A model generated the notes under the pieces. It was not told the DNA's origin. It worked only from the letters and a program-made list of their open reading frames with translations, and did not search any database. Positions 1 through 64,000 of a DNA stretch of 64,000 nt are shown here, one piece after another (position 1 is the first letter of the stretch; each line of letters opens with the position of its first letter). The position numbers were made by a program, and so were the translations under genes. Origin of the DNA: Xiphydria camelus (Eukaryota > Arthropoda > Insecta > Hymenoptera > Xiphydriidae); assembly GCA_963678675.1 (NCBI GenBank), contig OY783196.1, positions 14,006,138 through 14,070,137 on the forward strand, in the 5' to 3' direction.

Positions 1-129
1 AAATAAAGTCAATAATTTCCTATTTGGAGGCCCCGAGCTAACTGCTGGTCGATATATCGACCACCCCGGACGCAGGGCAAAATCGACTTTGGATCCAGTG
101 GAAAAAATGTGGCAGGAAAGATTATCGCT

Positions 130-525
130 CAAAACTTGTTACTCGGGGTTTTTTTCGGTCGCTCATTACGATGCTGATATCAAAATCGCTCTATTCTCAA
201 ACTCAAGATGGCGAATGCAATATGGCGGATGATGAATTCCAGAAATATTTAGAATTTGAAGATTATGGCCCGAAACTTGTTGCTCAGGGTTTTTTTGGAT
301 CGCTCATTACGATGCTGATATCCAAATTGGTCTATTTTCTCAAATCCAAGATGGCGGATGATGAATCCAGAGATTTTTAAAATTTGAAGATTATGGCCCG
401 AAACTTGTTACTCGGAGGGTTTTCGGGGTCGCTCATTACGATGCTGATGTCCAAATCGGTCTAGTCTCAAATCCAAAATGGCGAATACAATATGGTGAAT
501 GATGACACGGTATACGCGAAAAGCC
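130..525. repeat. Three tandem repeat units of about 130-140 bp
   Basis: Three successive units start near 130, 271 and 399. Each begins with the AACTTGTT(A/G)CTC motif, continues through CTCATTACGATGCTGAT and ends with a GATTATGGCCCG junction. The units differ by small indels and substitutions. They lie upstream of the piggyBac transposase fragment and are probably subterminal repeats of that element or part of an older host repeat. A short open frame across 171-380 is a by-product of the repetition. Confidence 0.8.
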
Positions 526-601
526 TTATAGGTGGCGTATTGCGAATTCGTTCGAGCAAACGCAACGCTCCGGCTGTATTGATACAGTAGTATATCCAAC
601 A

Positions 602-1072
602 ATGCAATGGCTGAAAATGAAGCTTGGACTAGTGGCGAATCCGAACCAAAAGTACATGTACCCGTATTTTTACCCATCAATCAAAGATTTCGAAGGTAGC
701 TCCGAAATAAATCCGAAAATCTTTATATCGGGAAATAGTCCAATCGATTATTTCAATTATTTTTTTGATTCTCGTCTGCTTGAAAGGATTATAGAGGAGA
801 CGAATCGTTATGAAACTCAAAATCATCAGGTTGAAAATTCTCATATGAAGAAATGGCGTCCTCTTACAAAAGATAAATTTGAAAAATTTCTCGACCTTTC
901 GATTGTAATGGGTGGTATTATATACGCTAATACCATCAGACAGACACTCCTCGCACTACTTGGAGAGATACCTACAGGAGAACCGAGCAGAGCAGGAATA
1001 ACCACGTCCGTACTCCGTCTCTACATGCATGGTCATTCAGCAAACAAACTACGTACACTTTATAAAATTTGA
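602..1072 (+). pseudogene. piggyBac transposase N-terminal fragment
   Basis: This 156-codon open frame contains the start of the DDE_Tnp_1_7 (piggyBac) domain: the block NSPIDYFNYFFDSRLLERII followed by EETNRY matches the family motif 'SPLDYFxLFFDxELLxxIVEETNRYA'. The family then expects an LTxxEIKxFIGLxIxMG block, seen here as LTKDKFEKFLDLSIVMGG. After about residue 107 the similarity stops and a short unrelated tail of about 50 residues follows before the stop. The catalytic aspartates and the cysteine-rich C-terminus are absent, so this cannot be an active transposase. It is an internally deleted copy or a domesticated N-terminal fragment; the first is more likely. Confidence 0.72.
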
Positions 1073-1399
1073 CTGAAGTATTATGAAATCATTGGAAACT
1101 GCATAATATAAGAAAAATGGTACATTGACTGCAAATGGTACCTGAATACAAATAACAAAACATTCTACAGTATGGGTCATATATGACCCGAAGACCTTGT
1201 ACGTGCAGTTTTTTGTAGTCGACAAAATTACATAATTACATGCTTATTTCCATCATGAAAAAGTATCGTTATAAGAAAGAAACAATGTCTAAAAATTTCA
1301 GAAGATTATCTCTAAAGGCATAATAATAACTTATCGATATTGAACGCTGTGGGTCATTATAGACCCGAGGGACGTACGAGGGTTAAACGTGTTTTTCAG

Positions 1400-1547
1400 A
1401 TCGTCGGGTGGGAGACCTTTGCGAGCCAAACGAGAAAATAGCTCTTACAACGACCTTCAAGAGATCTTACGGAAACGATATATCGCAATGCAATCGCCGG
1501 ACAGTAGAAATTCCACCGCGACGTTGATGTTCGATAATTCGTTCTAG
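1400..1547 (+). pseudogene. Captured MTFR1-like exon 2 (orphan, copy A)
   Basis: This is the second coding exon of the captured mitochondrial fission regulator-like gene. It begins just after a polypyrimidine-CAG acceptor at 1399 and encodes the (S)SGGRPLRAKRENSS stretch followed by LQEILRKRY. It ends at TAG 1545-1547, as in copy C. The first coding exon is missing because piggyBac entered the intron, 17 bp upstream of the exon. It could be expressed only as part of another transcript. Confidence 0.7.
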
Positions 1548-2876
1548 ATTAAGAACTCGATGATGCTCAAGTTCTCTAGGTCGCAGCATTCGCGTCGGTC
1601 AGTGCTCCGAGGAACGGCTATTGTAGCCTTCCTTTCCACGCGTGCGATTGAAGCATGATTATAATTTTATCTAAGTCACAGAGCTCTGGAGAATCAAAAT
1701 TAATAGATCTCTCTTCCTTTTTTACAAATGAGTCTTTCCTTGCTAGGTAATTTCGCGCGACACATTTTAGATTATAGTTCTTTTTTAATAGGAAAATAGA
1801 AGCTGATAGAAACGTCGGGAAAATTTTGTTTTCTCTCTTCGCTCTTTTACTCAGAAAATGCAAGTTTAAATGTAAAATTTAAGCACGCTGGTCTCTAATC
1901 GCGAGAATCTCAACGGTATCTAATAATATCAACCAAAGAAGTCATCTACCATTGCATTGTCTTGTATAAGTAACATTTAAATTTATCTAGGTAGACATTA
2001 TACCTTTCTTCTCAATTCGCGTGATTGCAGAGTTTTCAGGAGCAGAAGTGATACATCCGTCGTACGATGTAGAATATGAAAAAATGTTAGATTTTCATTG
2101 ATACACTTTTGTAAGATACCTCGGCACTAGACATCAAGTCGTACAACGCTCTTTGTATACTTTTTAGATAGGGTCGCGTATATAAAAAAAAACAATGACA
2201 TTGTACCGCTCTATGTAATCTCCGAGTAATGTCACCGCGTGATAAATCTTAAGTTGTAGCGATTTAAAAGTTTATAGATTTTAGAATATATTTTGTCCGA
2301 TACGAGATTTTGATCAAATGGTGCAATTTTACATTGTAATTACTACTATTGACGACCCTCATAGTTTTTTTTGAGACTGAACACATTCTTGTTGGTGAGA
2401 TATCGAATGTTTGGACGTGTTTTGTACCTGATGCTTTTATCGACGACTCGAAAATAAAAGTTATTGTTACGAAAATATAAATATATTGTTAAAGATATCT
2501 TTTATTTACTGGGCACGTATTTTCTTCGGATTTCTGATCCTTGGTAATACGTCAATGTCATCATCAGATAATGATTCAAAAACTGGTACATCAATCAACT
2601 CTATTTCAAAATTAATAACAATTTACCACAACGATCAGGTTGTGATTATGTGAAAGAATAAAGACGTCAAACAAATAGTTAGGTCATACTGAGAATAACT
2701 ACTCCAAATTTCGTTTATCGCGCCGGAACAGCTGTCAAAACGACCAAATGTCATGCGCAGTACGTACTTCTTACTACCAACCTAAAAATAATTTTAGATG
2801 GCCAACGCTTATACCTGGAATAGTTATCCCAGGCAAACTTGGAGCTGGTAAAACGCCTGCGGTTTTTACCAGGTAT

Positions 2877-3076
2877 NNNNNNNNNNNNNNNNNNNNNNNN
2901 NNNNNNNNNNNNNNNNNNNNNNNNNNNNNNNNNNNNNNNNNNNNNNNNNNNNNNNNNNNNNNNNNNNNNNNNNNNNNNNNNNNNNNNNNNNNNNNNNNNN
3001 NNNNNNNNNNNNNNNNNNNNNNNNNNNNNNNNNNNNNNNNNNNNNNNNNNNNNNNNNNNNNNNNNNNNNNNNNNNN
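2877..3076. other. Assembly gap of 200 N
   Basis: Exactly 200 N separate a palindrome-rich Harbinger right end from a GA microsatellite. The round length suggests an unknown-size gap, probably collapsed at the simple repeat. Copy C has only about 10 dinucleotides here, so the true missing sequence may be just a longer GA run. Confidence 0.97.

Positions 3077-3137
<61 letters not shown>
3077..3137. repeat. (GA)n microsatellite
   Basis: About 30 GA dinucleotides lie next to the gap. The orthologous position in copy C (about 38727-38738) has a much shorter GA run, so the repeat expanded within this copy. Confidence 0.95.
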
Positions 3138-3140
<3 letters not shown>

Positions 3141-3196
3141 AATTTATTCTCGGTATACTTATTCTAGGTATAACTTGGCTTTGGTAAAACCAGCCC

Positions 3197-3780
3197 TAAG
3201 AATGGGTGCATTCAGCAGATCATACCACTCCGCAATGCGCTCGGTTAGTGGTGATGTCACGTCGGCCATTTTGGTCGGCTAGGACTCCAAACAAACCGGG
3301 GAGCCGTGTATTTTGTAATGGGACTTAAAAAGATTGCGAATTAAAATATTTATCCGGAGTATTTAACGGACAAAAAGTTATGTACCATTAAGCACCTTCA
3401 TTACACCGACGTTTTCACTTACTAGTATTTAGCAGCTATGTAATTGTTCGCGCCAAAGCTGCGCGACCGGTGGCGGACGAATTGGTTAGATTAACGGCAG
3501 CCTACGTGGCACTTCGAAAGTCTCGCGCCACGTAGACTTGCCCACTCTTGCGTCCGAACCGTAAATCGAACTAGTCGTTACGTAACGTGTGATCGCGTTC
3601 GTCTTCTCCTTGTACTCGCGATTTCCGACCGACGTGCTCGACTAGAATCGCGGACCGATCCGTATTTTCGTCTTTCTAACAAAACAGTAATATAGTGTAA
3701 TAATTTGCCGAAAACGTTCGCGAATACATAGCCTCAAATTTGTAGCTGTCACCAAATGTAATTATAAACGAATGTATTCA
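3197..3780. other. Unique-looking spacer, no gene seen
   Basis: This is moderately GC-rich sequence without a supported open frame. A 17-nt word ATGCGCTCGGTTAGTG with the nearby GACTCCAAACAA recurs in inverted orientation at about 14930-14990, so the block is part of an old repeat or of a transposon end. Nothing else is recognisable. Confidence 0.5.
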
Positions 3781-3782
3781 TA

Positions 3783-4381
3783 TACAGGCTGTTTCATAAG
3801 TATTCTGACAAACGTAAAGGGGTTGTAGAGGGCATTAAACTAAGCAATCTTGACCAATAAACCTGTGTCCAGAAATATGCCGTTTGGGCAGGAAGGTGAA
3901 TGAGAGAAACACGAAGCAACTAATAATTGTATTTTTAATGTTTATAAAAATGGCTCAATATGGCCTCCGTTTCGCTCAATACAGAGTGTGGCACGGTTGT
4001 GCATTGCAGTCCGGACCCTATGGAATACCCCAGGCATGTCATGCACAACTGTGGAGGCGGCCATCACCCTTCCCAATAGATCCAACGGTTTGGTTGTAAA
4101 AAATAACGTGCGGGAACTGTGCGAACTGCATGAAAAATAGTGCATGCTGCGATTCATAATTGTTTTGCAGCCTTTTCGCATTTGGGCTTGCGGACTGTCG
4201 CACATGATGGCGCTCCGGCGCATTTTTCTTTGCAAGCGCGGCAGTATCTGAATGAAACGTTCATTCACCTTTCTGCCCAAACGGTATATTTCTGGACACA
4301 GGTTTATTGGTCAAAATTGCTTAGTTTAATGCCCTCTACAACCCCTTTACGTTTGTCACAATAGTTAAGAAACAGCCTGTA
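3783..4381. mobile_element. Rearranged Tc1/mariner-type relic with about 120-bp inverted ends
   Basis: The ends are inverted copies (ACAGGCTGTTTC... and ...GAAACAGCCTGT) flanked by TA on both sides, the Tc1/mariner target duplication. The left and right arms match over about 120 bp. Inside, the + strand encodes HDGAPAHFSLQARQYLNETF (4203-4262), the transposase block around the second catalytic aspartate. The minus strand encodes the family's C-terminal tail (…HNRATLCIERNGGHIE, about 3950-4030). Since these two blocks should be on the same strand, the element is internally rearranged and dead. The BEL/Pao element inserted right beside it. Confidence 0.8.
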
Positions 4382-4881
4382 TACGTATGTTCCGACAAAC
4401 GTTGGTCGGAATTTATACGCAATGATATCAGTTCTTAGCAATTAGTAGGAACGCGACACTTAGGTTAATTCCGATGGTAAAGCGAAGGGTATATTCCGCG
4501 AATCGTATCTATTCTTGTACTAGTAGTCCGTTTTAATGATATCCGTTGACCTGAGTACACGCGCATCCAGGTATAACTTAATTACCGCGTATATCCGGAC
4601 CCTCGGACCTCGATGTCTTCCAAAAGGGATTATCCTTTAGCCATTAGCTTGTTTCCTCGAACGATATGTAATACGTCACGCGAAATTCCACGTACGGAAC
4701 GCATTTGCATTTCTTCGAAAACCTCCGCAGCCCTTTCGGAAGACTACGAAGTTGTCCCCTCCTTACCAGGGGAGTTACTCACTTTCCTGGCCAAGCGAGA
4801 CGCGTCGATAGCCACTCCCACCCAACCAATTAGCGTGCACCGCGTTACCCACGCTATCCCCACTTAGCTATTAGTTCTCTG

Positions 4882-4888
4882 TATATAA
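4882..4888 (+). promoter_or_regulatory. TATA-like box in 5' LTR
   Basis: TATATAA lies in the LTR about 40 bp upstream of the 120-bp repeat block and is conserved in the 3' LTR near 10141. It is the likely core promoter of the element; the start site is inferred, not shown. Confidence 0.55.
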
Positions 4889-4920
4889 ACCGCTACTGAA
4901 TGTATCTCCGTTAATGTGCA

Positions 4921-5399
4921 ATGTGTAAGCGTGCCTCAGTCTGCACCGGGATCAGTGCCTCAGTCTGCCAGTCTATCCAGCGCATTCAGATCGTAAGTCC
5001 TTCAACTTACTCCGCGATTCTCTTAAGTGTACTTCCGTTAATGTGTAAGCGTGCCTCAGTCTGCACCGGGATCAGTGCCTCAGTCTGCCAGTCTATCCAG
5101 CACATTCAGGTCGTAAGTCCTTCAACTTACTCCGCGATTCTCTTAAGTGTACATCCGTTAATGTGTAAGCGTGCCTCAGTCTGCACCGGGATCAGTGCCT
5201 CAGTCTGCCAGTCTATCCAGCGCATTCAGGTCGTAAGTCCTTCAACTTACTCCGCGATTCTCTTAAGTGTAAATCCGTCAATGTGCAAACGTGCCTCAGT
5301 CAGCATAGGATCCGTGCCTCAGTCTGCCAATCTATCCAGCGCATTCAGGTCGTAAGTCCTTCAACTTACTCCGCGATTCTCTTAAGTGTACATCAGTTA
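4921..5399 (+). repeat. Four 120-bp tandem units in LTR
   Basis: Units start at 4921, 5041, 5161 and 5281; the last is 119 bp. Each contains GTGCCTCAGTCTGC twice. Because 120 is a multiple of three, a 144-codon repetitive frame runs through; it is not evidence of a gene. The same four units occur at 10180-10648 in the 3' LTR. Confidence 0.95.
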
Positions 5400-5686
5400 T
5401 ATTTAAGTGCATTCGAAACAGTCAATTGCAACCACGGTTAATCGGCATCACCTGTATTTCGTTATTTCAAATATATCATTAGTTGTATAGTGAGTGCAGT
5501 GTCGAATCATTCCATTAACCGCTCGGTCTCGCTCCTTTTCACCACGCGTCGAACTCAATTCACCGTGGAATCCTCAAAATCCGCCTAGCGGTATGTTTGG
5601 CCAGTAGTCGTGTCACGAGCGAGTGTCTGCGGGATTTACGACCCCGCGGAGATCTACCAACGATCACACGGCTCCCAAACATTTTC

Positions 5687-5704
5687 TGGTTCTTCGAGCC
5701 GGAT
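5687..5704 (+). promoter_or_regulatory. Primer binding site, tRNA-Tyr-like
   Basis: TGGTTCTTCGAGCCGGAT begins five bases after the LTR end. It complements the 3' end of eukaryotic tRNA-Tyr (acceptor strand CTCGAAGGA-CCA and the adjacent T stem) with one mismatch in 18. This fixes the LTR boundary and shows that transcription runs on the + strand. Confidence 0.8.
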
Positions 5705-5872
5705 TCCTCCCTATGGAATCAATTCAGTTCGCGAGTACTATCAACGGTATCGTGTAAATCAAGTGTCGCGACCGCGTAATAAAACCAGTGTCTCGTGCGG
5801 GCAGTGTGTAAATCAGTGACCTTTTTTCGAATAATCATTTCAAGTGTCTATCGTGCATGCATCAGTGACATC

Positions 5873-8041
5873 ATGGAAGTGAGAAGACTCATCTACTTGC
5901 AAGAGACTTACTACGGTCGTATAGTTCGCTTCGTGGAAAACTTCAACAAGCTCGAGTCTGCGAAGATCACCACCACCCAAGTCGAGACACGAATGCAAGG
6001 ACTAGACAGCTACTGGAGCAAGTTCAACAAGAACCATGACGCAATCCTAGGATTCAGATTCGACGCTCCAGTCAGTCAACGAGAAGAACTTGATAAATTG
6101 CCATACTTCGCTAACAACTTATTCACGGACTGTGAAGACCAGTTCTACCTCGCCCACGAGACCATGTGGGGAATACTCGCTTCGTTACGTCGACCTTCTA
6201 CTGGAACGAGCTCCACCCCTTTGATTACGAAAAGCCATGCATCGCAGCCCTTCTCTTCGGGAAGTCTCTTCAAAGAGTTACCACGCATCGAGCTTGCACA
6301 GTTCGCGGAACGCATCATCACTCCAGAAGCGATTGAACAACATGATCCCTCACCAGTCAAGGGTAAGATCTTTCAGCCTCAAGAGAGTCCAAAGGCGCCT
6401 GTCAAGGTGCACACCGCACGAGCCAAAGGGCCATCCTGCATCGGCTGCAAGGGGAAGCACTACACCTCTTCTTGTCCGGAGCTCCGAACCAAATCCATCG
6501 GCGAACGCACGGATTTCATCAGTCGAAACGAACTATGTTTCAACTGCCTGGGGACACATCAACTCAAGGAGTGTCCGAGCTCCAAACGTTGTCGACTTTG
6601 CAACAACAAGCATCATACGCTCATCCATCAGGAGATTATGTCTCAGGAATCGAGTCACGCTGACGTATCAGCACGCGCCGCTCACAGCACGAACAGCGGC
6701 ACCTTCATGGCTAGCTACTCAGAGAAGCCACCATCGCCACAGCACTCTCCAGCTCCTATCGCGACGGCTCCAGTCATCGTCGCGACTTCCGGGACTGGAG
6801 AATCAGCCATTGATCGACCCTCGCTCGATCAGGACACAGAGACGTCCTGCATCACGGAGTCTCTCGTTCGTCCATTCAGCCCTCCAGCTCCTCTCGCGAC
6901 GGCTCCAGTCATCGTCGCGACTTACGGGACTGGAGACTCAGACAATGATCGACCCTCGCTTGATCAGGACACAGAGACGTCCTGCATCACGGAGTCTCTT
7001 GTTCGTCCACGTCAGCACTTTCCAGCTCCTATCGCGACGGCTCCAGTCATTGTCGCGACTTCCAGGACTGGAAAGTCAAGTAGTGAGCAACACTCGCTCA
7101 ACCAGGATATGGAGACGTCCTGCATCACGGAGTTTCTCACTCGGCCATTCAGCCCTCCAGCTCCTCACGCGACGGCTCCAGTCAACGTCGCGACTTCCGG
7201 GACTGGAGAATTAGGCAGTGATCGACCCTCGCTCGATCAGGATTCAGAGACGTCCTGCATTACGGAGTCTCTCGACCGTCCTTTCCAGCGCTCTCCAGCT
7301 CCTCTCGTGACGGACTCAGTCATCGTCGCGACTTCCGGGACTGGAGAATCAGGCAGTGATCGACCCTCGCTCGATCAAGATACAGAGACGTCCTGCGTCA
7401 CGGAGTCTCTCAATCATCCATTCAAGCTCTTTCCAGCTCCTCTCGCGATGGCCCCGGTCATCATCGCGACGTCCAGGACTGGAGATTCAAGCAGTGAGCG
7501 GCCTTCGCTCAATCAGGATTCAGAGACGTCCTGGATCACGGAGTCTTTCGATCATCAACTCAAGCGGCATCGACGTCACTCAATCAGCCCTACCGCCGAC
7601 GCCGAAGCACAACACTCAAGAGTGACTCGTGAAGTCACGTCGCTCATACCGAGCAGCGACATTTCCGTGGCTAACCATTCAGCGCAGCCACTACCGCTAC
7701 ACCGCCCTCCAGGTCTTCTTGCGACGACTCAAATCATCGTCGCGAAGACAGAGTCTGGAGAATCAGGCTTTAATCGATTCTCGGTCAATCAGGAGCCAGA
7801 GACGCTCAGCGTTACGGAGCCTCTCAATCACCAAATCAAGCAGCCTCGACGTCATGGAATCGGAACTGTCCCTGATGTCGAAGTATCCCATTCAGGAGTG
7901 ATTCCTGAAACCACGTCATTCAGCTGTACCTCCGTGGCCAGCGAGTCACTACAGCAAGCGATCCATCATCACTCTCCAGTTCTTGCGACGACTAAGGTCA
8001 TCGTCACGAAGCCAGCGACTGGAGAATCAGTAATTGATTGA
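5873..8041 (+). CDS. BEL/Pao Gag plus tandem protease-like repeats
   Basis: ATG 5873 is preferred over an upstream in-frame start, because it opens the Gag block (EVRRLIYLQETYYGRIVRFV) typical of BEL/Pao. Residues about 185-245 hold three zinc-knuckle-like motifs: CIGCKGKHYTSSC, CFNCLGTHQLKEC and CRLCNNKHHTLIH. From about residue 290 the protein is a run of repeats with the plan PAP(I/L)ATAPVIVAT…SLDQDTETSCITESL. These resemble the start of BEL/Pao aspartic protease (LLATAxVxV…LxDxGSExSFISESL). Five units are about 45 residues long and three are about 90. In place of the catalytic DxG triad most units read DQD, so they should be inactive. The frame stops at TGA 8039-8041 inside unit eight, at a position where several other units have an arginine codon. 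The same frame reopens at once. Confidence 0.85.
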   Translation: MEVRRLIYLQETYYGRIVRFVENFNKLESAKITTTQVETRMQGLDSYWSKFNKNHDAILGFRFDAPVSQREELDKLPYFANNLFTDCEDQFYLAHETMWGILASLRRPSTGTSSTPLITKSHASQPFSSGSLFKELPRIELAQFAERIITPEAIEQHDPSPVKGKIFQPQESPKAPVKVHTARAKGPSCIGCKGKHYTSSCPELRTKSIGERTDFISRNELCFNCLGTHQLKECPSSKRCRLCNNKHHTLIHQEIMSQESSHADVSARAAHSTNSGTFMASYSEKPPSPQHSPAPIATAPVIVATSGTGESAIDRPSLDQDTETSCITESLVRPFSPPAPLATAPVIVATYGTGDSDNDRPSLDQDTETSCITESLVRPRQHFPAPIATAPVIVATSRTGKSSSEQHSLNQDMETSCITEFLTRPFSPPAPHATAPVNVATSGTGELGSDRPSLDQDSETSCITESLDRPFQRSPAPLVTDSVIVATSGTGESGSDRPSLDQDTETSCVTESLNHPFKLFPAPLAMAPVIIATSRTGDSSSERPSLNQDSETSWITESFDHQLKRHRRHSISPTADAEAQHSRVTREVTSLIPSSDISVANHSAQPLPLHRPPGLLATTQIIVAKTESGESGFNRFSVNQEPETLSVTEPLNHQIKQPRRHGIGTVPDVEVSHSGVIPETTSFSCTSVASESLQQAIHHHSPVLATTKVIVTKPATGESVID

Positions 8042-9481
8042 ACCCTGCTCAATCCGAGGTCAGATGCATCCGTCATCGCGGACTCTCTGGCTCAGCAGGT
8101 CAAGCAATCTCGACGTCACGTGCTCGGAACCGTCACTGACAATGGAACACATCAACCTGGGGTGTCCCGTGTAAGCGCGTCGCTCAGCTGCACCTCTATG
8201 ACTAGCCAGTCAATGCAGCCAGCAACGCTACATCGCTCTCCAGCCTTCTTCGCGATGCCTCAAGTCATCATCGTACCTACCGAGACTGGAAAACCAGTCG
8301 TTTCTCGAACCCTTTTCGATCCGGGGTCTGAGAAGTCCTTCATCGGGGAAGCACTTACAGCAACTCCACCAACAAAAGGAACAATCAGTAACCGCTTGTC
8401 CACCAAGGCGCAAGCATACGAAAATCGCTTCACCCAGAACGAGGGAAGAGACGTCACCAGCAGACACGTCATGGCGTCTTCTACCAATGAGCGAAACTCT
8501 CGAATGGAGGAAATCAGGCCATATACACTGCAACCCCTCCAGGGTTCGGAAATGAAGCTTCATCAAGGTCCCAGACTACAGAAGCACCAGGGCTTGGGTC
8601 ACACGACCAAATTCAGAACAGAGGGTCCTGTCAACGAAGCTCTACATCTGGTAATCCACAGCCCTCTACAACTACTCTACGATGGAGGTCAAGGATTCCC
8701 GGTGGTCACAATCATTCTGAAGCAAGGCCACTGCTATTTCAATGATCTGCTCACGAGGTTAGACGCTTATCAGGAGATCGTCAACTCTCGTGACAACCAG
8801 CTAAGCTTCGTGGCCAGCCAAGTGTGGAGAATTTCAAGCCACACAAACGTGAACCCTTGGAAATATGTACGATCCGAGGACTCTCCAGCATATCATCCCT
8901 CAACGAGCCAATCGCCAACCGATGATATACGAGAATCTTATCGGGAGAACGGGCGATTGGGCTCATCTTTGAGACGATTCGTCGCTGAAAGAAAACGATC
9001 CCGACTCATTTACTCGGACGACGGGATGAACCTCATGGGATCCTTCAAGTATCGCATCGGGAGAGCCGTCAAAATCAAATGGCTCATTTTGGAGCAATCA
9101 AATACACTTGGGACCAAGATCACGGGGATTCTCAACCCACTGCTGCTAATTCCTATATTTACAGAGCCTAACGACGTGTTTACCAGCACTCACGGCCATT
9201 ACCTCATCGGTAATCTACTGACGAGTGTTTCAGCAGCAATTTTCAACGCCAGTCAACATCGGTTTATCAGGGAATTCAGCCAAGGAGAGAACGGTGGTCA
9301 TCAGCCGAGCGGGTCACTCTTCGCAACGATGAGCCCTCGGACGCGCCGCCAACTCACATCACTACAAGGATGGCATATCTACTCCAGGTGGTCCAAGCAA
9401 GGACAACATCCAGTGCCATCGGGGGGAGCACGCCTGACCGCTACTTCCCTCCACGAATCGACAATCTTCACGATCAACTAG
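8042..9481 (+). pseudogene. Internally deleted BEL/Pao pol remnant
   Basis: The segment is in frame with gag and is separated from it by a single stop. It starts with the end of repeat unit eight, then unit nine, which alone keeps a standard active-site sequence (DPGSE, about 8318-8332). Next come short, in-order pieces of pol: a YxDD-like box reading YFND (8735-8746), an RNase H/connection block (LSFVASQVW…WKYVRSEDSPAY), an integrase core piece (LRRFVAERK…LIYSDDGMN), an integrase C-terminal piece (EPNDVFTSTHGHYLIG) and a tail like the family's HFWxRW block. Most of RT and the integrase zinc region are gone, so no enzyme can be active. The frame was nevertheless kept open for 480 codons. Confidence 0.8.
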
Positions 9482-9670
9482 CAAGTCGACTTCGTCTTAG
9501 TCTAAGGTTATCTAAGTTACATTAGCTCTAAGCCATCCACGTAATTCAGATTATTAGTTCATTGTCCGGTAACCTCCTTCTTAAGCCATACGCTCTACTA
9601 GAAGGTATTTAATTTAGGTTAGATAGCTTCAGTACATATCCGCGTTTTTTAGTTGCTCTCTACGTTCGCA

Positions 9671-9682
9671 ACGGGGGGAGTA
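9671..9682 (+). promoter_or_regulatory. Polypurine tract
   Basis: ACGGGGGGAGTA lies directly before the 3' LTR (TGTTCC at 9683). It is the expected plus-strand priming site. Confidence 0.8.
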
Positions 9683-11910
9683 TGTTCCGACAAACGTTGG
9701 TCGGAATTTATACGCAATGGTATCAGTTCTTAGCAATTAGTAGGAACGCGACACTTAGGTTAATTCCGATGGTAAAGCGAAGGGTATATTCCGCGAATCG
9801 TATCTATTCTTGTACTAGTAGTCCGTTTTAATGATATCCGTTGACCTGAGTACACGCGCATCCAGGTATAACTTAATTACCGCGCATATCCGGACCCTCG
9901 GACCTCGATGTCTTCCAAAAGGGATTATCCTTTAGCCATTAGCTTGTTTCCTCGAACGATATGTAATACGTCACGCGAAATTCCACGTACGGAACGCATT
10001 TGCATTTCTTCGAAAACCTCCGCAGCCCTTTCGGAATACTACGAAGTTGTCCCCTCCTTACCAGGGGAGTTACTCCCACCCAACCAATTAGCGTGCACCG
10101 CGTTACCCACGCTATCCCCACTTAGCTATTAGTTTCTCTGTATATAAACCGCTACTGAATGTATCTCCGTTAATGTGCAATGTGTAAGCGTGCCTCAGTC
10201 TGCACCGGGATCAGTGCCTCAGTCTGCCAGTCTATCCAGCGCATTCAGATCGTAAGTCCTTCAACTTACTCCGCGATTCTGTTAAGTGTACTTCCGTTAA
10301 TGTGTAAGCGTGCCTCAGTCTGCACCGGGATCAGCGCCTCAGTCTGCCAGTCTATCCAGCACATTCAGGTCGTAAGTCCTTCAACTTACTCCGCGATTCT
10401 CTTAAGTGTACATCCGTTAATGTGTAAGCGTGCCTCAGTCTGCACCGGGATCAGTGCCTCAGTCTGCCAGTCTATCCAGCGCATTCAGGTCGTAAGTCCT
10501 TCAACTTACTCCGCGATTCTCTTAAGTGTAAATCCGTCAATGTGCAAACGTGCCTCAGTCAGCATAGGATCCGTGCCTCAGTCTGCCAATCTATCCAGCG
10601 CATTCAGGTCGTAAGTCCTTCAACTTACTCCGCGATTCTCTTAAGTGTTGTAACGTTGCAAATCGTGCACGTTACAATGTGACGAAGTCCTTTACGTCGC
10701 ACCGCCGGTCCCGCCATCCCCAGAGCATTATTTAGAGCGTTAATAATTAGTTTTGTTAGAACCGGCTGCCGTATCTAGATCTGTAAGGGTAAAATAGAGC
10801 TACAAGGACGCTGGAGCTGGAGGACAAGGGGCTGCAACGAGCGCCAGATGCCGTGCGGCAAGATGCCTACGACTTCCCTGCCAGGCGCAGGACTGGGACT
10901 TGCAAACGAGCAGCGTACCCGGCGAGGAACGTAACCTGTGTAGACAGGCACCCCGTTTCTTCGGCACGGATGGACCATTTGGGAGTTAGCGCCGCATCGA
11001 GATTCTCCGCGTGATCCCACAGGGGAATGTTCCGGAGGAATCTTCGAGGGCTAACTCCGTATCGGGATCCTCCGCGTGATCCCGCAGGGGAATGTTCCGG
11101 AGGGATCCATCAAGTCGTCATCCGTGAGGGGATAGTTCCGGAACCACGGAGAAATCCAGCGAGCTGCGTACGCATCCGAACCAACAAGGAAGGCGATATT
11201 GTCTTCGATTGGCGATCTACGGAGCGGGCGCGCAGCGGTAATAGCAGCGCCGCGCATGCAAATCAGCGGGGGAAATCGATCTCCAATTAGATTGCGTAAA
11301 GGGCTCCTAGAGTGGGGAAGGGCCTTCTCTCCGCCTAACGAGCCGCAGCGATCCCTGGACTCTTCCTCTTTCGTGCGGACCAGCGGTGCGACTGGACGTC
11401 AGTGACTAAGCCGTCATCTGCGGACCTTTTCCGGTAAGCCGGTTTCCTATTAGCGACACGTGGCCGTGAGTAGAATCTCTTAGTCTCTTTTAATATCGTA
11501 TTGCCCCTGAAAGGCCTATCGTTTATCGTTTATCGCGTGGAGGTAGCGGACCCGTGTACTCGCGTAGAATTGTAATATCTCTATCTTTTCGTTTCGTGTG
11601 TTAATCGTCGATCGTGTGTGATCGCGTAGTGATATCGTTTAAGTTATTATATCGGGGGATGCTTGGGAAATTCGGTAGCATCCGGCAACCGAATTTCCTG
11701 GGACGAATTGAGCTCGGCACCAGTTTAGTAGAATATGTAACGCCGGTAGTGCGGTTACCGGCGTAGGAGAATATCTAGTGCCGATAGTACGGTGAAATCT
11801 TTGTGAAGCATTCCGTGTGCTCGACTCTCGACTCTTTACTCTCTGTTGTCTAGTATCGACTCGCGATTACCGTTAGTGCCGGTGATTCTTTTCTTCCGAG
11901 CGCATTGTAT

Positions 11911-12260
11911 TCGGGCGTATCTCGCGACCGTTGCGATTCGAATTCGGTTATCTGCTGTCTTCGGGCGTATCTCGCGACCGTTGCGATTCGAATTCGGTTA
12001 TCTGCTGTCTTCGGGCGTATCTCGCGACCGTTGCGATTCGAATTCGGTTATCTGCTGTCTTCGGGCGTATCTCGCGACCGTTGCGATTCGAATTCGGTTA
12101 TCTGCTGTCTTCGGGCGTATCCCGCGACCGTTGCGATTCGAATTCGGTTATCTGCTGTCTTCGGGCGTATCTCGCGACCGTTGCGATTCGAATTCGGTTA
12201 TCTGCTGTCTTCGGGCGTATCTCCGCGATCGTTGCGAATTCGGTTATCTGTTGTCTTCGT
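11911..12260. repeat. Seven 50-bp tandem units
   Basis: Units start at 11911, 11961, 12011, 12061, 12111, 12161 and 12211, and the first six are nearly identical. Each contains CTCGCGACCGTTGCGATTCG and GGTTATCTGCTGTCT. The period is not a multiple of three, so the same peptide repeats appear in all three frames; none is a gene. Confidence 0.97.
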
Positions 12261-12354
12261 GCGTATTTCCGTGTATTATCGTCGCGTGCCGTCTTCGTGT
12301 GATTGTCGGATATCTGCGCTATCCGACTCTATTACATAGCATAAGTATTCTCTC

Positions 12355-12360
12355 AATAAA
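12355..12360 (+). terminator. Polyadenylation signal in solo LTR
   Basis: AATAAA lies near the 3' end of the solo LTR and is the likely poly(A) signal, marking its sense strand as +. The evidence is the motif and position only. Confidence 0.5.
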
Positions 12361-12931
12361 CCCTAAGTGTTATTTCTTTGATTAAAAGCCGCCTCAAATT
12401 CGTTTCTGTGTCTCGCGACCCCGCCCCTCTCCTCCGCCGATACGGGACTGAGCTAGCGGAGTTCCGTTTCCGGTTCACGTGATCTGACTGTGGCCTATCG
12501 CGAATATCTCTGGTGTCTCGGGACACCTGGCGCCCAACATATCTTTATCTGCTGTCTTACCCGAGCTGGGCCAGTCAGAGAGCGTGCCGAAGTGTGCGAC
12601 TACCCGGTAGCGCCGGGTAGCGTCGTTACAGTGTACATCAGTTATATTTAAGTGCATTCGAAACAGTCAATTGCAACCACGGTTAATCGGCATCACCTGT
12701 ATTTCGTTATTTCAAATATATCATTAGTTGTATAGTGAGTGCAGTGTCGAATCATTCCATTAACCGCTCGGTCTCGCTCCTTTTCACCACGCGTCGAACT
12801 CAATTCACCGTGGAATCCTCAAAATCCGCCTAGCGGTATGTTTGGCCAGTAGTCGTGTCACGAGCGAGTGTCTGCGGGATTTACGACCCCGCGGAGATCT
12901 ACCAACGATCGCACGGCTCCCAAACAACGTA

Positions 12932-13284
12932 CTTTTTGTTCCATATTTGACAGGTTTTGGACAATTTAGAAACTTAAAAAATGTGTGAGCGATATATACT
13001 TTTATACCACATTATTCACTTTATATATTTTGTAATGTACATTCTACAACGTTTCGTTTCTTGTCAAGATTTATCAATAAATGCGACTACAAAAACCATA
13101 TAGTTGTTCGATTATCAACGTACGTAACAGAGAAATTGTGTACAGGACGCTAAAATATTATGATGAGTATGTATTTGCAAAATGAAAAAAGGCTACATCT
13201 GTCGATCGTCATAAAGATACATCTCCGAGGACTCTACATTTTTGGAAGTTCGATAATAATCGACTTGCCATGTAACTTACAAAG
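12932..13284. other. Spacer without gene
   Basis: This AT-rich sequence starts after the right BEL target duplication. No open frame, hairpin or known repeat was recognised. Confidence 0.5.
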
Positions 13285-13286
13285 TA

Positions 13287-13703
13287 CCGCATGTCCGAGC
13301 CCAAACCGCTCAAGCGCCGATACCTATGGCCGATAACTTGAAATTTGTTTTCGGCAGTGTTTGCCGACGGTTGAAAATTTGATAGTTAGAGATGGCTTGA
13401 GAAGAGTGCGCTGTGTGTACTGCGTGAGAGCGAAAAGTGTCAAACGTCTGATTTCCCGATAGCTGTCAATTCGGGAGATCGAAGTGTTTCATCTATTATT
13501 CAATACTTCGATCTCTCGAATTGACAGCTATCGAAAAATCAGACGTTTGTCACTTTTCGCTCTCACGCAGTACACACAGCGCACTCTTCTGAAGCCATCT
13601 CTAATTATCAAATTTTCAACCGTCGGCAAACACTGCCGAAAACAAATTTCAAGTTATCGGCCATAAGTATCGGCGCTTGAGCGGTTTGGGCTCGAACATG
13701 CGG
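13287..13703. mobile_element. Foldback MITE, CCGCATGTCCGAG family
   Basis: This is an almost perfect palindrome of about 417 bp with arms of about 200 bp, flanked by TA on both sides. A second copy lies at 45557-45972. The inner part (GAAGAGTGCGCTG…GAATTGACAGCT…ACTTTTCGCTCTC) is shared with the CAGTATGTCCCG family at 35446 and 49330, although the outer arms differ. An open frame at 13484-13666 is only a strand of the hairpin. Confidence 0.88.
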
Positions 13704-13789
13704 TACAAATCTGATTTACATATAGATTAAAAAATAAAACTTAATTCGTTAGTCATTCAACACTTTAAATAGTATTTTATAGGTATATT

Positions 13790-14540
13790 TTACAAAAGAC
13801 TGTACAGAGATACGAATATTTTTGCCGTGGGAAGCCCTGTGTACAGCTTGCACAAACGCATTCTTTTCAATTTGTACGAAAATGGAATACCATTGGCCAT
13901 GGCTCGTTGTTCGTCCAGCTGTTGCCATAGAAAATAATCTTCCGATTCCATTAGAGCCACTGATACAATCGTAGGTGACCCGCGAGTATCGCTCGGCATC
14001 GATGGCTGTGATTGCAGGACTTTGCTGCAGGATATTAAAAAAACAGTACTGAAATACTACCCACGTTTCTATATTCTGAACTGGCTTCTTTCAGGGAAAC
14101 ATTCAATGATATCAAATATTTTACGAGACTGAAAACACACCTTTCTTGAACCTGCATCTCCTCTTCAACTATTTCCGATGTTACCATGGCTACAGCAACG
14201 TTTCGAGTTCTTTTTTCTGGAAATGAAAAAGTAAGACGCTTTTTTACGTTGTGCTCAAAAAGGGTAGGCAAATTTTTTCAGCTTCCTTCGGGGAAATGGC
14301 GTCAACATATATATGCACTTGGTCCAGGTTGTTTGTTACGTCTGTATTAAGAAGCACATATTGTAAAAATAATTTCATAAATGTGTTCATGATGTTCCAT
14401 ACGCACCTTACAAGTTTTTCCCATTTCGTCTTTAATATCTCATCTTTCGGAAATTTGAAGAACTTACAAGTTCGTTTCTCACTGTAATGCTTGCAATCAG
14501 CGGCCCAACACATGACCGTCTGTATAAAATGATCAAGCAA
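13790..14540 (-). pseudogene. THAP-domain transposase relic
   Basis: The minus strand from 14540 encodes a THAP zinc-finger-like start: CWAADCKHYSEKRTCKFFKF followed by PKDEILKTKWEKLVR, with the C-x4-C spacing, the FP motif and the tryptophan of the family. Further along (13999-13790) another minus frame has RLCKLYTGLPTAKIFVSLY, like the 'FYTGxPxxxxFxxLFxxL' block found between THAP and DDE domains in ISL2EU-type transposases. The pieces are in two or three frames and no DDE core follows, so this is a broken copy, although introns could explain some frame changes. No boundaries were found. Confidence 0.55.
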
Positions 14541-15047
14541 TTATGAATTCATATGATCCGCTAGTGTCTGCAAGTTACAAATCGCAGCACTTTCGCTAGC
14601 GTTGGACATATTTTACAATTTTACAAACTATTTAAAAATAATTTTAATGTAAATAATTTAATTTGATATATTTACATTCACTATAAGTATTATTTTTATA
14701 AGTGCAAGGAATAAATAATTGATTAAATGTGGCAACATGCAAGTAGATGTCATGAAAACTTATAGGTTAGGTGCTTGTCAACACACACTCATTTCGTAAT
14801 ATTCTGAGATTAGAACGAGGTAAGAGTAAAGTTATACACGTCCTTACAATCACTATTTTGATACACTGCAGCGACAATATTAGCTAAACGCAAGCCCCTG
14901 TGTTAAACCTTATGGACTTTTTCGTTGTTTGGAGTCTTTTACCCCCACTCCGGGGATGCCTACGTCACACTAACCGAGCGCATAGTTGTGGAGTAGCTCA
15001 ATAAAAATCCGCCGAACGTGCATGCTACCGAGCGCTCCAAGTGAGCG
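14541..15047. other. Spacer without gene
   Basis: This is AT-rich sequence with no supported frame. Around 14930-14990 it holds the inverted counterpart of the ATGCGCTCGGTTAGTG block at 3230. Confidence 0.45.
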
Positions 15048-15050
15048 TAA

Positions 15051-15197
15051 AGGCCATCACACGTGAAAAAACGTAAGCAGTAACAGTAAGGATTGACCAA
15101 TCAGAAATATCATTCTTGCGGAATTATGCTTAAACAGGCTTTCTGATTGGTCAATCCTTACTGTTACTGCTTACGTTTTTTCACGCGTGATGGCCTT
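15051..15197. mobile_element. Short hairpin MITE (AGGCCATCAC ends)
   Basis: This is a 147-bp hairpin with arms of about 60 bp (AGGCCATCAC…CTTACTGTTACTGC…GATGGCCT) and TAA/TTA on its borders, consistent with a PIF/Harbinger-type MITE. Confidence 0.8.
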
Positions 15198-15239
15198 TAA
15201 GTGGTAGGGGTCGCCATGTTTTGTAGCGAAGAAAAGCTT

Positions 15240-15385
15240 TCTCTAACTCACTCGCAAAGTTGCGTATACGCATCTTAGCCAAAAGACTAATCAGGATCAA
15301 GTATTTCGTTGTGGTGGGGGTCCTGATTGGTCTACTCGCTAAGAAACGTATACGATTCTCTTGCGAGTGACTCGAGAAAGGGGGC
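15240..15385. repeat. Imperfect inverted repeat
   Basis: The arms ACTCACTCGCAAAG…ATACGC and GTATACG…CTTGCGAGTGACT pair with mismatches around a 60-bp centre. It is probably a decayed hairpin element. Confidence 0.6.
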
Positions 15386-15568
15386 ACAGCGCTCCCGCTC
15401 ACTTCCATCGGAAGAAGTTTTGGCGCATTTCATGAATGATGTCGAGTGACGTGAACCGATGTGTCGAATTCCGTCTTTCGTGCGACGGAAAATCTTATAT
15501 TTTATGTATTATTAGGAAAACAAATTACATTTTCTTACCACCGGCAATTGGAAAACAATCTGTTACCA

Positions 15569-15732
15569 TATCAGTACCTCAGAGCTAAATAGTATTAACT
15601 CCATTTTTTTCGAAACGCGTATTATTTCCTCATTCTGCTATTTTTAATGTAAAATAGCAGAATGAGGAAATAATACGTTTTTTTGAAAAAAATGGAGTTA
15701 ATTAATACTGTTTAGCTCTGAGGTACTGATAT
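15569..15732. mobile_element. Hairpin MITE, 164 bp
   Basis: ATATCAGTACCTCAGAGC at the left pairs with its reverse complement at the right; the arms of about 75 bp are nearly perfect. It carries no coding sequence. Confidence 0.8.
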
Positions 15733-16022
15733 AAATAACACAACATTTTGTAACCAGAGATAACACTGGTCAACAGTAATTTTGTTACTCGAACCAAACT
15801 AGGTGATTCTTATAGATTTACGTGCGCTAAAAATGAATCTGACTCAAATTTGCGTACCACGTCAGGATTTGGAAATACTTGAAGTTAAATATACGAAAAC
15901 GGGCGATTTTGGCCGTATTCACGGGTCTATTACAATGAAACTAAACAATTTTTCTTAATTGCACTTACAGCAGTTGAAAGTGTTGTTTTTGAACTTTTCA
16001 ATACATTCCCAAGTAGCAAAAG

Positions 16023-16450
16023 ATATCTGTCAGACATCTACAAGATGTCAACATGTCTAGAAAATTACATCTTCATTTGGTATAAACATTTTTGAAATCT
16101 AGATATAGATAGCGGGTAGATGTCTGACAGATATCCTAAATTGACAAGAATCGATATTCTATGGTAAATATAATAATTTTAAAAAATATAAAAATAATAT
16201 AAAAAAAGAATTACAAAGCTCTAGAGGGTCTTCTCGTTTTCTAATAAAATGCTAGCTGCTAATTCGTTTTAAAGTTTTTTATTGAAGAACAAGAAGACTA
16301 ATATAGAGTTTTATAATTAAGTTTGTTTAATAGTGTTAACTCTTAATTTTAAACAATCATTATATTTACTATAGAATATCGATTCTCGTCCACTTAGGAT
16401 ATCTGTCAGACATCTACACGCTTTCTATATCTAGATTTCAACCACATTTA
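16023..16450. mobile_element. Compound foldback element
   Basis: The word GATATCTGTCAGACATCTAC occurs at about 16024 (+), 16115 (inverted) and 16399 (+). The block from about 16075 to 16180 is the inverse of about 16360 to 16455. This gives a small hairpin inside a larger one, separated by an AT-rich loop. Confidence 0.7.
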
Positions 16451-16525
16451 TACCAGAACAATTTTATACAGCCAAATTTCAGTACGATAAGTCGATAGTT
16501 TAAGTCCACCGCGCCACGCGCCTAA

Positions 16526-17181
16526 AGGCAGAAACAGACTAAGCTCACGTCACGTGAGCTGACGTGAGCTCACGTGCTATCACGTTACAGACGAAAAGTG
16601 TGGAGCGCTGTTTTACATAGTATGTTAATACATCAGAACCACACTGAAGTCACCTGACGCGTATTCCGCTACATCGCCAACCGCACGCGTGCTAGCATGT
16701 GATTGTCTTCTGCCTATCCACACATTTTCGTCTCACGTGAGCTCTCGTTTATGCGGTTTTGTTGAAGTTGTATTGTTTATGTTCGAAAATGGATGAGATT
16801 TTGATAGAAAAAGTCAGAGAACATACTGTTTTATACAATCATGGATTGTCTGAATATCGTGATCATCATATTCGCCAAGCAGAAAAAAAACAATAATGTA
16901 TGCTTCAAAAGATTTATTAACTTAACAATTGGGTTGTATCGTATAAAAAGTTAGGTTAGTTATCAAATATCTACAATTAGTCGAACTAAATTTGTAAAGT
17001 TCACAATTCTTGTGAACGACGCTTTTAACAAACTGCGCATGCGTAGATCAGTTGCCAACGGTTTGTTGACTGCTCTGCGAACAAGGCTATCATAAAATCC
17101 GATAGTAGTGTGTTTCTAAGCATGCTATCACGGTTAAATCATGACAACGTGATAGCACGTGAGCTCAGTCTGTTTCCGGCT
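16526..17181 (+). mobile_element. Short Harbinger-like element with MADF exon
   Basis: The ends AGGCAGAAACAGACT and (inverted) AGCCGGAAACAGACT, each followed by GAGCTCACG/GTGCTATCACG words, are flanked by TAA on both sides (16523-16525 and 17182-17184), as in PIF/Harbinger. The 656-bp element contains the start of a MADF-domain ORF, the DNA-binding partner type carried by Harbinger elements. No transposase is present. Confidence 0.75.
16789..16896 (+). pseudogene. MADF-domain fragment
   Basis: The 35-residue frame reads MDEILIEKVREHTVLYNHGL and then SEYRDHHIRQAEKKQ, matching the first half of the MADF domain ('LIxxVRxxPxLYDxxxxxYRDxxxxxxAW'). The second half is absent and the frame ends at TAA. 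It is a truncated remnant, or an exon whose partner was lost. Confidence 0.65.
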
Positions 17182-17248
17182 TAAATGTATCGCAGGCCAC
17201 GGCCGGAACTTGTTGTCAGCAGAACAGAGAGCGCTATAGTACAAGGTC

Positions 17249-17563
17249 CGAACTAGAGACGTTCTTCACCGATCTGCTTACCGGATGGAAAGTATTTTTT
17301 ATCAAACATAATACGTCAATGAATATATCGCGAATGGGTAGGCTAATAAAATATGCTCAAGACTACCCTTAAAACTATATAAACAGGTGAGCTGATATGA
17401 GCAATTTGCACCGATCTGCTTACCAATTAAACTATTTATGAAAATAAAGATAATTTTATGGCAAACACGATAGTATAATCCTACCTGCAAAAAATCAGTC
17501 ATGAATCACGGTTGTAAGGCTTTGAAATTTATCGGAGCTAGCCAAGAGGCGCGTACTACAGGC
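17249..17563. repeat. Left arm of a 6.6-kb inverted repeat pair
   Basis: This segment matches 23570-23903 in inverted orientation, including CCGAACTAG near the outer edge, CACCGATCTGCTTACC twice, and a short open stretch MNHGCKALKFIGAS at the inner end. The arms flank a MITE and the CsRn1-like retroelement, and both insertions abut their inner edges. The simplest reading is one foldback element opened by later insertions. Confidence 0.75.
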
Positions 17564-18236
17564 AAAGGACCACGCACAGAGTAAATGGAAATCGGCAATC
17601 GGTCAAATTGTCTGAAAATGAAATATGTTATAGTTTATGGTGTGCTGAATAAAAGTTCTCATAGGTCCAAGACCCAATAATGGCCAGTTTCGGCACTAAA
17701 CGGCACTGAATGTCTGCGAATTTGATAGCGTACACACGCAGCGGCTACAGCCTCTGAGCGTAATTATTTGAAGCCGTTATCATTTGAAGTCCTTGAAAAT
17801 CAATAAAAATACAAGATAGGAGGTTTCTATGTCGCATATCATAAATCGGTCGCGAATTCGGGAAGATGTGTGAAAATAATCTAAGCCGTATCCGACCACG
17901 TGGCGAAGCACATTATACGAGGTCCTTCGAAAATCATAAAATATAGTTTTTTTATTACATAATTGATGCAATATCGCCTTATCTTGTATTTTTATTGATT
18001 TTCAAGGACTTCAAATGATAACGGCTTCAAATAATTACACTCAGAGGCTGTAGCCGCTGCGTGTGTACGCTATCAAATTCGCAGACATTCAGTGCCGTTT
18101 AGTGCCGAAACTGGCCATTATTGGGTCTTGGACCTATGAGAACTTTTATTCAGCACACCATAAACTATAATATATTTCATTTTCAAACAATTTGACCGAT
18201 TGCCGATTTCCATTTACTCTGTGCGTGGTCCTTTGC
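17564..18236. mobile_element. Foldback MITE (AAAGGACCACGCACAG ends)
   Basis: Arms of about 240 bp form an almost perfect palindrome of about 673 bp around an AT-rich loop. It sits exactly at the inner edge of the 17249-17563 arm. No coding capacity. Confidence 0.85.
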
Positions 18237-19130
18237 TATAGGACGCAACGTAGCAACTGGGCGCGACGCAACTGTTAGATGAGAGAGAGAGTGCGTATGT
18301 TGCTTCCTCGTACGATTGAAAAAGATAACACTACTAAAATGCCGAGAAAAAGCGACTACGATGGAATAGGTACTGGCAGTAAACTTTAAATTACTTTAAA
18401 TTAAATATAAAATATTAAAATGTGAGAAAGATTTTTCAAATATTTTCAATTAAATATATGGATGGGAAAATATTAATATTTCTATCAGAATAATAATTTG
18501 TTAGTGATAATTATTCGATAAATTTTATCTATTCTATAAAAATACCACAGCAAACAAACAGAAAAATTACATTTTTTAGAGAGCGATAAAAAATCATTAA
18601 CAAATTGGCGGTGTAAAAAAACTTTATTATAAAACAATGAATACAATAACAATCTTTACAAATATTACAACAATATTACAACAAATACAATATTATAGCC
18701 TTCCAAAAATTTGTATATTGCTGGAATAAGAGAGTGCTCAGATTTTATATAACAATAACCTAAACAACGCAAAGACTCCAAGAAGAATTAAAAAATAGAT
18801 GATTGGCGATGACTACATGTATACCTGGAGATGAGCGTGGCGGCCACCCCATGAGCCATCGCCTCGACTGTCTGGTTATCACATGTTCGGAAAAAACTTT
18901 AACTCGAAAACCCGGTAAGAATGTTTTGCCCCTTTTTCTGTACTTTCGAGAAAGAGCCATAAAGTAATAAATTGTCCCTTCCGGACAGGCAAAAATAAAA
19001 ATGCAAAGTTAGTTGAATCTTGAACGAAAATAATTTTACCAGGAATCCAACAGTAATTGATTGAAAAACGTGAGGAATCCACGATTCCAGACAAAGGAAA
19101 CGCAGACAAAGGAATCCATAAAAAGGGATC
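18237..19130. other. Region before the CsRn1-like gag; no LTR found
   Basis: AT-rich sequence with a short (GA)n at 18281. A polyadenylation-like TTTATTATAAAAC on the plus strand at about 18628 could be the end of a minus-strand transcript. A 5' LTR would be expected here, but nothing resembles the downstream terminal sequence at about 23250-23569. Confidence 0.45.
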
Positions 19131-19133
19131 CCA

Positions 19134-21869
19134 ATGGTGCTGGATCATTCACCACTGCCGGAACAAGCTCAACCACGAATCGGAAAAGCTCAAACAGCCA
19201 ACCAACAAGAAATGGAACAACAAATTATCGAGTTACAGGCACAACTGCAACAATTAATGCAGAACCAACAGGATGAAAATCAACCCAGACAAATCGATCA
19301 GGTAGCAGCCGTAACAACGTTCAAACTTGCCTCATTCTGGAAAACAAAGCCAATTCAATGGTTCCAACAAATAGAATCTGTCTTTCGACGCAGAGGCATT
19401 CGTAGCGATCAAGCGAAATACGACGCCGTAATCGAGGCGCTCGACTCGAACGCTATAGAGGAAATATCAGACATTGTTGGGAACCCACCTGAGACAGGTA
19501 AATATGATCACCTAAGAGAAAACCTAATTAAACGTTTCACAGAATCATCCGAACGACAACTTCATAAACTGCTATCAGAGATAGAACTAGGTGACAAAAA
19601 ACCGACACAATTACTACGAATCATGAGAGAACTTGCAAACAATAAGGCATCAGACGACTTATTAAAGACAAGATGGCTCGATCTGTTGCCATCAAACACA
19701 AGGAACATACTAAAGGTCGTCCGAAATGCATCACTCACAGAATTAGCAGACATAGCCGACAGCATCCTAGAAAATCACAGCAGCAGCTCATACGTCATGG
19801 CAACGTCAACAAGCACCAACAACAAAAGAAAAGCCGACACAGGAAAAGAGACGAAGGAGGACAGTGATAACTCACGCATCAGCAAGACAGAAAGTGACAT
19901 CAGCAAACTAAAAGATGACATCAACGAATTGAAGGATCTCGTGAAACAAATGTTAAATATGCAAACAGATTTGAATGCGAGACGCCAAAACTACAGCGAC
20001 AGGAGTCGACCGAGATCGCGATCGCAATTCCGCACCCACAACGAAGAAGGCAAATGTTACTTCCACACTAAATTTGGCACAAACGCATATAAGTGCATTA
20101 AACCGTGCACGTTCACCTCAACCAATGCAGCAGCAGCAGCAACAACAACAACAACGAATCCCACCTCAGCAGGGAAACTGATCACGCTGTCGTCAACAAA
20201 GGCGGTAGATGACAGCGACAACAACAACATCCAAGAGCACCGCCTACACATATACGACCGCAGAACAGGACAGAAATACCTAGTCGACTCCGGATCAGCA
20301 GTATCCGTAATACCAAAACAATCTATCAAAGAAAAGATGAACATAACATCATTCAAATTATATGCTGCCAATTCAACGGTAATAAATACCTACGGATCAC
20401 GCCTACAAACACTAAATCTTGGTCTCCGACGAGAATTCCGATGGCCATTCATAATCGCAGACGTGAAGACAGCCATAATTGGCGCAGACTTCATCGGATA
20501 CTACGGTCTACTCATAGACCTTCAGAAAAGGAAGTTAATCGACCCCCTAACAACCCTTGCTACCGCAGGAGACATACAGCGAGCCGATGAACACAGCATC
20601 TCCACGGTACAAACCAGCCAGGAAACGAAAAATGTACAATATTGGGATTTACTAAAACAGTACCCAAGTGTTACAACACCGACATTCAAATATCGAAACC
20701 AAAACTCACCAGACGTCGTACACCACATTATCACCCAGGGACTTCCAGTGCATGAACGACCACGCAGGCTAGCGGGTGAGAAATTAAAAGCAGCACAAAA
20801 CGAAATCAACACAATGTTAGAGCAAGGCATCTTACGACCATCGAACAGTCCATGGGCCAGCCCTCTACACATGCAAAAGAAAAAATCCGGAGATTGGAGA
20901 CCTTGTGGCGATTACAGAAAACTAAACGCACAGACGATTCCAGATAGATACCCACCGCCACTCATCGAGGACCTATTTCCAAAGCTGCACAATAAAAAAG
21001 TATTTTTAACACTGGATCTAATGAAGGCATATTACCACATACCAATGGCCGAAGAACACATCCAAAAGACGGCTATAACTACCCCCTTTGGACTCTTCGA
21101 ATTTCTAGTCATGCCATTTGGTCTAAAAAACGCGACACAAACGTTTCAAAGATTCATTGATTCAATATTTCGTGACCTAGACTTTGTATACTGCTATATA
21201 GACGACATCATTATAATTTCAGAATCACACGAAAAACACAAGAAGCATCTGCGCATCGTACTTAACCGACTGCAGGAATTCAATCTGATAATCAACGCAA
21301 ACAAATGCTCATTAGGACAGACCGAGGTAATATTTCTTGGATACACGATCAATCAGGAAGGCTACAAACCACCAAAAGAAAAAATTGAAGCAATAACCAA
21401 CTTCCCGAAACCACAAACGATCCAAGAGCTACGACGCTTCATCGGCATGATGAATTACTATAGACGATGTATTCCTCACGCCGCAGAACTACAAGCGCCA
21501 CTCACCGGTTACTTACAGGACTCCAAGAAAAACGACAAACGAAAAATCATGTGGAACCCCACATCTGAAAAAGCTTTCGACGAATGTAAGCAAAGTTTAG
21601 CAACAATCACCACGACTACATATCTCTCGCCGTCAGCAGAACTGGCATTGTCCACAGATGCATCCAACGTAGCGATAGGAGCATCGTTGGAACAACTCAT
21701 AGACAATCATTGGATACCAATCGGATTCTTTTCAAGAAAACTCAGCACAGCAGAAAAAAATTACAGTACGTACGATCGAGAATTATTAGCCATCTATGCA
21801 GCAATCAAACATTTTCAACATATACTGGAATGCCGCAGATTTGTCATAAAGACGGACCACAGCCTATAA
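19134..21869 (+). pseudogene. CsRn1-type Gag-Pol, first part (frameshifted)
   Basis: The 911-codon frame starts with Gag (FKLASFWKTKPIQWFQQIES), goes through the CHCC-type motif CYFHTKFGTNAYKCIKPC (about residue 307), then aspartic protease with active site VDSGSA (residues 384-389) and RT with fingers VFLTLDLMKAYYHIPMAEEH and the catalytic YIDD at residues 688-691. RNase H begins at STDASNVAIG (about 840). It ends early within the RNase H TDH motif because one base appears to be missing near 21862-21868; the rest continues in the next frame. ATG 19134 is the first in this frame; a longer or different start cannot be excluded because the leader is unclear. Confidence 0.88.
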
Positions 21870-23422
21870 CATACGCATTTAAACAAAAAGCGGAGAAAGC
21901 TTCACAACGACAACTACGACAACTTGACTACATTTCACAACACAGCACAGACATCATACATGTGAAAGGCGACGAAAACACTGTAGCAGACGCACTGTCA
22001 AGAATCAGCACCATCAACATGCCAACAATACTAAGCGCACAACTGATACAATCGTCACAAGAAAAAGACGACGAATTACAGAGTCTGTTGCAAAATAATT
22101 CCTCACTAAAACTACAAAGACTACAGGCAGAACCAAATGGAAACATTTACTGTGACATTTCTACGAACTATGTCAGACCATACATACCGAGAGAACTCCG
22201 AAAAATCGCCTTCGACACAATCCATGGGCTATCACACCCCAGTGGACGAGTCACAGCAAAGGAACTAAAAGAAAAATACATTTGGCCAGGAATAAAGAAA
22301 GATGCGCTGAAATGGGCACGAGAATGTCTCCAATGCCAGCGCGCAAAGATACAGCGATACAATCGAATCCCACCAATCAACATCGACGTGCCAGATGCAC
22401 GCTTCAATCATATAAACATCGACATTATAGTTATGCCACCAATAGACAATCACAAATATTGCCTAACAATTATCGACAGGTTCTCGAGATGGCCGGTAGC
22501 AGTACCACTTAAAGATGCCACTGCTCCCATAGTCGCCACGGCATTATTTAACAACTGGATCAGCTTTTATGGAACCCCGCTAACAATCACCACCGACCAA
22601 GGACCACAATTCGAGTCAGCATTGTTCAAAGCTCTCGCAAAATTCATCGGAGCAGCACGCACTCGAACTTCGCCATACCATCCCGCATCAAACGGCATGA
22701 TTGAACGATGGCACAGAACACTAAAAGCAGCATTAATGTGCAAACCAGATGTCCCTTGGATCGACGTACTTCCATCAGTCATGCTTGGTCTACGAACCAG
22801 CCTAAAAGAAGATTTACAAGCATCGCCAGCTGAATTATTATACGGCACGCAACTCAGAGTCCCTGGCGAATTCTTTGTACATCAAGATCGTCCAGCAGAC
22901 CCACAAGTATTTGTAGAACGGCAGCGAGAAATAATGCAGAATATTCGACCAACACCCACATCTCATCATAACAAGACACGACTATTCAAATTAAAAGATC
23001 TCGACAACTGCACACACGTATTTCTACGATGCGACCACGTGAAAGCTCCACTTGAACCACCGTACATGGGACCTTACCATATCATCGACAGAATCACAGA
23101 TCGACTATACAAAATCAACGTAAATGGTCAAGAAAAAAATATTTCTGTCGATCGCCTAAAACCAGCATTTACTACCCACGACGACGTGCAACAAGACCTG
23201 GAAGCACCCGCTGAACCTCAGACGACTCAGCCGGTGCTCTCTAGGGGGGGAGTGGCTGTGGAGTCTCCGCAGCCGCTTCCAACCAGCGACAGCAGCCGAC
23301 CCACAACGAGCGACGGCGTCGCCACCAGCAGACGACGGAAACAGGTCTTTCTCCCGCGCGAAGAGGACCTGCCGCCTCAGTTGGAGATCCGCCCAAAAAG
23401 CGCGCGCGTGATCTCATTTTGA
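21870..23422 (+). pseudogene. CsRn1-type Pol, second part (RNase H end and integrase)
   Basis: This is in the frame that opens at 21710, but only the part after about 21860 is homologous. It holds the end of RNase H (LDYISQHSTDIIHVKGDENT…ADALSR). Integrase follows, with the H-H-C-C zinc motif (HGLSHPSG…CLQCQRAK) and the DDE core: D in INIDIIVMPP, D in ITTDQGPQFES and E in NGMIERWHR, all intact. The C-terminal tail passes through the purine tract and ends at 23422, in or near the 3' LTR. The single frameshift upstream is the only visible lesion in the coding part. Confidence 0.85.
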
Positions 23423-23569
23423 GAGAGAAGAAGAATGGACGAGTAGTGCTAGAAAAAGGAGTGCTCTTTGTATCAGGCCGAAGCCGAATAAACGAAAATT
23501 CTAATTGTGGTGCTTCCCAATCCATAGTCTTGCTCATTGAAAAGCCCCTGTGGTAGGGAACCCCCACAA

Positions 23570-23903
23570 ATTTGCCTGTAGTACGCGCATCTTGGCTAGC
23601 TCCGATAAACTTCAAAGCCTTACAACCGTGATTCATGACCCATTTTTTGCAGGTATACCTATAGGGTTATACCATCGTGTTTGCAATAAAATTATCTTTA
23701 TTTTCATATATAGTTTAATTGGTAAGCAGATCGGTGCAAATTGCTTATATCAGCTCAACTGTTTATATAGTTTTAAGGGTAGTCTTGAACATATTTTATT
23801 AGCCTACCCATTCGCGATATATTCATTGACGTATTATGTTTGATAAAAAATACTTTTCATCGGGTAAGCAGATCGGTGAAGAACGCGTCTAGTTCGGATC
23901 TTA
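23570..23903. repeat. Right arm of the 6.6-kb inverted repeat pair
   Basis: It is the inverted partner of 17249-17563. The outer edge reads CTAGTTCGGATC. A minus-strand frame here (MNHGCKALKFIGASQDARTT) is shared with the left arm and may be a piece of a captured exon, but the product was not recognised. Confidence 0.72.
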
Positions 23904-23944
23904 GACTACTACTTCTGAGCGTACTGAGCGGTAGCGGTTTACCC

Positions 23945-24083
23945 GTGTCGAAAACCACTACAGAACACTATAGAATATTTTCAACCACTACTGAAAACCT
24001 GAGTAGTGGTACAATAGTGGTGAGCAGTGGTTCAATGGTGGTCAGTAGTGGTTCAATGGTGGTGAGCAGTGATCCAAAAGTGA
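23945..24083. repeat. Left arm, AGTAGTGGTT minisatellite-like inverted repeat
   Basis: CGAAAACCACTACAG is followed by short tandem units of the AGTGGTTCAATGGTGGT type. The inverted counterpart (…CTGTAGTGGTTTTCG) is at about 30440-30575. The Harbinger-derived copy B lies between them, so it inserted into this foldback element. Confidence 0.7.
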
Positions 24084-24367
24084 TATTTAAGGCCGGTTTT
24101 ACCAACATGGTATAAACGCCGTATAGCGCTATACTGAGAATAACCAGTACGCAAGCGTTTTACCACGATGGTATAAGTCTGGAATAGGATAAACTTTGGA
24201 ATAAATGCAGGGATAGCTAATCCGGCAGTTTCAGCGCTGGATAAGCTAGCTATCCTCGGTATAACCTAACTTTTTGTTTGCGTCTTTATTCTTCCGTGAC
24301 AGAATCAGAACCGTGACAGAATCATAATAATTGTTATTAGTTGTGAAATAGAGTTGAATGATGTGCC

Positions 24368-24713
24368 AGTTTTCGAATCATCATCTGATGATGAAATTGA
24401 CGTCTTACAAAGAATGAGAAATCTTAGGAAAATACGTGCCCGGTAAGTAAATAAAGGATACCTATACCTAATAATGTATAACCAATATCTAATACAAAAC
24501 TATTCCAGAGTTGACTATTTCGAAGAATACAATGGTTGTAGAATTCTTCACTTGATTTCGTTTGGAAAAACAAACCTGTCAGAGATTATTGGGCCAAATA
24601 CGACATCGCATTGCTACGAGGTCGCAAAGAAATGCAGCAATTTAGCCAGCAACGAAATTATTGCCAACTTTAAGATTTCTTGTTTCGGGATCAATGCTAA
24701 TTACTGTAGGTAA
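24368..24713 (+). pseudogene. Harbinger transposase N-terminal relic, copy B
   Basis: A first exon encoding an acidic segment (SSSDDEIDVLQRMRNLRKIRA) ends at a good donor (GGTAAGT, about 24442). A 60-bp intron ends with TTCCAG, and the next exon starts RVDYFEEYN. The Harbinger helix block follows (FRLEKQT… in the other frame), with the stop TGA inside it and a frame change before it. The exon ends at GTAATC. The DDE catalytic part is absent. Confidence 0.65.
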
Positions 24714-24757
24714 TCGTTTTTATCATAATGTAAAAACTTTTAATTAGTTATTATTAT

Positions 24758-25311
24758 ATGCCGCCACCTCTGCAACCTCCGACGACTCCTAACATCTCGA
24801 GGAGAGCTAGTTCACAGGACTACAAGTTCGTCGATCGGCATAAACCGCCACTGATCTCCCAGAAATCAATGGGTGACATACTGAAAAACATCGACAAAGT
24901 CAAATTGAAACTCGTCACAAGGTACGATTAAACACTTTTATCGCGGTAAACTTTTAATTCACCAGGAACAAAGAGGAGTTTCGCATTGTCAGAATGTCGT
25001 GGCTGCGAAGGATTGATTTTGTTCACAGTGGGCTTTTAAACGTGTTTTTCAGATCGTCGGGTGGGAGACCTTTGCGAGCCAAACGAGAAAATAGCTCTTA
25101 CAACGACCTTCAAGAGATCTTACGGAAACGATATATCGCAATGCAATCGCCGGACAGTAGAAATTCCACCGCGACGTTGACGCTCGATGATTCATTCTAC
25201 ATTAAGAACTCGATGATGCTCAATTTCTCTGGGTCGCAGCATTCGCGTCGGACGGTGCTCCGAGGAATGGCTATTGTAGCCTTGCTTTCCACGCGTGAGA
25301 TTGAATCATGA
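24758..25311 (+). CDS. Captured MTFR1-like gene fragment, copy B (two exons)
   Basis: Exons 24758-24921 and 25053-25311 join in phase across a GT…CAG intron to give 140 codons. Exon 1 encodes a proline-rich start (MPPPLQPPTTPN) and the motif KSMGDILKNIDKVKLKLVTR. Exon 2 continues SSGGRPLRAKRENSS and LQEILRKRYIAMQSPDSRNS. This order, 'M(A/G)D(I/V)LKxxxKVKL…RSPGGRPxRxK…DPxxILxxALKxxF', is the conserved C-terminal part of mitochondrial fission regulators (MTFR1/MTFR1L/MTFR2). The N-terminal part of a full MTFR protein is missing. The intact splice sites indicate genomic capture of the host gene rather than a retrocopy. This copy has the longest reading frame of the three; expression is unknown. 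Confidence 0.72.
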
Positions 25312-25553
25312 TTATAATTAGATAGATAGATAGATGATTTATTTCGGCTTTACAGCCACGAAAGGAGGTTGGTTATACAACTCTATAGGTACATTTACTC
25401 TTAATATAGGCTAACGCAAAAAATATTTCATATAACATAACTGATAATAAAATAAAATAACTATAATATAATACCTAATAATAAGATAAAACAATTATAA
25501 TATAGTAACTCATAATTTATTCCCCGTCTTTGCCATTTTGCCCCCTCGACGCT

Positions 25554-27763
25554 TTAGCTTTTCCGCTTCCTCCTCTTTTCCAGCTGTTTTAACCATTCCC
25601 TAGCCTTCTCGCTACCTTCCTCATTTAATAGCTCTTCCACTTCCAAATCTACTCGCGGCATCTCAACGCAATCCCTGATTAGGTGCTCCAACGTGCCCCC
25701 TTCTTTCTCGCAGAGCTTACATTTTCTTCTCTCCTCATCCATCCAGTATTTATTTGCCTCTTCCTCGTTTCCGCATCTTGCTCTAGCAATCCTTCTTAGG
25801 TCCCCTCTCTCTCCTACTCTCCTGAGGTAACTTGCCCTGTCATTACTACACAAGTATCTATACCTCTTGTTATATCTCGCTCTCCATATTTTGTCCCGCT
25901 GTTCCTGCATTTGTGTCTCGCAATCTCTATCACTCAACGCTATACTCGCTATACGTCCTTCTATCATAGCCGCAATCCCTGCCTCGCTATATCCGCATCT
26001 CCTTAGATATTCGTTTCTCTCCTCTACCGATCTGGTGCCACTTACCTTCCCCTCATCTCTTTCTCGCAGACATTCCTTTATCAGCTCGCTAGCTCCTTCT
26101 TCCCTTACTCTTTCCTCAAATCTCATCGCTCTTTTCCCCGCCCTTATCCTAAGTGGTTTCCTCTTTGATTCTTCTATCACTATATATCCTGGCGTCGATC
26201 TCTCTAGCCCTAGCACCCACTTTATATATTTTCTTTGTAATTTTTCTAACCCTTCCCAGCTTCTCCATCCCCATATTTCTACTCCGTAGCTAACTACACT
26301 CCACACCAGTTTATCAAACAGCCACATTCTCCTTATAAAATCTTCCCTGAAAAGACGCTCCCCAATGCCCCAGACTTGCCTAAGTACTAAGTTGCCCTTT
26401 TTCACTAAGTCCCCGATCTGTCCTGCTTTATCTCCATTCTTTTTAAATACATAACCTAGATATTTGAATTCCTTCACCTCCTCTATTTCTTTACCTTTCC
26501 ACTTCCACCTTGTCTTTCTTACCTTCCCTCTCCCTTTCTTACATACCATTACTTTCGACTTATCCACATTCAAGGTCAGCTCCTTTTCTGACAAATACTT
26601 TTGCAAGACCCACATCATCCCTTTAAGCGCTTCTTCATTTTTTGCGAGCATCACAATATCGTCAGCATAGGCGAGGTGGTGAATTCTACTTTCTCCCAAT
26701 TCCACTCCTCCTACCATGCCTCTTTCCAGCGTCTCTTCCAGGTCTGCTAAGAAGATTGCAAAAACCGAAGGGCTCAGCGGGCATCCTTGCCTCACTCCCT
26801 TTTCCGTCCAGAAGGGTTCTGAAGCTTCTCCCTCTATCAATATGGTTACCTTTGTCTCCTCGTAGATCTCTATGCATCTTTCTATTAGTCCTCTTCTAAC
26901 TCCTCTCTGTTCCATCGTGCTCCACATTCTTTCCCTGTTCACCGTGTCAAAAGCCGCCTTAAGATCGACAAAGAATATACAAAGGCCCTCCTTATCCTTC
27001 TTTTCCTCTCTGTCTACTATGTGCTGCAGCACGTACACGTTGTCGAGCGCCGATCTCTTCTCCCTGAAACCTGCTTGTTCCTCTGGTAGAATTCCTTTTC
27101 CCTCTATCTCCGTCCTCAGTCTCTTTTCCAGAACCGCCGCATATATCTTGTACGCCGTAATGTGATTCCTCTGTAGTTAGCCGGGTCATCCCTGTCTCCT
27201 TTTTTATAAATTGGGAAGATAGCGCCCTCTCTCCAACTTTCTGGAAAGCCTTCTCCTCTCCACACTCTCTTCACTAGTTCCTTTAATTTCTTTCTGGCCT
27301 TACCTTCGCTGAATTTCCATGCCTCGTTCGGAATCCCATCCGTACCTGCCGCCTTATTTCTCTTCATACTCTTTATTTGCTCTTCTATCTCCTTGTCCGT
27401 TAACTCTTCTTCAGTATCTCCCTCTCTGTTTCTTCTCCTTCCTTTCCCTTCATGCCTCTGGTTTCCCTCCAGCAATTTCATGAAATGTGCTCTCCACTCC
27501 TCGGCTTGTACTTTATCGCTGGGAATCCCTTTCTTTCTCCTCCCTTTATTTACATATTTCCATACGTCTGCTGCTTTTCTCACGTTTTTAATCTCTTCCA
27601 ATTCCTTGTTCTTCAGCTGCGTTTCTTTCTGCTCACATAACTTCTTGAACTCCATCTTCTTCTCCAGGTAGTCCTCTCTCCGCTTCCTACCTTGCCTCCA
27701 TTTTCTGTATGCTCTCGCAGTCTCCCTTTTCTTTCTCGTACACTCTTTATCCCACCAGTTTTT
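25554..27763 (-). pseudogene. LINE ORF2, reverse transcriptase part
   Basis: From 27763 to about 27166 the frame equals that of the endonuclease and includes the RT start (NKAAGTDGIPNEAWK and DPANYRGITL). A short deletion near 27165 then shifts the frame, and from 27038 a 494-codon frame has FVDLKAAFDTVNR, KGVRQGCPLSPSVFAIFLAD, the catalytic YADD (26658-26669) and the FKYLGY motif. A C-terminal CKLCEKEGGTLEHLIRDC zinc motif follows, and the frame ends at 25554. The conserved RT residues are intact; only the stop and the frameshift inactivate it. Confidence 0.88.
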
Positions 27764-28867
27764 CTATCCAATTATCCTTCTTTTTAATCGTATCATTTTC
27801 TTCGGCATGCCGGTGACCACCCTTGACTGCAGCTCCTCCCAGTCTTCCTCGATGTCCTTGCTCCCTAAGTCTAACTCCCTTGTATAATCCTTATACTGGG
27901 TAATTGTATTCTCGTCCCATATGCAGATTTGCTTAACTTTCTCTTCCTCGTAATACACTTCTCCCCCCTCTTTCAGTTCAATTATCAGCGGCTGGTGGTC
28001 CGACTCCGTCCTTTCTCCTACTCGGAAGCTTCTTATTTCATTGAAGGCTTCCCTATTCGCCATGGCGTAATCGATTACCGTTGGTCCTCTACCTCCTGTG
28101 TACGTATACTCTCCTTCCTCATCGCCTACAAAATTTCCGTTGAGTAGGATCCAGCCTTTCTCCTCAATTAACTTTCCCAGCTTCCTGCCCTCCTCATTTC
28201 TTATTTCGCCCTTCGATTTTCTTGCCATTTCTTCTCCATCAAAACCCATCAAACTCGCTATACCCATCCTGGCATTAAAATCCCCCGCAATTACAAGGTT
28301 TTCTTCTTCCGCTTCGCTCACTTTCTCTTCGAGTGTTTTCGCTAATTTCTCCACTCCTTCGCTACTATAGACTGCGATAGCTCTCCATTTTTCTTTGGCA
28401 ATCCTGAAACTTACCTCCATTACGCCTTCACCTTGTATTCCCTCTCTTTCTTCCCTCTTTTTGGCTTCAACCACGCTTTCTCTCACTCCCATAATGATCC
28501 CTCCTTTGGCCTTTCCCTTCAGTTTCTCCCTCCTAGCATGCTGGCTGCTCCATACAAAACCTTTCGGCAAAACCTCCTTTAGTTTACTCCAATCCTTCTC
28601 CTCTATCCACGTTTCTATTAGTGCTACAGTGTCGAAGTCCTGAACGAATTTCCAAAAGTCTCTATCCTTCCTCTTTACCCCTGCAACGTTCCAGAAAAGC
28701 ATTCTTCGTTTCCTTACATCCGTTCCCCTCTTTCGTGGCTCGCCTAAAAATCCTGGTTGTTCTCTCCCCATTCTTCCCTCTGCCATCTTCTCCAACGCCC
28801 ATTGCTCCACACTTTCTGGAAGCCAACTTTGATCTGTACTCCTCTTCTCCTCTCCAGCCTCGCCCAT
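27764..28867 (-). pseudogene. LINE ORF2, endonuclease part
   Basis: This 367-codon frame has the AP-endonuclease order: LFWNVAG, LIETWIEE, GDFNAR (about 28265) and SDHQPL (about 27985), all with the catalytic N, E, D and H. It ends at TAG 27764-27766. The reading frame continues uninterrupted afterwards into the RT part, so this stop is a nonsense change rather than a true end. Confidence 0.82.
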
Positions 28868-29649
28868 TCCAAAATCTCCCTCTGTATTTCTCTCTCCTTC
28901 CTTGTCAAATCATGGTCGATGAAGATTGGTACATTGCCCAGGTTACTCTTCTTTTCCATGATCCTCTTCTTTGTCTCCCAGTCTTCCACCCCGACGATCA
29001 CCATCTTCCTCTCTCTGCCAACAATCTTGGCCCACTTCAATTTCGCTTCCACCTTTACTTTTTCTTTCAGGAATTTTTCCACTTCATTTTTTCCATCTTG
29101 TCCTTCCAGCTGGAGCCCTCTGATCACAATGTTATTTTTCCTTAATTCTCTATCCTTCTGCTCCATGAATCTTTCTATCCGCTCTGTGCCCGCCTCGCCT
29201 CCACCTGCTCTCCCTTCTAGCGCTGCTATTCTCCTTTCCATTCCCTGCATCTTTTCTTTCATCTCTGCTTTTTCCTCCTGCCATACTGCTTGCCTTTCCT
29301 CTATCTCCCTCCTTATCCCTCCGATACTCGCCGCTACCTCTTTCCCTATTTCTACCTTCATCTCATTGAGATCTCCTTTCAATTCTTCAAACCGGCTTAT
29401 CAAGCTCTCGAACATTTCCTCGATACTTTTCCGTTTTGCTTCTTCTCCTTCCTTACTTCTTGTGCCCTCATCCTCTTCCTCGCCATTTTCTCGCCTCTCT
29501 TCGTTTCTCTTCGCCTCTCTAAGCATTACGCCTACATCCTTTTCAGACCTCCTTGCTCTCTCCAGTTGTTCCGCTTTGGATGGCCTTCCGACTCCTTTCG
29601 CGCTTCCCTCCGCCTTCTTTCCTTCCTTGCCTTTCACATTACCCGCCAT
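28744..29649 (-). CDS. LINE ORF1 protein (coiled coil, RRM-like)
   Basis: The 301-codon frame starts at 29649. A charged coiled-coil region (about residues 60-165, rich in E/K/R with heptads such as FEELKGDLNEMKVEIGKEV) is followed by LRKNNIVIRGL. This is the start of the RRM-like fold found in ORF1 proteins of mammalian L1 and several insect LINEs. The basic C-terminus ends near RWRRWQREEW. It should bind the element RNA and act as chaperone. ORF2 begins in a different frame before the stop, overlapping by about 120 bp. Confidence 0.8.
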   Translation of the reverse strand: MAGNVKGKEGKKAEGSAKGVGRPSKAEQLERARRSEKDVGVMLREAKRNEERRENGEEEDEGTRSKEGEEAKRKSIEEMFESLISRFEELKGDLNEMKVEIGKEVAASIGGIRREIEERQAVWQEEKAEMKEKMQGMERRIAALEGRAGGGEAGTERIERFMEQKDRELRKNNIVIRGLQLEGQDGKNEVEKFLKEKVKVEAKLKWAKIVGRERKMVIVGVEDWETKKRIMEKKSNLGNVPIFIDHDLTRKEREIQREILEWARLERRRGVQIKVGFQKVWSNGRWRRWQREEWGENNQDF

Positions 29650-30439
29650 GCTTGCGCGCCACCTCGTCGTCCGTCTTTCGCACTTGCTCCGTCCGCCTCT
29701 TCGTCCGCTGGCTAAACTTTCCCTTCTCCTCCTTCCCCGTGCCCGTTTCGCACTCCTAACCTCACTCGCTTTCTCAAGGAAATTATTTCCTATTTCTCCT
29801 TTCTTACCCTTCTCGCCGCATCACGATCTTGTCCCTAGTCTCTTCTCCACACTTTCTTATCCCTTTCTTCGCCTCTCCCTACCTTCTTCTTTAACTATTT
29901 TCTCACTTTTTCGGCCTTTAAGACACACCACTCTCGACACACGTCCGTTCGCACTCGCGTCCCTAACCTTCCCCCCCAATCATGATTATAATTTTATCTG
30001 AGTCAGAGCTCTGGAGAATCAAAATTAATAGATCTCTCTTCTTTTTTATAAGTGAGTCTTTCCCTGCTAGGTAATTTCGCGCGACACATTTTATATTATA
30101 GTTCTTTTTTAATAGGAGGATAGAAGCTCATAGAAACGTCGGGAAAATTTTGTTCTCCCTTCGCTCTTTTCCTAGAAAATGCAAGTTTAAATTTAAAATT
30201 TAAGCACGCGGGTCTACAATCGCGAGAATCTCAACGGTATCCAATAATATCAACCAAAGAAGTCATCTACCATTGCATTGTCTTCTATAAGTAACATTTA
30301 AATTTATCTATGTAGGTATTATACCTTTCTTCAATTCGCGTGATTGCAGAGCTTTCGGGAGCAGAAGTGATACATCCATCGTATAATTTAAATTTTGTAC
30401 CGTTTTTATATGATTCAATAAAAAAATAGTATAACCATT

Positions 30440-30575
30440 ACATGTGCATTACTTACCACTTCTTACCACTGCGCATGCCACTATTCACCACTGTATACCA
30501 CTACTGACCACTATTGTAGAAACCACTACTGACCACTGTAGTGTTCAATCCGCTGTAGTGGTTTTCGATATAATT
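30440..30575. repeat. Right arm, AGTAGTGGTT inverted repeat
   Basis: It is the inverse of 23945-24083. It consists of short CCACTACTGACCACT-type units and ends CTGTAGTGGTTTTCG. Confidence 0.7.
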
Positions 30576-30649
30576 ATGCTCGATCTGCTGAACGCAACCA
30601 TTATAACCATCGACTATGAATACCAGCCTAATAAAGCACATATAATATA

Positions 30650-31994
30650 CAGGGTGGACCAGGTTAAACGTAATTTTTTTTATATGTGATAGAACAACAA
30701 CAAAAAAGTAGACTCATAAGAAAATTTTTTTCAAAAATGTTTCCTAACAAAGATACAGGGTGTCAAAGTTTCGAAAAAAAAAATGGATTTCTTATCATAA
30801 CTTCTAAACTACTTGATCGATTTCCATGAAATTTCGCACACAGGCTAATGTAGAACAGCTCTAAGCAATCATTAAATAATTTTTAAAAATTCTCCAGTGG
30901 CGTAGATACTAGGAGCCGGTACCCCCCTTTCCCCCTCCCAATCTTCGGCGCCACTGGATATTTTGCAAAGAAAATTTAATTATTGGATTCCCCGTTTAAT
31001 TTAGAGAAAAAAATAACCCTTGCAAATTTTTTATTTATGGCTTCGTTCTTGAGATATTTATTTTAATTTATAGGGTTGCGAGCAGGCCAAAGCTAGGTTG
31101 AACTCCATTAATTGTGATATGTGATAGAGCAACAAAAAAATAGATTCTCATGAGAAAATTTGTTTCAAAAATGTTTCCTAACAAAGATATAGGGTGTCAA
31201 AGTTTCGAAAAAAAATGGTTTTCTGATTATAACTTCTAAACTACTTGATCGATTTCCATGAAATTTCGCACACAGACTAATGTCGGACAGCTCTAAGTAA
31301 TAATTAAATAATTTTAAAAAATTCTCCAGTGGCGTAGATACTAGGGGCCGGTACCCTCCTTTCCCCCTGCGAAATTTCATGGAAATCGATCCAGTGGCTT
31401 AGAAGTTATGATGAGAAAACCATTTTTTTTTCGAAACTTTGACACCCTATATCTTTGTTAGGGAATATTTTTGAAAAAAATGTTCTCATGAGAATTTTTT
31501 TTTTTTTGTTGCTCTATCACATATCACAATTAATCGAGTTCAACCTAGCTTTGGCCTGCTCGCAACCCTATAAATTAAAATAAATATCTCAAAAACGAAG
31601 CCATAAATCAAAAATTTGCAAGGGTTATTTTTTTCTCTAAATTAAACGGGGAATCCAATAATTAAATTTTCTTTGCAAAATATCCAGTGGCGCCGAAGAT
31701 TGGGAGGGGGAAAGGGGGGTACCGGCCCATAGTATCTACACCACTGGAGAATTTTTAAAAATTATTTAATTATTGCTTAGAGCTGTTCTACGTTAGGTTG
31801 TGTGCGAAATTTCATGGAAATCGATCAAGTAGTTTAGAAGTTATGATGAGAAAACCATTTTTTTTCGAAACTTTGGCACCCTGTACCTATCTTTGTTAGG
31901 AAACATTTTTGAAACAAATTTTCTTATGAGTCTACTTTTTTGTTGTCGTTCTATCACATATAAAAAAAAATGACGTTTAACCTGGTCCAGCCTG
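30650..31994. mobile_element. Large palindromic Tc1-type foldback element
   Basis: The ends CAGGGTGGACCAGGTTAAACG and its inverse are flanked by TA. The whole 1345 bp folds on itself around about 31320. Each arm also contains two related direct units (GATAGA-CAAC…TTTCGAAAAAAAA…ACTTCTAAACTACTTG), so the arms look like tandem duplicates that were later inverted. No transposase frame is present. Confidence 0.82.
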
Positions 31995-32609
31995 TATATA
32001 TATAATATACATATATATACAATATAATATATATATATAATATACATATGTATATATAATATTAATAAAGCACAATTTATTTAATCATGTATCACACTTT
32101 GTGTGTTTACAATATACATATTTACAAGTATATATCATTGTTTATTATTAACGCATATAATTAATAAAAGATGGTTATTTATACATAATTTACCGGGTAC
32201 TATTGGGACCGTGCAACACCCGTACAGTGACACCTGGTGGCAGTAGTCGGCGAAAAATCGGCACTTTTATACAGTACCAAATACGACAAGAATATAGAAA
32301 TCCTCGGCAAAACCAATTAGTGAACAACAATATGAATGTTTTTCATCAGGTGTATTTTATAGCAATTATTTATAAGTATAGAATTGCAATAAACAGTAAG
32401 CATAACATTTAGGGCCGGTTTATTCACCTTCAGACACGTTGACCGCCATATAATGTACTTTAACCCGGCAGCGGTGGTGGCTGGCAGTCAGCGTGTTATA
32501 GGTATGGAGAGACGTGCCCACTAACTTCAAGCCTTCACCGCTAGTTGCGCACGATCGTTCGCCGTATCCCCTCCAAGCAGTTGCACGGTCCCAATAGCAA
32601 GGTCTGCAT
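31995..32609. other. AT-rich spacer with a long-distance inverted word
   Basis: TATTGGGACCGTGCAAC at 32201 and its inverse at 32580-32597 are about 360 bp apart and may be ends of an unrecognised element. A GGGCCGGTTTATTCACC at about 32413 resembles the Harbinger-type MITE end but has no partner here. No gene seen. Confidence 0.4.
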
Positions 32610-32985
32610 CAGCCCCCTGCAACTCACACGTATTCCCATTAGATATCTTTGACCACGCTTTGTCGCCAGTCGTACTAATCCGCTACGTGGCGCCCTATCG
32701 CTGGCCCTGTGTTGGCTGCTGCTGGCTGCTGGCTGCGCTGGCTCGTATAAAATTCGTTCGAACATTTACTGGACTATTTCTATTAAATCTCTATTATTTC
32801 TTCATAAAATTCCTTATCCCTAATTATTTATTACAAAATGGAATAATGCTTCATTGCACTCAAGCCCCTTCATTCACACCTCATTCGCCCGCTTTCAGCC
32901 GGGCCTGCCGGACCAGCGACACTGCACCACCACGCGGTTTGCGACAACGGTGTGGCCATGCGAAACGCAGAGTTGCAGGGGGCTG
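32610..32985. mobile_element. hAT-type MITE, copy 1
   Basis: The ends are CAGCCCCCTGCAACTC and its inverse (GAGTTGCAGGGGGCTG), with a perfect 8-bp target duplication GTCTGCAT (32602-32609 and 32986-32993), the size typical of hAT. Length is 376 bp. A second copy is at 47225-47595. It has no coding capacity; a long frame that crosses it is accidental. Confidence 0.9.
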
Positions 32986-33024
32986 GTCTGCATCATTTGC
33001 CCCTCATTCCATAGCATTGGCAGT

Positions 33025-33590
33025 ACCGTATTTCTGCGATCAATTAGCCCGTAGCAAAATTGCGAGTTTGCATGAGCACCTCTGTGAGTCTCTCCGTTCA
33101 ATAGAATCACCAGTGAAGCATGAATGCGCATGCGTAGTCATCCGCGAGTGTTGGCGTCGTCAGCAAGTTCAGGTCGGTTTTCATTCAAAACCGATCTGAA
33201 TTTGCTGGCGACGTTAACACCCGTGGATTACTACGCATGCGCATCATGCTTCTCCGGTGATTCTACACATTGAACGACGAGACCCACAGAGGTGCTCATG
33301 CAAAACTCGCAATTTTACTATGGTCTAATTGAGGGGGTCAGTGGAAAAGTGGTGGAAAAGTCACAATTTTGAATTATTTGAGTTAACTGCAAAAATGCAT
33401 AGTTAAAGTAAATATCTGTTTAGAAAAAAAAGTGGTATAAGTGGAAACCATACCATTGTACACTTATGCCATTTTTTTTTCGAAACAGATATTTACTTTA
33501 ACTATGCATTTTTGAAGTTAACTCAAATAATCCAAATTATCACTTGTACCACTTTTCCACTGACCCCCTCAATTGTTCGCGGACATACGG
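33025..33590. mobile_element. CCGTATGTCCGCG-family foldback with nested hairpin
   Basis: TA-flanked arms (CCGTAT…CTGCGATC… and …GCGGACATACGG) include the inner words TGCATGAGCACC and ATGCGCATGCGTAGTCATCC on both strands. The right arm is broken by another hairpin at 33327-33575. Other copies are at 43201-43516 and 51203-51660, with a half copy at 34714-34885. Confidence 0.8.
33327..33575. mobile_element. Nested hairpin MITE (AATTGAGGGGGTCAG ends)
   Basis: This hairpin of about 250 bp has arms of about 100 bp and a CATACCATTG loop region. It interrupts the right arm of the surrounding foldback, so it is the younger insertion. Confidence 0.8.
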
Positions 33591-34037
33591 TACACTGTAA
33601 GGTCTAGCACTAATTTCACTAGATGCAATAGAGCAGCAACATTTTACCATCGGTATAAATATTACATAAGCGTACATCTAAACATTACACTCTACTGGTT
33701 AAGTAAAAAAATATGTAGATTCAATTTCCATTACATGACGGTTGTATGCTAATAAAGGAAAGGGAGGGGAGAAGATTAAAAATATTCGCAGAATTAAACT
33801 ATCAAGTATGCCGTAGTACCATTTCGAGTTTTATTAATAGAACTCGTACGTCACAAAGACGTCTCGCTTGCTCCAGAACTTTGGGATTGCAATCGTAAGT
33901 TTCCTTTGTATCCCAAGACTTCTTCCTCCAAAATAACTATCCGCTGCTTCAAAGATTTCACCTATAAATTGCAATTACGGAAAAAGTAATTTACAGTATC
34001 AATAATAGGTAGAGGCTGTGCCAATACGCGAGTGTAA
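33591..34037. other. Spacer without gene
   Basis: No open frame or repeat was recognised in this AT-rich stretch. Confidence 0.4.
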
Positions 34038-34230
34038 CGGTACAGATACAGGATGATCCTCAGAACGCGGGTAATAGGAATTATACTAGTACGAGTGAGA
34101 ACATGTAGCAAGTGCATAAGAGCCACTCTATCGCATATACTCCAATTGGACACCGAATATAAACTGATGTTTTCACTCGCTTGTACAATTCCTATGGCCC
34201 GCATCCTGAAATCAGCCCTGTACATACAGA
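34038..34230. mobile_element. Decayed hairpin element
   Basis: TACAGATACAGGATG…GCGGGTAATAGGAATT at the left pairs imperfectly with AATTCCTATGGCCCGC…CATCCTGA…CCCTGTA at the right. The inner GTGAGAACAT/ATGTTTTCACTCG pair supports the fold. Confidence 0.55.
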
Positions 34231-34323
34231 GTAATTGTCAGGATGGAGGTCATAGGACAATATGCTGTGTAGCGTATTGGAGACTATACAGGGTTCGGAC
34301 TTGGATTTGCAACATAGCAGATA

Positions 34324-34644
34324 TTGGCGATTTCCACTACCGATGGTGGCACCACAGTAGTTATGCAAATGGCCGTCCTATTTGGGTTGATTTTGTAAAC
34401 AACCACACAGCTGTAGTCTGTTACTGGTGTTTTTGCGTTCTTCTCAACATTTTTGTTATATTACGAGATTACTATTATTAGAATACGCCGTGTTTAAAAT
34501 TAAAGTTTCACTATTCTATTTCACACTATTTCTGAAAACAAACCACACGTCATGCAAAAGCTACGTTTGTTTACATCTGGAACCCAAATAGACTAGTTCC
34601 AGATTCTGCCACCATATGTCATGTTCGATAGTGGAAATCGCCAA
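34324..34644. mobile_element. Hairpin MITE (TTGGCGATTTCCACT ends)
   Basis: The ends TTGGCGATTTCCACTA and the inverse are TA-flanked. The arms also share the GGTGGCA and TTTGGGTT words. About 321 bp; no coding. Confidence 0.7.
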
Positions 34645-34713
34645 TAGGGACCGTGCACAGCGACAAATAGCCATCTGGTGGCCAATTGGCATATTATTTC
34701 GGTGAAAAAAAGT

Positions 34714-34885
34714 ACCGTATGTTCGCGATCAAAGCATCCATAGCAAAATTGCGAGTTTTGCATGAGCACCCCTGTGGGCCTCCTCGTCCAATAGAATCAC
34801 CGGAGCATCGTGAATGCGCATGCTTAGTCATCCGTGGGTGTTGGCGTCATCAGCAAGTTCAGATCGGTTTCAATAAAATTTCATT
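34714..34885. repeat. Half copy of the CCGTATG foldback family
   Basis: Only one arm is present (CCGTATGTTCGCGATC … GTTCAGATCGG), ending near 34880. It is either a truncated copy or the product of hairpin resolution. Confidence 0.7.
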
Positions 34886-35445
34886 TCATTCAACGCCGCT
34901 GAGAGCGAGCTGATAGAGAAAGCAAATAGGGGGATCACCTGTCTTTGTCATACAGTCAGTTCCAAAATTTAATGCTCGGGTAGATAGACAGCTAGAGTTT
35001 CACAGTATTTTTGCAGGAACAAAACTAGATTTTCAAAAATAAAAAGTAAACCATATCTTGCGAAAATAACTATAATCTATAAGAAAAATCTCTTATTTTG
35101 TCACTAGAGTGCATGACACTTCTTCGGACTAACTTTTTGTTGCGCCTGTTGTAACTGCATTCTACGCAGACGCAAGCATGGAGTAAGAGAGACAGGTGTT
35201 CCCAATCATCTATCTATCCTTGCCGCGTTTTCCGCTTATGGGCTGAGCATGGCAGTGCCTATTCCAGTTGTACATAGAGTTCAGTGGAGGAATGAAATAG
35301 GGTAGATTGACGACATTTCTGTTTGTCGCTGCGACGGTCTTACAGTAGTCGAAATATTCAAATAAAATTCAACGTTTTTCGTCCTCTGGAAAATGGAAGG
35401 AAGGAAAAAGGAATGCTAAATAATAGATTTCGAATCATCGATATA
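34886..35445. other. Spacer without gene
   Basis: No supported frame. GGGATCACCTGTCTTTGTC at about 34932 and an imperfect inverse (GAGACAGGTGTTCCC) at about 35188 may be remains of inverted ends. Confidence 0.35.
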
Positions 35446-35843
35446 CAGTATGTCCCGTGGATATATCGCAAGTATTTGAATTTCCCCCACTTTTGACTTT
35501 GGTAGTGCTTGGAACGGTGCTGTAGGTAGTTAGTTGGCTTCAGAAGAGTGCGCTGCGTTCTTACGAGCCGTGTTTCCGAAACCTGTATGATTGTTTCTCA
35601 TCACATCTACACATTATTTACCATTATTTACAAATTCAGTTAATTTCGAGGTTAGACGCTTCGATCTCCCGAATTGACAGCTCCCGGGAAATCAGACGTG
35701 TTACACTTTTCGCTCTCGAAACACGTCTCGTAAGAACGCAGCGCACTCTTCTGAAGCCAACTCTACCTACAGCACCGTTCCAAGCACTACAAAGTCAAAT
35801 GTCAGGGAAATTCAAATACTTGCGTTATCCACGGGACATACTG
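35446..35843. mobile_element. CAGTATGTCCCG-family foldback MITE, copy 1
   Basis: The 398-bp palindrome is flanked by TA. The inner part (AGAGTGCGCTGCG, CCCGAATTGACAGCT, CACTTTTCGCTCTCG) is shared with the CCGCATGTCC family at 13287, which has different outer arms. A second copy is at 49330-49724. Confidence 0.87.
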
Positions 35844-36019
35844 TATATGTAATTTTTAAATAAATTTTTTAATAAACAATTCATTGTTGTATTTAACGGA
35901 TTGAAATGCGCGCGGAAAAGCCTAAGTGGTAAAGAAATCTTTACTCATTGGAAAGAATTTAGGTAAATATTGAAATTTTTCCTATTTCATAAAAATATAA
36001 TAAACTTCACCAACTTCTA

Positions 36020-36230
36020 CACCCGCGTGCACGGCTTCTAATCATGGTGACTTTCTAAAATGTCATTTTTAAACATACTAGCCAATGAACAATTAATTCT
36101 CATGCTTTCATTAACGAGAGTAGACGCCACCATAGCTAATGAGGGCATGAGAATTAATTGTTCATTGGCTAGTATGTTTAAAAATGACATTTTAGAAAGT
36201 CACCATGATTAGAATCCGTGCACGCGGGTG
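36020..36230. mobile_element. TACACCC-family hairpin MITE, copy 1
   Basis: TA-flanked near-perfect hairpin of 211 bp with ends CACCCGCGTGCACGG, then GGTGACTTTCTAAAATG…ACATACTAGCCAATGAACAA. The copy at 39963-40173 is nearly identical and in mirrored surroundings. Ten family members are visible in the window. Confidence 0.9.
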
Positions 36231-36559
36231 TAGGTAACATTTATCCTCCCGGTAAAACGCTTACCCACTAATCTAATTAGGGCCGGTTTTACCAACACGG
36301 TATAAACGCCGTATAGCACTATACTGAGAATAACCTGTACGCAAGCGTTTTACCACGATGGTATAAGTGTGGAATAGGATAAACTTTGGAATAAATGCAG
36401 GGATAGCTTATCCGGCAGTTTCAGCGCTGGATAAGCTAGCTATCCTCGGGATAACCTAACTTTTTGTTTGCGTCTTTATTATTCCGTGACGGAATCACAA
36501 CCGTGACAGAATCATAATAATTGTTATTAGTTGTGAAATAGAGTTGATTGATGTGCCAG

Positions 36560-36902
36560 TTTTCAAATCATCATCTGATGATGAAATTGACGTCTTACAA
36601 AGAATGAGAAATCCTAGGAAAATACGTGCCCGGTAAGTAAATAAAGGATACCTATACCTACTAATTTATAACCAATATCTAATACAAAACTATTCCAGAG
36701 TTGACTATTTCGAAAAATACAATGGTTGTAGAATTCTTCACTTGATTTCGTTTGGAAAAACAAACCTGTCAGAGATTATTGGGACAAATACGACATCGCA
36801 TTGCTTCGAGGTCGCCAAGAAATGCAGCAATTCAGCCAGCAACAAAATTATTGCCGACTTTAAGATTTCTTGCTTCGGGATCAATGCTAATTACTGTAGG
36901 TA
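36560..36902 (+). pseudogene. Harbinger transposase N-terminal relic, copy C
   Basis: Exon 1 encodes SSSDDEIDVLQRMRNPRKIRA and ends at a GGTAAGT donor (about 36632). After a 67-bp intron with a TTCCAG acceptor comes RVDYFEKYN. The frame from 36752 reads MEKQTCQRLLGQIRHRIASR and LLPTLRFLASGSMLITVG, the helix region that precedes the catalytic domain in HARBI1-type transposases ('FRLSKxxxxxLLxxI…LLxxLRFLAxGSxxxxVG'). A stop and frame change precede it, and the gene ends at a donor-like GTAATC with no DDE exon beyond. Confidence 0.75.
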
Positions 36903-36947
36903 ATCGTTTGTATCATAATGTTAAAACTTTTAATTAGTCATTATTAT

Positions 36948-37390
36948 ATGCCGCCACCTCTGCAACCTCCAACGACTCCTAACATCGCGAGGAAAGCTAG
37001 TTTACAGGGCTACAAGTTCATCGATCGGCATAAACCGCCACTGATCTCCCAGAAATCAATGGGCGACATACTGAAAAACATCAACAAAGTCAAAATGAAA
37101 CTCGTCACAAGGTACGATTAAACACTTTTATCGCGGTAAACTTTTAATTCACCAGGAACAAAGAGGAGTTTCGCATTGTCAGAATGTCGTGGCTGCGAAA
37201 GATTGATTTTGTTCACAGTGGGCTTTTAAACGTGTTTTTCAGATCGCCGGGTGGGAGACCTTTGCGAGCCAAACGAGAAAATAGCTCTTGCAACGACCTT
37301 CAAGAGATCTTACGGAAACGATATATCGCAATGCAATCGCCGGACAGTAGAAATTCCACCGCGACGTTGACGTTCGATAATTCGTTCTAG
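36948..37390 (+). CDS. Captured MTFR1-like gene fragment, copy C (two exons)
   Basis: Exons 36948-37111 and 37243-37390 join in phase (AG|A) to 103 codons. The motif KSMGDILKNINKVKMKLVTR leads directly into SPGGRPLRAKRENSS and LQEILRKRY after splicing, which supports the intron call. The frame stops at TAG 37388-37390, 37 codons earlier than in copy B, because of one base difference. Copy A has the same early stop. The proline-rich start and the SPGGRP block are the conserved MTFR C-terminal region; the N-terminal half is missing. Whether it is transcribed is unknown. Confidence 0.72.
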
Positions 37391-38804
37391 ATTAAGAACT
37401 CGATGATACTCAAGTTCTCTGGGTCGCAGCAATCGCGTCGGACGGTGCTCCGAGGAACGGCTATTGTAGCCTTCCTTTCCACGCGTGAGATTGAATCATG
37501 ATTATAATTTTATCTGAGTCAGAGCTTTGGAGAATCAAAATTAATAGATCTCTCTTCTTTTTTTATAAATGAGTCTTTCTCTGCGAGGTAATTTCGCACG
37601 ACACATTTTAGATTATAGTTCTTTTTTAATAGGAGGATAGAAGCTCATAGAAACGTTGGGAAAATTTTGTTTTCTCTCTTCGCTCTTTTACTCAGAAAAT
37701 GCAAGTTTAAATTTAAAATTGACGCACGCGGGTCTCTAATCGCGAGAATCTCAACGGTATCCAATAATATCAACCAAAGAAGTCATCTACCATTGCATTG
37801 TCTTCTATAAGTAACATTTAAATTTATCTAGGTAGACATTATACCTTTCTTCAATTCGCGTGATTGCAGAGTTTTCAGGAGCAGAAGTGATACATCCGTC
37901 GTACGATGTAGAGTATGAAAAAATTTTGGATTTGCATTGATACACTTTTGTAAGATACCTCGGCATTAGACATCAAGTCGTACAACGCTCTTTGTATACT
38001 TTTTAGATAGGGTCGCGTATACTTAAAAAAACGATAACATTGTACCGCTCTATGTAATCTCAGAGTAATGTCACCGCGTGATAAATCTTAAGTTGTAGCG
38101 ATTTAAAAGTTTATAGATTTTAGAATATATTTTGTCCGATACGAGATTTGGATCAAATGGTGCAATTTTACGTTGTAATTACTATTATTGTGTGACGACC
38201 CTTATAGTTTTTTGAGACTGAACACACTCTTGTTGGTGAGATATCGAATGTTTGGACGTGTTTTGTACCTGATGCTTTTATCGACGACTCGAAAATAAAA
38301 GTTATTATTACGAAAATATAAATATATTGTTATAGATATCTTTTATTTACCGGGCACGTATTTTCTTTGGATTTCTGATTCTTGGTAATGCGTCAATGTC
38401 ATCATCAGATGATGATTAAAAAACTGGTACATCAATCAACTATTTCAAAATTAATAACAATTTACCACAACGATCAGGTTATGATTATGTCATGAAAGAA
38501 TAAAGACGTCAAAAACAAAAAGTTAGGTTATACTGAGAATAACAACTCCGAATTTCATTTATCGCGCCGGAACAGCTGTCAAAACGACCAAATGTCATGC
38601 GCAGTACGTACTTCTTACTACCAACCTAAAAATAATTTTAGATGGCCAACGCTTATACCTGGAATAGTTATCCCAGGCAAACTTGGAGCTGGTAAAACGC
38701 CTGCGCTTTATACCAGGTATAAAGAAGAGAGAGAGAGAGTATAAATTTATCCTCGCGGTATACTTATTCTAGGTATAACTTGGCTTTGGTAAAACTGGCC
38801 CTTA

Positions 38805-39614
38805 AGCCCCCTGTACACGTTGGGCCAATGCGTTGGGCCAATGCGTTGAGCCAATGAGTTGGGACAGCGTTTACACGTTGGCGTTGCTCATTCTGCATTG
38901 GCCATTTGACGTGGATGGACGTGGACACTATCGCAGTCGCGGCCATTTACTTGAACAGCACTTTCTATTTTGTACAGGTTTTCTCGTCTGACAATTATTT
39001 TATGTGTTTCGAAAAGTCTCTGAAACAATATGTTAAAACGTCAGAGGTAAAAAAAATTTTTTTAAGAAAAAAATGACAAGTCATGTAATATATTAAAACG
39101 TCAGACGGAGGTAACATAAAAAAATGTTCGAAACAAAAGTTACAAATTTGAGGGCGTCTGATACCCCTTTTATTAGTGACCTAGCCGACGATTTACATAG
39201 GTACATCAAGGTGACCTTCAAACAAGTAACATACAAATTTTCAGCCCGAGGTACGAATATTTTTTGAGCAAAATTTTTTTCTTTTTTGAGTCATCTGGCG
39301 TGTCTTTTGCAGGGGTTCTGAGCAAAATCCTTGTAAATGACACTTCCTAATGGTCCATCCAATCACCTCAAAAAATTCTAGTCGAAGGTATTATTGTAAT
39401 ACCTCCGTGACCGCCATCTTTTAGTATATAACGGCACCTACGAGAGGCCAACGTGTGAACGCTGTTGGCGGACTGCGCCAAGATCCTTTGATATGTGGAC
39501 GAAAAACCGACAACACTCGGCTGGCCGGCCAACGCTGGCCGCCAACGACAAATTTACGCCAAGTGGCCCTGTACACGTTGGCCCAACGCATTGGCCCAAC
39601 GTGTACAGGGGCCT
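38805..39614. mobile_element. Foldback element (AGGCCCCTGTACACGTTGG ends)
   Basis: Its ends are A(A/G)GCCCCTGTACACGTTGGG and the inverse, flanked by TTA (38802-38804 and 39615-39617). The left TTA is also the right target duplication of Harbinger copy C, so this 810-bp element inserted exactly at that junction. Both arms hold ACACGTTGG-GCCAATGCG words in tandem. No transposase frame. Confidence 0.78.
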
Positions 39615-39617
39615 TTA

Positions 39618-39960
39618 GATAGGCTGGCCAAAGCAGTACGTAGATGGCAGCAGTGAAATCAGACACCCCATTTTAACCGCGCAAATACAGATGATAGTAT
39701 TAAAAAAAAAATTTAGATGCAATTTGGAACTACACACTAAGAAACCATGTTGTTTTGAGATTTACTCCAATAAATTGATAAGTACCCGAGATGGTTGTAT
39801 CCAGGGAAGGTTATGTTTTTAATTTTTAATTTATAAGTTACAACTCGGTTGGTAATACGACAGAAATGGTGTTGCTCTCACTAGCGCCAAAATTTGTTAA
39901 ATCCGCCACCAGCCCTCCTAATTGGTGGATAAGCGTTTTACTGGGAGGATAAATTTTACC
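39618..39960. other. Spacer; end holds an inverted 45-bp block
   Basis: The block GGTGGATAAGCGTTTTACTG with GGAGGATAAATTTTACC (39918-39960) is the inverse of 36231-36276. With the two flanking TACACCC MITEs it makes 36010-40190 a mirror-symmetric structure. No gene seen. Confidence 0.5.
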
Positions 39961-39962
39961 TA

Positions 39963-40173
39963 CACCCGCGTGCACGGATTCTAATCATGGTGACTTTCTA
40001 AAATGTCATTTTTAAACATACTAGCCAATGAACAATTAATTTTAATGCTTTCATTAACGAGAGTAGACGCCACCGTAGCTAATGAGGGCATGAGAATTAA
40101 TTGTTCATTGGCTAGTACGTTTAAAAATGACATCTTAGAAAGTCACCATGATTAGAATCCGTGCACGCGGGTG
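39963..40173. mobile_element. TACACCC-family hairpin MITE, copy 2
   Basis: Nearly identical to 36020-36230 and TA-flanked. Sequence outside it (AAAAGTTGGA) mirrors the left flank of copy 1. Confidence 0.9.
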
Positions 40174-40260
40174 TAAAAGTTGGAACAACTGGCCCTAAGA
40201 ATCTCTGTTGTACATTTCCCTAAACTTGTCCAGTTCGAATGTGCGACAGTGAAACTCTTA

Positions 40261-40428
40261 GGGCCAGTTCCACAACTCGGGCTTATCTAGATAAACTCGG
40301 TTTAAATCCTCATTCTCGGGCGCTCATTGGTTGAACGGATGATTTGAACTCCGTTCAACCAATGAGCGCCCGAGAATGAGGATTTAAACCGAGTTTATCT
40401 AGATAAGCCCGAGTTGTGGAACTGGCCC
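40261..40428. mobile_element. GGGCCAGTTCCACAAC hairpin MITE, copy 1
   Basis: This 168-bp hairpin has nearly perfect arms of about 75 bp (…CTCGGGCTTATCTAGATAAA…) and a TTA duplication at each side. A second, internally shortened copy at 49868-49994 has TAA duplications and a known empty site. Confidence 0.9.
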
Positions 40429-40565
40429 TTATGCGTTCACCCGGGTGTTCTCACTCACATATTGCCTATGATCACCATCTTCGAAATCACACTGTATTTA
40501 CAATATTGCAGGTCCAGTGGTGGATCTTTATAGCGCAAGTGCAACGCATTCGTACGATATAGGTA

Positions 40566-40776
40566 CACCCTCGAGCTCAGATTCTAATCATGGGGAATTT
40601 TCAAAGTGTAATTTTTAAACGTAACAGCCAATTAGCAATTAAATCTCATACTTTCACTAGCTAGTGCAGCCTTTGCCCTGGCTAATGAAAGCATGACAAT
40701 TAATTATTCATTAGTTAGTATATTGAAATATGACATTTTGAAAATTCACCATGATTAGAATCTGAGCTCGAGGGTG
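40566..40776. mobile_element. TACACCC-family hairpin MITE, copy 3 (upstream of sloth1)
   Basis: The ends CACCCTCGAGCTCAGATTC and the inverse are TA-flanked, 211 bp. It ends 109 bp before the sloth1 start codon, so the promoter and 5' UTR of that gene must be very short or overlap the MITE. Confidence 0.88.
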
Positions 40777-40885
40777 TACAACTACCACTGCGCATGCCTC
40801 TCGTTCAATATGGCCGCGCATTCTTGTCCATTATTATGTCTATGGAGGTTAGTTAGTATCAGTTACGAGATAAGTCTCGTAAAGG

Positions 40886-41125
40886 ATGTACTCTTATAGC
40901 CCGAGAGTGAGACAGATCCTTAACAAGTGGCCTGGGAAGAAAACTTTCGGAATATATCGTTTCCTACCGGTGTACTTTTTCTTTGGTGCTGTACTAGAGT
41001 TTGCCATGATCCATTTGCACGTTGGTGAGGTTAACTTTTACAAAACTTTCAAACGCCGTCAAGTTCAGGACATAGTAGAAAGAAGATTGCGAGAAACGTC
41101 GTTACAAGCAACGCGGGAGCATTAG
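40886..41125 (+). CDS. sloth1: Sloth1 / SMIM4 (UQCC5) mitochondrial microprotein
   Basis: A 79-residue single-exon ORF. The block RVRQILNKWPGKKTFGIYRF followed by LPVYFFFGAVLEFAMIHLHV and GEVNFYKTFKRRQ matches human SMIM4 (RRILQRVPGKQRFGIYRFLP…GQETFYDVYRRK). It has one transmembrane segment (about residues 25-45) and a basic C-terminal tail. SMIM4/UQCC5 sits in the inner mitochondrial membrane and helps assemble respiratory complex III (cytochrome b maturation). In Drosophila the same-sized sloth1 is encoded upstream of sloth2 on one transcript. Here the second ORF follows after 84 bp with no ATG between. The start context is A at -3 and T at +4. Besides the start, the ORF has only one ATG, which is in frame. 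Intact and probably functional. Confidence 0.93.
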   Translation: MYSYSPRVRQILNKWPGKKTFGIYRFLPVYFFFGAVLEFAMIHLHVGEVNFYKTFKRRQVQDIVERRLRETSLQATREH

Positions 41126-41209
41126 AAAGCACCGAAAGAAGATTCACATAGGAAGATTTGTTTTCTATTTCTACATAATTCGATTGTTCATTGAGACCCA
41201 ATATTAAAG

Positions 41210-41371
41210 ATGCTCGCAGGACTTCCATGGACAAAATATATTATATATTGTACCATGGCTTTGGCGACAGCTTTAGCTGGATCACAAATGGTTCACAGTT
41301 ATTATAAGCCGCTCGATGATATTGAAAATCTAGTCGAGCAAGAGTTAGAGAAAACAAAATTTGAAAAATAA
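41210..41371 (+). CDS. sloth2: Sloth2 / brawnin (UQCC6) mitochondrial microprotein
   Basis: A 53-residue ORF starting MLAGLPWTKYIIYCTMALAT and continuing ALAGSQMVHSYYKPLDDI. Brawnin/C12orf73 (UQCC6) has the same plan: M-x-A-G-x-P-x3-Y, a single hydrophobic helix, then A-G-x2-V-H-x-Y-Y-x-P. The tail (ENLVEQELEKTKFEK) is shorter than in vertebrates. The family inserts in the inner mitochondrial membrane and is needed for complex III assembly; in flies it acts with the sloth1 product. The ORF lies downstream of sloth1 in the same frame, with an A at -3, and is followed by AATAAA 76 bp after the stop. Leaky scanning past the sloth1 start is the likely way it is translated (inference). The short size means routine gene callers could miss it. 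Confidence 0.9.
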   Translation: MLAGLPWTKYIIYCTMALATALAGSQMVHSYYKPLDDIENLVEQELEKTKFEK

Positions 41372-41446
41372 TGCAACCTGGGAGTAAACCCTGTGTTTAG
41401 TGTAATCAGGTTCCACATTAATCATAATAGTGCTACGTAGGATCTG

Positions 41447-41452
41447 AATAAA
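41447..41452 (+). terminator. Polyadenylation signal of the sloth transcript
   Basis: AATAAA occurs 76 bp after the sloth2 stop and is the only such signal before the convergent MCC exon. Confidence 0.75.
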
Positions 41453-41459
41453 GAAATAT

Positions 41460-42826
41460 TCAAAGAAAGATGTGTTTTTTTATCATATAAATTCCTATCA
41501 ATATTACCTGCGTGGTATGTCTCTCAACCATTCCTAGCATCTGCTGCTCTAACTTTTTTAATCTGGATTGATACTTCTTCTTGGACCTATCCAGTGTTTG
41601 AACGAGTGCTCTGAAATTAAGGTAGTTCGTTTTATCTTGAGACAAGTCCAACAATCTCTATGACAAAACTTTCAAACATTTTGAGGTTTTTCAATTCTTT
41701 TTCCTGTACAGAAAAAAATTTAATCACCCATTAGCCATCTTCAAGTCATTTACAAGTTCAGCAGATTGTTGATGTCTCAGTTCAGAATTTTTGTTCACTT
41801 TGTCCAATGTGGAGACAAGTTCTTGAAGGCGTTCCTTTAATCGAGCTTCTCTACTTAAAGCCTCTATCAGTTCTGATTCGTTGCTTTCGCTTTCATTGTC
41901 ACTTGAAGTACGGTCCTAGTTTGAATACATAACAATTTAGCATTACAGAGAACGGGTTTCTTGATTTTGTTTACTTGCTTCCTTTGAAGCAGTTTCTTAT
42001 GAACCTTGTTTGTGCCCATAGCAAGCAAGGCCTCGGTATCGCCAAGCTGACACTGAAGATGTTGAATGGCGGCGTGCTGCGCCGCGATTTGAGCATCACG
42101 AGCATTAAGTTTCAATTCTATCGTAGCTCTTTCTTTCTCCAATAAAAAGACGCGCGCTCGTAATTCGGCTTTATCTTCCCGCATAGCCATCAACTCCTAA
42201 TGCAATGCAAAAGAAATGCAAAGCGATTAATTTTCGTACTTCTGCTTATTACATAAATATTTTAAAATAGAGACAAACCTGCATAAGAACAGCAGTTTCT
42301 AAGTCCAATTTTCTTGCTTCAGCTAATGAGATTGTGTTTCGTGAATTCAAAGGTTCGGCGTGGACACTTTCCAATTCTACCGCGGTTGATCTGACCATCG
42401 CACGATCACCCTTCAGCTTGCTAATATGCTTTCTGAGTCGCTGTTCTTCTTCAATTGTCCATGTTACTTCCGACCTGAGGGGACAAATGGAATAATGCGA
42501 TTAGTCGGTAACTTTTATTTTCAGTATATATTGCTTGGAAGTTAATAAATAATAACACTTACTCATCCGATAGTATCATGCTGTCTTCCCACGGAGCACC
42601 TAAAGCAGTACAGTCATTTTCCAATCTATTTAGGACGTGATAAGCAACATTCTCGGCTGCTCTTCTATTGTCACTGGCCATATCGTTTTTATCAGTGGTT
42701 AAGGCTATTTCACTTTCAAGCAGAGCTACTAGAACATCGTAAGCTTCTATGGCACGATCGCTGTAAGAAAGCGCGAGTCGCAGGGCTGTGGAGTTCGATT
42801 CATATTTGCCCACGAGAAGACTCAAT
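41460..42826 (-). CDS. MCC: MCC (mutated in colorectal cancers) C-terminal exons
   Basis: Five minus-strand exons with GT/AG introns: 42826-42563, 42474-42279, 42196-41975, 41915-41728 and 41610-41508. The first gives LSLLVGKYESNSTALRLALS, almost identical to vertebrate MCC. The second has EEEQRLRKHISKLKGDRAMV and LELESVHAEPL, the MCC PDZ-binding-protein domain; the third ELMAMREDKAELRARVFLLE; the fourth RHQQSAELVNDLK; the fifth KYQSRLKKLEQQMLGMVERH. MCC is a coiled-coil cytoplasmic protein linked to Wnt signalling, cell polarity and migration. Its last vertebrate exon (RMLKQRIALLEEEN…, ending in a PDZ ligand) was not found nearby. If the fifth intron is retained, the frame stops at 41460. 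Upstream exons lie beyond, across the repeats or outside the window. The 3' end converges on sloth2, leaving about 8 bp between the retained-intron stop and the sloth AATAAA. Confidence 0.9.
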
Positions 42827-42849
42827 CTAAAGATGAATGAAGGAGTCAA

Positions 42850-43198
42850 AAGAGTCAGTAGATGTCGCTTGACGTAGATCTTGATAAGTAACTATACTAC
42901 TCTTGTGGAAATTTTTCTCTGTCAAATCTCTACCAAAACTGCGAAAAACTGCCAAGTCTACAATTTCTCTGTGAATGTTCTTATTTTAAGAGCTGACAGA
43001 GAAATATAGTTCAAGCAGCAATCGTCTGATTGCCTATCTCATTAATATTTTAAAAAATGATAATTAAGATATCTGGATGGAAATGTGTAGATTGATGATT
43101 TTATATCCATAGAACATGAAACCACAGGTGTGCCTAGTTTTTCATGGCTAAATGTAGAAATAAGAATCAAGTTCCGTTACATATTTTTTACGCAAAAC
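42850..43198 (-). other. MCC intron, no feature seen
   Basis: This is sequence upstream of the first visible MCC exon. The acceptor CATCTTTAG lies at 42827-42835. No exon, repeat or hairpin was recognised before the foldback at 43201, which would also be intronic if MCC continues. Confidence 0.5.
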
Positions 43199-43200
43199 TA

Positions 43201-43516
43201 CCGTATGTCCGCGATCATTTGAACCCTAGGAAAATTGCGAGTTTTGCATGAGCACCCCTTTGGGTCTCCTCGTCCAATAGAATCACCGGAGAAGCGTGAA
43301 TGCGCATGCGTAGTCATCCGCGAGTGTGGCGTCGTCAGCAAGTTCAGATCGATTATTTCGATAACCGATCTGAACTTGCTGACGACGCCACACTCGCGGA
43401 TGACTACGCATGCGCATTCACGCTTCTCCGGTGATTCTATTGGACAAGGAGACCCAAAGGGATGCTCATGCAAAACTCGCAATTTTCCTATGGTTCAAAT
43501 GATCGCGGACATACGG
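43201..43516. mobile_element. CCGTATGTCCGCG-family foldback MITE, perfect copy
   Basis: A 316-bp palindrome flanked by TA, with arms of about 155 bp that differ at only a few positions and a centre of only a few bases. Equal peptide frames appear on both strands because of the symmetry. It is the cleanest family member. Confidence 0.92.
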
Positions 43517-43518
43517 TA

Positions 43519-43991
43519 CTTGACAAGATATCAGGATGACTTTTATACAGAACGATAAGGCTGAGCCAAATCATGAAAAAAAATTGTGGTCTGCTTACCT
43601 TTAGCCGGCCACAACTTCTCGGCACTATAAAAGGGGAGCCTTTTCGATGACGAACCTACTTCATAAGACAGAATAATTTTTTTTCCATTCTAAAAATAAA
43701 AATATCCACAATTTAATTATAAAGGTCTATCGGCTCTGAGGTGGCCGTAAAAACGCGACAGATTGAATTTAACGCTGCATGTGTGCCATATTATGTGCGA
43801 CTGAAATTTCACAATTTTCTAAATTACCCTATTGATTGTTTTCACGCATCTATTTTATTATTTATTCACAATGTAATCTATCCCAGATAACATCGAGTCA
43901 TTCTAAAGTCATCGAAAAGACGTCTCCACAAAGTCACGGATGTCTTTAACCTTCTACCCTCATGACCCCGTACAAAATTAAAATTCGTGCC
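43519..43991. other. Spacer without gene
   Basis: AT-rich, no supported frame or hairpin. It may be MCC intron sequence. Confidence 0.4.
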
Positions 43992-44001
43992 ATTTTGTTA
44001 G

Positions 44002-44703
44002 TTTTTTTTTTTTTTTTTTTTTTATTGAGAATACCCTAAATGTACATGCGTCGTTGGGAGCTCGCCCATATGGCGCTTACTTCAATCCTCTATTTTACAA
44101 CCGTTAGCTCCATTCGTGATGTGGAGTCTGTCTTAATTTAGTTTTTAATCTAGTCTACATTAGTTTTATAGTAGGTATTCTTCCTAATTTTTAACGTATA
44201 ACAAAAACATTTGCGCGTTTTCTCATATAAAATATTTACATTTTCCCTGAGTTTTAGGATATAAAAGGTATTTAGATTTTTATTTTTGCACTTTCTATAA
44301 ATTTCTGAATTACGTTTAAGATTTTTTCATCTAATAGGCACAGAATTTGTTCAATGCAGAAAGGAGGGTACAAATTACATTCTTTTATCAATTCTTTCTC
44401 CATTTCTTCCCTCTCTTTCTTATATGTAGGGCATTCCCAGAAAATATGGTTAGGGGATTCTTCTCCCCCTCCACATTGACAGGTTGGTGAATCTACTATT
44501 TTAAATCGAAATAAACTCTTTCTCGAGGAGTCGTGGCCACTTCTTAATCTGTTCATGACTACGATCGTCTGTCGTCTGACTTTGGTTTTGGTGAACCATG
44601 GGTTTGTGCCTTTTTCGTAATAATTAACAAAATATTTTATACCTTTATCGTTTCCTGATTCTACGCTCCATTCATGGAATTCTTCACGCAATTTTTGTTT
44701 CCA
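44002..44703 (-). mobile_element. 5'-truncated LINE
   Basis: The minus-strand insertion has a poly(A) tail (T run at 44002-44024) and a C-terminal ORF2 fragment. It is flanked by ATTTTGTTAG on both sides (43992-44001 and 44704-44713). Its length of about 700 bp shows 5' truncation, typical of target-primed insertion. Confidence 0.85.
44272..44691 (-). pseudogene. LINE ORF2 C-terminal fragment
   Basis: A 139-codon frame with VVMNRLRSGHDSSRKSLFRF, then DSPTCQCGGGEESPNHIFWE and CPTYKKEREEM. This is the zinc-binding segment (C-x-C…H…C) that follows the RT or RNase H in I/R1-type LINEs. The catalytic RT lies upstream and is missing because of the truncation. Confidence 0.8.
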
Positions 44704-44713
44704 ATTTTGTTAG

Positions 44714-45045
44714 TTTTAATTTTATTGGATTGTGGCTCCACCTACCTCTCCACCTCCTCTCTTGTTAGAATGCAATTTAGTACTCAATAGGGAGTTTTTG
44801 AGCTCCTTAATTTTAGAACGTTAAACGTAAAACGTTATGTTGAGCATGCGCAGTGGCTTCATAATAACCGATTACGCTATTAAACGATAACGTGATACCT
44901 TATTAGACGGAGAATAGGGTACACTTAATAAGCGATAACGAAAATGCACTGTCGCTAGAGTGCGCTTAGAGAGAAGAATCAATGGCGTCAGAAGAAAGAC
45001 CGAGTCTGGAGGAAAGCGGCACGTGCCCGACCGATGACAGCGTTG
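44714..45045. other. Spacer without gene
   Basis: No supported frame. GATAACG and GTGCGCT words recur but form no clear fold. Confidence 0.4.
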
Positions 45046-45047
45046 TA

Positions 45048-45264
45048 CACCCGGGGACACGGTATCTGTCGCTGGTGACTTTTTTTAAACGTTATTTTTA
45101 AACGTACTAACCAATAATTAATAATCCTCATGCTTTCATTAACGAGAGTAGACGCCACCGTAGCTAACGAGCGCATGAGAATTAATTATTCATTGGTTAG
45201 TACGTTTAAAAAAAAAATAACGTTTAAAAAAAGTCACCAGCGACAGATACCGTGTCCCCGGGTG
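45048..45264. mobile_element. TACACCC-family hairpin MITE, copy 4
   Basis: The ends CACCCGGGGACACGGTATC and inverse are TA-flanked. The arms share GTCGCTGGTGACTTTTT and ACGTACTAACCAAT with other members, and the loop CATTAACGAGAGTAGACGCC is common to most copies. Confidence 0.88.
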
Positions 45265-45279
45265 TAAGTGTTGTACCTA

Positions 45280-45490
45280 CATCTGAGGACACGAAATCTG
45301 TCGTTGGTGACTTTTTTAAATGTTATTTTTAAACGTACTAACCAATGAACAATTAATTCTCATGCGCTCATTAGCTATGGTGGTGTCTACTCTTGTTAAT
45401 GAAAGCATGAGGATTATTAATCATTGGTTAGTACGTTTAAAAATAACATTTAAAAAAAGTTATCAGCGATAGATTTCGTGTCCCCGGATG
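45280..45490. mobile_element. TACACCC-family hairpin MITE, copy 5
   Basis: Same family, with ends changed to CATC(C/T)GAGGACACGAAAT. It lies 15 bp from copy 4, and the loop is in the opposite orientation to copy 4. Confidence 0.86.
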
Positions 45491-45556
45491 TAAGTGAAAT
45501 AAAGCGGCCACGTCTCGGAGGGTCGCCGCTGCCGGGCGTGCCTATACGAACGCATA

Positions 45557-45972
45557 CCGCATGTCCGAGCCCAAACCGCTCAAGCGCCGATACCTATGGC
45601 CGATAACTTGAAATTTGTTTTCGGCAGTGTTTGCCGACGGTTGAAAATTTGATAGTTAGAGATGGCTTGAGAAGAGTGCGCTGTGTGTACTGTGTGAGAG
45701 CGAAAAGTGTCAAACGTCTGATTTCCCGATAGCTGTCAATTCGGGAGATCGTAGTGTTTCGTATATTATTCAATACTTCGATCTCTCGAATTGACAGCTA
45801 TCGAGAAATCAGACGTTTGACACTTTTCGCTCTCACGCAGTACACACAGCGCACTCTTCTGAAGCCATCTCTAATTATCAAATTTTCAACCGTCGGCAAA
45901 CACTGCCGAAAACAAATTTCAAGTTATCGGCCATAGGTATCGGCGCTTGAGCGGTTTGGGCTCGGACATGCG
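45557..45972. mobile_element. Foldback MITE, CCGCATGTCCGAG family, copy 2
   Basis: Nearly identical to 13287-13703, flanked by TA. The right end directly joins the TAA of the next element. Confidence 0.88.
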
Positions 45973-45975
45973 TAA

Positions 45976-46642
45976 AGGCCCTTGCACACTGGACGCGTCA
46001 AGCGCCAAGCGTCGGGCAGCGAGCGCTTGCTGCTTGCTGCTTGAATTGGTGACCGTTCACACTGATCGCTTCAGCGTGTCAAAACCACAACCTTGACATT
46101 TTCGTAATGTACTATCACCCAAGTAGAAGACTTCGCATGGAAACGAAAATTAATCATTTTGGCAATTTTATATCTCCATCGCTGGTTGCTCTTTTTTCAT
46201 TTTTGCACATGAAATGTTAATCAACGTAAAATATCAAACCCAATCTGAACCAAATGCGAGGTTAGGCTAGTTTGTACACCCGTGCTCACGGATTCTGTCG
46301 CTGGTGACTTTTTAAAAATGTTATTTTTAAACGTACTAACCAATGATTAATAATCCTCATGCCTCCTCATTAACGAGAGTAGACGCCACCGTAGATAATG
46401 AGGGCGTGAGAATTAATTGTTCATTGGTTAGTACGTTTAAAAATACCATTTAAAAAAGTCACCAGTGACAGAATCCGTTACATCCGTGAGCACGGGTGTA
46501 ACTAGGCCGCTGCTCGCTGCTAGCTCAAAATCCAACATCGTTCAATTTTTGGGAAGCGTCAAGCGTCACGTACGAAATATCTCTGCGTTCATTGGTTGCT
46601 GCTCGACGCTTGGCGCTTGACGCGTCCAGTGTGCAAGGGCCT
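45976..46642. mobile_element. AGGCCCTTGCACACTGG foldback with nested TACACCC MITE, copy 1
   Basis: The arms AGGCCCTTGCACACTGGACG and inverse contain CGTCAAGCGCCAAGCGTC. A TACACCC-family MITE (46277-46498) sits in the middle at a GCCTAGT site. A second composite at 50141-50794 has the same MITE at the same site in opposite overall orientation and is flanked by TAA on both sides. Confidence 0.87.
46277..46498. mobile_element. TACACCC-family hairpin MITE, copy 6 (nested)
   Basis: The ends CACCCGTGCTCACGGATTC and inverse are TA-flanked, inside the AGGCCCTTG foldback. Confidence 0.88.
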
Positions 46643-47224
46643 GTAGTGTAGTCCGCTACACTTACGTTATACGTAACGCCTTCTTGAGGATCAAAAACTA
46701 ATTTCAACAAGGTGGTGTTAACGTTAATGGAATAAATTTGCGCATGCTCACAATAACCGATAACCGAAAACCAGGACGTGCAGTTTAGCAGTCCAAAAAC
46801 TCTCTAATGACTATGTCTCCACCGCATGCTTAAAACCGGTTTTGTCTAAACCGACTTTTAGTAAAGGTAGTTTTAGTGTCGATGGAGACGCCTTAATCCT
46901 CTTTTAAGTAAACCGGTTTAACATGCAGGATTAGCTTTAGTAAAAACCAAACTTAGGACGATGGAGACGGTTTAAGTCGGTTTAAAAAACGATTGCCAAC
47001 TGTATCGGCATCGCGAGGTAATTTATATTGCGTGTTGTCAATCTTCGACTTATTTGTGTTAATAAATGTATAAGGCTTAAATAAATCACTGTAATTGTTG
47101 TAACGTAATGATTAAAAATTAAAGCACGTTTCATGTTTAATGTTGTGTTTTCCATCATAACATGACCTATAAATCCTCAATAGTTGGTAACATTTACTCT
47201 TTCGGATTAAGTAATAATCTAAAC

Positions 47225-47595
47225 CAGCCCCCTGCAACTTACACGTATATTCCCATTAGATATCTTTGACCACGCTTTGTCGCCAGTCGTAATAATCCGC
47301 TACGTGGCGCCTTATCGCTGGCCCTGTGTTGGCTGCTGCTGACTGCTGGCTGTTGGCTACGCTGGCTCATATAAAATTCGTTCGAACATTTACTGGACTA
47401 TTTCTATTACTTCATAAAATTCCTTATCCCTACATATTTATTACAAAATGGAATAATGCTTCATTGCACTGATTGCACTCAAGTCCCTTCATTCACACCT
47501 CATTCGCCCGCTTTCAGTCGGGCCAGCGACACTGCGCCACCACGCGGTTGGCGACAACGGTATGGCCATGCGAAATGCAGAGTTGCAGGGGGCTG
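47225..47595. mobile_element. hAT-type MITE, copy 2
   Basis: The ends CAGCCCCCTGCAACT and inverse have an 8-bp duplication ATCTAAA(C/G) (47217-47224 and 47596-47603, 7 of 8 identical). It is strongly similar to 32610-32985. Confidence 0.88.
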
Positions 47596-47601
47596 ATCTA
47601 A

Positions 47602-48106
47602 AGTGGCCCGGAGACGGTCAATAATATTGTCAATAATTTTGTCAATGGTACTCATTGATGCATCCAATTGATCGTGTAGGAAGCAATTGATGCCATTGTC
47701 AATCGATGGACGGAGATTGATAAGAAATTTGATTGAAGCACATTGACGGGGACCATTGACGCATCCCAATTGATCGTGTAATCGAGAAATTGACAATCGT
47801 TCGGGCAGTTGCACCAGACGGCCACGCGATGACGGATACGCCATCTAATAAAACTTAACTAATAAACGACTCGACTCGCGAGAAATTCACTTCCACTAAT
47901 AAAATCTAACCAATAAAAGACTCGACTCGCGAGAAATTCACTGCCACTGATGAAATATTGACGTATTCATTGGATCTCCATCAATCGCAATTGCAATTGA
48001 AATCATCAATCTTATTGACAATATTATTGACGGTCTATGTGCTACTCCATTAATCGCAATTGATCAATTTCATTGACAATATTATTGACCGTCTCCGGGC
48101 TACTTT
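47602..48106. mobile_element. Foldback (GTGGCCCGGAGACGGTC ends)
   Basis: GGCCCGGAGACGGTCAATAA is inverted at the right. The word TCAATAATATTGTCAAT occurs in both arms and again internally near 48010. No coding. Confidence 0.75.
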
Positions 48107-48224
48107 AACCTCTTTTTATGTTTGCAATGGAGACGCCTCTTTAAATCGCCTTTATTAAAGGTCGGTTTAGACAAAACCGGTTTTAAGCGTGCGGTGGAGA
48201 CGTAGTCTATGGTCATAGACTATG

Positions 48225-48455
48225 TCTCCACGGTAGCGTTAAATCCGAGATTTAGAAATCCTCGTATAGAGACTTTTTGTCTCCACCGCAGATATCTATA
48301 GGATTATATCGGATTAATAAGTCTAATGCTGCTAATTTGGTAGGATTAGACTTATTAATCCGAGAGGTATCTCCGCCGGTGAAATATTTGAGATTGAATA
48401 ATACGAGGATGACTAAATCTCGGATTTAACCCTACGGTGGAGACGTAGTCAATGA
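48225..48455. mobile_element. GTCTCCAC-ended hairpin MITE
   Basis: ACTATGTCTCCACGGTAG…TTAAATCCGAGATTTA pairs with its inverse near 48410-48450. The ends are related to the neighbouring elements but the core is different. Confidence 0.75.
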
Positions 48456-49301
48456 CTAGGTACGTCTCCACCGCACGCTTAAAACCGGTTTTGTCTAAAC
48501 CGACTTTTAGTAAAGACAGTTTTAGTGTCGATGGAGACGTCTAAGGGCTGGTTGCACCAGCAACATTTAAGCGAAGGTAATTTGTATTGCGACGTGTTGC
48601 CAATCTTCGACTTATTTGTGTTAATAAACGTATAAGGCTTAAATAAATCACTGTAATTGTTGTAACGTAGTGATTAAAAATTAAAGCACGTTTCATGTTT
48701 AATGTTGTGTTTTCCATTATAACATAACCTAAGACCATACCCATACCTTACCACCATACCATAAGAGTAAATGTTACCAACTGTTAAGGATTTATAGATT
48801 ATGTTATAATGGAAAACACAACATTAAACATGAAACGTGCTTTAATTTTTAATCATTACGTTACAACAATTACAATGATTTATTTAAGCCTTATACATTT
48901 ATTAACACAAATAAGTTGAAGATTGACAACACGTCGCAATACAAATTACCTCGCGATGCCGATACAGTTGGCAATCGCTTTTTAAACCGACTTAAACCGA
49001 CTCCATCGTCCTAAATTTGGTCTTTACTAAAGCTAATCCTGCATGTTAAACCGGCTTACTTATAGAAGGACTAAGGCCCGGTTGCACCAACGGAATTTGA
49101 AAGTTAAGCTTGGCTTATCTGCAGTCACAGCCAATCAAATGCTCGGATTTTGAAGTTAAGTGGAGCTTATCTCCTAAGTGTCGCTTAAATGTCGTTAGTG
49201 CAACCGAGCCTTAGGCGTCTCCATCGACACTAAAACTACCTTTACTAAAAGTCGGTTTAGACAAAACCGGTTTTAAGCGTGCGGTAGAGACGTAGTCTAT
49301 G
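48453..49301. mobile_element. GTCTCCACCGCACG foldback with nested pieces
   Basis: The ends CGTCTCCACCGCACGCTTAA and inverse enclose a GGCT/CCGGTTGCACCA-ended element (about 48543-49212), itself split into smaller inverted blocks, such as ATGAAACGTGCTTTAATTTT inverted around 48770. Confidence 0.7.
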
Positions 49302-49329
49302 TATTTATAGCGCGATCGGGTTACCTGTA

Positions 49330-49724
49330 CAGTATGTCCCGTGGATAACGCAAGTATTTGAATTTCCCCCACATTTGACTTTGGTAGTGCTTGGAACGGT
49401 GCTGTAGTTAGAGTTGGCTTCAGAAGAGTACGCTGCGTTTTTACGAGCCGTGTTTCCGAAACTTGTATGATTATTTCTCATCACTTCTACACATTATTTA
49501 CCATTATTTACAAATTCAGTTAATTTCGAGGTTAGACGCTTCGAACTCCCGAATTGACAATTCCCGGGAAATCAGACGTTTTACACTTTTCGCTCTCGAA
49601 ACACGTCTCGTAAGAACGCAGCGCACTCTTCTGAAGCCAACTCTAACTACAGCACCGTTCCAAGCACTACCAAAGTCAAATGTCAGGGAAATTCAAATAC
49701 TTGCGTTATCCACGGGACATACTG
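49330..49724. mobile_element. CAGTATGTCCCG-family foldback MITE, copy 2
   Basis: TA-flanked 395-bp palindrome, close to 35446-35843. Confidence 0.87.
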
Positions 49725-49790
49725 TATAGGTAAAGTTAATATTTTCAAATTATTTTGGGGTCACTTGGGCACCACGTCAATGTATACGTA

Positions 49791-50131
49791 CACCCTCGAG
49801 CTCAGATTCTAATCACGGGGAATTTTCAAAATGTAATCTTTAAACGTAACAGCCAATTAGCAATTAAGGGCCAGTTCCACAACTCGGGCTTATCTAGATA
49901 AACTCGGTTTAAATCCTCATTCTCGGGCGCTTATTGGTTGAACGGATGATTTAAACTCCGTTTAAGAGTTAAGCCCGAGTTGTGGAACCGGCCCTAAATC
50001 TCATACTTTCATTAGCTAATGCGGCCTTTGCCCTGGCTAATGAAAGCATGATAATTAATTATTCATTGGTTAGTATATTGAAATATGACATTTTGAAAAT
50101 TCCCCATGATTAGAATCTGAGCTCGAGGGTG
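49791..50131. mobile_element. TACACCC-family hairpin MITE, copy 7, with nested MITE
   Basis: Close to copy 3 (40566), with CACCCTCGAGCTCAG ends. It is interrupted at 49868-49994 by the GGGCCAGTTCC MITE with TAA duplications, and copy 3 shows the single TAA of the empty site (AGCAATTAAATCTC). Confidence 0.9.
49868..49994. mobile_element. GGGCCAGTTCCACAAC hairpin MITE, copy 2
   Basis: A 127-bp version of 40261-40428 with part of one arm deleted; TAA at 49865-49867 and 49995-49997. Confidence 0.88.
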
Positions 50132-50140
50132 TAACTGTAA

Positions 50141-50794
50141 AGGCCCTTGCACACTGGACGCGTCAAGCGCCAAGCGTCAAGCAGCAACCAATGAGTGCAG
50201 AGATATTTCGTACGTGACGCTTGACGCTTCCCAAAAATTGAACGGTGTTGAATTTTGGGCTAGCAGCGAGCAGCGGCCTAGTTACACCCGTGCTCACAGA
50301 TCCTGTCGCTGGTGACTTTTTTAAATGTTATTTTTAAACGTACTAACCAATGAACAATTAATTCTCATACCCTCATTATCTACGGTGGCGTCTACTCTCG
50401 TTAATGAAAGCATGAGGATTATTAATCATTGGTTAGTACGTTTAAAAATAACATTTAAAAAAAGTCACCAGCGACAGAATCCGTGAGCATGGGTGTACAA
50501 ACTAGCCTAACCTCGCATTTGGTTCAGATTGGATTTGATATTTTACGTCGATTAACATTTCATGTGTAAAAATGGAAAAAGAACAATCAGCGATGGAGAT
50601 ATAAAATTGCCAAAATGATTAATTTTCGTTTCCATGTGAAGTGATATACCTTGGGTGAAGTACTACGAAAATTTCAAGGTTGTAGTTTTGGCACGCTGAA
50701 GCGATCAGTGTGAATGGTCACCAATCCAAGCAGCAAGCAGCAAGCGCTCGCTGCTCGACGCTTGGCGCTTGACGCGTCCAGTGTGCAAGGGCCT
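50141..50794. mobile_element. AGGCCCTTGCACACTGG foldback with nested TACACCC MITE, copy 2
   Basis: TAA on both sides (50138-50140 and 50795-50797). It contains the TACACCC MITE 50285-50495 at the same internal site as copy 1, and the whole composite is inverted relative to copy 1. Confidence 0.87.
50285..50495. mobile_element. TACACCC-family hairpin MITE, copy 8 (nested)
   Basis: The ends CACCCGTGCTCACAGATCC and inverse; the loop is in opposite orientation to copy 6. Confidence 0.87.
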
Positions 50795-50812
50795 TAAGTA
50801 AAATGGCAAGTA

Positions 50813-51196
50813 CACCCGTGGACCCAAATTCTGTCGCTGGGGAATTTTCAAGAGGAAGTTTAGTAGAGTCGTGAGTAGATGATCGATACGGGAGACTACG
50901 CGGGAGATATGGCTGACAGGATTGCGAGGTATGGAATGATGAAGTTGTTTTGTGAATTCGGTGTAGAAAAATTAATCTAATTTTATTTGAGTTTAGATAC
51001 CATTACTTTACACTATTACTTTATACGAAAATTTATTTTTATACACAGAATTCACAAAATTTGTCTTCATCATTCCATACCTCGCAATCCTGTCAGCCAT
51101 ATCTCCCGCGTCGTCTCCCGTATCGGTCACCTACACGCGACTCTACTAAACTTCCTTTTGAAAATTCCCCAGCGACAGAAGCCGAGTCCACGGGTG
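50813..51196. mobile_element. TACACCC-ended hairpin with a different core
   Basis: The ends CACCCGTGGACCCAAATTCT and inverse are TA-flanked. The arms share GTCGCTGGGGAATTTTC with the family, but the core (AGGAAGTTTAGTAGAGTCG … ATGGCTGACAGGATTGCGAG) is unrelated to the common core. Confidence 0.82.
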
Positions 51197-51202
51197 TATG
51201 TA

Positions 51203-51660
51203 CCGTATGTCCGCGATCATTTGAACATAGGAAAATTGCGAGTTTTGCATGAGCACCCCTTTGGGTCTCCTCGTCAAATAGAATCACCGGAGAAGCGTGA
51301 ATGCGCATGCGTAGTCATCCGCGAGTGTGGCGTCGTCAGCAAGTTCAGATCGGTTTCAATGCAATTTCATTAGGTACTTTCCATTTAACTGATACGAGTC
51401 GACACAAAATTAAACCATTGGTTCTTTCTGCTGGAGCCTGCCAATCAGTTGGTGGATCTAATAGAAGTGTGTCGACTTGTGTCATAAATGGAAAGCACCT
51501 ATTGAAACCGATCTGAACTTGCTGACGACGCCATACCCGCGGAAGACTACGCATGCGCATTCACGCTCCTCCGGTGATTCTATTGGACGAGGAGGCCCAC
51601 AGGGGTGCTCATGCAAAACTCGCAATTTTGTTATGGGTGCTTTGATCGCGGACATACCGG
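51203..51660. mobile_element. CCGTATGTCCGCG-family foldback with nested hairpin loop
   Basis: TA-flanked arms of about 155 bp. The centre contains a second hairpin (AGGTACTTTCCATTTA…GTCGACACA and inverse) in place of the short loop of the 43201 copy. Confidence 0.87.
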
Positions 51661-51662
51661 TA

Positions 51663-53540
51663 TTAAGGTTTCTCGTGCGGTACAGGGGCCTTTTCCCTGC
51701 TAAAAGTTAGTCTACTGAAGTACAGTAACACTCTAGTATGTTCTTCGTGCGATGGCACAACATCGTTTGACGTACAGTAGTATTTGTGTGTATCTGTGAG
51801 TTACAAAATGGAGCCCAAAACATCTGATCATGTTGTGACGTCATGCAACGTTGCTACATTGACTTATCAAAGGTTAAATTTATAAAGAACAATTAATAAA
51901 AAAATAACAGGCTTCTTAATGAACGTGAAAATTTGTATAGATGATTTTAGTTCATTAAACTTGCTGTTCAGCAAATTTCAGAATTTTTGCACTATTTTTC
52001 TCAGAAATATTGCGGTTTGTTAGTTATAACCCATAAGAACGTATGTTATTTTGTTATCAAAAAATCTTTGCAACGAGCTTCTTAAAAGACTTAAAAATTT
52101 AACTGAATTTTTTTTACTTCAATCTACCAAATGCAATCATTCTCAAACATTTCTTACTATTTTTAGTATAACACTCGAGAAACCTTAATGTGTAAATCTT
52201 TCGCTTGAGGAAAATATTCTGTTGATCAAATTGATACCTTATGAAGTTCTTTAATTGTGAGGAGCAGACTTTCTCAGTGCAGTTTGTCCATTTTTCAGAT
52301 TTTCGCCAACACGAATATTTTCAAGTTCCTTTAAAAGTTGTGTTTATATGGACAACCTAAATGCATCTCTTTACATCTATATAAACGTTTGAAAATGTCC
52401 TAGACAAATAAACTGCATTGTGTCCATCAGTCGTGGAGAAACTATTTAGGCCAGTCAATAATACTTTTTTTTGGCTGAAACCCAACTAAATTATTAATGC
52501 ACAATAATATCAATTTATCCTTTTAAGTATAGTGCATAATGAAATATTTGATTTGTGGATGCCAAAAGTTGGCCATAATTGTTTAAACAACGAAAAACGT
52601 TAAAAAAAAGGTGACGGCGGTGTCGTTTTTGACCTCCCCCGGCCAAACGGTTAGAGATACGCAAAAAATAAATAGAACTAAAATTAAAGTGCATACAATT
52701 TCCTTCAAAAAAGTCCACAACGGCATTTTCCTAAAGTTCGAAGCCGTACTTCAAAAACGCGCTGCCTCCAACAAAAGTAGAAAGTGCCGCTTTTATTGTG
52801 AAATGAATTTTTTAACTTAATAAATGATTTTAAAACTATTACAAAATTCAGGACGTTAGTTAACGAATCGAAAAATAATTTGCAATAAGAAAAAATTTTT
52901 ATTTAACACTTGTCTTACCATTTATTTCATGACATTTTAAATCGCTTAACTTTTAAACTAATTGACGTATCGGGATGATCTATAAGGCAACTTTTCGTCA
53001 TTTAATTATCTTAATCTTTGATCTCTTGATATTTTATTGTCCGCCCCACCGTTATTTCAAAAATCGTTGAGAAACAAATGCCGATACCGTTTCCCGTGTA
53101 TGTAGATTCCATCTTTCAATATTTACATATTTACATATTGATTAAAATCGATTTTTAAAAATGGTTCACTCGTAAAAATCTCTGAATATTTTTTTTCTTT
53201 GTTTCTTTCATTTGTTCATGCGAAATTGCTATAAATAAATGAAAAAATGAATATAATGATTTCTTCTAAGCTTAATATTGTTTGATTTTTTCCAAGTATT
53301 TTTCATCTCTTGCATTTTTTTCATTAACTGATTATTTTACGAGATATGATTTTTTAAAGAATATCGTGAAACTCGTACCCCCTCCAGCGACGCAAGAGCC
53401 TTCACCGTCGTGCGTCTCTGGCCGTGCAACTCTCCCATTCGTTTATATTGCAAATACATATTTGCAATAATTGAACAGATAGCAAAACAATGCATAGGAC
53501 CGATTTTCTTCATTGATAAATGCTGCACCTTTATTATTTG
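51663..53540. other. AT-rich region without recognised gene
   Basis: The longest frames (52611-52820 + and 52515-52718 -) overlap each other and show no family motif. No hairpin element, LTR or splice-supported gene was found. Confidence 0.4.
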
Positions 53541-53544
53541 AACT

Positions 53545-53910
53545 TCTTTTTTCTTGTGGTTAATAGATTCGTGGGAAAATTCATTAAAGTCGAAAAAGAA
53601 CTTGATCTGCTTTAATTTCCTGAAAAATATTTGTTATATCTTTAATTTCAAGTATGTAAAGACTATTAAATATTGTTATAAATAAGTTTAACTAAACATG
53701 GTGATTTACATTGTAATATTGCACACTTTCTGCACAAATTTACTGTGAATAATTATTTCTTTGAATTAATTCGTTTAAAATTGTCATTAAAAATATTTTA
53801 CTGTAAATATTCCAACAGAAATGTAATGATGTTGGAATTACAGTAATTAAAAGTTTTTTTGGCTTTAATGAATTTTCCCACGAATCTATGAACCACAAGA
53901 AAAAAACAAA
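53545..53910. repeat. Inverted repeat with 260-bp centre
   Basis: TTCTTGTGGTTAATAGATTC…CGTGGGAAAATTCATTAAAG and its inverse at 53862-53905 are about 50-bp arms. Confidence 0.65.
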
Positions 53911-54122
53911 ACGTGTGGCCGCCACGCACGGAAGAAGTGAAACTTCGATACTGATGGGTTGACAAGAAATCTAAACGAGTAAGCAACAATAATAATACCA
54001 TGAACTACATTATCTGGAAATGTCAGGGTATTATTGTTGCTTACTCGTTCAGTTTTATTTTCAACCTATCGGTATCAAAGTTTCACTTCTTCCGCGCGTG
54101 GCGGCCACACGTTTTGTTCTTT
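53905..54122. mobile_element. Hairpin MITE (AAAACGTGTGGCCGCCACG ends)
   Basis: Arms of about 95 bp with matching GAAGTGAAACTT and GAGTAAGCAACAATAAT words; imperfect. Confidence 0.72.
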
Positions 54123-54204
54123 TTGTGTCACCCTCAACTGTGCTAATTACCGATTCATTATTGCCCGTTGTTTTCCTGTTTTTGCCATAATAATTTTAAT
54201 ATAC

Positions 54205-54240
54205 ACACGCACACGCGCGCGCGCATACACACACACACGA
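54205..54240. repeat. (CA)n microsatellite
   Basis: Imperfect run of CA, interrupted by a short CG alternation. Confidence 0.85.
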
Positions 54241-54705
54241 AATAATGTACAGTAATGCACGGTGGTTATTCGAGAAAGGTCGCGACTCCGATTGCAGACT
54301 ACACGAGCTCCGTATGGCCGGCCACTCGACGCGTAGCCCGGTCAAAATAGACATTCACCCTTGCATAAATTCCCAAGAAGCTAAAAATTTACATGAACGT
54401 TAGGGCTACCATTATAATGAAATTGTGAAAAGTCCTCATCGATCCCGTGTGTGCAAAAAATTTTATGCAAGGTCAAAGTTCGCAAAAATGGTTTTTTTGG
54501 ATTTATTAGCGAAACGGTTAGTTTTATGATAAAAATAGGTCAAACAAAAATTGTAGATCATGCAATTCTCTACAAAAATGGTCCTTACACTTTTTTCCTA
54601 AGATTCACCATTTCTGAGAAAAAGCCATTCTAAAGTTGTATTCTCCATAACATGCGTGACTACGCTGCCTATGTACATCATTGGACGTATAATATAAGTA
54701 AAACT

Positions 54706-54815
54706 ATTAATATTGAATGATAATTCTAAAGGCGCGTCCTCACTAAGTCGACAGAGTCTATCGACAATGTCGACTCAGTGAGGACGCGCCTTTAGAATTA
54801 TCATTCAATATTAAT
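54706..54815. mobile_element. Small hairpin MITE (GGCGCGTCCTCACTAAGTCGA core)
   Basis: This 110-bp perfect hairpin starts and ends with ATTAATATTGAATGATAATT and its inverse. Next to it, TTAGTC…GACTAA is another short inverted pair. Confidence 0.85.
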
Positions 54816-54969
54816 ATATTAGTCACGCAGACTAATATTGGGTTGGTGCATAGTTATTGCGGCTTTTTTGGCAGCTTCTTTTTCTTTAAATATTTGCATT
54901 TTGTTTATTTTTTGTTCATTAAAATAATCTTCTCTATTCAATTAATAAAATTCGTGTCGAAAATCATAT

Positions 54970-55440
54970 CCATATTCGTCATATTATGCTCTACCACTTC
55001 GAGAAAGATGGAAGGCGGCACAGTCATTTCGCGATCTCAACGAACTTTTCGGCGAGGGAACAATCAGCAAAAGCCAAGTTGAAAGATGGTTCAAAAAGTT
55101 CAAATCGGGCGATACAAACATTACAGATGAAGAAGGAAGAGGTCGACCATCTAATTTCAACGACCAGGCACTTTTGGCAGCCGTGGAAGAAGACGAAAGC
55201 TTGACAATACGAATGCTGGCCGACGACTTTGATTGAACCATTCGACCATTGTTCGTCGTCTCAAAAAGCTCGGAAAAGTATGGAAATTGGCTGTATGGGT
55301 TCCCCACGAACTCTCCGACCATAACAAAGCCGAACGTGTACGAATTTTTACTGATTTGCTGCAGCGAAACGAGCTAGCACCCTTCCTGAAGAATCTCGTC
55401 ACTGGAGATGAATCGTGGCTTCTTTTCAAAAACGTCGTCT
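54970..55440 (+). pseudogene. mariner transposase N-terminal relic
   Basis: Pieces in at least two frames: the helix-turn-helix part (NELFGEGTISKSQVERWFKK followed by FKSGDTNITDEEGRGRPS) and then VWVPHELSDHN and LVTGDESWLLF, the latter with the first catalytic aspartate of the mariner DD34D triad. Everything after this block is lost to the inverted duplication. Frame breaks occur near 55225 and earlier. Confidence 0.82.
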
Positions 55441-55649
55441 TCTTCCACGGCTACCAAAAGTGTCTGGTCGTCGAAATCAGATGGTTGACCTCTTCCTTCG
55501 TTATCTGTAAGGTTTGTATCGCCCGATTTGAACTTTTTGAACTATCTTTTAATTTGGCTTTTGCTGATTGTTCCCTCGCAGAAAAGTTCGTTGAGATCGC
55601 GAAATGACTGTGCCGCTTTCCAATCTTTCTCGAAGTGGTAGAGCATAAT

Positions 55650-56205
55650 GTGAGTGCACCGGTATCCGTCCATGTAAGATTTTTTTTAGCGGGAAATGTA
55701 ATATTTAATTACCATGGTCAAATATAGAAAGAAGAGTAAATATAATACAATGATGGACTCTTTTTCATCAATAAAAAAATTAAAAAATTTGAAAAGGGAT
55801 TCATAATAATTAAATAATAAAATTTTAAAGTGAAGGGTAAAAAGGGTCAGTATTCGACCGTCTGTTTTCGCTCTGCGCCGATACCGAATAACGTTATTTT
55901 ACAATAATAAAATGTCTTTTTCAGCACTTCTAATAATTTTAATTTATATTACCATATATTATTCATCGATCTTAACATATTTTAATACGTTTGTTACTTA
56001 CATTTTGTCGTATCCATCTGAGCTACTGATTTCCAATCCTAACCTACTCTTCTAACGAAATACATTCAAAGCATGATGTTAGCACCACGCATCGAAACAA
56101 ATTAATAAATTTTAAGCATTTAAAAATGTTAAATATTAAATATTTCCATAACCGACCTTTGGTGGACGGATACACATATATACGGTCGGATATCGGTGCA
56201 CTCAC
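55650..56205. mobile_element. Inverted-repeat element inside mariner
   Basis: The ends GTGAGTGCACCGGTATCCG and inverse (…CGGTGCACTCAC) enclose 556 bp of AT-rich sequence without coding. The mariner sequence continues on both sides. Confidence 0.7.
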
Positions 56206-56769
56206 GGTATGACGAATATGGACATGATTTTCGACACGCATTTTATTAACTAAATAGAGAAGATTATTTTAATGAAAAAAAATAAACAAAATGCCAATTT
56301 TTAAAGAAAAATCCGCCAAAAAATCCGCAATAATTATGCACCAACCCAATAGTTTTACTTATATTATACGTCCAATGATGTACATAGGCAGCGTAGTCAT
56401 GCATATTATGGAGAATACAACTTTAGAATGGCTTTTTCTCCGAAATGGTGAATCTTAGGAAAAAAAGTGTAAGGACAATTTTAGTAGAGAATTGCATGAT
56501 CTACAATTTTTGTCTGAACTATTTTGATCATAAAACTAACCGTTTCGCTAATAAATCCAAAAAACCCATTTTTGCTAACTGATCTTGCATAAAATTTTTT
56601 GCACACACGGGATCGATGAGGACTTTTCACAATTCCATTATAATGGTTTCCCTAACGTTCATGTAAATTTTTAGCTTCTTGGGAATTTATGCAAGGGTAC
56701 CCCTATTTTTTAGGCTAACTTGACCGGGCTAGCGGTACAATCCGGAAAACTAAAAATGCGACAAACGAA

Positions 56770-57500
56770 ATAAAGGGTGATTTATTTAGACCTTTATTTT
56801 TAAATTCTAAATGAAACACATAAAATGGAATTGGATGGCGGAATCTTTATTATGACCTGAAAGAACAATCTTTGACATTTATTTTTTGAAAATAATTTAA
56901 TTTAAATGCTGACCGCAACTACGCCGTACGTGGTCCATTCGGAAGGTTCAATTTTCGACCACTCTTTAAAGAGTGAATTCTAGCATTGCGACCGGTATCT
57001 GCCCAATTACGCGAGTAATGTTGGCATGTTGGCTTCTAAGTCCTGAATCGTAGCTGGCTTATCGACGAAGACTTTTGATTTAACAAAACCTCAAAGAAAA
57101 AAGTCCAAGGGTGTGATATCACACGATCTAGGCGGCCAGTTGACAGGTTCAAAACCAGAAATTATCTGCTTACCAAAATGATTTATCAATAAAGCTATTG
57201 TTTCGCGCGCTGTGTGTGCCGTAGCTCCGTCTTGCTGAAACTAAATGTCGATGAGCCAGCTACGATTCAGGACCTAGAAGCCAGCCAACATTACTCGCGT
57301 AATTGGACAGATACCGGTCGCAATGCTAGAAAGAGTGATCGAAAATTGGACCTTCTCCGAATGGACCACGTACGACGTAGTCGCGGCCAGCATTTAAATG
57401 AAATTATTTTCAAAAAATAAATGTCAAAGATTGTTCTTTCAGGTCATAATAAAGATTCCGCCATCCAATTCCATTTTATGTGTTTTATTTAGAATTTTAA
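56770..57500. mobile_element. Foldback Tc1/mariner relic
   Basis: The arms (about 56780-57060 and 57240-57500) are inverted copies. The minus strand in the left half reads like a mariner C-terminal part: NWPPRSCDITPLDFFL, a stop, then GFVKSKVFVDKPATIQDLEA. The PLDFF motif includes the third catalytic aspartate. The mirrored copy on the + strand gives the VDEPATIQDLEA frame at 57240. Stops and the palindromic form show that it is dead. Confidence 0.75.
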
Positions 57501-57940
57501 AAATTTACAGAATTCGCCACCAAGCAAAGTTCAGACACATGGAAAATGAACATAGTTATTGTTTTCATATTTTCTCCTGGACTATAATCTTCTTCCTCAG
57601 TTACAGCGAAGTGTGGCACGGTACATGAGAAAACGAAGGAACTGTATAATTGACTAAAAACAACAAAGTAGATCATAAGTGTATTGACACGAAAAAATAC
57701 ATATAAGAAACACATATTATATTATATGTATAGAAACATGAACATACAGTATGATATAAGGAAAAGGAATTTTTAGATTTCTAAAAGAAATGAAACCTGA
57801 CTTTGCAGATACCCTCGTACTAACACTTTGAAACAGAATGAAACCCCTGAAAAGTAATAACATAATAAACACGCACCCTTGCATGAGAAATACGAATATT
57901 TTGAAACAGAAATAAAACTGAAAATTTATCACTACATACA
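57501..57940. other. Spacer without gene
   Basis: AT-rich, no supported frame; minus-strand hydrophobic frames are composition effects. Confidence 0.4.
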
Positions 57941-57943
57941 TCA

Positions 57944-58730
57944 TCACCAATCATCTGTACGAATCAAAGTACCGCGAACATATTGCGATGACAAAGGTTG
58001 TTCATCATCTGAATCCTTGGACATCTTAAATAGTTTACATTTTTGTGACATCGCCATTACAAAGTCTTGACCGGAGTCGACTCGTGGAAATTCTAATGGC
58101 ATATAAGCCATCGATTCCACTGTCATATCTAGAGAAATACCACTTCGAGTAATTTTAGAACCACGAATTTGCAACAGCATCATTATGTGCATATAAGTTG
58201 GTTGGATTAATTGTTGCCACTTAACCATTTTCATTTATCGACTGGTTTTCTCAAAGAGAAATAAGGGAGAACTAGGTATATCATTGTTATTAAAGACACT
58301 GAATCCAAAAATGCCCGGACTATCTTCACCTGCAGAGGAACGAGAAAGCGCTTTGGCGGTTAACAATTTCTTGCGCAAATTTGCAAACATTTGTTTCATG
58401 TTATCTAGAATACTGAACCGTTTACACGCTTCCACGAACACCGGAACATTTGCCAACATCTTAACATCCGTTACAAAACGTTCGACAAATTCTTGCATTA
58501 ATTGTCTACTCTCTTCGTGCCACTAGTGACTTACTGTGGGCACTAGTAGTTGAACTCTATGCTTCGGCTCTAATTGATTAATATGTCTTATAATCGTGCG
58601 ATGTAGAAAAGCTTCCGAATGAGTAATTGTCAGACCGTACGCGTTAGTGACGAGAAACAATGTCGGTATCTTTTTGTACACAAATTGGCAGAAATGGATT
58701 GTAGCAACGGGTATTTTTGAAAATTTTAAT
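57944..58730 (-). pseudogene. Degenerate coding segment, product unknown
   Basis: One minus-strand frame runs from about 58730 to 57944 with only two stops (58523-58525 and 58235-58237), so about 260 codons were once open. It has a protein-like composition: YKKIPTLFLVTNAYGLTITH, then EFVERFVTDVKMLANVPVFV and EACKRFSILDNMKQMFANLR, then DMTVESMAYMPLEFPRVDSG and an acidic tail SKDSDDEQPL. It was not recognised as a transposon protein or a named host family. It could be a processed copy of a host gene or a decayed exon; the mixture of helical segments and an acidic end suggests a cytoplasmic or nuclear protein. Confidence 0.55.
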
Positions 58731-58764
58731 GTGGCCTTAATACACACACGACACAACACACACC

Positions 58765-58860
58765 CGGGAGATACTGGGCGTTTTCCAATAAGGAGGCACA
58801 GTGTTGCACAGTGTGACACTGCAGTACACAGTGTCGGGGTGCTTATTGGAACACCGTTTA
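58765..58860. repeat. Imperfect hairpin
   Basis: GGGCGTTTTCCAATAAGGAG and the inverse CTTATTGGAACACCG flank GCACAGTGTTGCACAGTGTG, giving a short hairpin with inner CACAGTGT repeats. It may be a tiny MITE. Confidence 0.6.
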
Positions 58861-59158
58861 ATTTCTCAATGTAACCACCAGAGTGTGCTCATATCATTAT
58901 GTGCATCATGTGATGATTGTCTTATCAATTTGTATTCAATGATTAAAGTAGGAAAATAAAATGATTAGTTAGCGCGTTCTGTATGAATGTATGTTGAAGA
59001 GTAAGTACTGATTATAACTTATTACAGTACTCACTAATGTTAGTTAAATATTTTTCACGTTCTTGCAATATTTATTTAAATATATACTGTATGTAGAATG
59101 GAGTATAAGAAAGAAAATCTCTAAATTCCCTTACCGAAAAATACTAACAACTCATTAT
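58861..59158. other. Spacer without gene
   Basis: AT-rich flank of the gypsy-like element; nothing recognised. Confidence 0.4.
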
Positions 59159-59512
59159 TGTAACGTCCTAACGTAGCCGTTTTCATAGAATAAAACGCAG
59201 CGGCGAATTAAGCGATAGGATAAGAGGAATCAAATAGCGACGAGCAAGGCCGCTGCGAAGGCCGGAACGCCGACTCCGCATCGAGCCAAAACTGCACCGC
59301 GAGTAACACGAACCCTCGCGCAAGGTGAAGGCGCGAAAACCTCCACGTGCCACCCGCGTAGCATTAAAGGAAATGCACCAGCGAAAAACAAGACGCCAAG
59401 TGGCTACCGAGCAGCCGCTGACAGGAAGAAACCTCCATGATTCAACGCATTCCTTCTCCTTCCCCTTTTCAACATCAGGAAGGATCCCCACCCGGAACGA
59501 AGTCTAACGGCT

Positions 59513-59520
59513 TATATAAG
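59513..59520 (+). promoter_or_regulatory. TATA box of gypsy-like LTR
   Basis: TATATAAG lies 71 bp upstream of the AATAAA, a normal spacing for U3-R of an LTR. Confidence 0.7.
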
Positions 59521-59590
59521 GAGAATCCTGGACACCGAGAGAGCTTTTTGTCTTTTTCCTCGAGTAACGCGTGTTCCGTTCAAAAATCTA

Positions 59591-59596
59591 AATAAA
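59591..59596 (+). terminator. Polyadenylation signal of gypsy-like LTR
   Basis: AATAAA lies downstream of the TATA box, inside the LTR. Confidence 0.6.
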
Positions 59597-59914
59597 GAAG
59601 TTCCGAGATCTAAAGTGACTGTGATTTGTGGAAACCTCAACCTCTATCCCTGTCGTGCTACCTAAAGTGAGTGACCAAGGAGAGACCGCACCCCTTTCGA
59701 TCCACCCCTCGAAGGAAGGATCGCACGGCCGACAGAAGGAGGAAGAGAGAGAGAGCGAGAGATCAAGGTTGAAGCTCCAGGCGGGGGTAGGTGGCAACGG
59801 ATTGTTCTCTTAAGATATAGAGGCCTGCGTGTGTATCCCAACTCCCCATTCCAGTCCCGAGTTAATAGTTAGTGGTTTAACGAGTTGTCCATGACGTGAC
59901 AACGAACGCCTTTT

Positions 59915-59928
59915 TGGTGCATCGGCCG
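59915..59928 (+). promoter_or_regulatory. Candidate primer binding site, tRNA-Gly
   Basis: TGGTGCATCGGCCG complements the 3' end of insect tRNA-Gly (…CGGCCGATGCACCA) over 14 of 14 bases, then diverges. An alternative start is TGGCAACGG at about 59792. The 3' LTR would settle which is correct. Confidence 0.5.
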
Positions 59929-59946
59929 AGTCTGGTCAGAAAGATC

Positions 59947-59963
59947 GCGGGTTCGACTCCCGC
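59947..59963 (+). other. tRNA T-arm-like hairpin with B-box
   Basis: GCGGG-TTCGACT-CCCGC forms a perfect 5-bp stem with a 7-base loop, and GGTTCGACTCC fits the B-box consensus. A second one, TTAGG-TTCAATT-CCTAA, lies at 60008-60024. No full cloverleaf could be drawn. Confidence 0.5.
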
Positions 59964-60178
59964 TATACGGAAGGTTCCGATCGTTTGCTCGCGTAGAGTG
60001 TTGGATATTAGGTTCAATTCCTAAGATTTAGCTTGGTGCTATCCTAACTGACCAGCAGAATCTACATACCACTAATTATTAATTGCCTTATTTGAAAAAA
60101 AAAGAGACAAACAAAAATCATTACAAATTATAGCAAAATTATATAAAATTATCAATATTAATTACCTACATAAATATT

Positions 60179-61615
60179 ATGTCAGATTCTGAGAATAACC
60201 CCACAAAGCACACTAAAAGAAAAATCCCAGTAATACAATTACCACAAACTCCTACACGAACTTCCACAGATTTTAGCGACAGTTTTCTAGAAACCTCCCT
60301 AACAACCATAGGTCGCCCAAGTATCGACAATTCAAATCACTCGAATACAACCATGGCAAACAATCAAAGGATTTCTCTTAAAACAGCAATAGAAATTGTA
60401 CCGCGTTTTAATGGCCAAAATATACCTTTAGGCGATTTTCTCGAAGCATGCGAGGAAGCGAAAAATATGCTACCACGCGAATCGGAATCCGACTTAGTTA
60501 AATTAATCCTTACCAAATTAATCGGCGAAGCGAAACGCTGCAGTGTAGGGCAAACATTAGCATCAGTAGATCAATTAACAACATTTTTAGAAGAAATATA
60601 CGCCCCTGAAAAAACTATTCATCAATACTATGGAGAATTGAGCTACATTTGCCAGTATCACAACGAAAACGTCATAACATACTTAAATCGAGCTAGAGAA
60701 TTAGCCAAAAGAATTACCGACGGTCACAGAATAGAAAATCGTATAACCGACGAAAATTTCGGAGAAGAAGTAAAGAAAGATTTACTAAAATATTTTATTC
60801 GAGGTTTAAATCCAGATATAAGATGCAATATGAGAAAAGTAGATAATCTCAAAAGCGCACGAATTAAAGCAGTAGAACTCGAACGAACGTTAACACGCGT
60901 GGAACAAATGCGAGGTAGAGGACCACAAAATTCTAACGACCAATTAACTCCTACAACAAACAGCCAAATTATTAAATGTCAAATCTGTAATATAGAAGGT
61001 CACACAGCAAATCAATGCCCGATTAAAAATAAAGACAATTTCAGAAAAATAGGAACAATATGTCAAATATGTAATAAAAATAATCACACCGCGGACGTTT
61101 GTAGATCGCGACCACAGAAAATAAATATCGTTCAAACCGAAATTCCAACTTGTCAAATATGTAAACGAAAAGGTCATACAGCAAACAATTGTCGATTACT
61201 ATCCAAAAACATCAATTCGCAAATGTCTTGTCAAATATGTAAAAGAAATAATCATACGACAGATAACTGTCGTCAACGCTTTAAAAAGTTCACAAATGTA
61301 GATATATGTCACTTTTGCGGAAAACCAGGCCATAAAGCAATCGTTTGCAGGAATATAATAAATAACAAAAATTCAAATCGAAATTTCAATAACGAGAATA
61401 GACCTCAAATAAAATGTGATTATTGCGGAAAATTTAATCACACGACAGAAAAATGCTTTCAAAAACAAAGAAATAATATGCAACAATTTCAAACGGGAAA
61501 CTCCTACAGTTCCCCATCACAGGGCGCTGCATGGGGAACGAACTCAAATACTCAAACGCGTCCTATACACACAATCCAACAAAATCAAAGCCAAATATCC
61601 GATCATCAACAGTAA
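60179..61615 (+). CDS. Gag with six zinc knuckles
   Basis: A 478-codon frame starting at ATG 60179. A capsid-like part (residues about 60-260; LKTAIEIVPRFNGQNIPLGD, then LTKLIGEAKR) is typical of gypsy/297 Gag. From about residue 263 there are six CX2CX4HX4C motifs: CQICNIEGHTANQC, CQICNKNNHTADVC, CQICKRKGHTANNC, CQICKRNNHTTDNC, CHFCGKPGHKAIVC and CDYCGKFNHTTEKC. Most Gags have one or two. The first four share CQIC(K/N) and probably came from tandem duplication. The product forms the particle and binds RNA. It ends 114 bp past the frameshift site and overlaps pol. Confidence 0.92.
   Translation: MSDSENNPTKHTKRKIPVIQLPQTPTRTSTDFSDSFLETSLTTIGRPSIDNSNHSNTTMANNQRISLKTAIEIVPRFNGQNIPLGDFLEACEEAKNMLPRESESDLVKLILTKLIGEAKRCSVGQTLASVDQLTTFLEEIYAPEKTIHQYYGELSYICQYHNENVITYLNRARELAKRITDGHRIENRITDENFGEEVKKDLLKYFIRGLNPDIRCNMRKVDNLKSARIKAVELERTLTRVEQMRGRGPQNSNDQLTPTTNSQIIKCQICNIEGHTANQCPIKNKDNFRKIGTICQICNKNNHTADVCRSRPQKINIVQTEIPTCQICKRKGHTANNCRLLSKNINSQMSCQICKRNNHTTDNCRQRFKKFTNVDICHFCGKPGHKAIVCRNIINNKNSNRNFNNENRPQIKCDYCGKFNHTTEKCFQKQRNNMQQFQTGNSYSSPSQGAAWGTNSNTQTRPIHTIQQNQSQISDHQQ
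61495..61539 (+). promoter_or_regulatory. -1 ribosomal frameshift signal
   Basis: The heptamer GGGAAAC (61495-61501) is read in gag frame as G GGA AAC, the X XXY YYZ form used by, for example, type D retroviruses. After a 7-base spacer, GTTCCCCAT (61509-61517) pairs perfectly with ATGGGGAAC (61531-61539) around a 13-base loop. The pol frame is -1 relative to gag and is open from 61477, just upstream. All parts of a classical signal are present. Confidence 0.85.
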
Positions 61616-64000
61616 ATCTAAGTCAAGAAAGTAAAGTTCCAACAGTTCGCGTGGCCCCTGCTAATCTATGTATCCCGGTAACCCTAATGCTTGATACAGG
61701 AGCCGGTCCAAATCTTTTAAAGAAAAGAGTTAATAGTGCCTCAAATTTAGTAGATCATAGTGAGATCGTCCAGTTAAGCGGGATTACGGCCCATAAGGTG
61801 ACGACCTTAGGCCGAATTTCGATAAATGTTTTAGGTTGCAATACCTTCTTTCATTTAGTACCGGATGATTTTCCGATCGAACAAGACGGTATACTAGGCT
61901 CAGATTTCTTTATAGATAACGATGCTAAGATTAACTACGCAGGGAATTGTTTGGAAATCAAAGGACACAATGTCCCTTTCGAGACTGGAGAAACTATTGT
62001 TGTACCGGCAAGGGCAATCTCAACAATTTACATTCGATTAAAACCAACGAACTTAAAAGAAGGATACATACCGCGATTAAAAATAATCGACGGAATATAC
62101 CTCGGAGAAACACTAGTATCAAATAATAACGGCAAAGCATATTTAAAAATATTCAATACTACTGAAGAAGAAATTGAAGTACTAATCCCAACGTTAGAAC
62201 TATACGCGTACGAGGAAAAATTAAATAATAAAGTCAAAGACATTATTAAATCAAATGAATCAGATTATAATGAAATAAAAACCTATTCTAGGGCAAATAA
62301 ACGGACAGATCACAGTATCGCGTTAGAAGACCTTCATAGAATAGAAGAAATAAATAACGAAATAAAAACCTATTCTAGGGCAAATAAACGGACAGATCAT
62401 AGTATCGCGTTAAAAGACCTTAATAGAATAGAAGAAGTAAATAAAATAACAGAAAATGTTATTAATAATTCAAACCGTAACAAAAACACAGAAAGAATAA
62501 AACAAATAAAAGAATTACTACGTCTAAATCATTTAAATGAAGAAGAAAGAAAAGAAGTCGAATATTTGATCAAATTAAGTGAGGATAGATTTCATGTACA
62601 AGACGATTATTTAGAAGCAACAAACGTATTAGAACATGAAATTCCAACATTAGATGAGTTACCAATTAATAAACGTCAATATAGATTTCCTCCAATTCAC
62701 AAACAGGAAATCAATAAACAAGTTAAAGAACTATTAGAAGCAGGAATAGTTAGACCTTCTCAATCACCTTATAATACACCACTTTGGATAGTCCCTAAAA
62801 AGAAAAAAGCTGAGTCAGATGAACCACGTTACCGACTGGTATTAGATTTCAGATCGTTAAATGAAAAAACAATAGGAGACTCTTATCCACTGCCTAATAT
62901 AGTAGATATATTAGATCAGTTAGGTAGAGCGAAATATTTCTCAGTATTTGACTTAGCCTCAGGCTTTCATCAAATAAAAATGAGCGAAAAAGATCGCCAT
63001 AAAACCGCATTTTCCACACCATATGGCCATTACGAATTTAATCGCATGCCTTTCGGACTAAAAAATGCTCCAGCAACGTTTCAAAGATTAATGGATCGCG
63101 TACTAACAGGTTTACAGGGAATTGAATTATTCGTATACCTTGACGACATTGTAATTTATGCAAATTCCTTAGAAGAACATCGGGAAAAATTTATTAAACT
63201 CATAGAACGACTGCGAACAGCAAAATTAAGTTTACAACCGGATAAATGTGAATTTCTACGAAAAGAAGTTGCATATCTTGGCCACATAATAAGTGAAAAC
63301 GGAGTAAAGCCAGACCCAAAGAAAATAGAAGCAGTTGAAAAATTTCCGATTCCTAAAAATCAGAAAAACGTTAGACAATTCTTAGGATTAGCCGGTTATT
63401 ACAGAAGATTTATTGAAAACTTTTCTAAAATTGCCAAACCTTTATCTAATCTCTTAAAGAAAGAAGGAAACTTTGAATGGACAAACGAACAACAAATAGC
63501 ATTTGATATTTTAAAAAATAAATTATGTGAAGCACCGGTGTTACAATATCCTGATTTTACGAAACCTTTTATAGTCACAACAGATGCTTCGGGGTATGCA
63601 ATAGGCGGAATTTTATCGCAAGGACCAATAGGAAAAGATCGACCCATCGCGTACACCTCTAGAGTATTAACAGATTGTGAAAAAAGATACGATACTTACG
63701 AGAAAGAAGCTCTTGCAATAATTTATAGCGTCACACATTTTCGACCATACTTATACGGAAGAAAATTTACATTAGTCACGGACCATAAACCATTAGTTTG
63801 GTTTCAAAAATCTAAAGACCCTTGTTCTCGTGTTTCAAATTGGAGAGTTAAACTTGCTGAATATGAATTTGATGTAGTACATAAAGCAGGAAAAACAAAC
63901 GTTAACGCAGATGCTTTATCCAGAAATCCAATTTTAACTGTAAATCAGAAACAACCATTTAATGAAGAAAATTTAGAAAGAACAAATAGAGATAGTATAC
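61496..64000 (+). CDS. Pol (protease, RT, RNase H), open to window end
   Basis: It is in -1 frame relative to gag, entered at the frameshift site; no good start codon is needed. The aspartic protease has LDTGAG (about 61690-61707) and ILGSDFF. A linker with an 87-bp duplication (62272-62445) follows, then RT: LVLDFRSLNEKTIGDSYPLP, FSVFDLASGFHQIKMSEKDR, the catalytic YLDD (63136-63147) and FLGLAGYYRRFI. RNase H follows, with TTDASGYAIGG, YEKEALAII and the VNADALSR end (about 63900). There are no stops or frame breaks. RT motifs place it in the gypsy/17.6/297 group. Confidence 0.92.
62272..62445 (+). repeat. In-frame 87-bp tandem duplication in pol
   Basis: Two units (62272 and 62359) encode EIKTYSRANKRTDHSIAL plus RIEE twice, in the protease-RT linker. 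They differ at few positions. The 29-codon length keeps the frame. Confidence 0.95.

Follow-up and report, generated by a model that had tools for sequence, protein, structure and literature searches.

Probable mobilisation of a host MTFR gene fragment by PIF/Harbinger elements in Xiphydria camelus

How does the end of a host gene, intron included, come to lie between the terminal repeats of a DNA transposon, and is it still kept as a gene there? The question is raised by positions 36280-38801 of a 64,000-nt stretch of the Xiphydria camelus genome (the window), where an initial annotation had seen a PIF/Harbinger-derived element with exons of a mitochondrial fission regulator (MTFR) gene. That observation was confirmed as a whole, and we give a probability of about 90% to the reading, made from sequence comparison, that the locus is a non-autonomous PIF/Harbinger element that mobilises a piece of genomic DNA from the MTFR gene of its own host. 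Of the accompanying interpretation, the Harbinger origin, the intron-bearing capture, the MTFR identity and the donor stand, whereas the form credited with the capture, the retention of the reading frame and the idea that such elements are known mainly from plants have to be revised.

The element and its donor gene

The element is 2522 bp long, with exactly the coordinates first proposed. It is bracketed, as claimed, by TTA target-site duplications, read directly from the sequence at 36277-36279 and 38802-38804, and its termini form a 17-bp inverted pair that is 94% complementary, each reported arm taking in one duplication base. The 5' terminal inverted repeat, GGGCCGGTTTTACCAAC, occupies 36280-36296 (here and below, stranded features lie on the plus strand unless noted), and the end motif occurs six times in the 64-kb window at three or fewer mismatches, against 0.16 expected.

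The Harbinger 5' end (36280-36670) differs by 1.5% from L036 and by 4.3% from L037, two transposase-bearing relatives described below; in all such segment distances the copy L003 stands for the 2.5-kb form. This end holds a relic of transposase exon 1 (36538-36632), with ATA in place of the ATG start of L037, and then a GTAAGT donor site. A truncated and frameshifted relic of exon 2 follows at 36699-36904; it lies 15.6-16.1% from L036, L037 and L039 and 14.6% from L038, and apparently comes from a further Harbinger subfamily. The relic of a transposase N-terminus that had been noticed is thereby identified, exon 1 and part of exon 2 matching the gene in L037 and L036. Lacking a functional transposase of its own, the 2.5-kb element is non-autonomous.

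Positions 36907-36947 are the transposon stretch that also directly precedes the captured sequence in L034, L036, L037 and L039. The captured fragment itself, some 1.4-1.5 kb, comprises an exon end, an intron, the last exon, the 3'UTR and its AATAAA. Its first exon (36948-37111) begins within the proline-run exon of the donor, with an ATG at the junction; a GT-AG intron (37112-37242) sits at the donor's position and keeps GT and AG in all 30 fetched copies; the last coding exon (37243-37390) includes the stop codon. The two exons do splice in phase, into a frame of 103 amino acids that starts with MPPPLQPP and ends with TFDNSF. The 3'UTR (37391-38316) is 90% identical to that of the donor, and its AATAAA, at 38294-38299, is likewise kept in 30/30 copies. 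Beyond it lies an inverted Harbinger 5' end on the minus strand (38317-38541), nearest to L038 (9.5%) and some 19% away from the 5' end of the element itself, with which it forms a 230-bp inverted repeat (36441-36670 against 38317-38541, ~80%) that the initial annotation did not contain. The Harbinger 3' end with the 3' terminal repeat (38542-38801) closes the element; in L003 it is 0% from L036 and 3.3% from L037. The 2.5-kb form is thus a mosaic, in which a Harbinger 5' end is followed by an exon-2 stub of another subfamily, the MTFR fragment, an inverted arm nearest to a third subfamily and a Harbinger 3' end. Just 5' of this copy, the window also contains a palindromic element at 36017-36233 (97-bp arms, 97%), with relatives at 39960-40175, 45046-45495 and 50283-50497.

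The donor is present in the same genome. With all three candidates scored, the Mito_fiss_reg domain (PF05308) matched at two places on contig C29, with starts 350 bp apart, and both are parts of one gene; the second match passes two TGA codons because it spans an intron. Translated by eye, the four 3' exons of this gene reach 59.2 bits for PF05308. Element positions 671-1127 align at 84%, intron included, with positions 4290-4783 of the donor locus (L033), and positions 1125-2037 align at 90% with 5006-5943. The splice sites of the captured and donor introns coincide, the donor intron being 37 bp longer, so that the claimed capture of genomic DNA with an intron holds, as does the MTFR identity, at 84-90% identity between gene and fragment. 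That identity rests on the donor gene, since the captured fragment alone gave no Pfam match, unspliced or spliced; a PDB sequence search returned no hit either. The donor 3'UTR also contains a 222-bp palindromic insert (L033 4784-5005) that is missing from the captured version and appears to have been inserted after the two separated. Curiously, divergence of L003 from the donor amounts to 23 of 161 sites (14%) in the first captured exon and 58 of 898 (6.5%) in the 3'UTR. The parent gene lies apart from the element, on C29 as against C20 for the window.

Two other origins for this shared sequence can be set aside. Because host gene and transposon hold the same sequence, the transposon might have supplied the gene with its last exons. 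However, element parts beyond the captured piece find no match at E 1e-3 anywhere in the 10 kb of the donor locus, and since the similarity covers the captured part only, the direction was from host to transposon; moreover, the PF05308 matches take in an exon outside the captured part, and coding constraint is seen on the branch that combines donor and shared changes. We therefore reject the reverse direction, which we regard as wholly improbable. A processed MTFR retrocopy around which a transposon landed would suit a fragment that ends 17 bp past AATAAA, but the junction carries no poly(A) tail, the intron is retained and aligns to the donor, and the relatives L034 and L037 run on along the donor for 163 bp beyond the 3' junction of the 2.5-kb element. 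The kept intron leads us to reject this origin as well, its probability being close to nil.

Copy number, age and the captured reading frame

To what extent has the chimera spread? A whole-genome search with the element, in which the best 38 of 1022 candidates were scored, yielded 30 loci that were cut out and aligned, chosen by their similarity to the copy at 36280-38801. Both ends are present in 23 of the 30. In 19 of these 23 the 3-bp duplications are identical, 18 reading TTA or TAA and one TCA; in L002, L017, L020 and L021 the two sides do not agree, three of these four showing TAA versus TTA. The flanks mostly differ between copies, with common 5' flanks in L008/L009 and L014/L026. That the same junctions recur throughout the genome and that the flanks around the target duplications mostly differ indicates that the chimera moves as one unit.

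In the 357,211,407-base genome, the 5' chimeric junction, searched as 29 bases with up to three mismatches, occurs at 520 sites (264+256) and the 3' junction at 340 (174+166), whereas reversed control sequences for both gave none. The 5' count takes in partial tandem units of transposase-bearing elements and both counts take in fragments, so these numbers correspond very roughly to 340-520 insertions. Among the exact matches listed for contig C1, there are 23 5' junctions, of which 11 pair with a 3' junction at 1281-1283 bp and six at 1370-1373 bp, with three at other distances and three unpaired. A class about 88 bp shorter than the 36280 copy is therefore common, and outnumbers the class of that copy by 11 to 6 among those C1 matches. 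Elsewhere in the genome, copies form clusters at G000:C28:14879986-14888067 and C6:20107306-20114669; in the C28 cluster, two copies follow the same position (~318) of another copy, as though a nested insertion had subsequently undergone tandem duplication.

Three copies had been claimed for the window, and a self-comparison finds three, of which only the one at 36280 is full. Partial copy A (1383-3196, plus strand) corresponds to element positions 947-2522, with no element sequence 5' of its start at 1383 within the window; it breaks exactly at a TTAA preceded by GTACGAGGG, which looks like what we take to be the end of a piggyBac-type insertion. Copy B, also on the plus strand, is split into a first part (24090-25319, element 1-1230) and a second, 3'-truncated part (29978-30383, element 1215-1624) by a LINE on the minus strand (25320-29977), which has a 15-16-bp duplication and matches to RVT_1 (1.9e-36) and an endonuclease (3.7e-8). 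Other repeats are found in the same window: direct repeats of about 1 kb at 4385-5389 and 9680-10648, 95.7% alike and each with about four 120-bp tandem units, resemble paired LTRs that harbour satellite-like arrays, and LTR-type retroelement frames with reverse transcriptase and RNase H lie at 19122-23422 and 61477-63999, the first of them with an integrase domain.

The aligned copies are close to one another, with mean pairwise divergence of 0.6-1.5% in each region, captured or otherwise, and distances to the column majority of 0.2-1.8% in 29 copies and 3.1% in L030. A tree without outgroup, built on the captured part of the 30 copies, the donor, L034 and the two other window copies, has long branches for the donor (0.047) and L034 (0.049), then copy B, L030 and copy A at tips of 0.022-0.026, and finally a shallow cluster with tips of at most 0.011; L030 and copy A group with a support of 86, and many nodes inside the cluster are weak. 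With 7-9% between fragment and resident gene and about 1.3% among the 30 copies, capture long precedes the recent amplification, and we regard it as an old event whose older and recent products coexist in this genome. The same gap could arise if the host of the capture was a different species and the element reached this genome horizontally. We think this unlikely, as the graded series of older and intermediate copies (L030, copies A and B, L034) is what long residence predicts.

Is the piece kept because its 103-aa product, or a fusion of it with the transposase N-terminus, helps element or host? It had been proposed that decay has affected the captured frame less than the transposase, and the frame is indeed open in 27 of 30 copies, with splice sites and AATAAA intact in every one; the last MTFR exon is also in a phase that suits transposase exon 1, as judged by eye, which has a one-in-three chance of arising by itself. 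Among the copies, however, the captured coding part has 42 nonsynonymous, 16 synonymous and one stop change, where a base-specific spectrum of non-coding changes, uncorrected for CpG, predicts 32.9, 15.1 and 2.0 (9 of the 59 changes are CpG transitions), and exon divergence resembles that of the non-coding parts. Changes specific to the pack branch, represented by L003 and including its private changes, are nine nonsynonymous to three synonymous, against three to ten on the donor-or-shared branch (complex codons, eight to one). In addition, the exon 1 ATG is lost, and in L034 and L037 the frame is broken by the loss of a single base where the last MTFR exon begins. Selection on the captured frame is thus rejected both among copies and by branch, and a useful product appears very unlikely. 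The frame is best described as young and apparently unselected, its changes being about as expected without constraint; its openness in most copies fits this youth. The host gene, by comparison, looks constrained.

Transposase-bearing relatives and a recombinant

If the 2.5-kb element lacks a transposase, which element made the capture? In a genome search with the donor sequence (best 40 of 1949 candidates scored), the rank after the donor itself was taken by L034 (C14:6874239-6875758), which shares the 5' MTFR junction of the 2.5-kb element. Upstream it has a DDE_Tnp_4 match of 106.9 bits, and downstream, on the other strand, a Myb/SANT-like frame (PF13873, 32.1 bits); it is 5' truncated, with no 5' end within 3.5 kb more of sequence. 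When the genome was searched with the L034 transposase, all 34 candidates were scored, and eight loci, L034 among them, reached at least 88%. Four besides L034 were compared, those on C1, C17 and C28 being left out.

Transposase sequence and an identical transposon-MTFR junction are common to L034, L036, L037 and L039. The most complete is L037, a two-gene Harbinger that runs from TIR to TIR (1453-7858) within a TCA/TCA duplication. Its transposase has exon 1 with an ATG and an exon-2 frame of 342 aa (DDE_Tnp_4, PF13359, 119.3 bits), and its second gene is a Myb_DNA-bind_5 frame (PF13873, 39.9 bits) in a region with ~395 bp extra relative to L034. The MTFR fragment of L037, internally deleted, lies about 1 kb past the transposase stop, and L037 also contains the MTFR start in two partial copies. 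L036 has a 342-aa frame with the same PF13359 score of 119.3 bits; the Myb/SANT-like frame was not found in L036 or in the 2.5-kb form. L039 combines transposase with a truncated MTFR fragment. We take DDE_Tnp_4 to be the Harbinger type of transposase, and this transposase, the Myb/SANT-like protein, the 3-bp TWA-type duplication and the short TIRs together assign the family to PIF/Harbinger. Tandem units that join transposon sequence, the MTFR exon start and a non-MTFR stretch occur in L034 (2309-2660) and L037 (3171-3241 and 3496-3604); the non-MTFR stretch (L034 2436-2660) is possibly a second captured piece, and the frame across it had no Pfam match.

An approximate empty site is offered by L038, which has the transposase region and both ends without MTFR; the correspondence is only approximate, given a divergence of ~12-18%, 21 extra bp at the site and the absence of the Myb gene from L038. 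At the corresponding site, L038 reads TTAATTAGTAAT, the 21 extra bp, TATTATATAGGGTACC and then AATAAA, and L037 reads TTAATTAGTAATTATTATAT, MTFR plus about 70 bp, ATATAAGGTACC and then AATAAA. This comparison places the MTFR fragment, in transposase orientation, between the transposase stop and a further AATAAA. For the ~70 bp at the 3' edge, no match exists in the donor alignment or in L038, and the capture edges in the transposase-bearing elements have ATAT on both sides.

Because the capture is also found in the transposase-bearing L034, L037 and L039, the capturing form is best read as a transposase-bearing element and the 2.5-kb element as its derivative. The proposal that a Pack-Harbinger family had captured host DNA therefore keeps its Harbinger origin and genomic capture, and is to be amended in that the 2.5-kb form would be derived. 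In a first step, a two-gene Harbinger would have captured the MTFR 3' end downstream of its transposase. Switching among several Harbinger copies during repair may then have produced the 2.5-kb mosaic, which a transposase like that of L037 could move in trans. We expect that capture, mosaic and later exchange would all have come about by template switching in the repair of excision or replication gaps.

Exchange is well supported by the sites of L036, a 4.7-kb element flanked by TAA/TAA with pack-type ends and an L037-type middle carrying the transposase. Informative sites are pack-like up to 2938 with one exception (2906), L037-like over 2950-3263 with two (3061, 3200), L037-like over 5410-5709 with none, and pack-like again beginning with 5753, apart from a single interior site (5851) and three entries where alignments end; the pack form has no part between 3263 and 5410. 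The 3' switch falls at the MTFR intron end, where all three sequences agree, so the captured host DNA itself acted as shared homology. L036 is accordingly the product of an exchange of transposase DNA into a pack-type element; we do not claim an active transposase from it, because it keeps the pack-type ATA start. Its middle also contains a 724-bp insert (4344-5067) with palindromic ends GGGGGTCTTATCG, flanked by TTAA.

We tentatively suggest that the gene end may have become a working transposon part, although the odds are against it: lying behind the transposase with its 3' splice site, its stop codon and its poly(A) signal, it could serve as a putative mobile terminal exon that may trap host transcripts at hundreds of insertion sites, and it could offer the homology through which non-autonomous copies gain and lose transposase DNA, of which one switch in L036 is an example. 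Whatever its role, the element spreads hundreds of copies of a splice acceptor and poly(A) signal over the genome, and possible effects on host transcripts are testable.

Comparison with known gene captures

Gene capture by DNA transposons in animals has so far been described mostly as single or few copies. Here, one genome contains the donor, transposase-bearing carriers, a relative that lacks the insert, both old and young derivatives, and a recombinant, so that the succession from capture through loss of autonomy and amplification to re-exchange can be followed within it.

With a host fragment whose parent lies elsewhere and a chimera that moves as a unit, the 2.5-kb element counts as a Pack-TIR. 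It resembles the plant Pack-TYPE, Pack-MULE and Pack-Harbinger elements (compare PMC8903248), which are likewise non-autonomous TIR elements with gene fragments. The statement that gene-carrying TIR elements are known mainly from plants is too narrow, given Turmoil-1 (PMC2572040) and the 370 Pack-TIRs reported in 55 of 100 animal species by Tan et al. 2021 (PMC8277862). As that study summarises them, 323 of the 370 belong to hAT or TcMariner, and none came from the insect reference genomes screened; four cases were multicopy, the one described having three copies, and Ssk-FB4 has four in fly populations. For such multicopy cases, the same report proposes FoSTeST, a combination of replication fork switching and transposition. 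The likeness to these animal Pack-TIRs lies in the host fragment within the ends of a TIR element and in distinct target duplications; by the copy numbers given there, the present family is about a hundred times more numerous and includes elements that combine the fragment with a transposase. Literature phrase searches at the level of titles and abstract beginnings recognised no insect Harbinger with a captured gene.

Gene capture by an animal Harbinger is itself already known from Turmoil-1 of C. elegans (Sela et al. 2008, PMC2572040), described as holding two captured host pieces in its terminal repeats. Both systems are animal Harbingers with genomic host-gene fragments, which in Turmoil-1 include two exons and the intron of rsp-2. 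Turmoil-1, by the account given there, exists as one full-length element and eight fragments, with pieces of 205 and 131 bp within the terminal repeats, whereas the MTFR fragment measures ~1.4-1.5 kb, lies downstream of the transposase, brings a stop codon and poly(A) signal, and is present in hundreds of copies alongside a relative without the insert and a recombinant. For a gene capture in an animal, the MTFR case is unusually large in scale, and what is new here is the copy number, the gene end with its poly(A) signal captured downstream of a transposase, and the recombinant.
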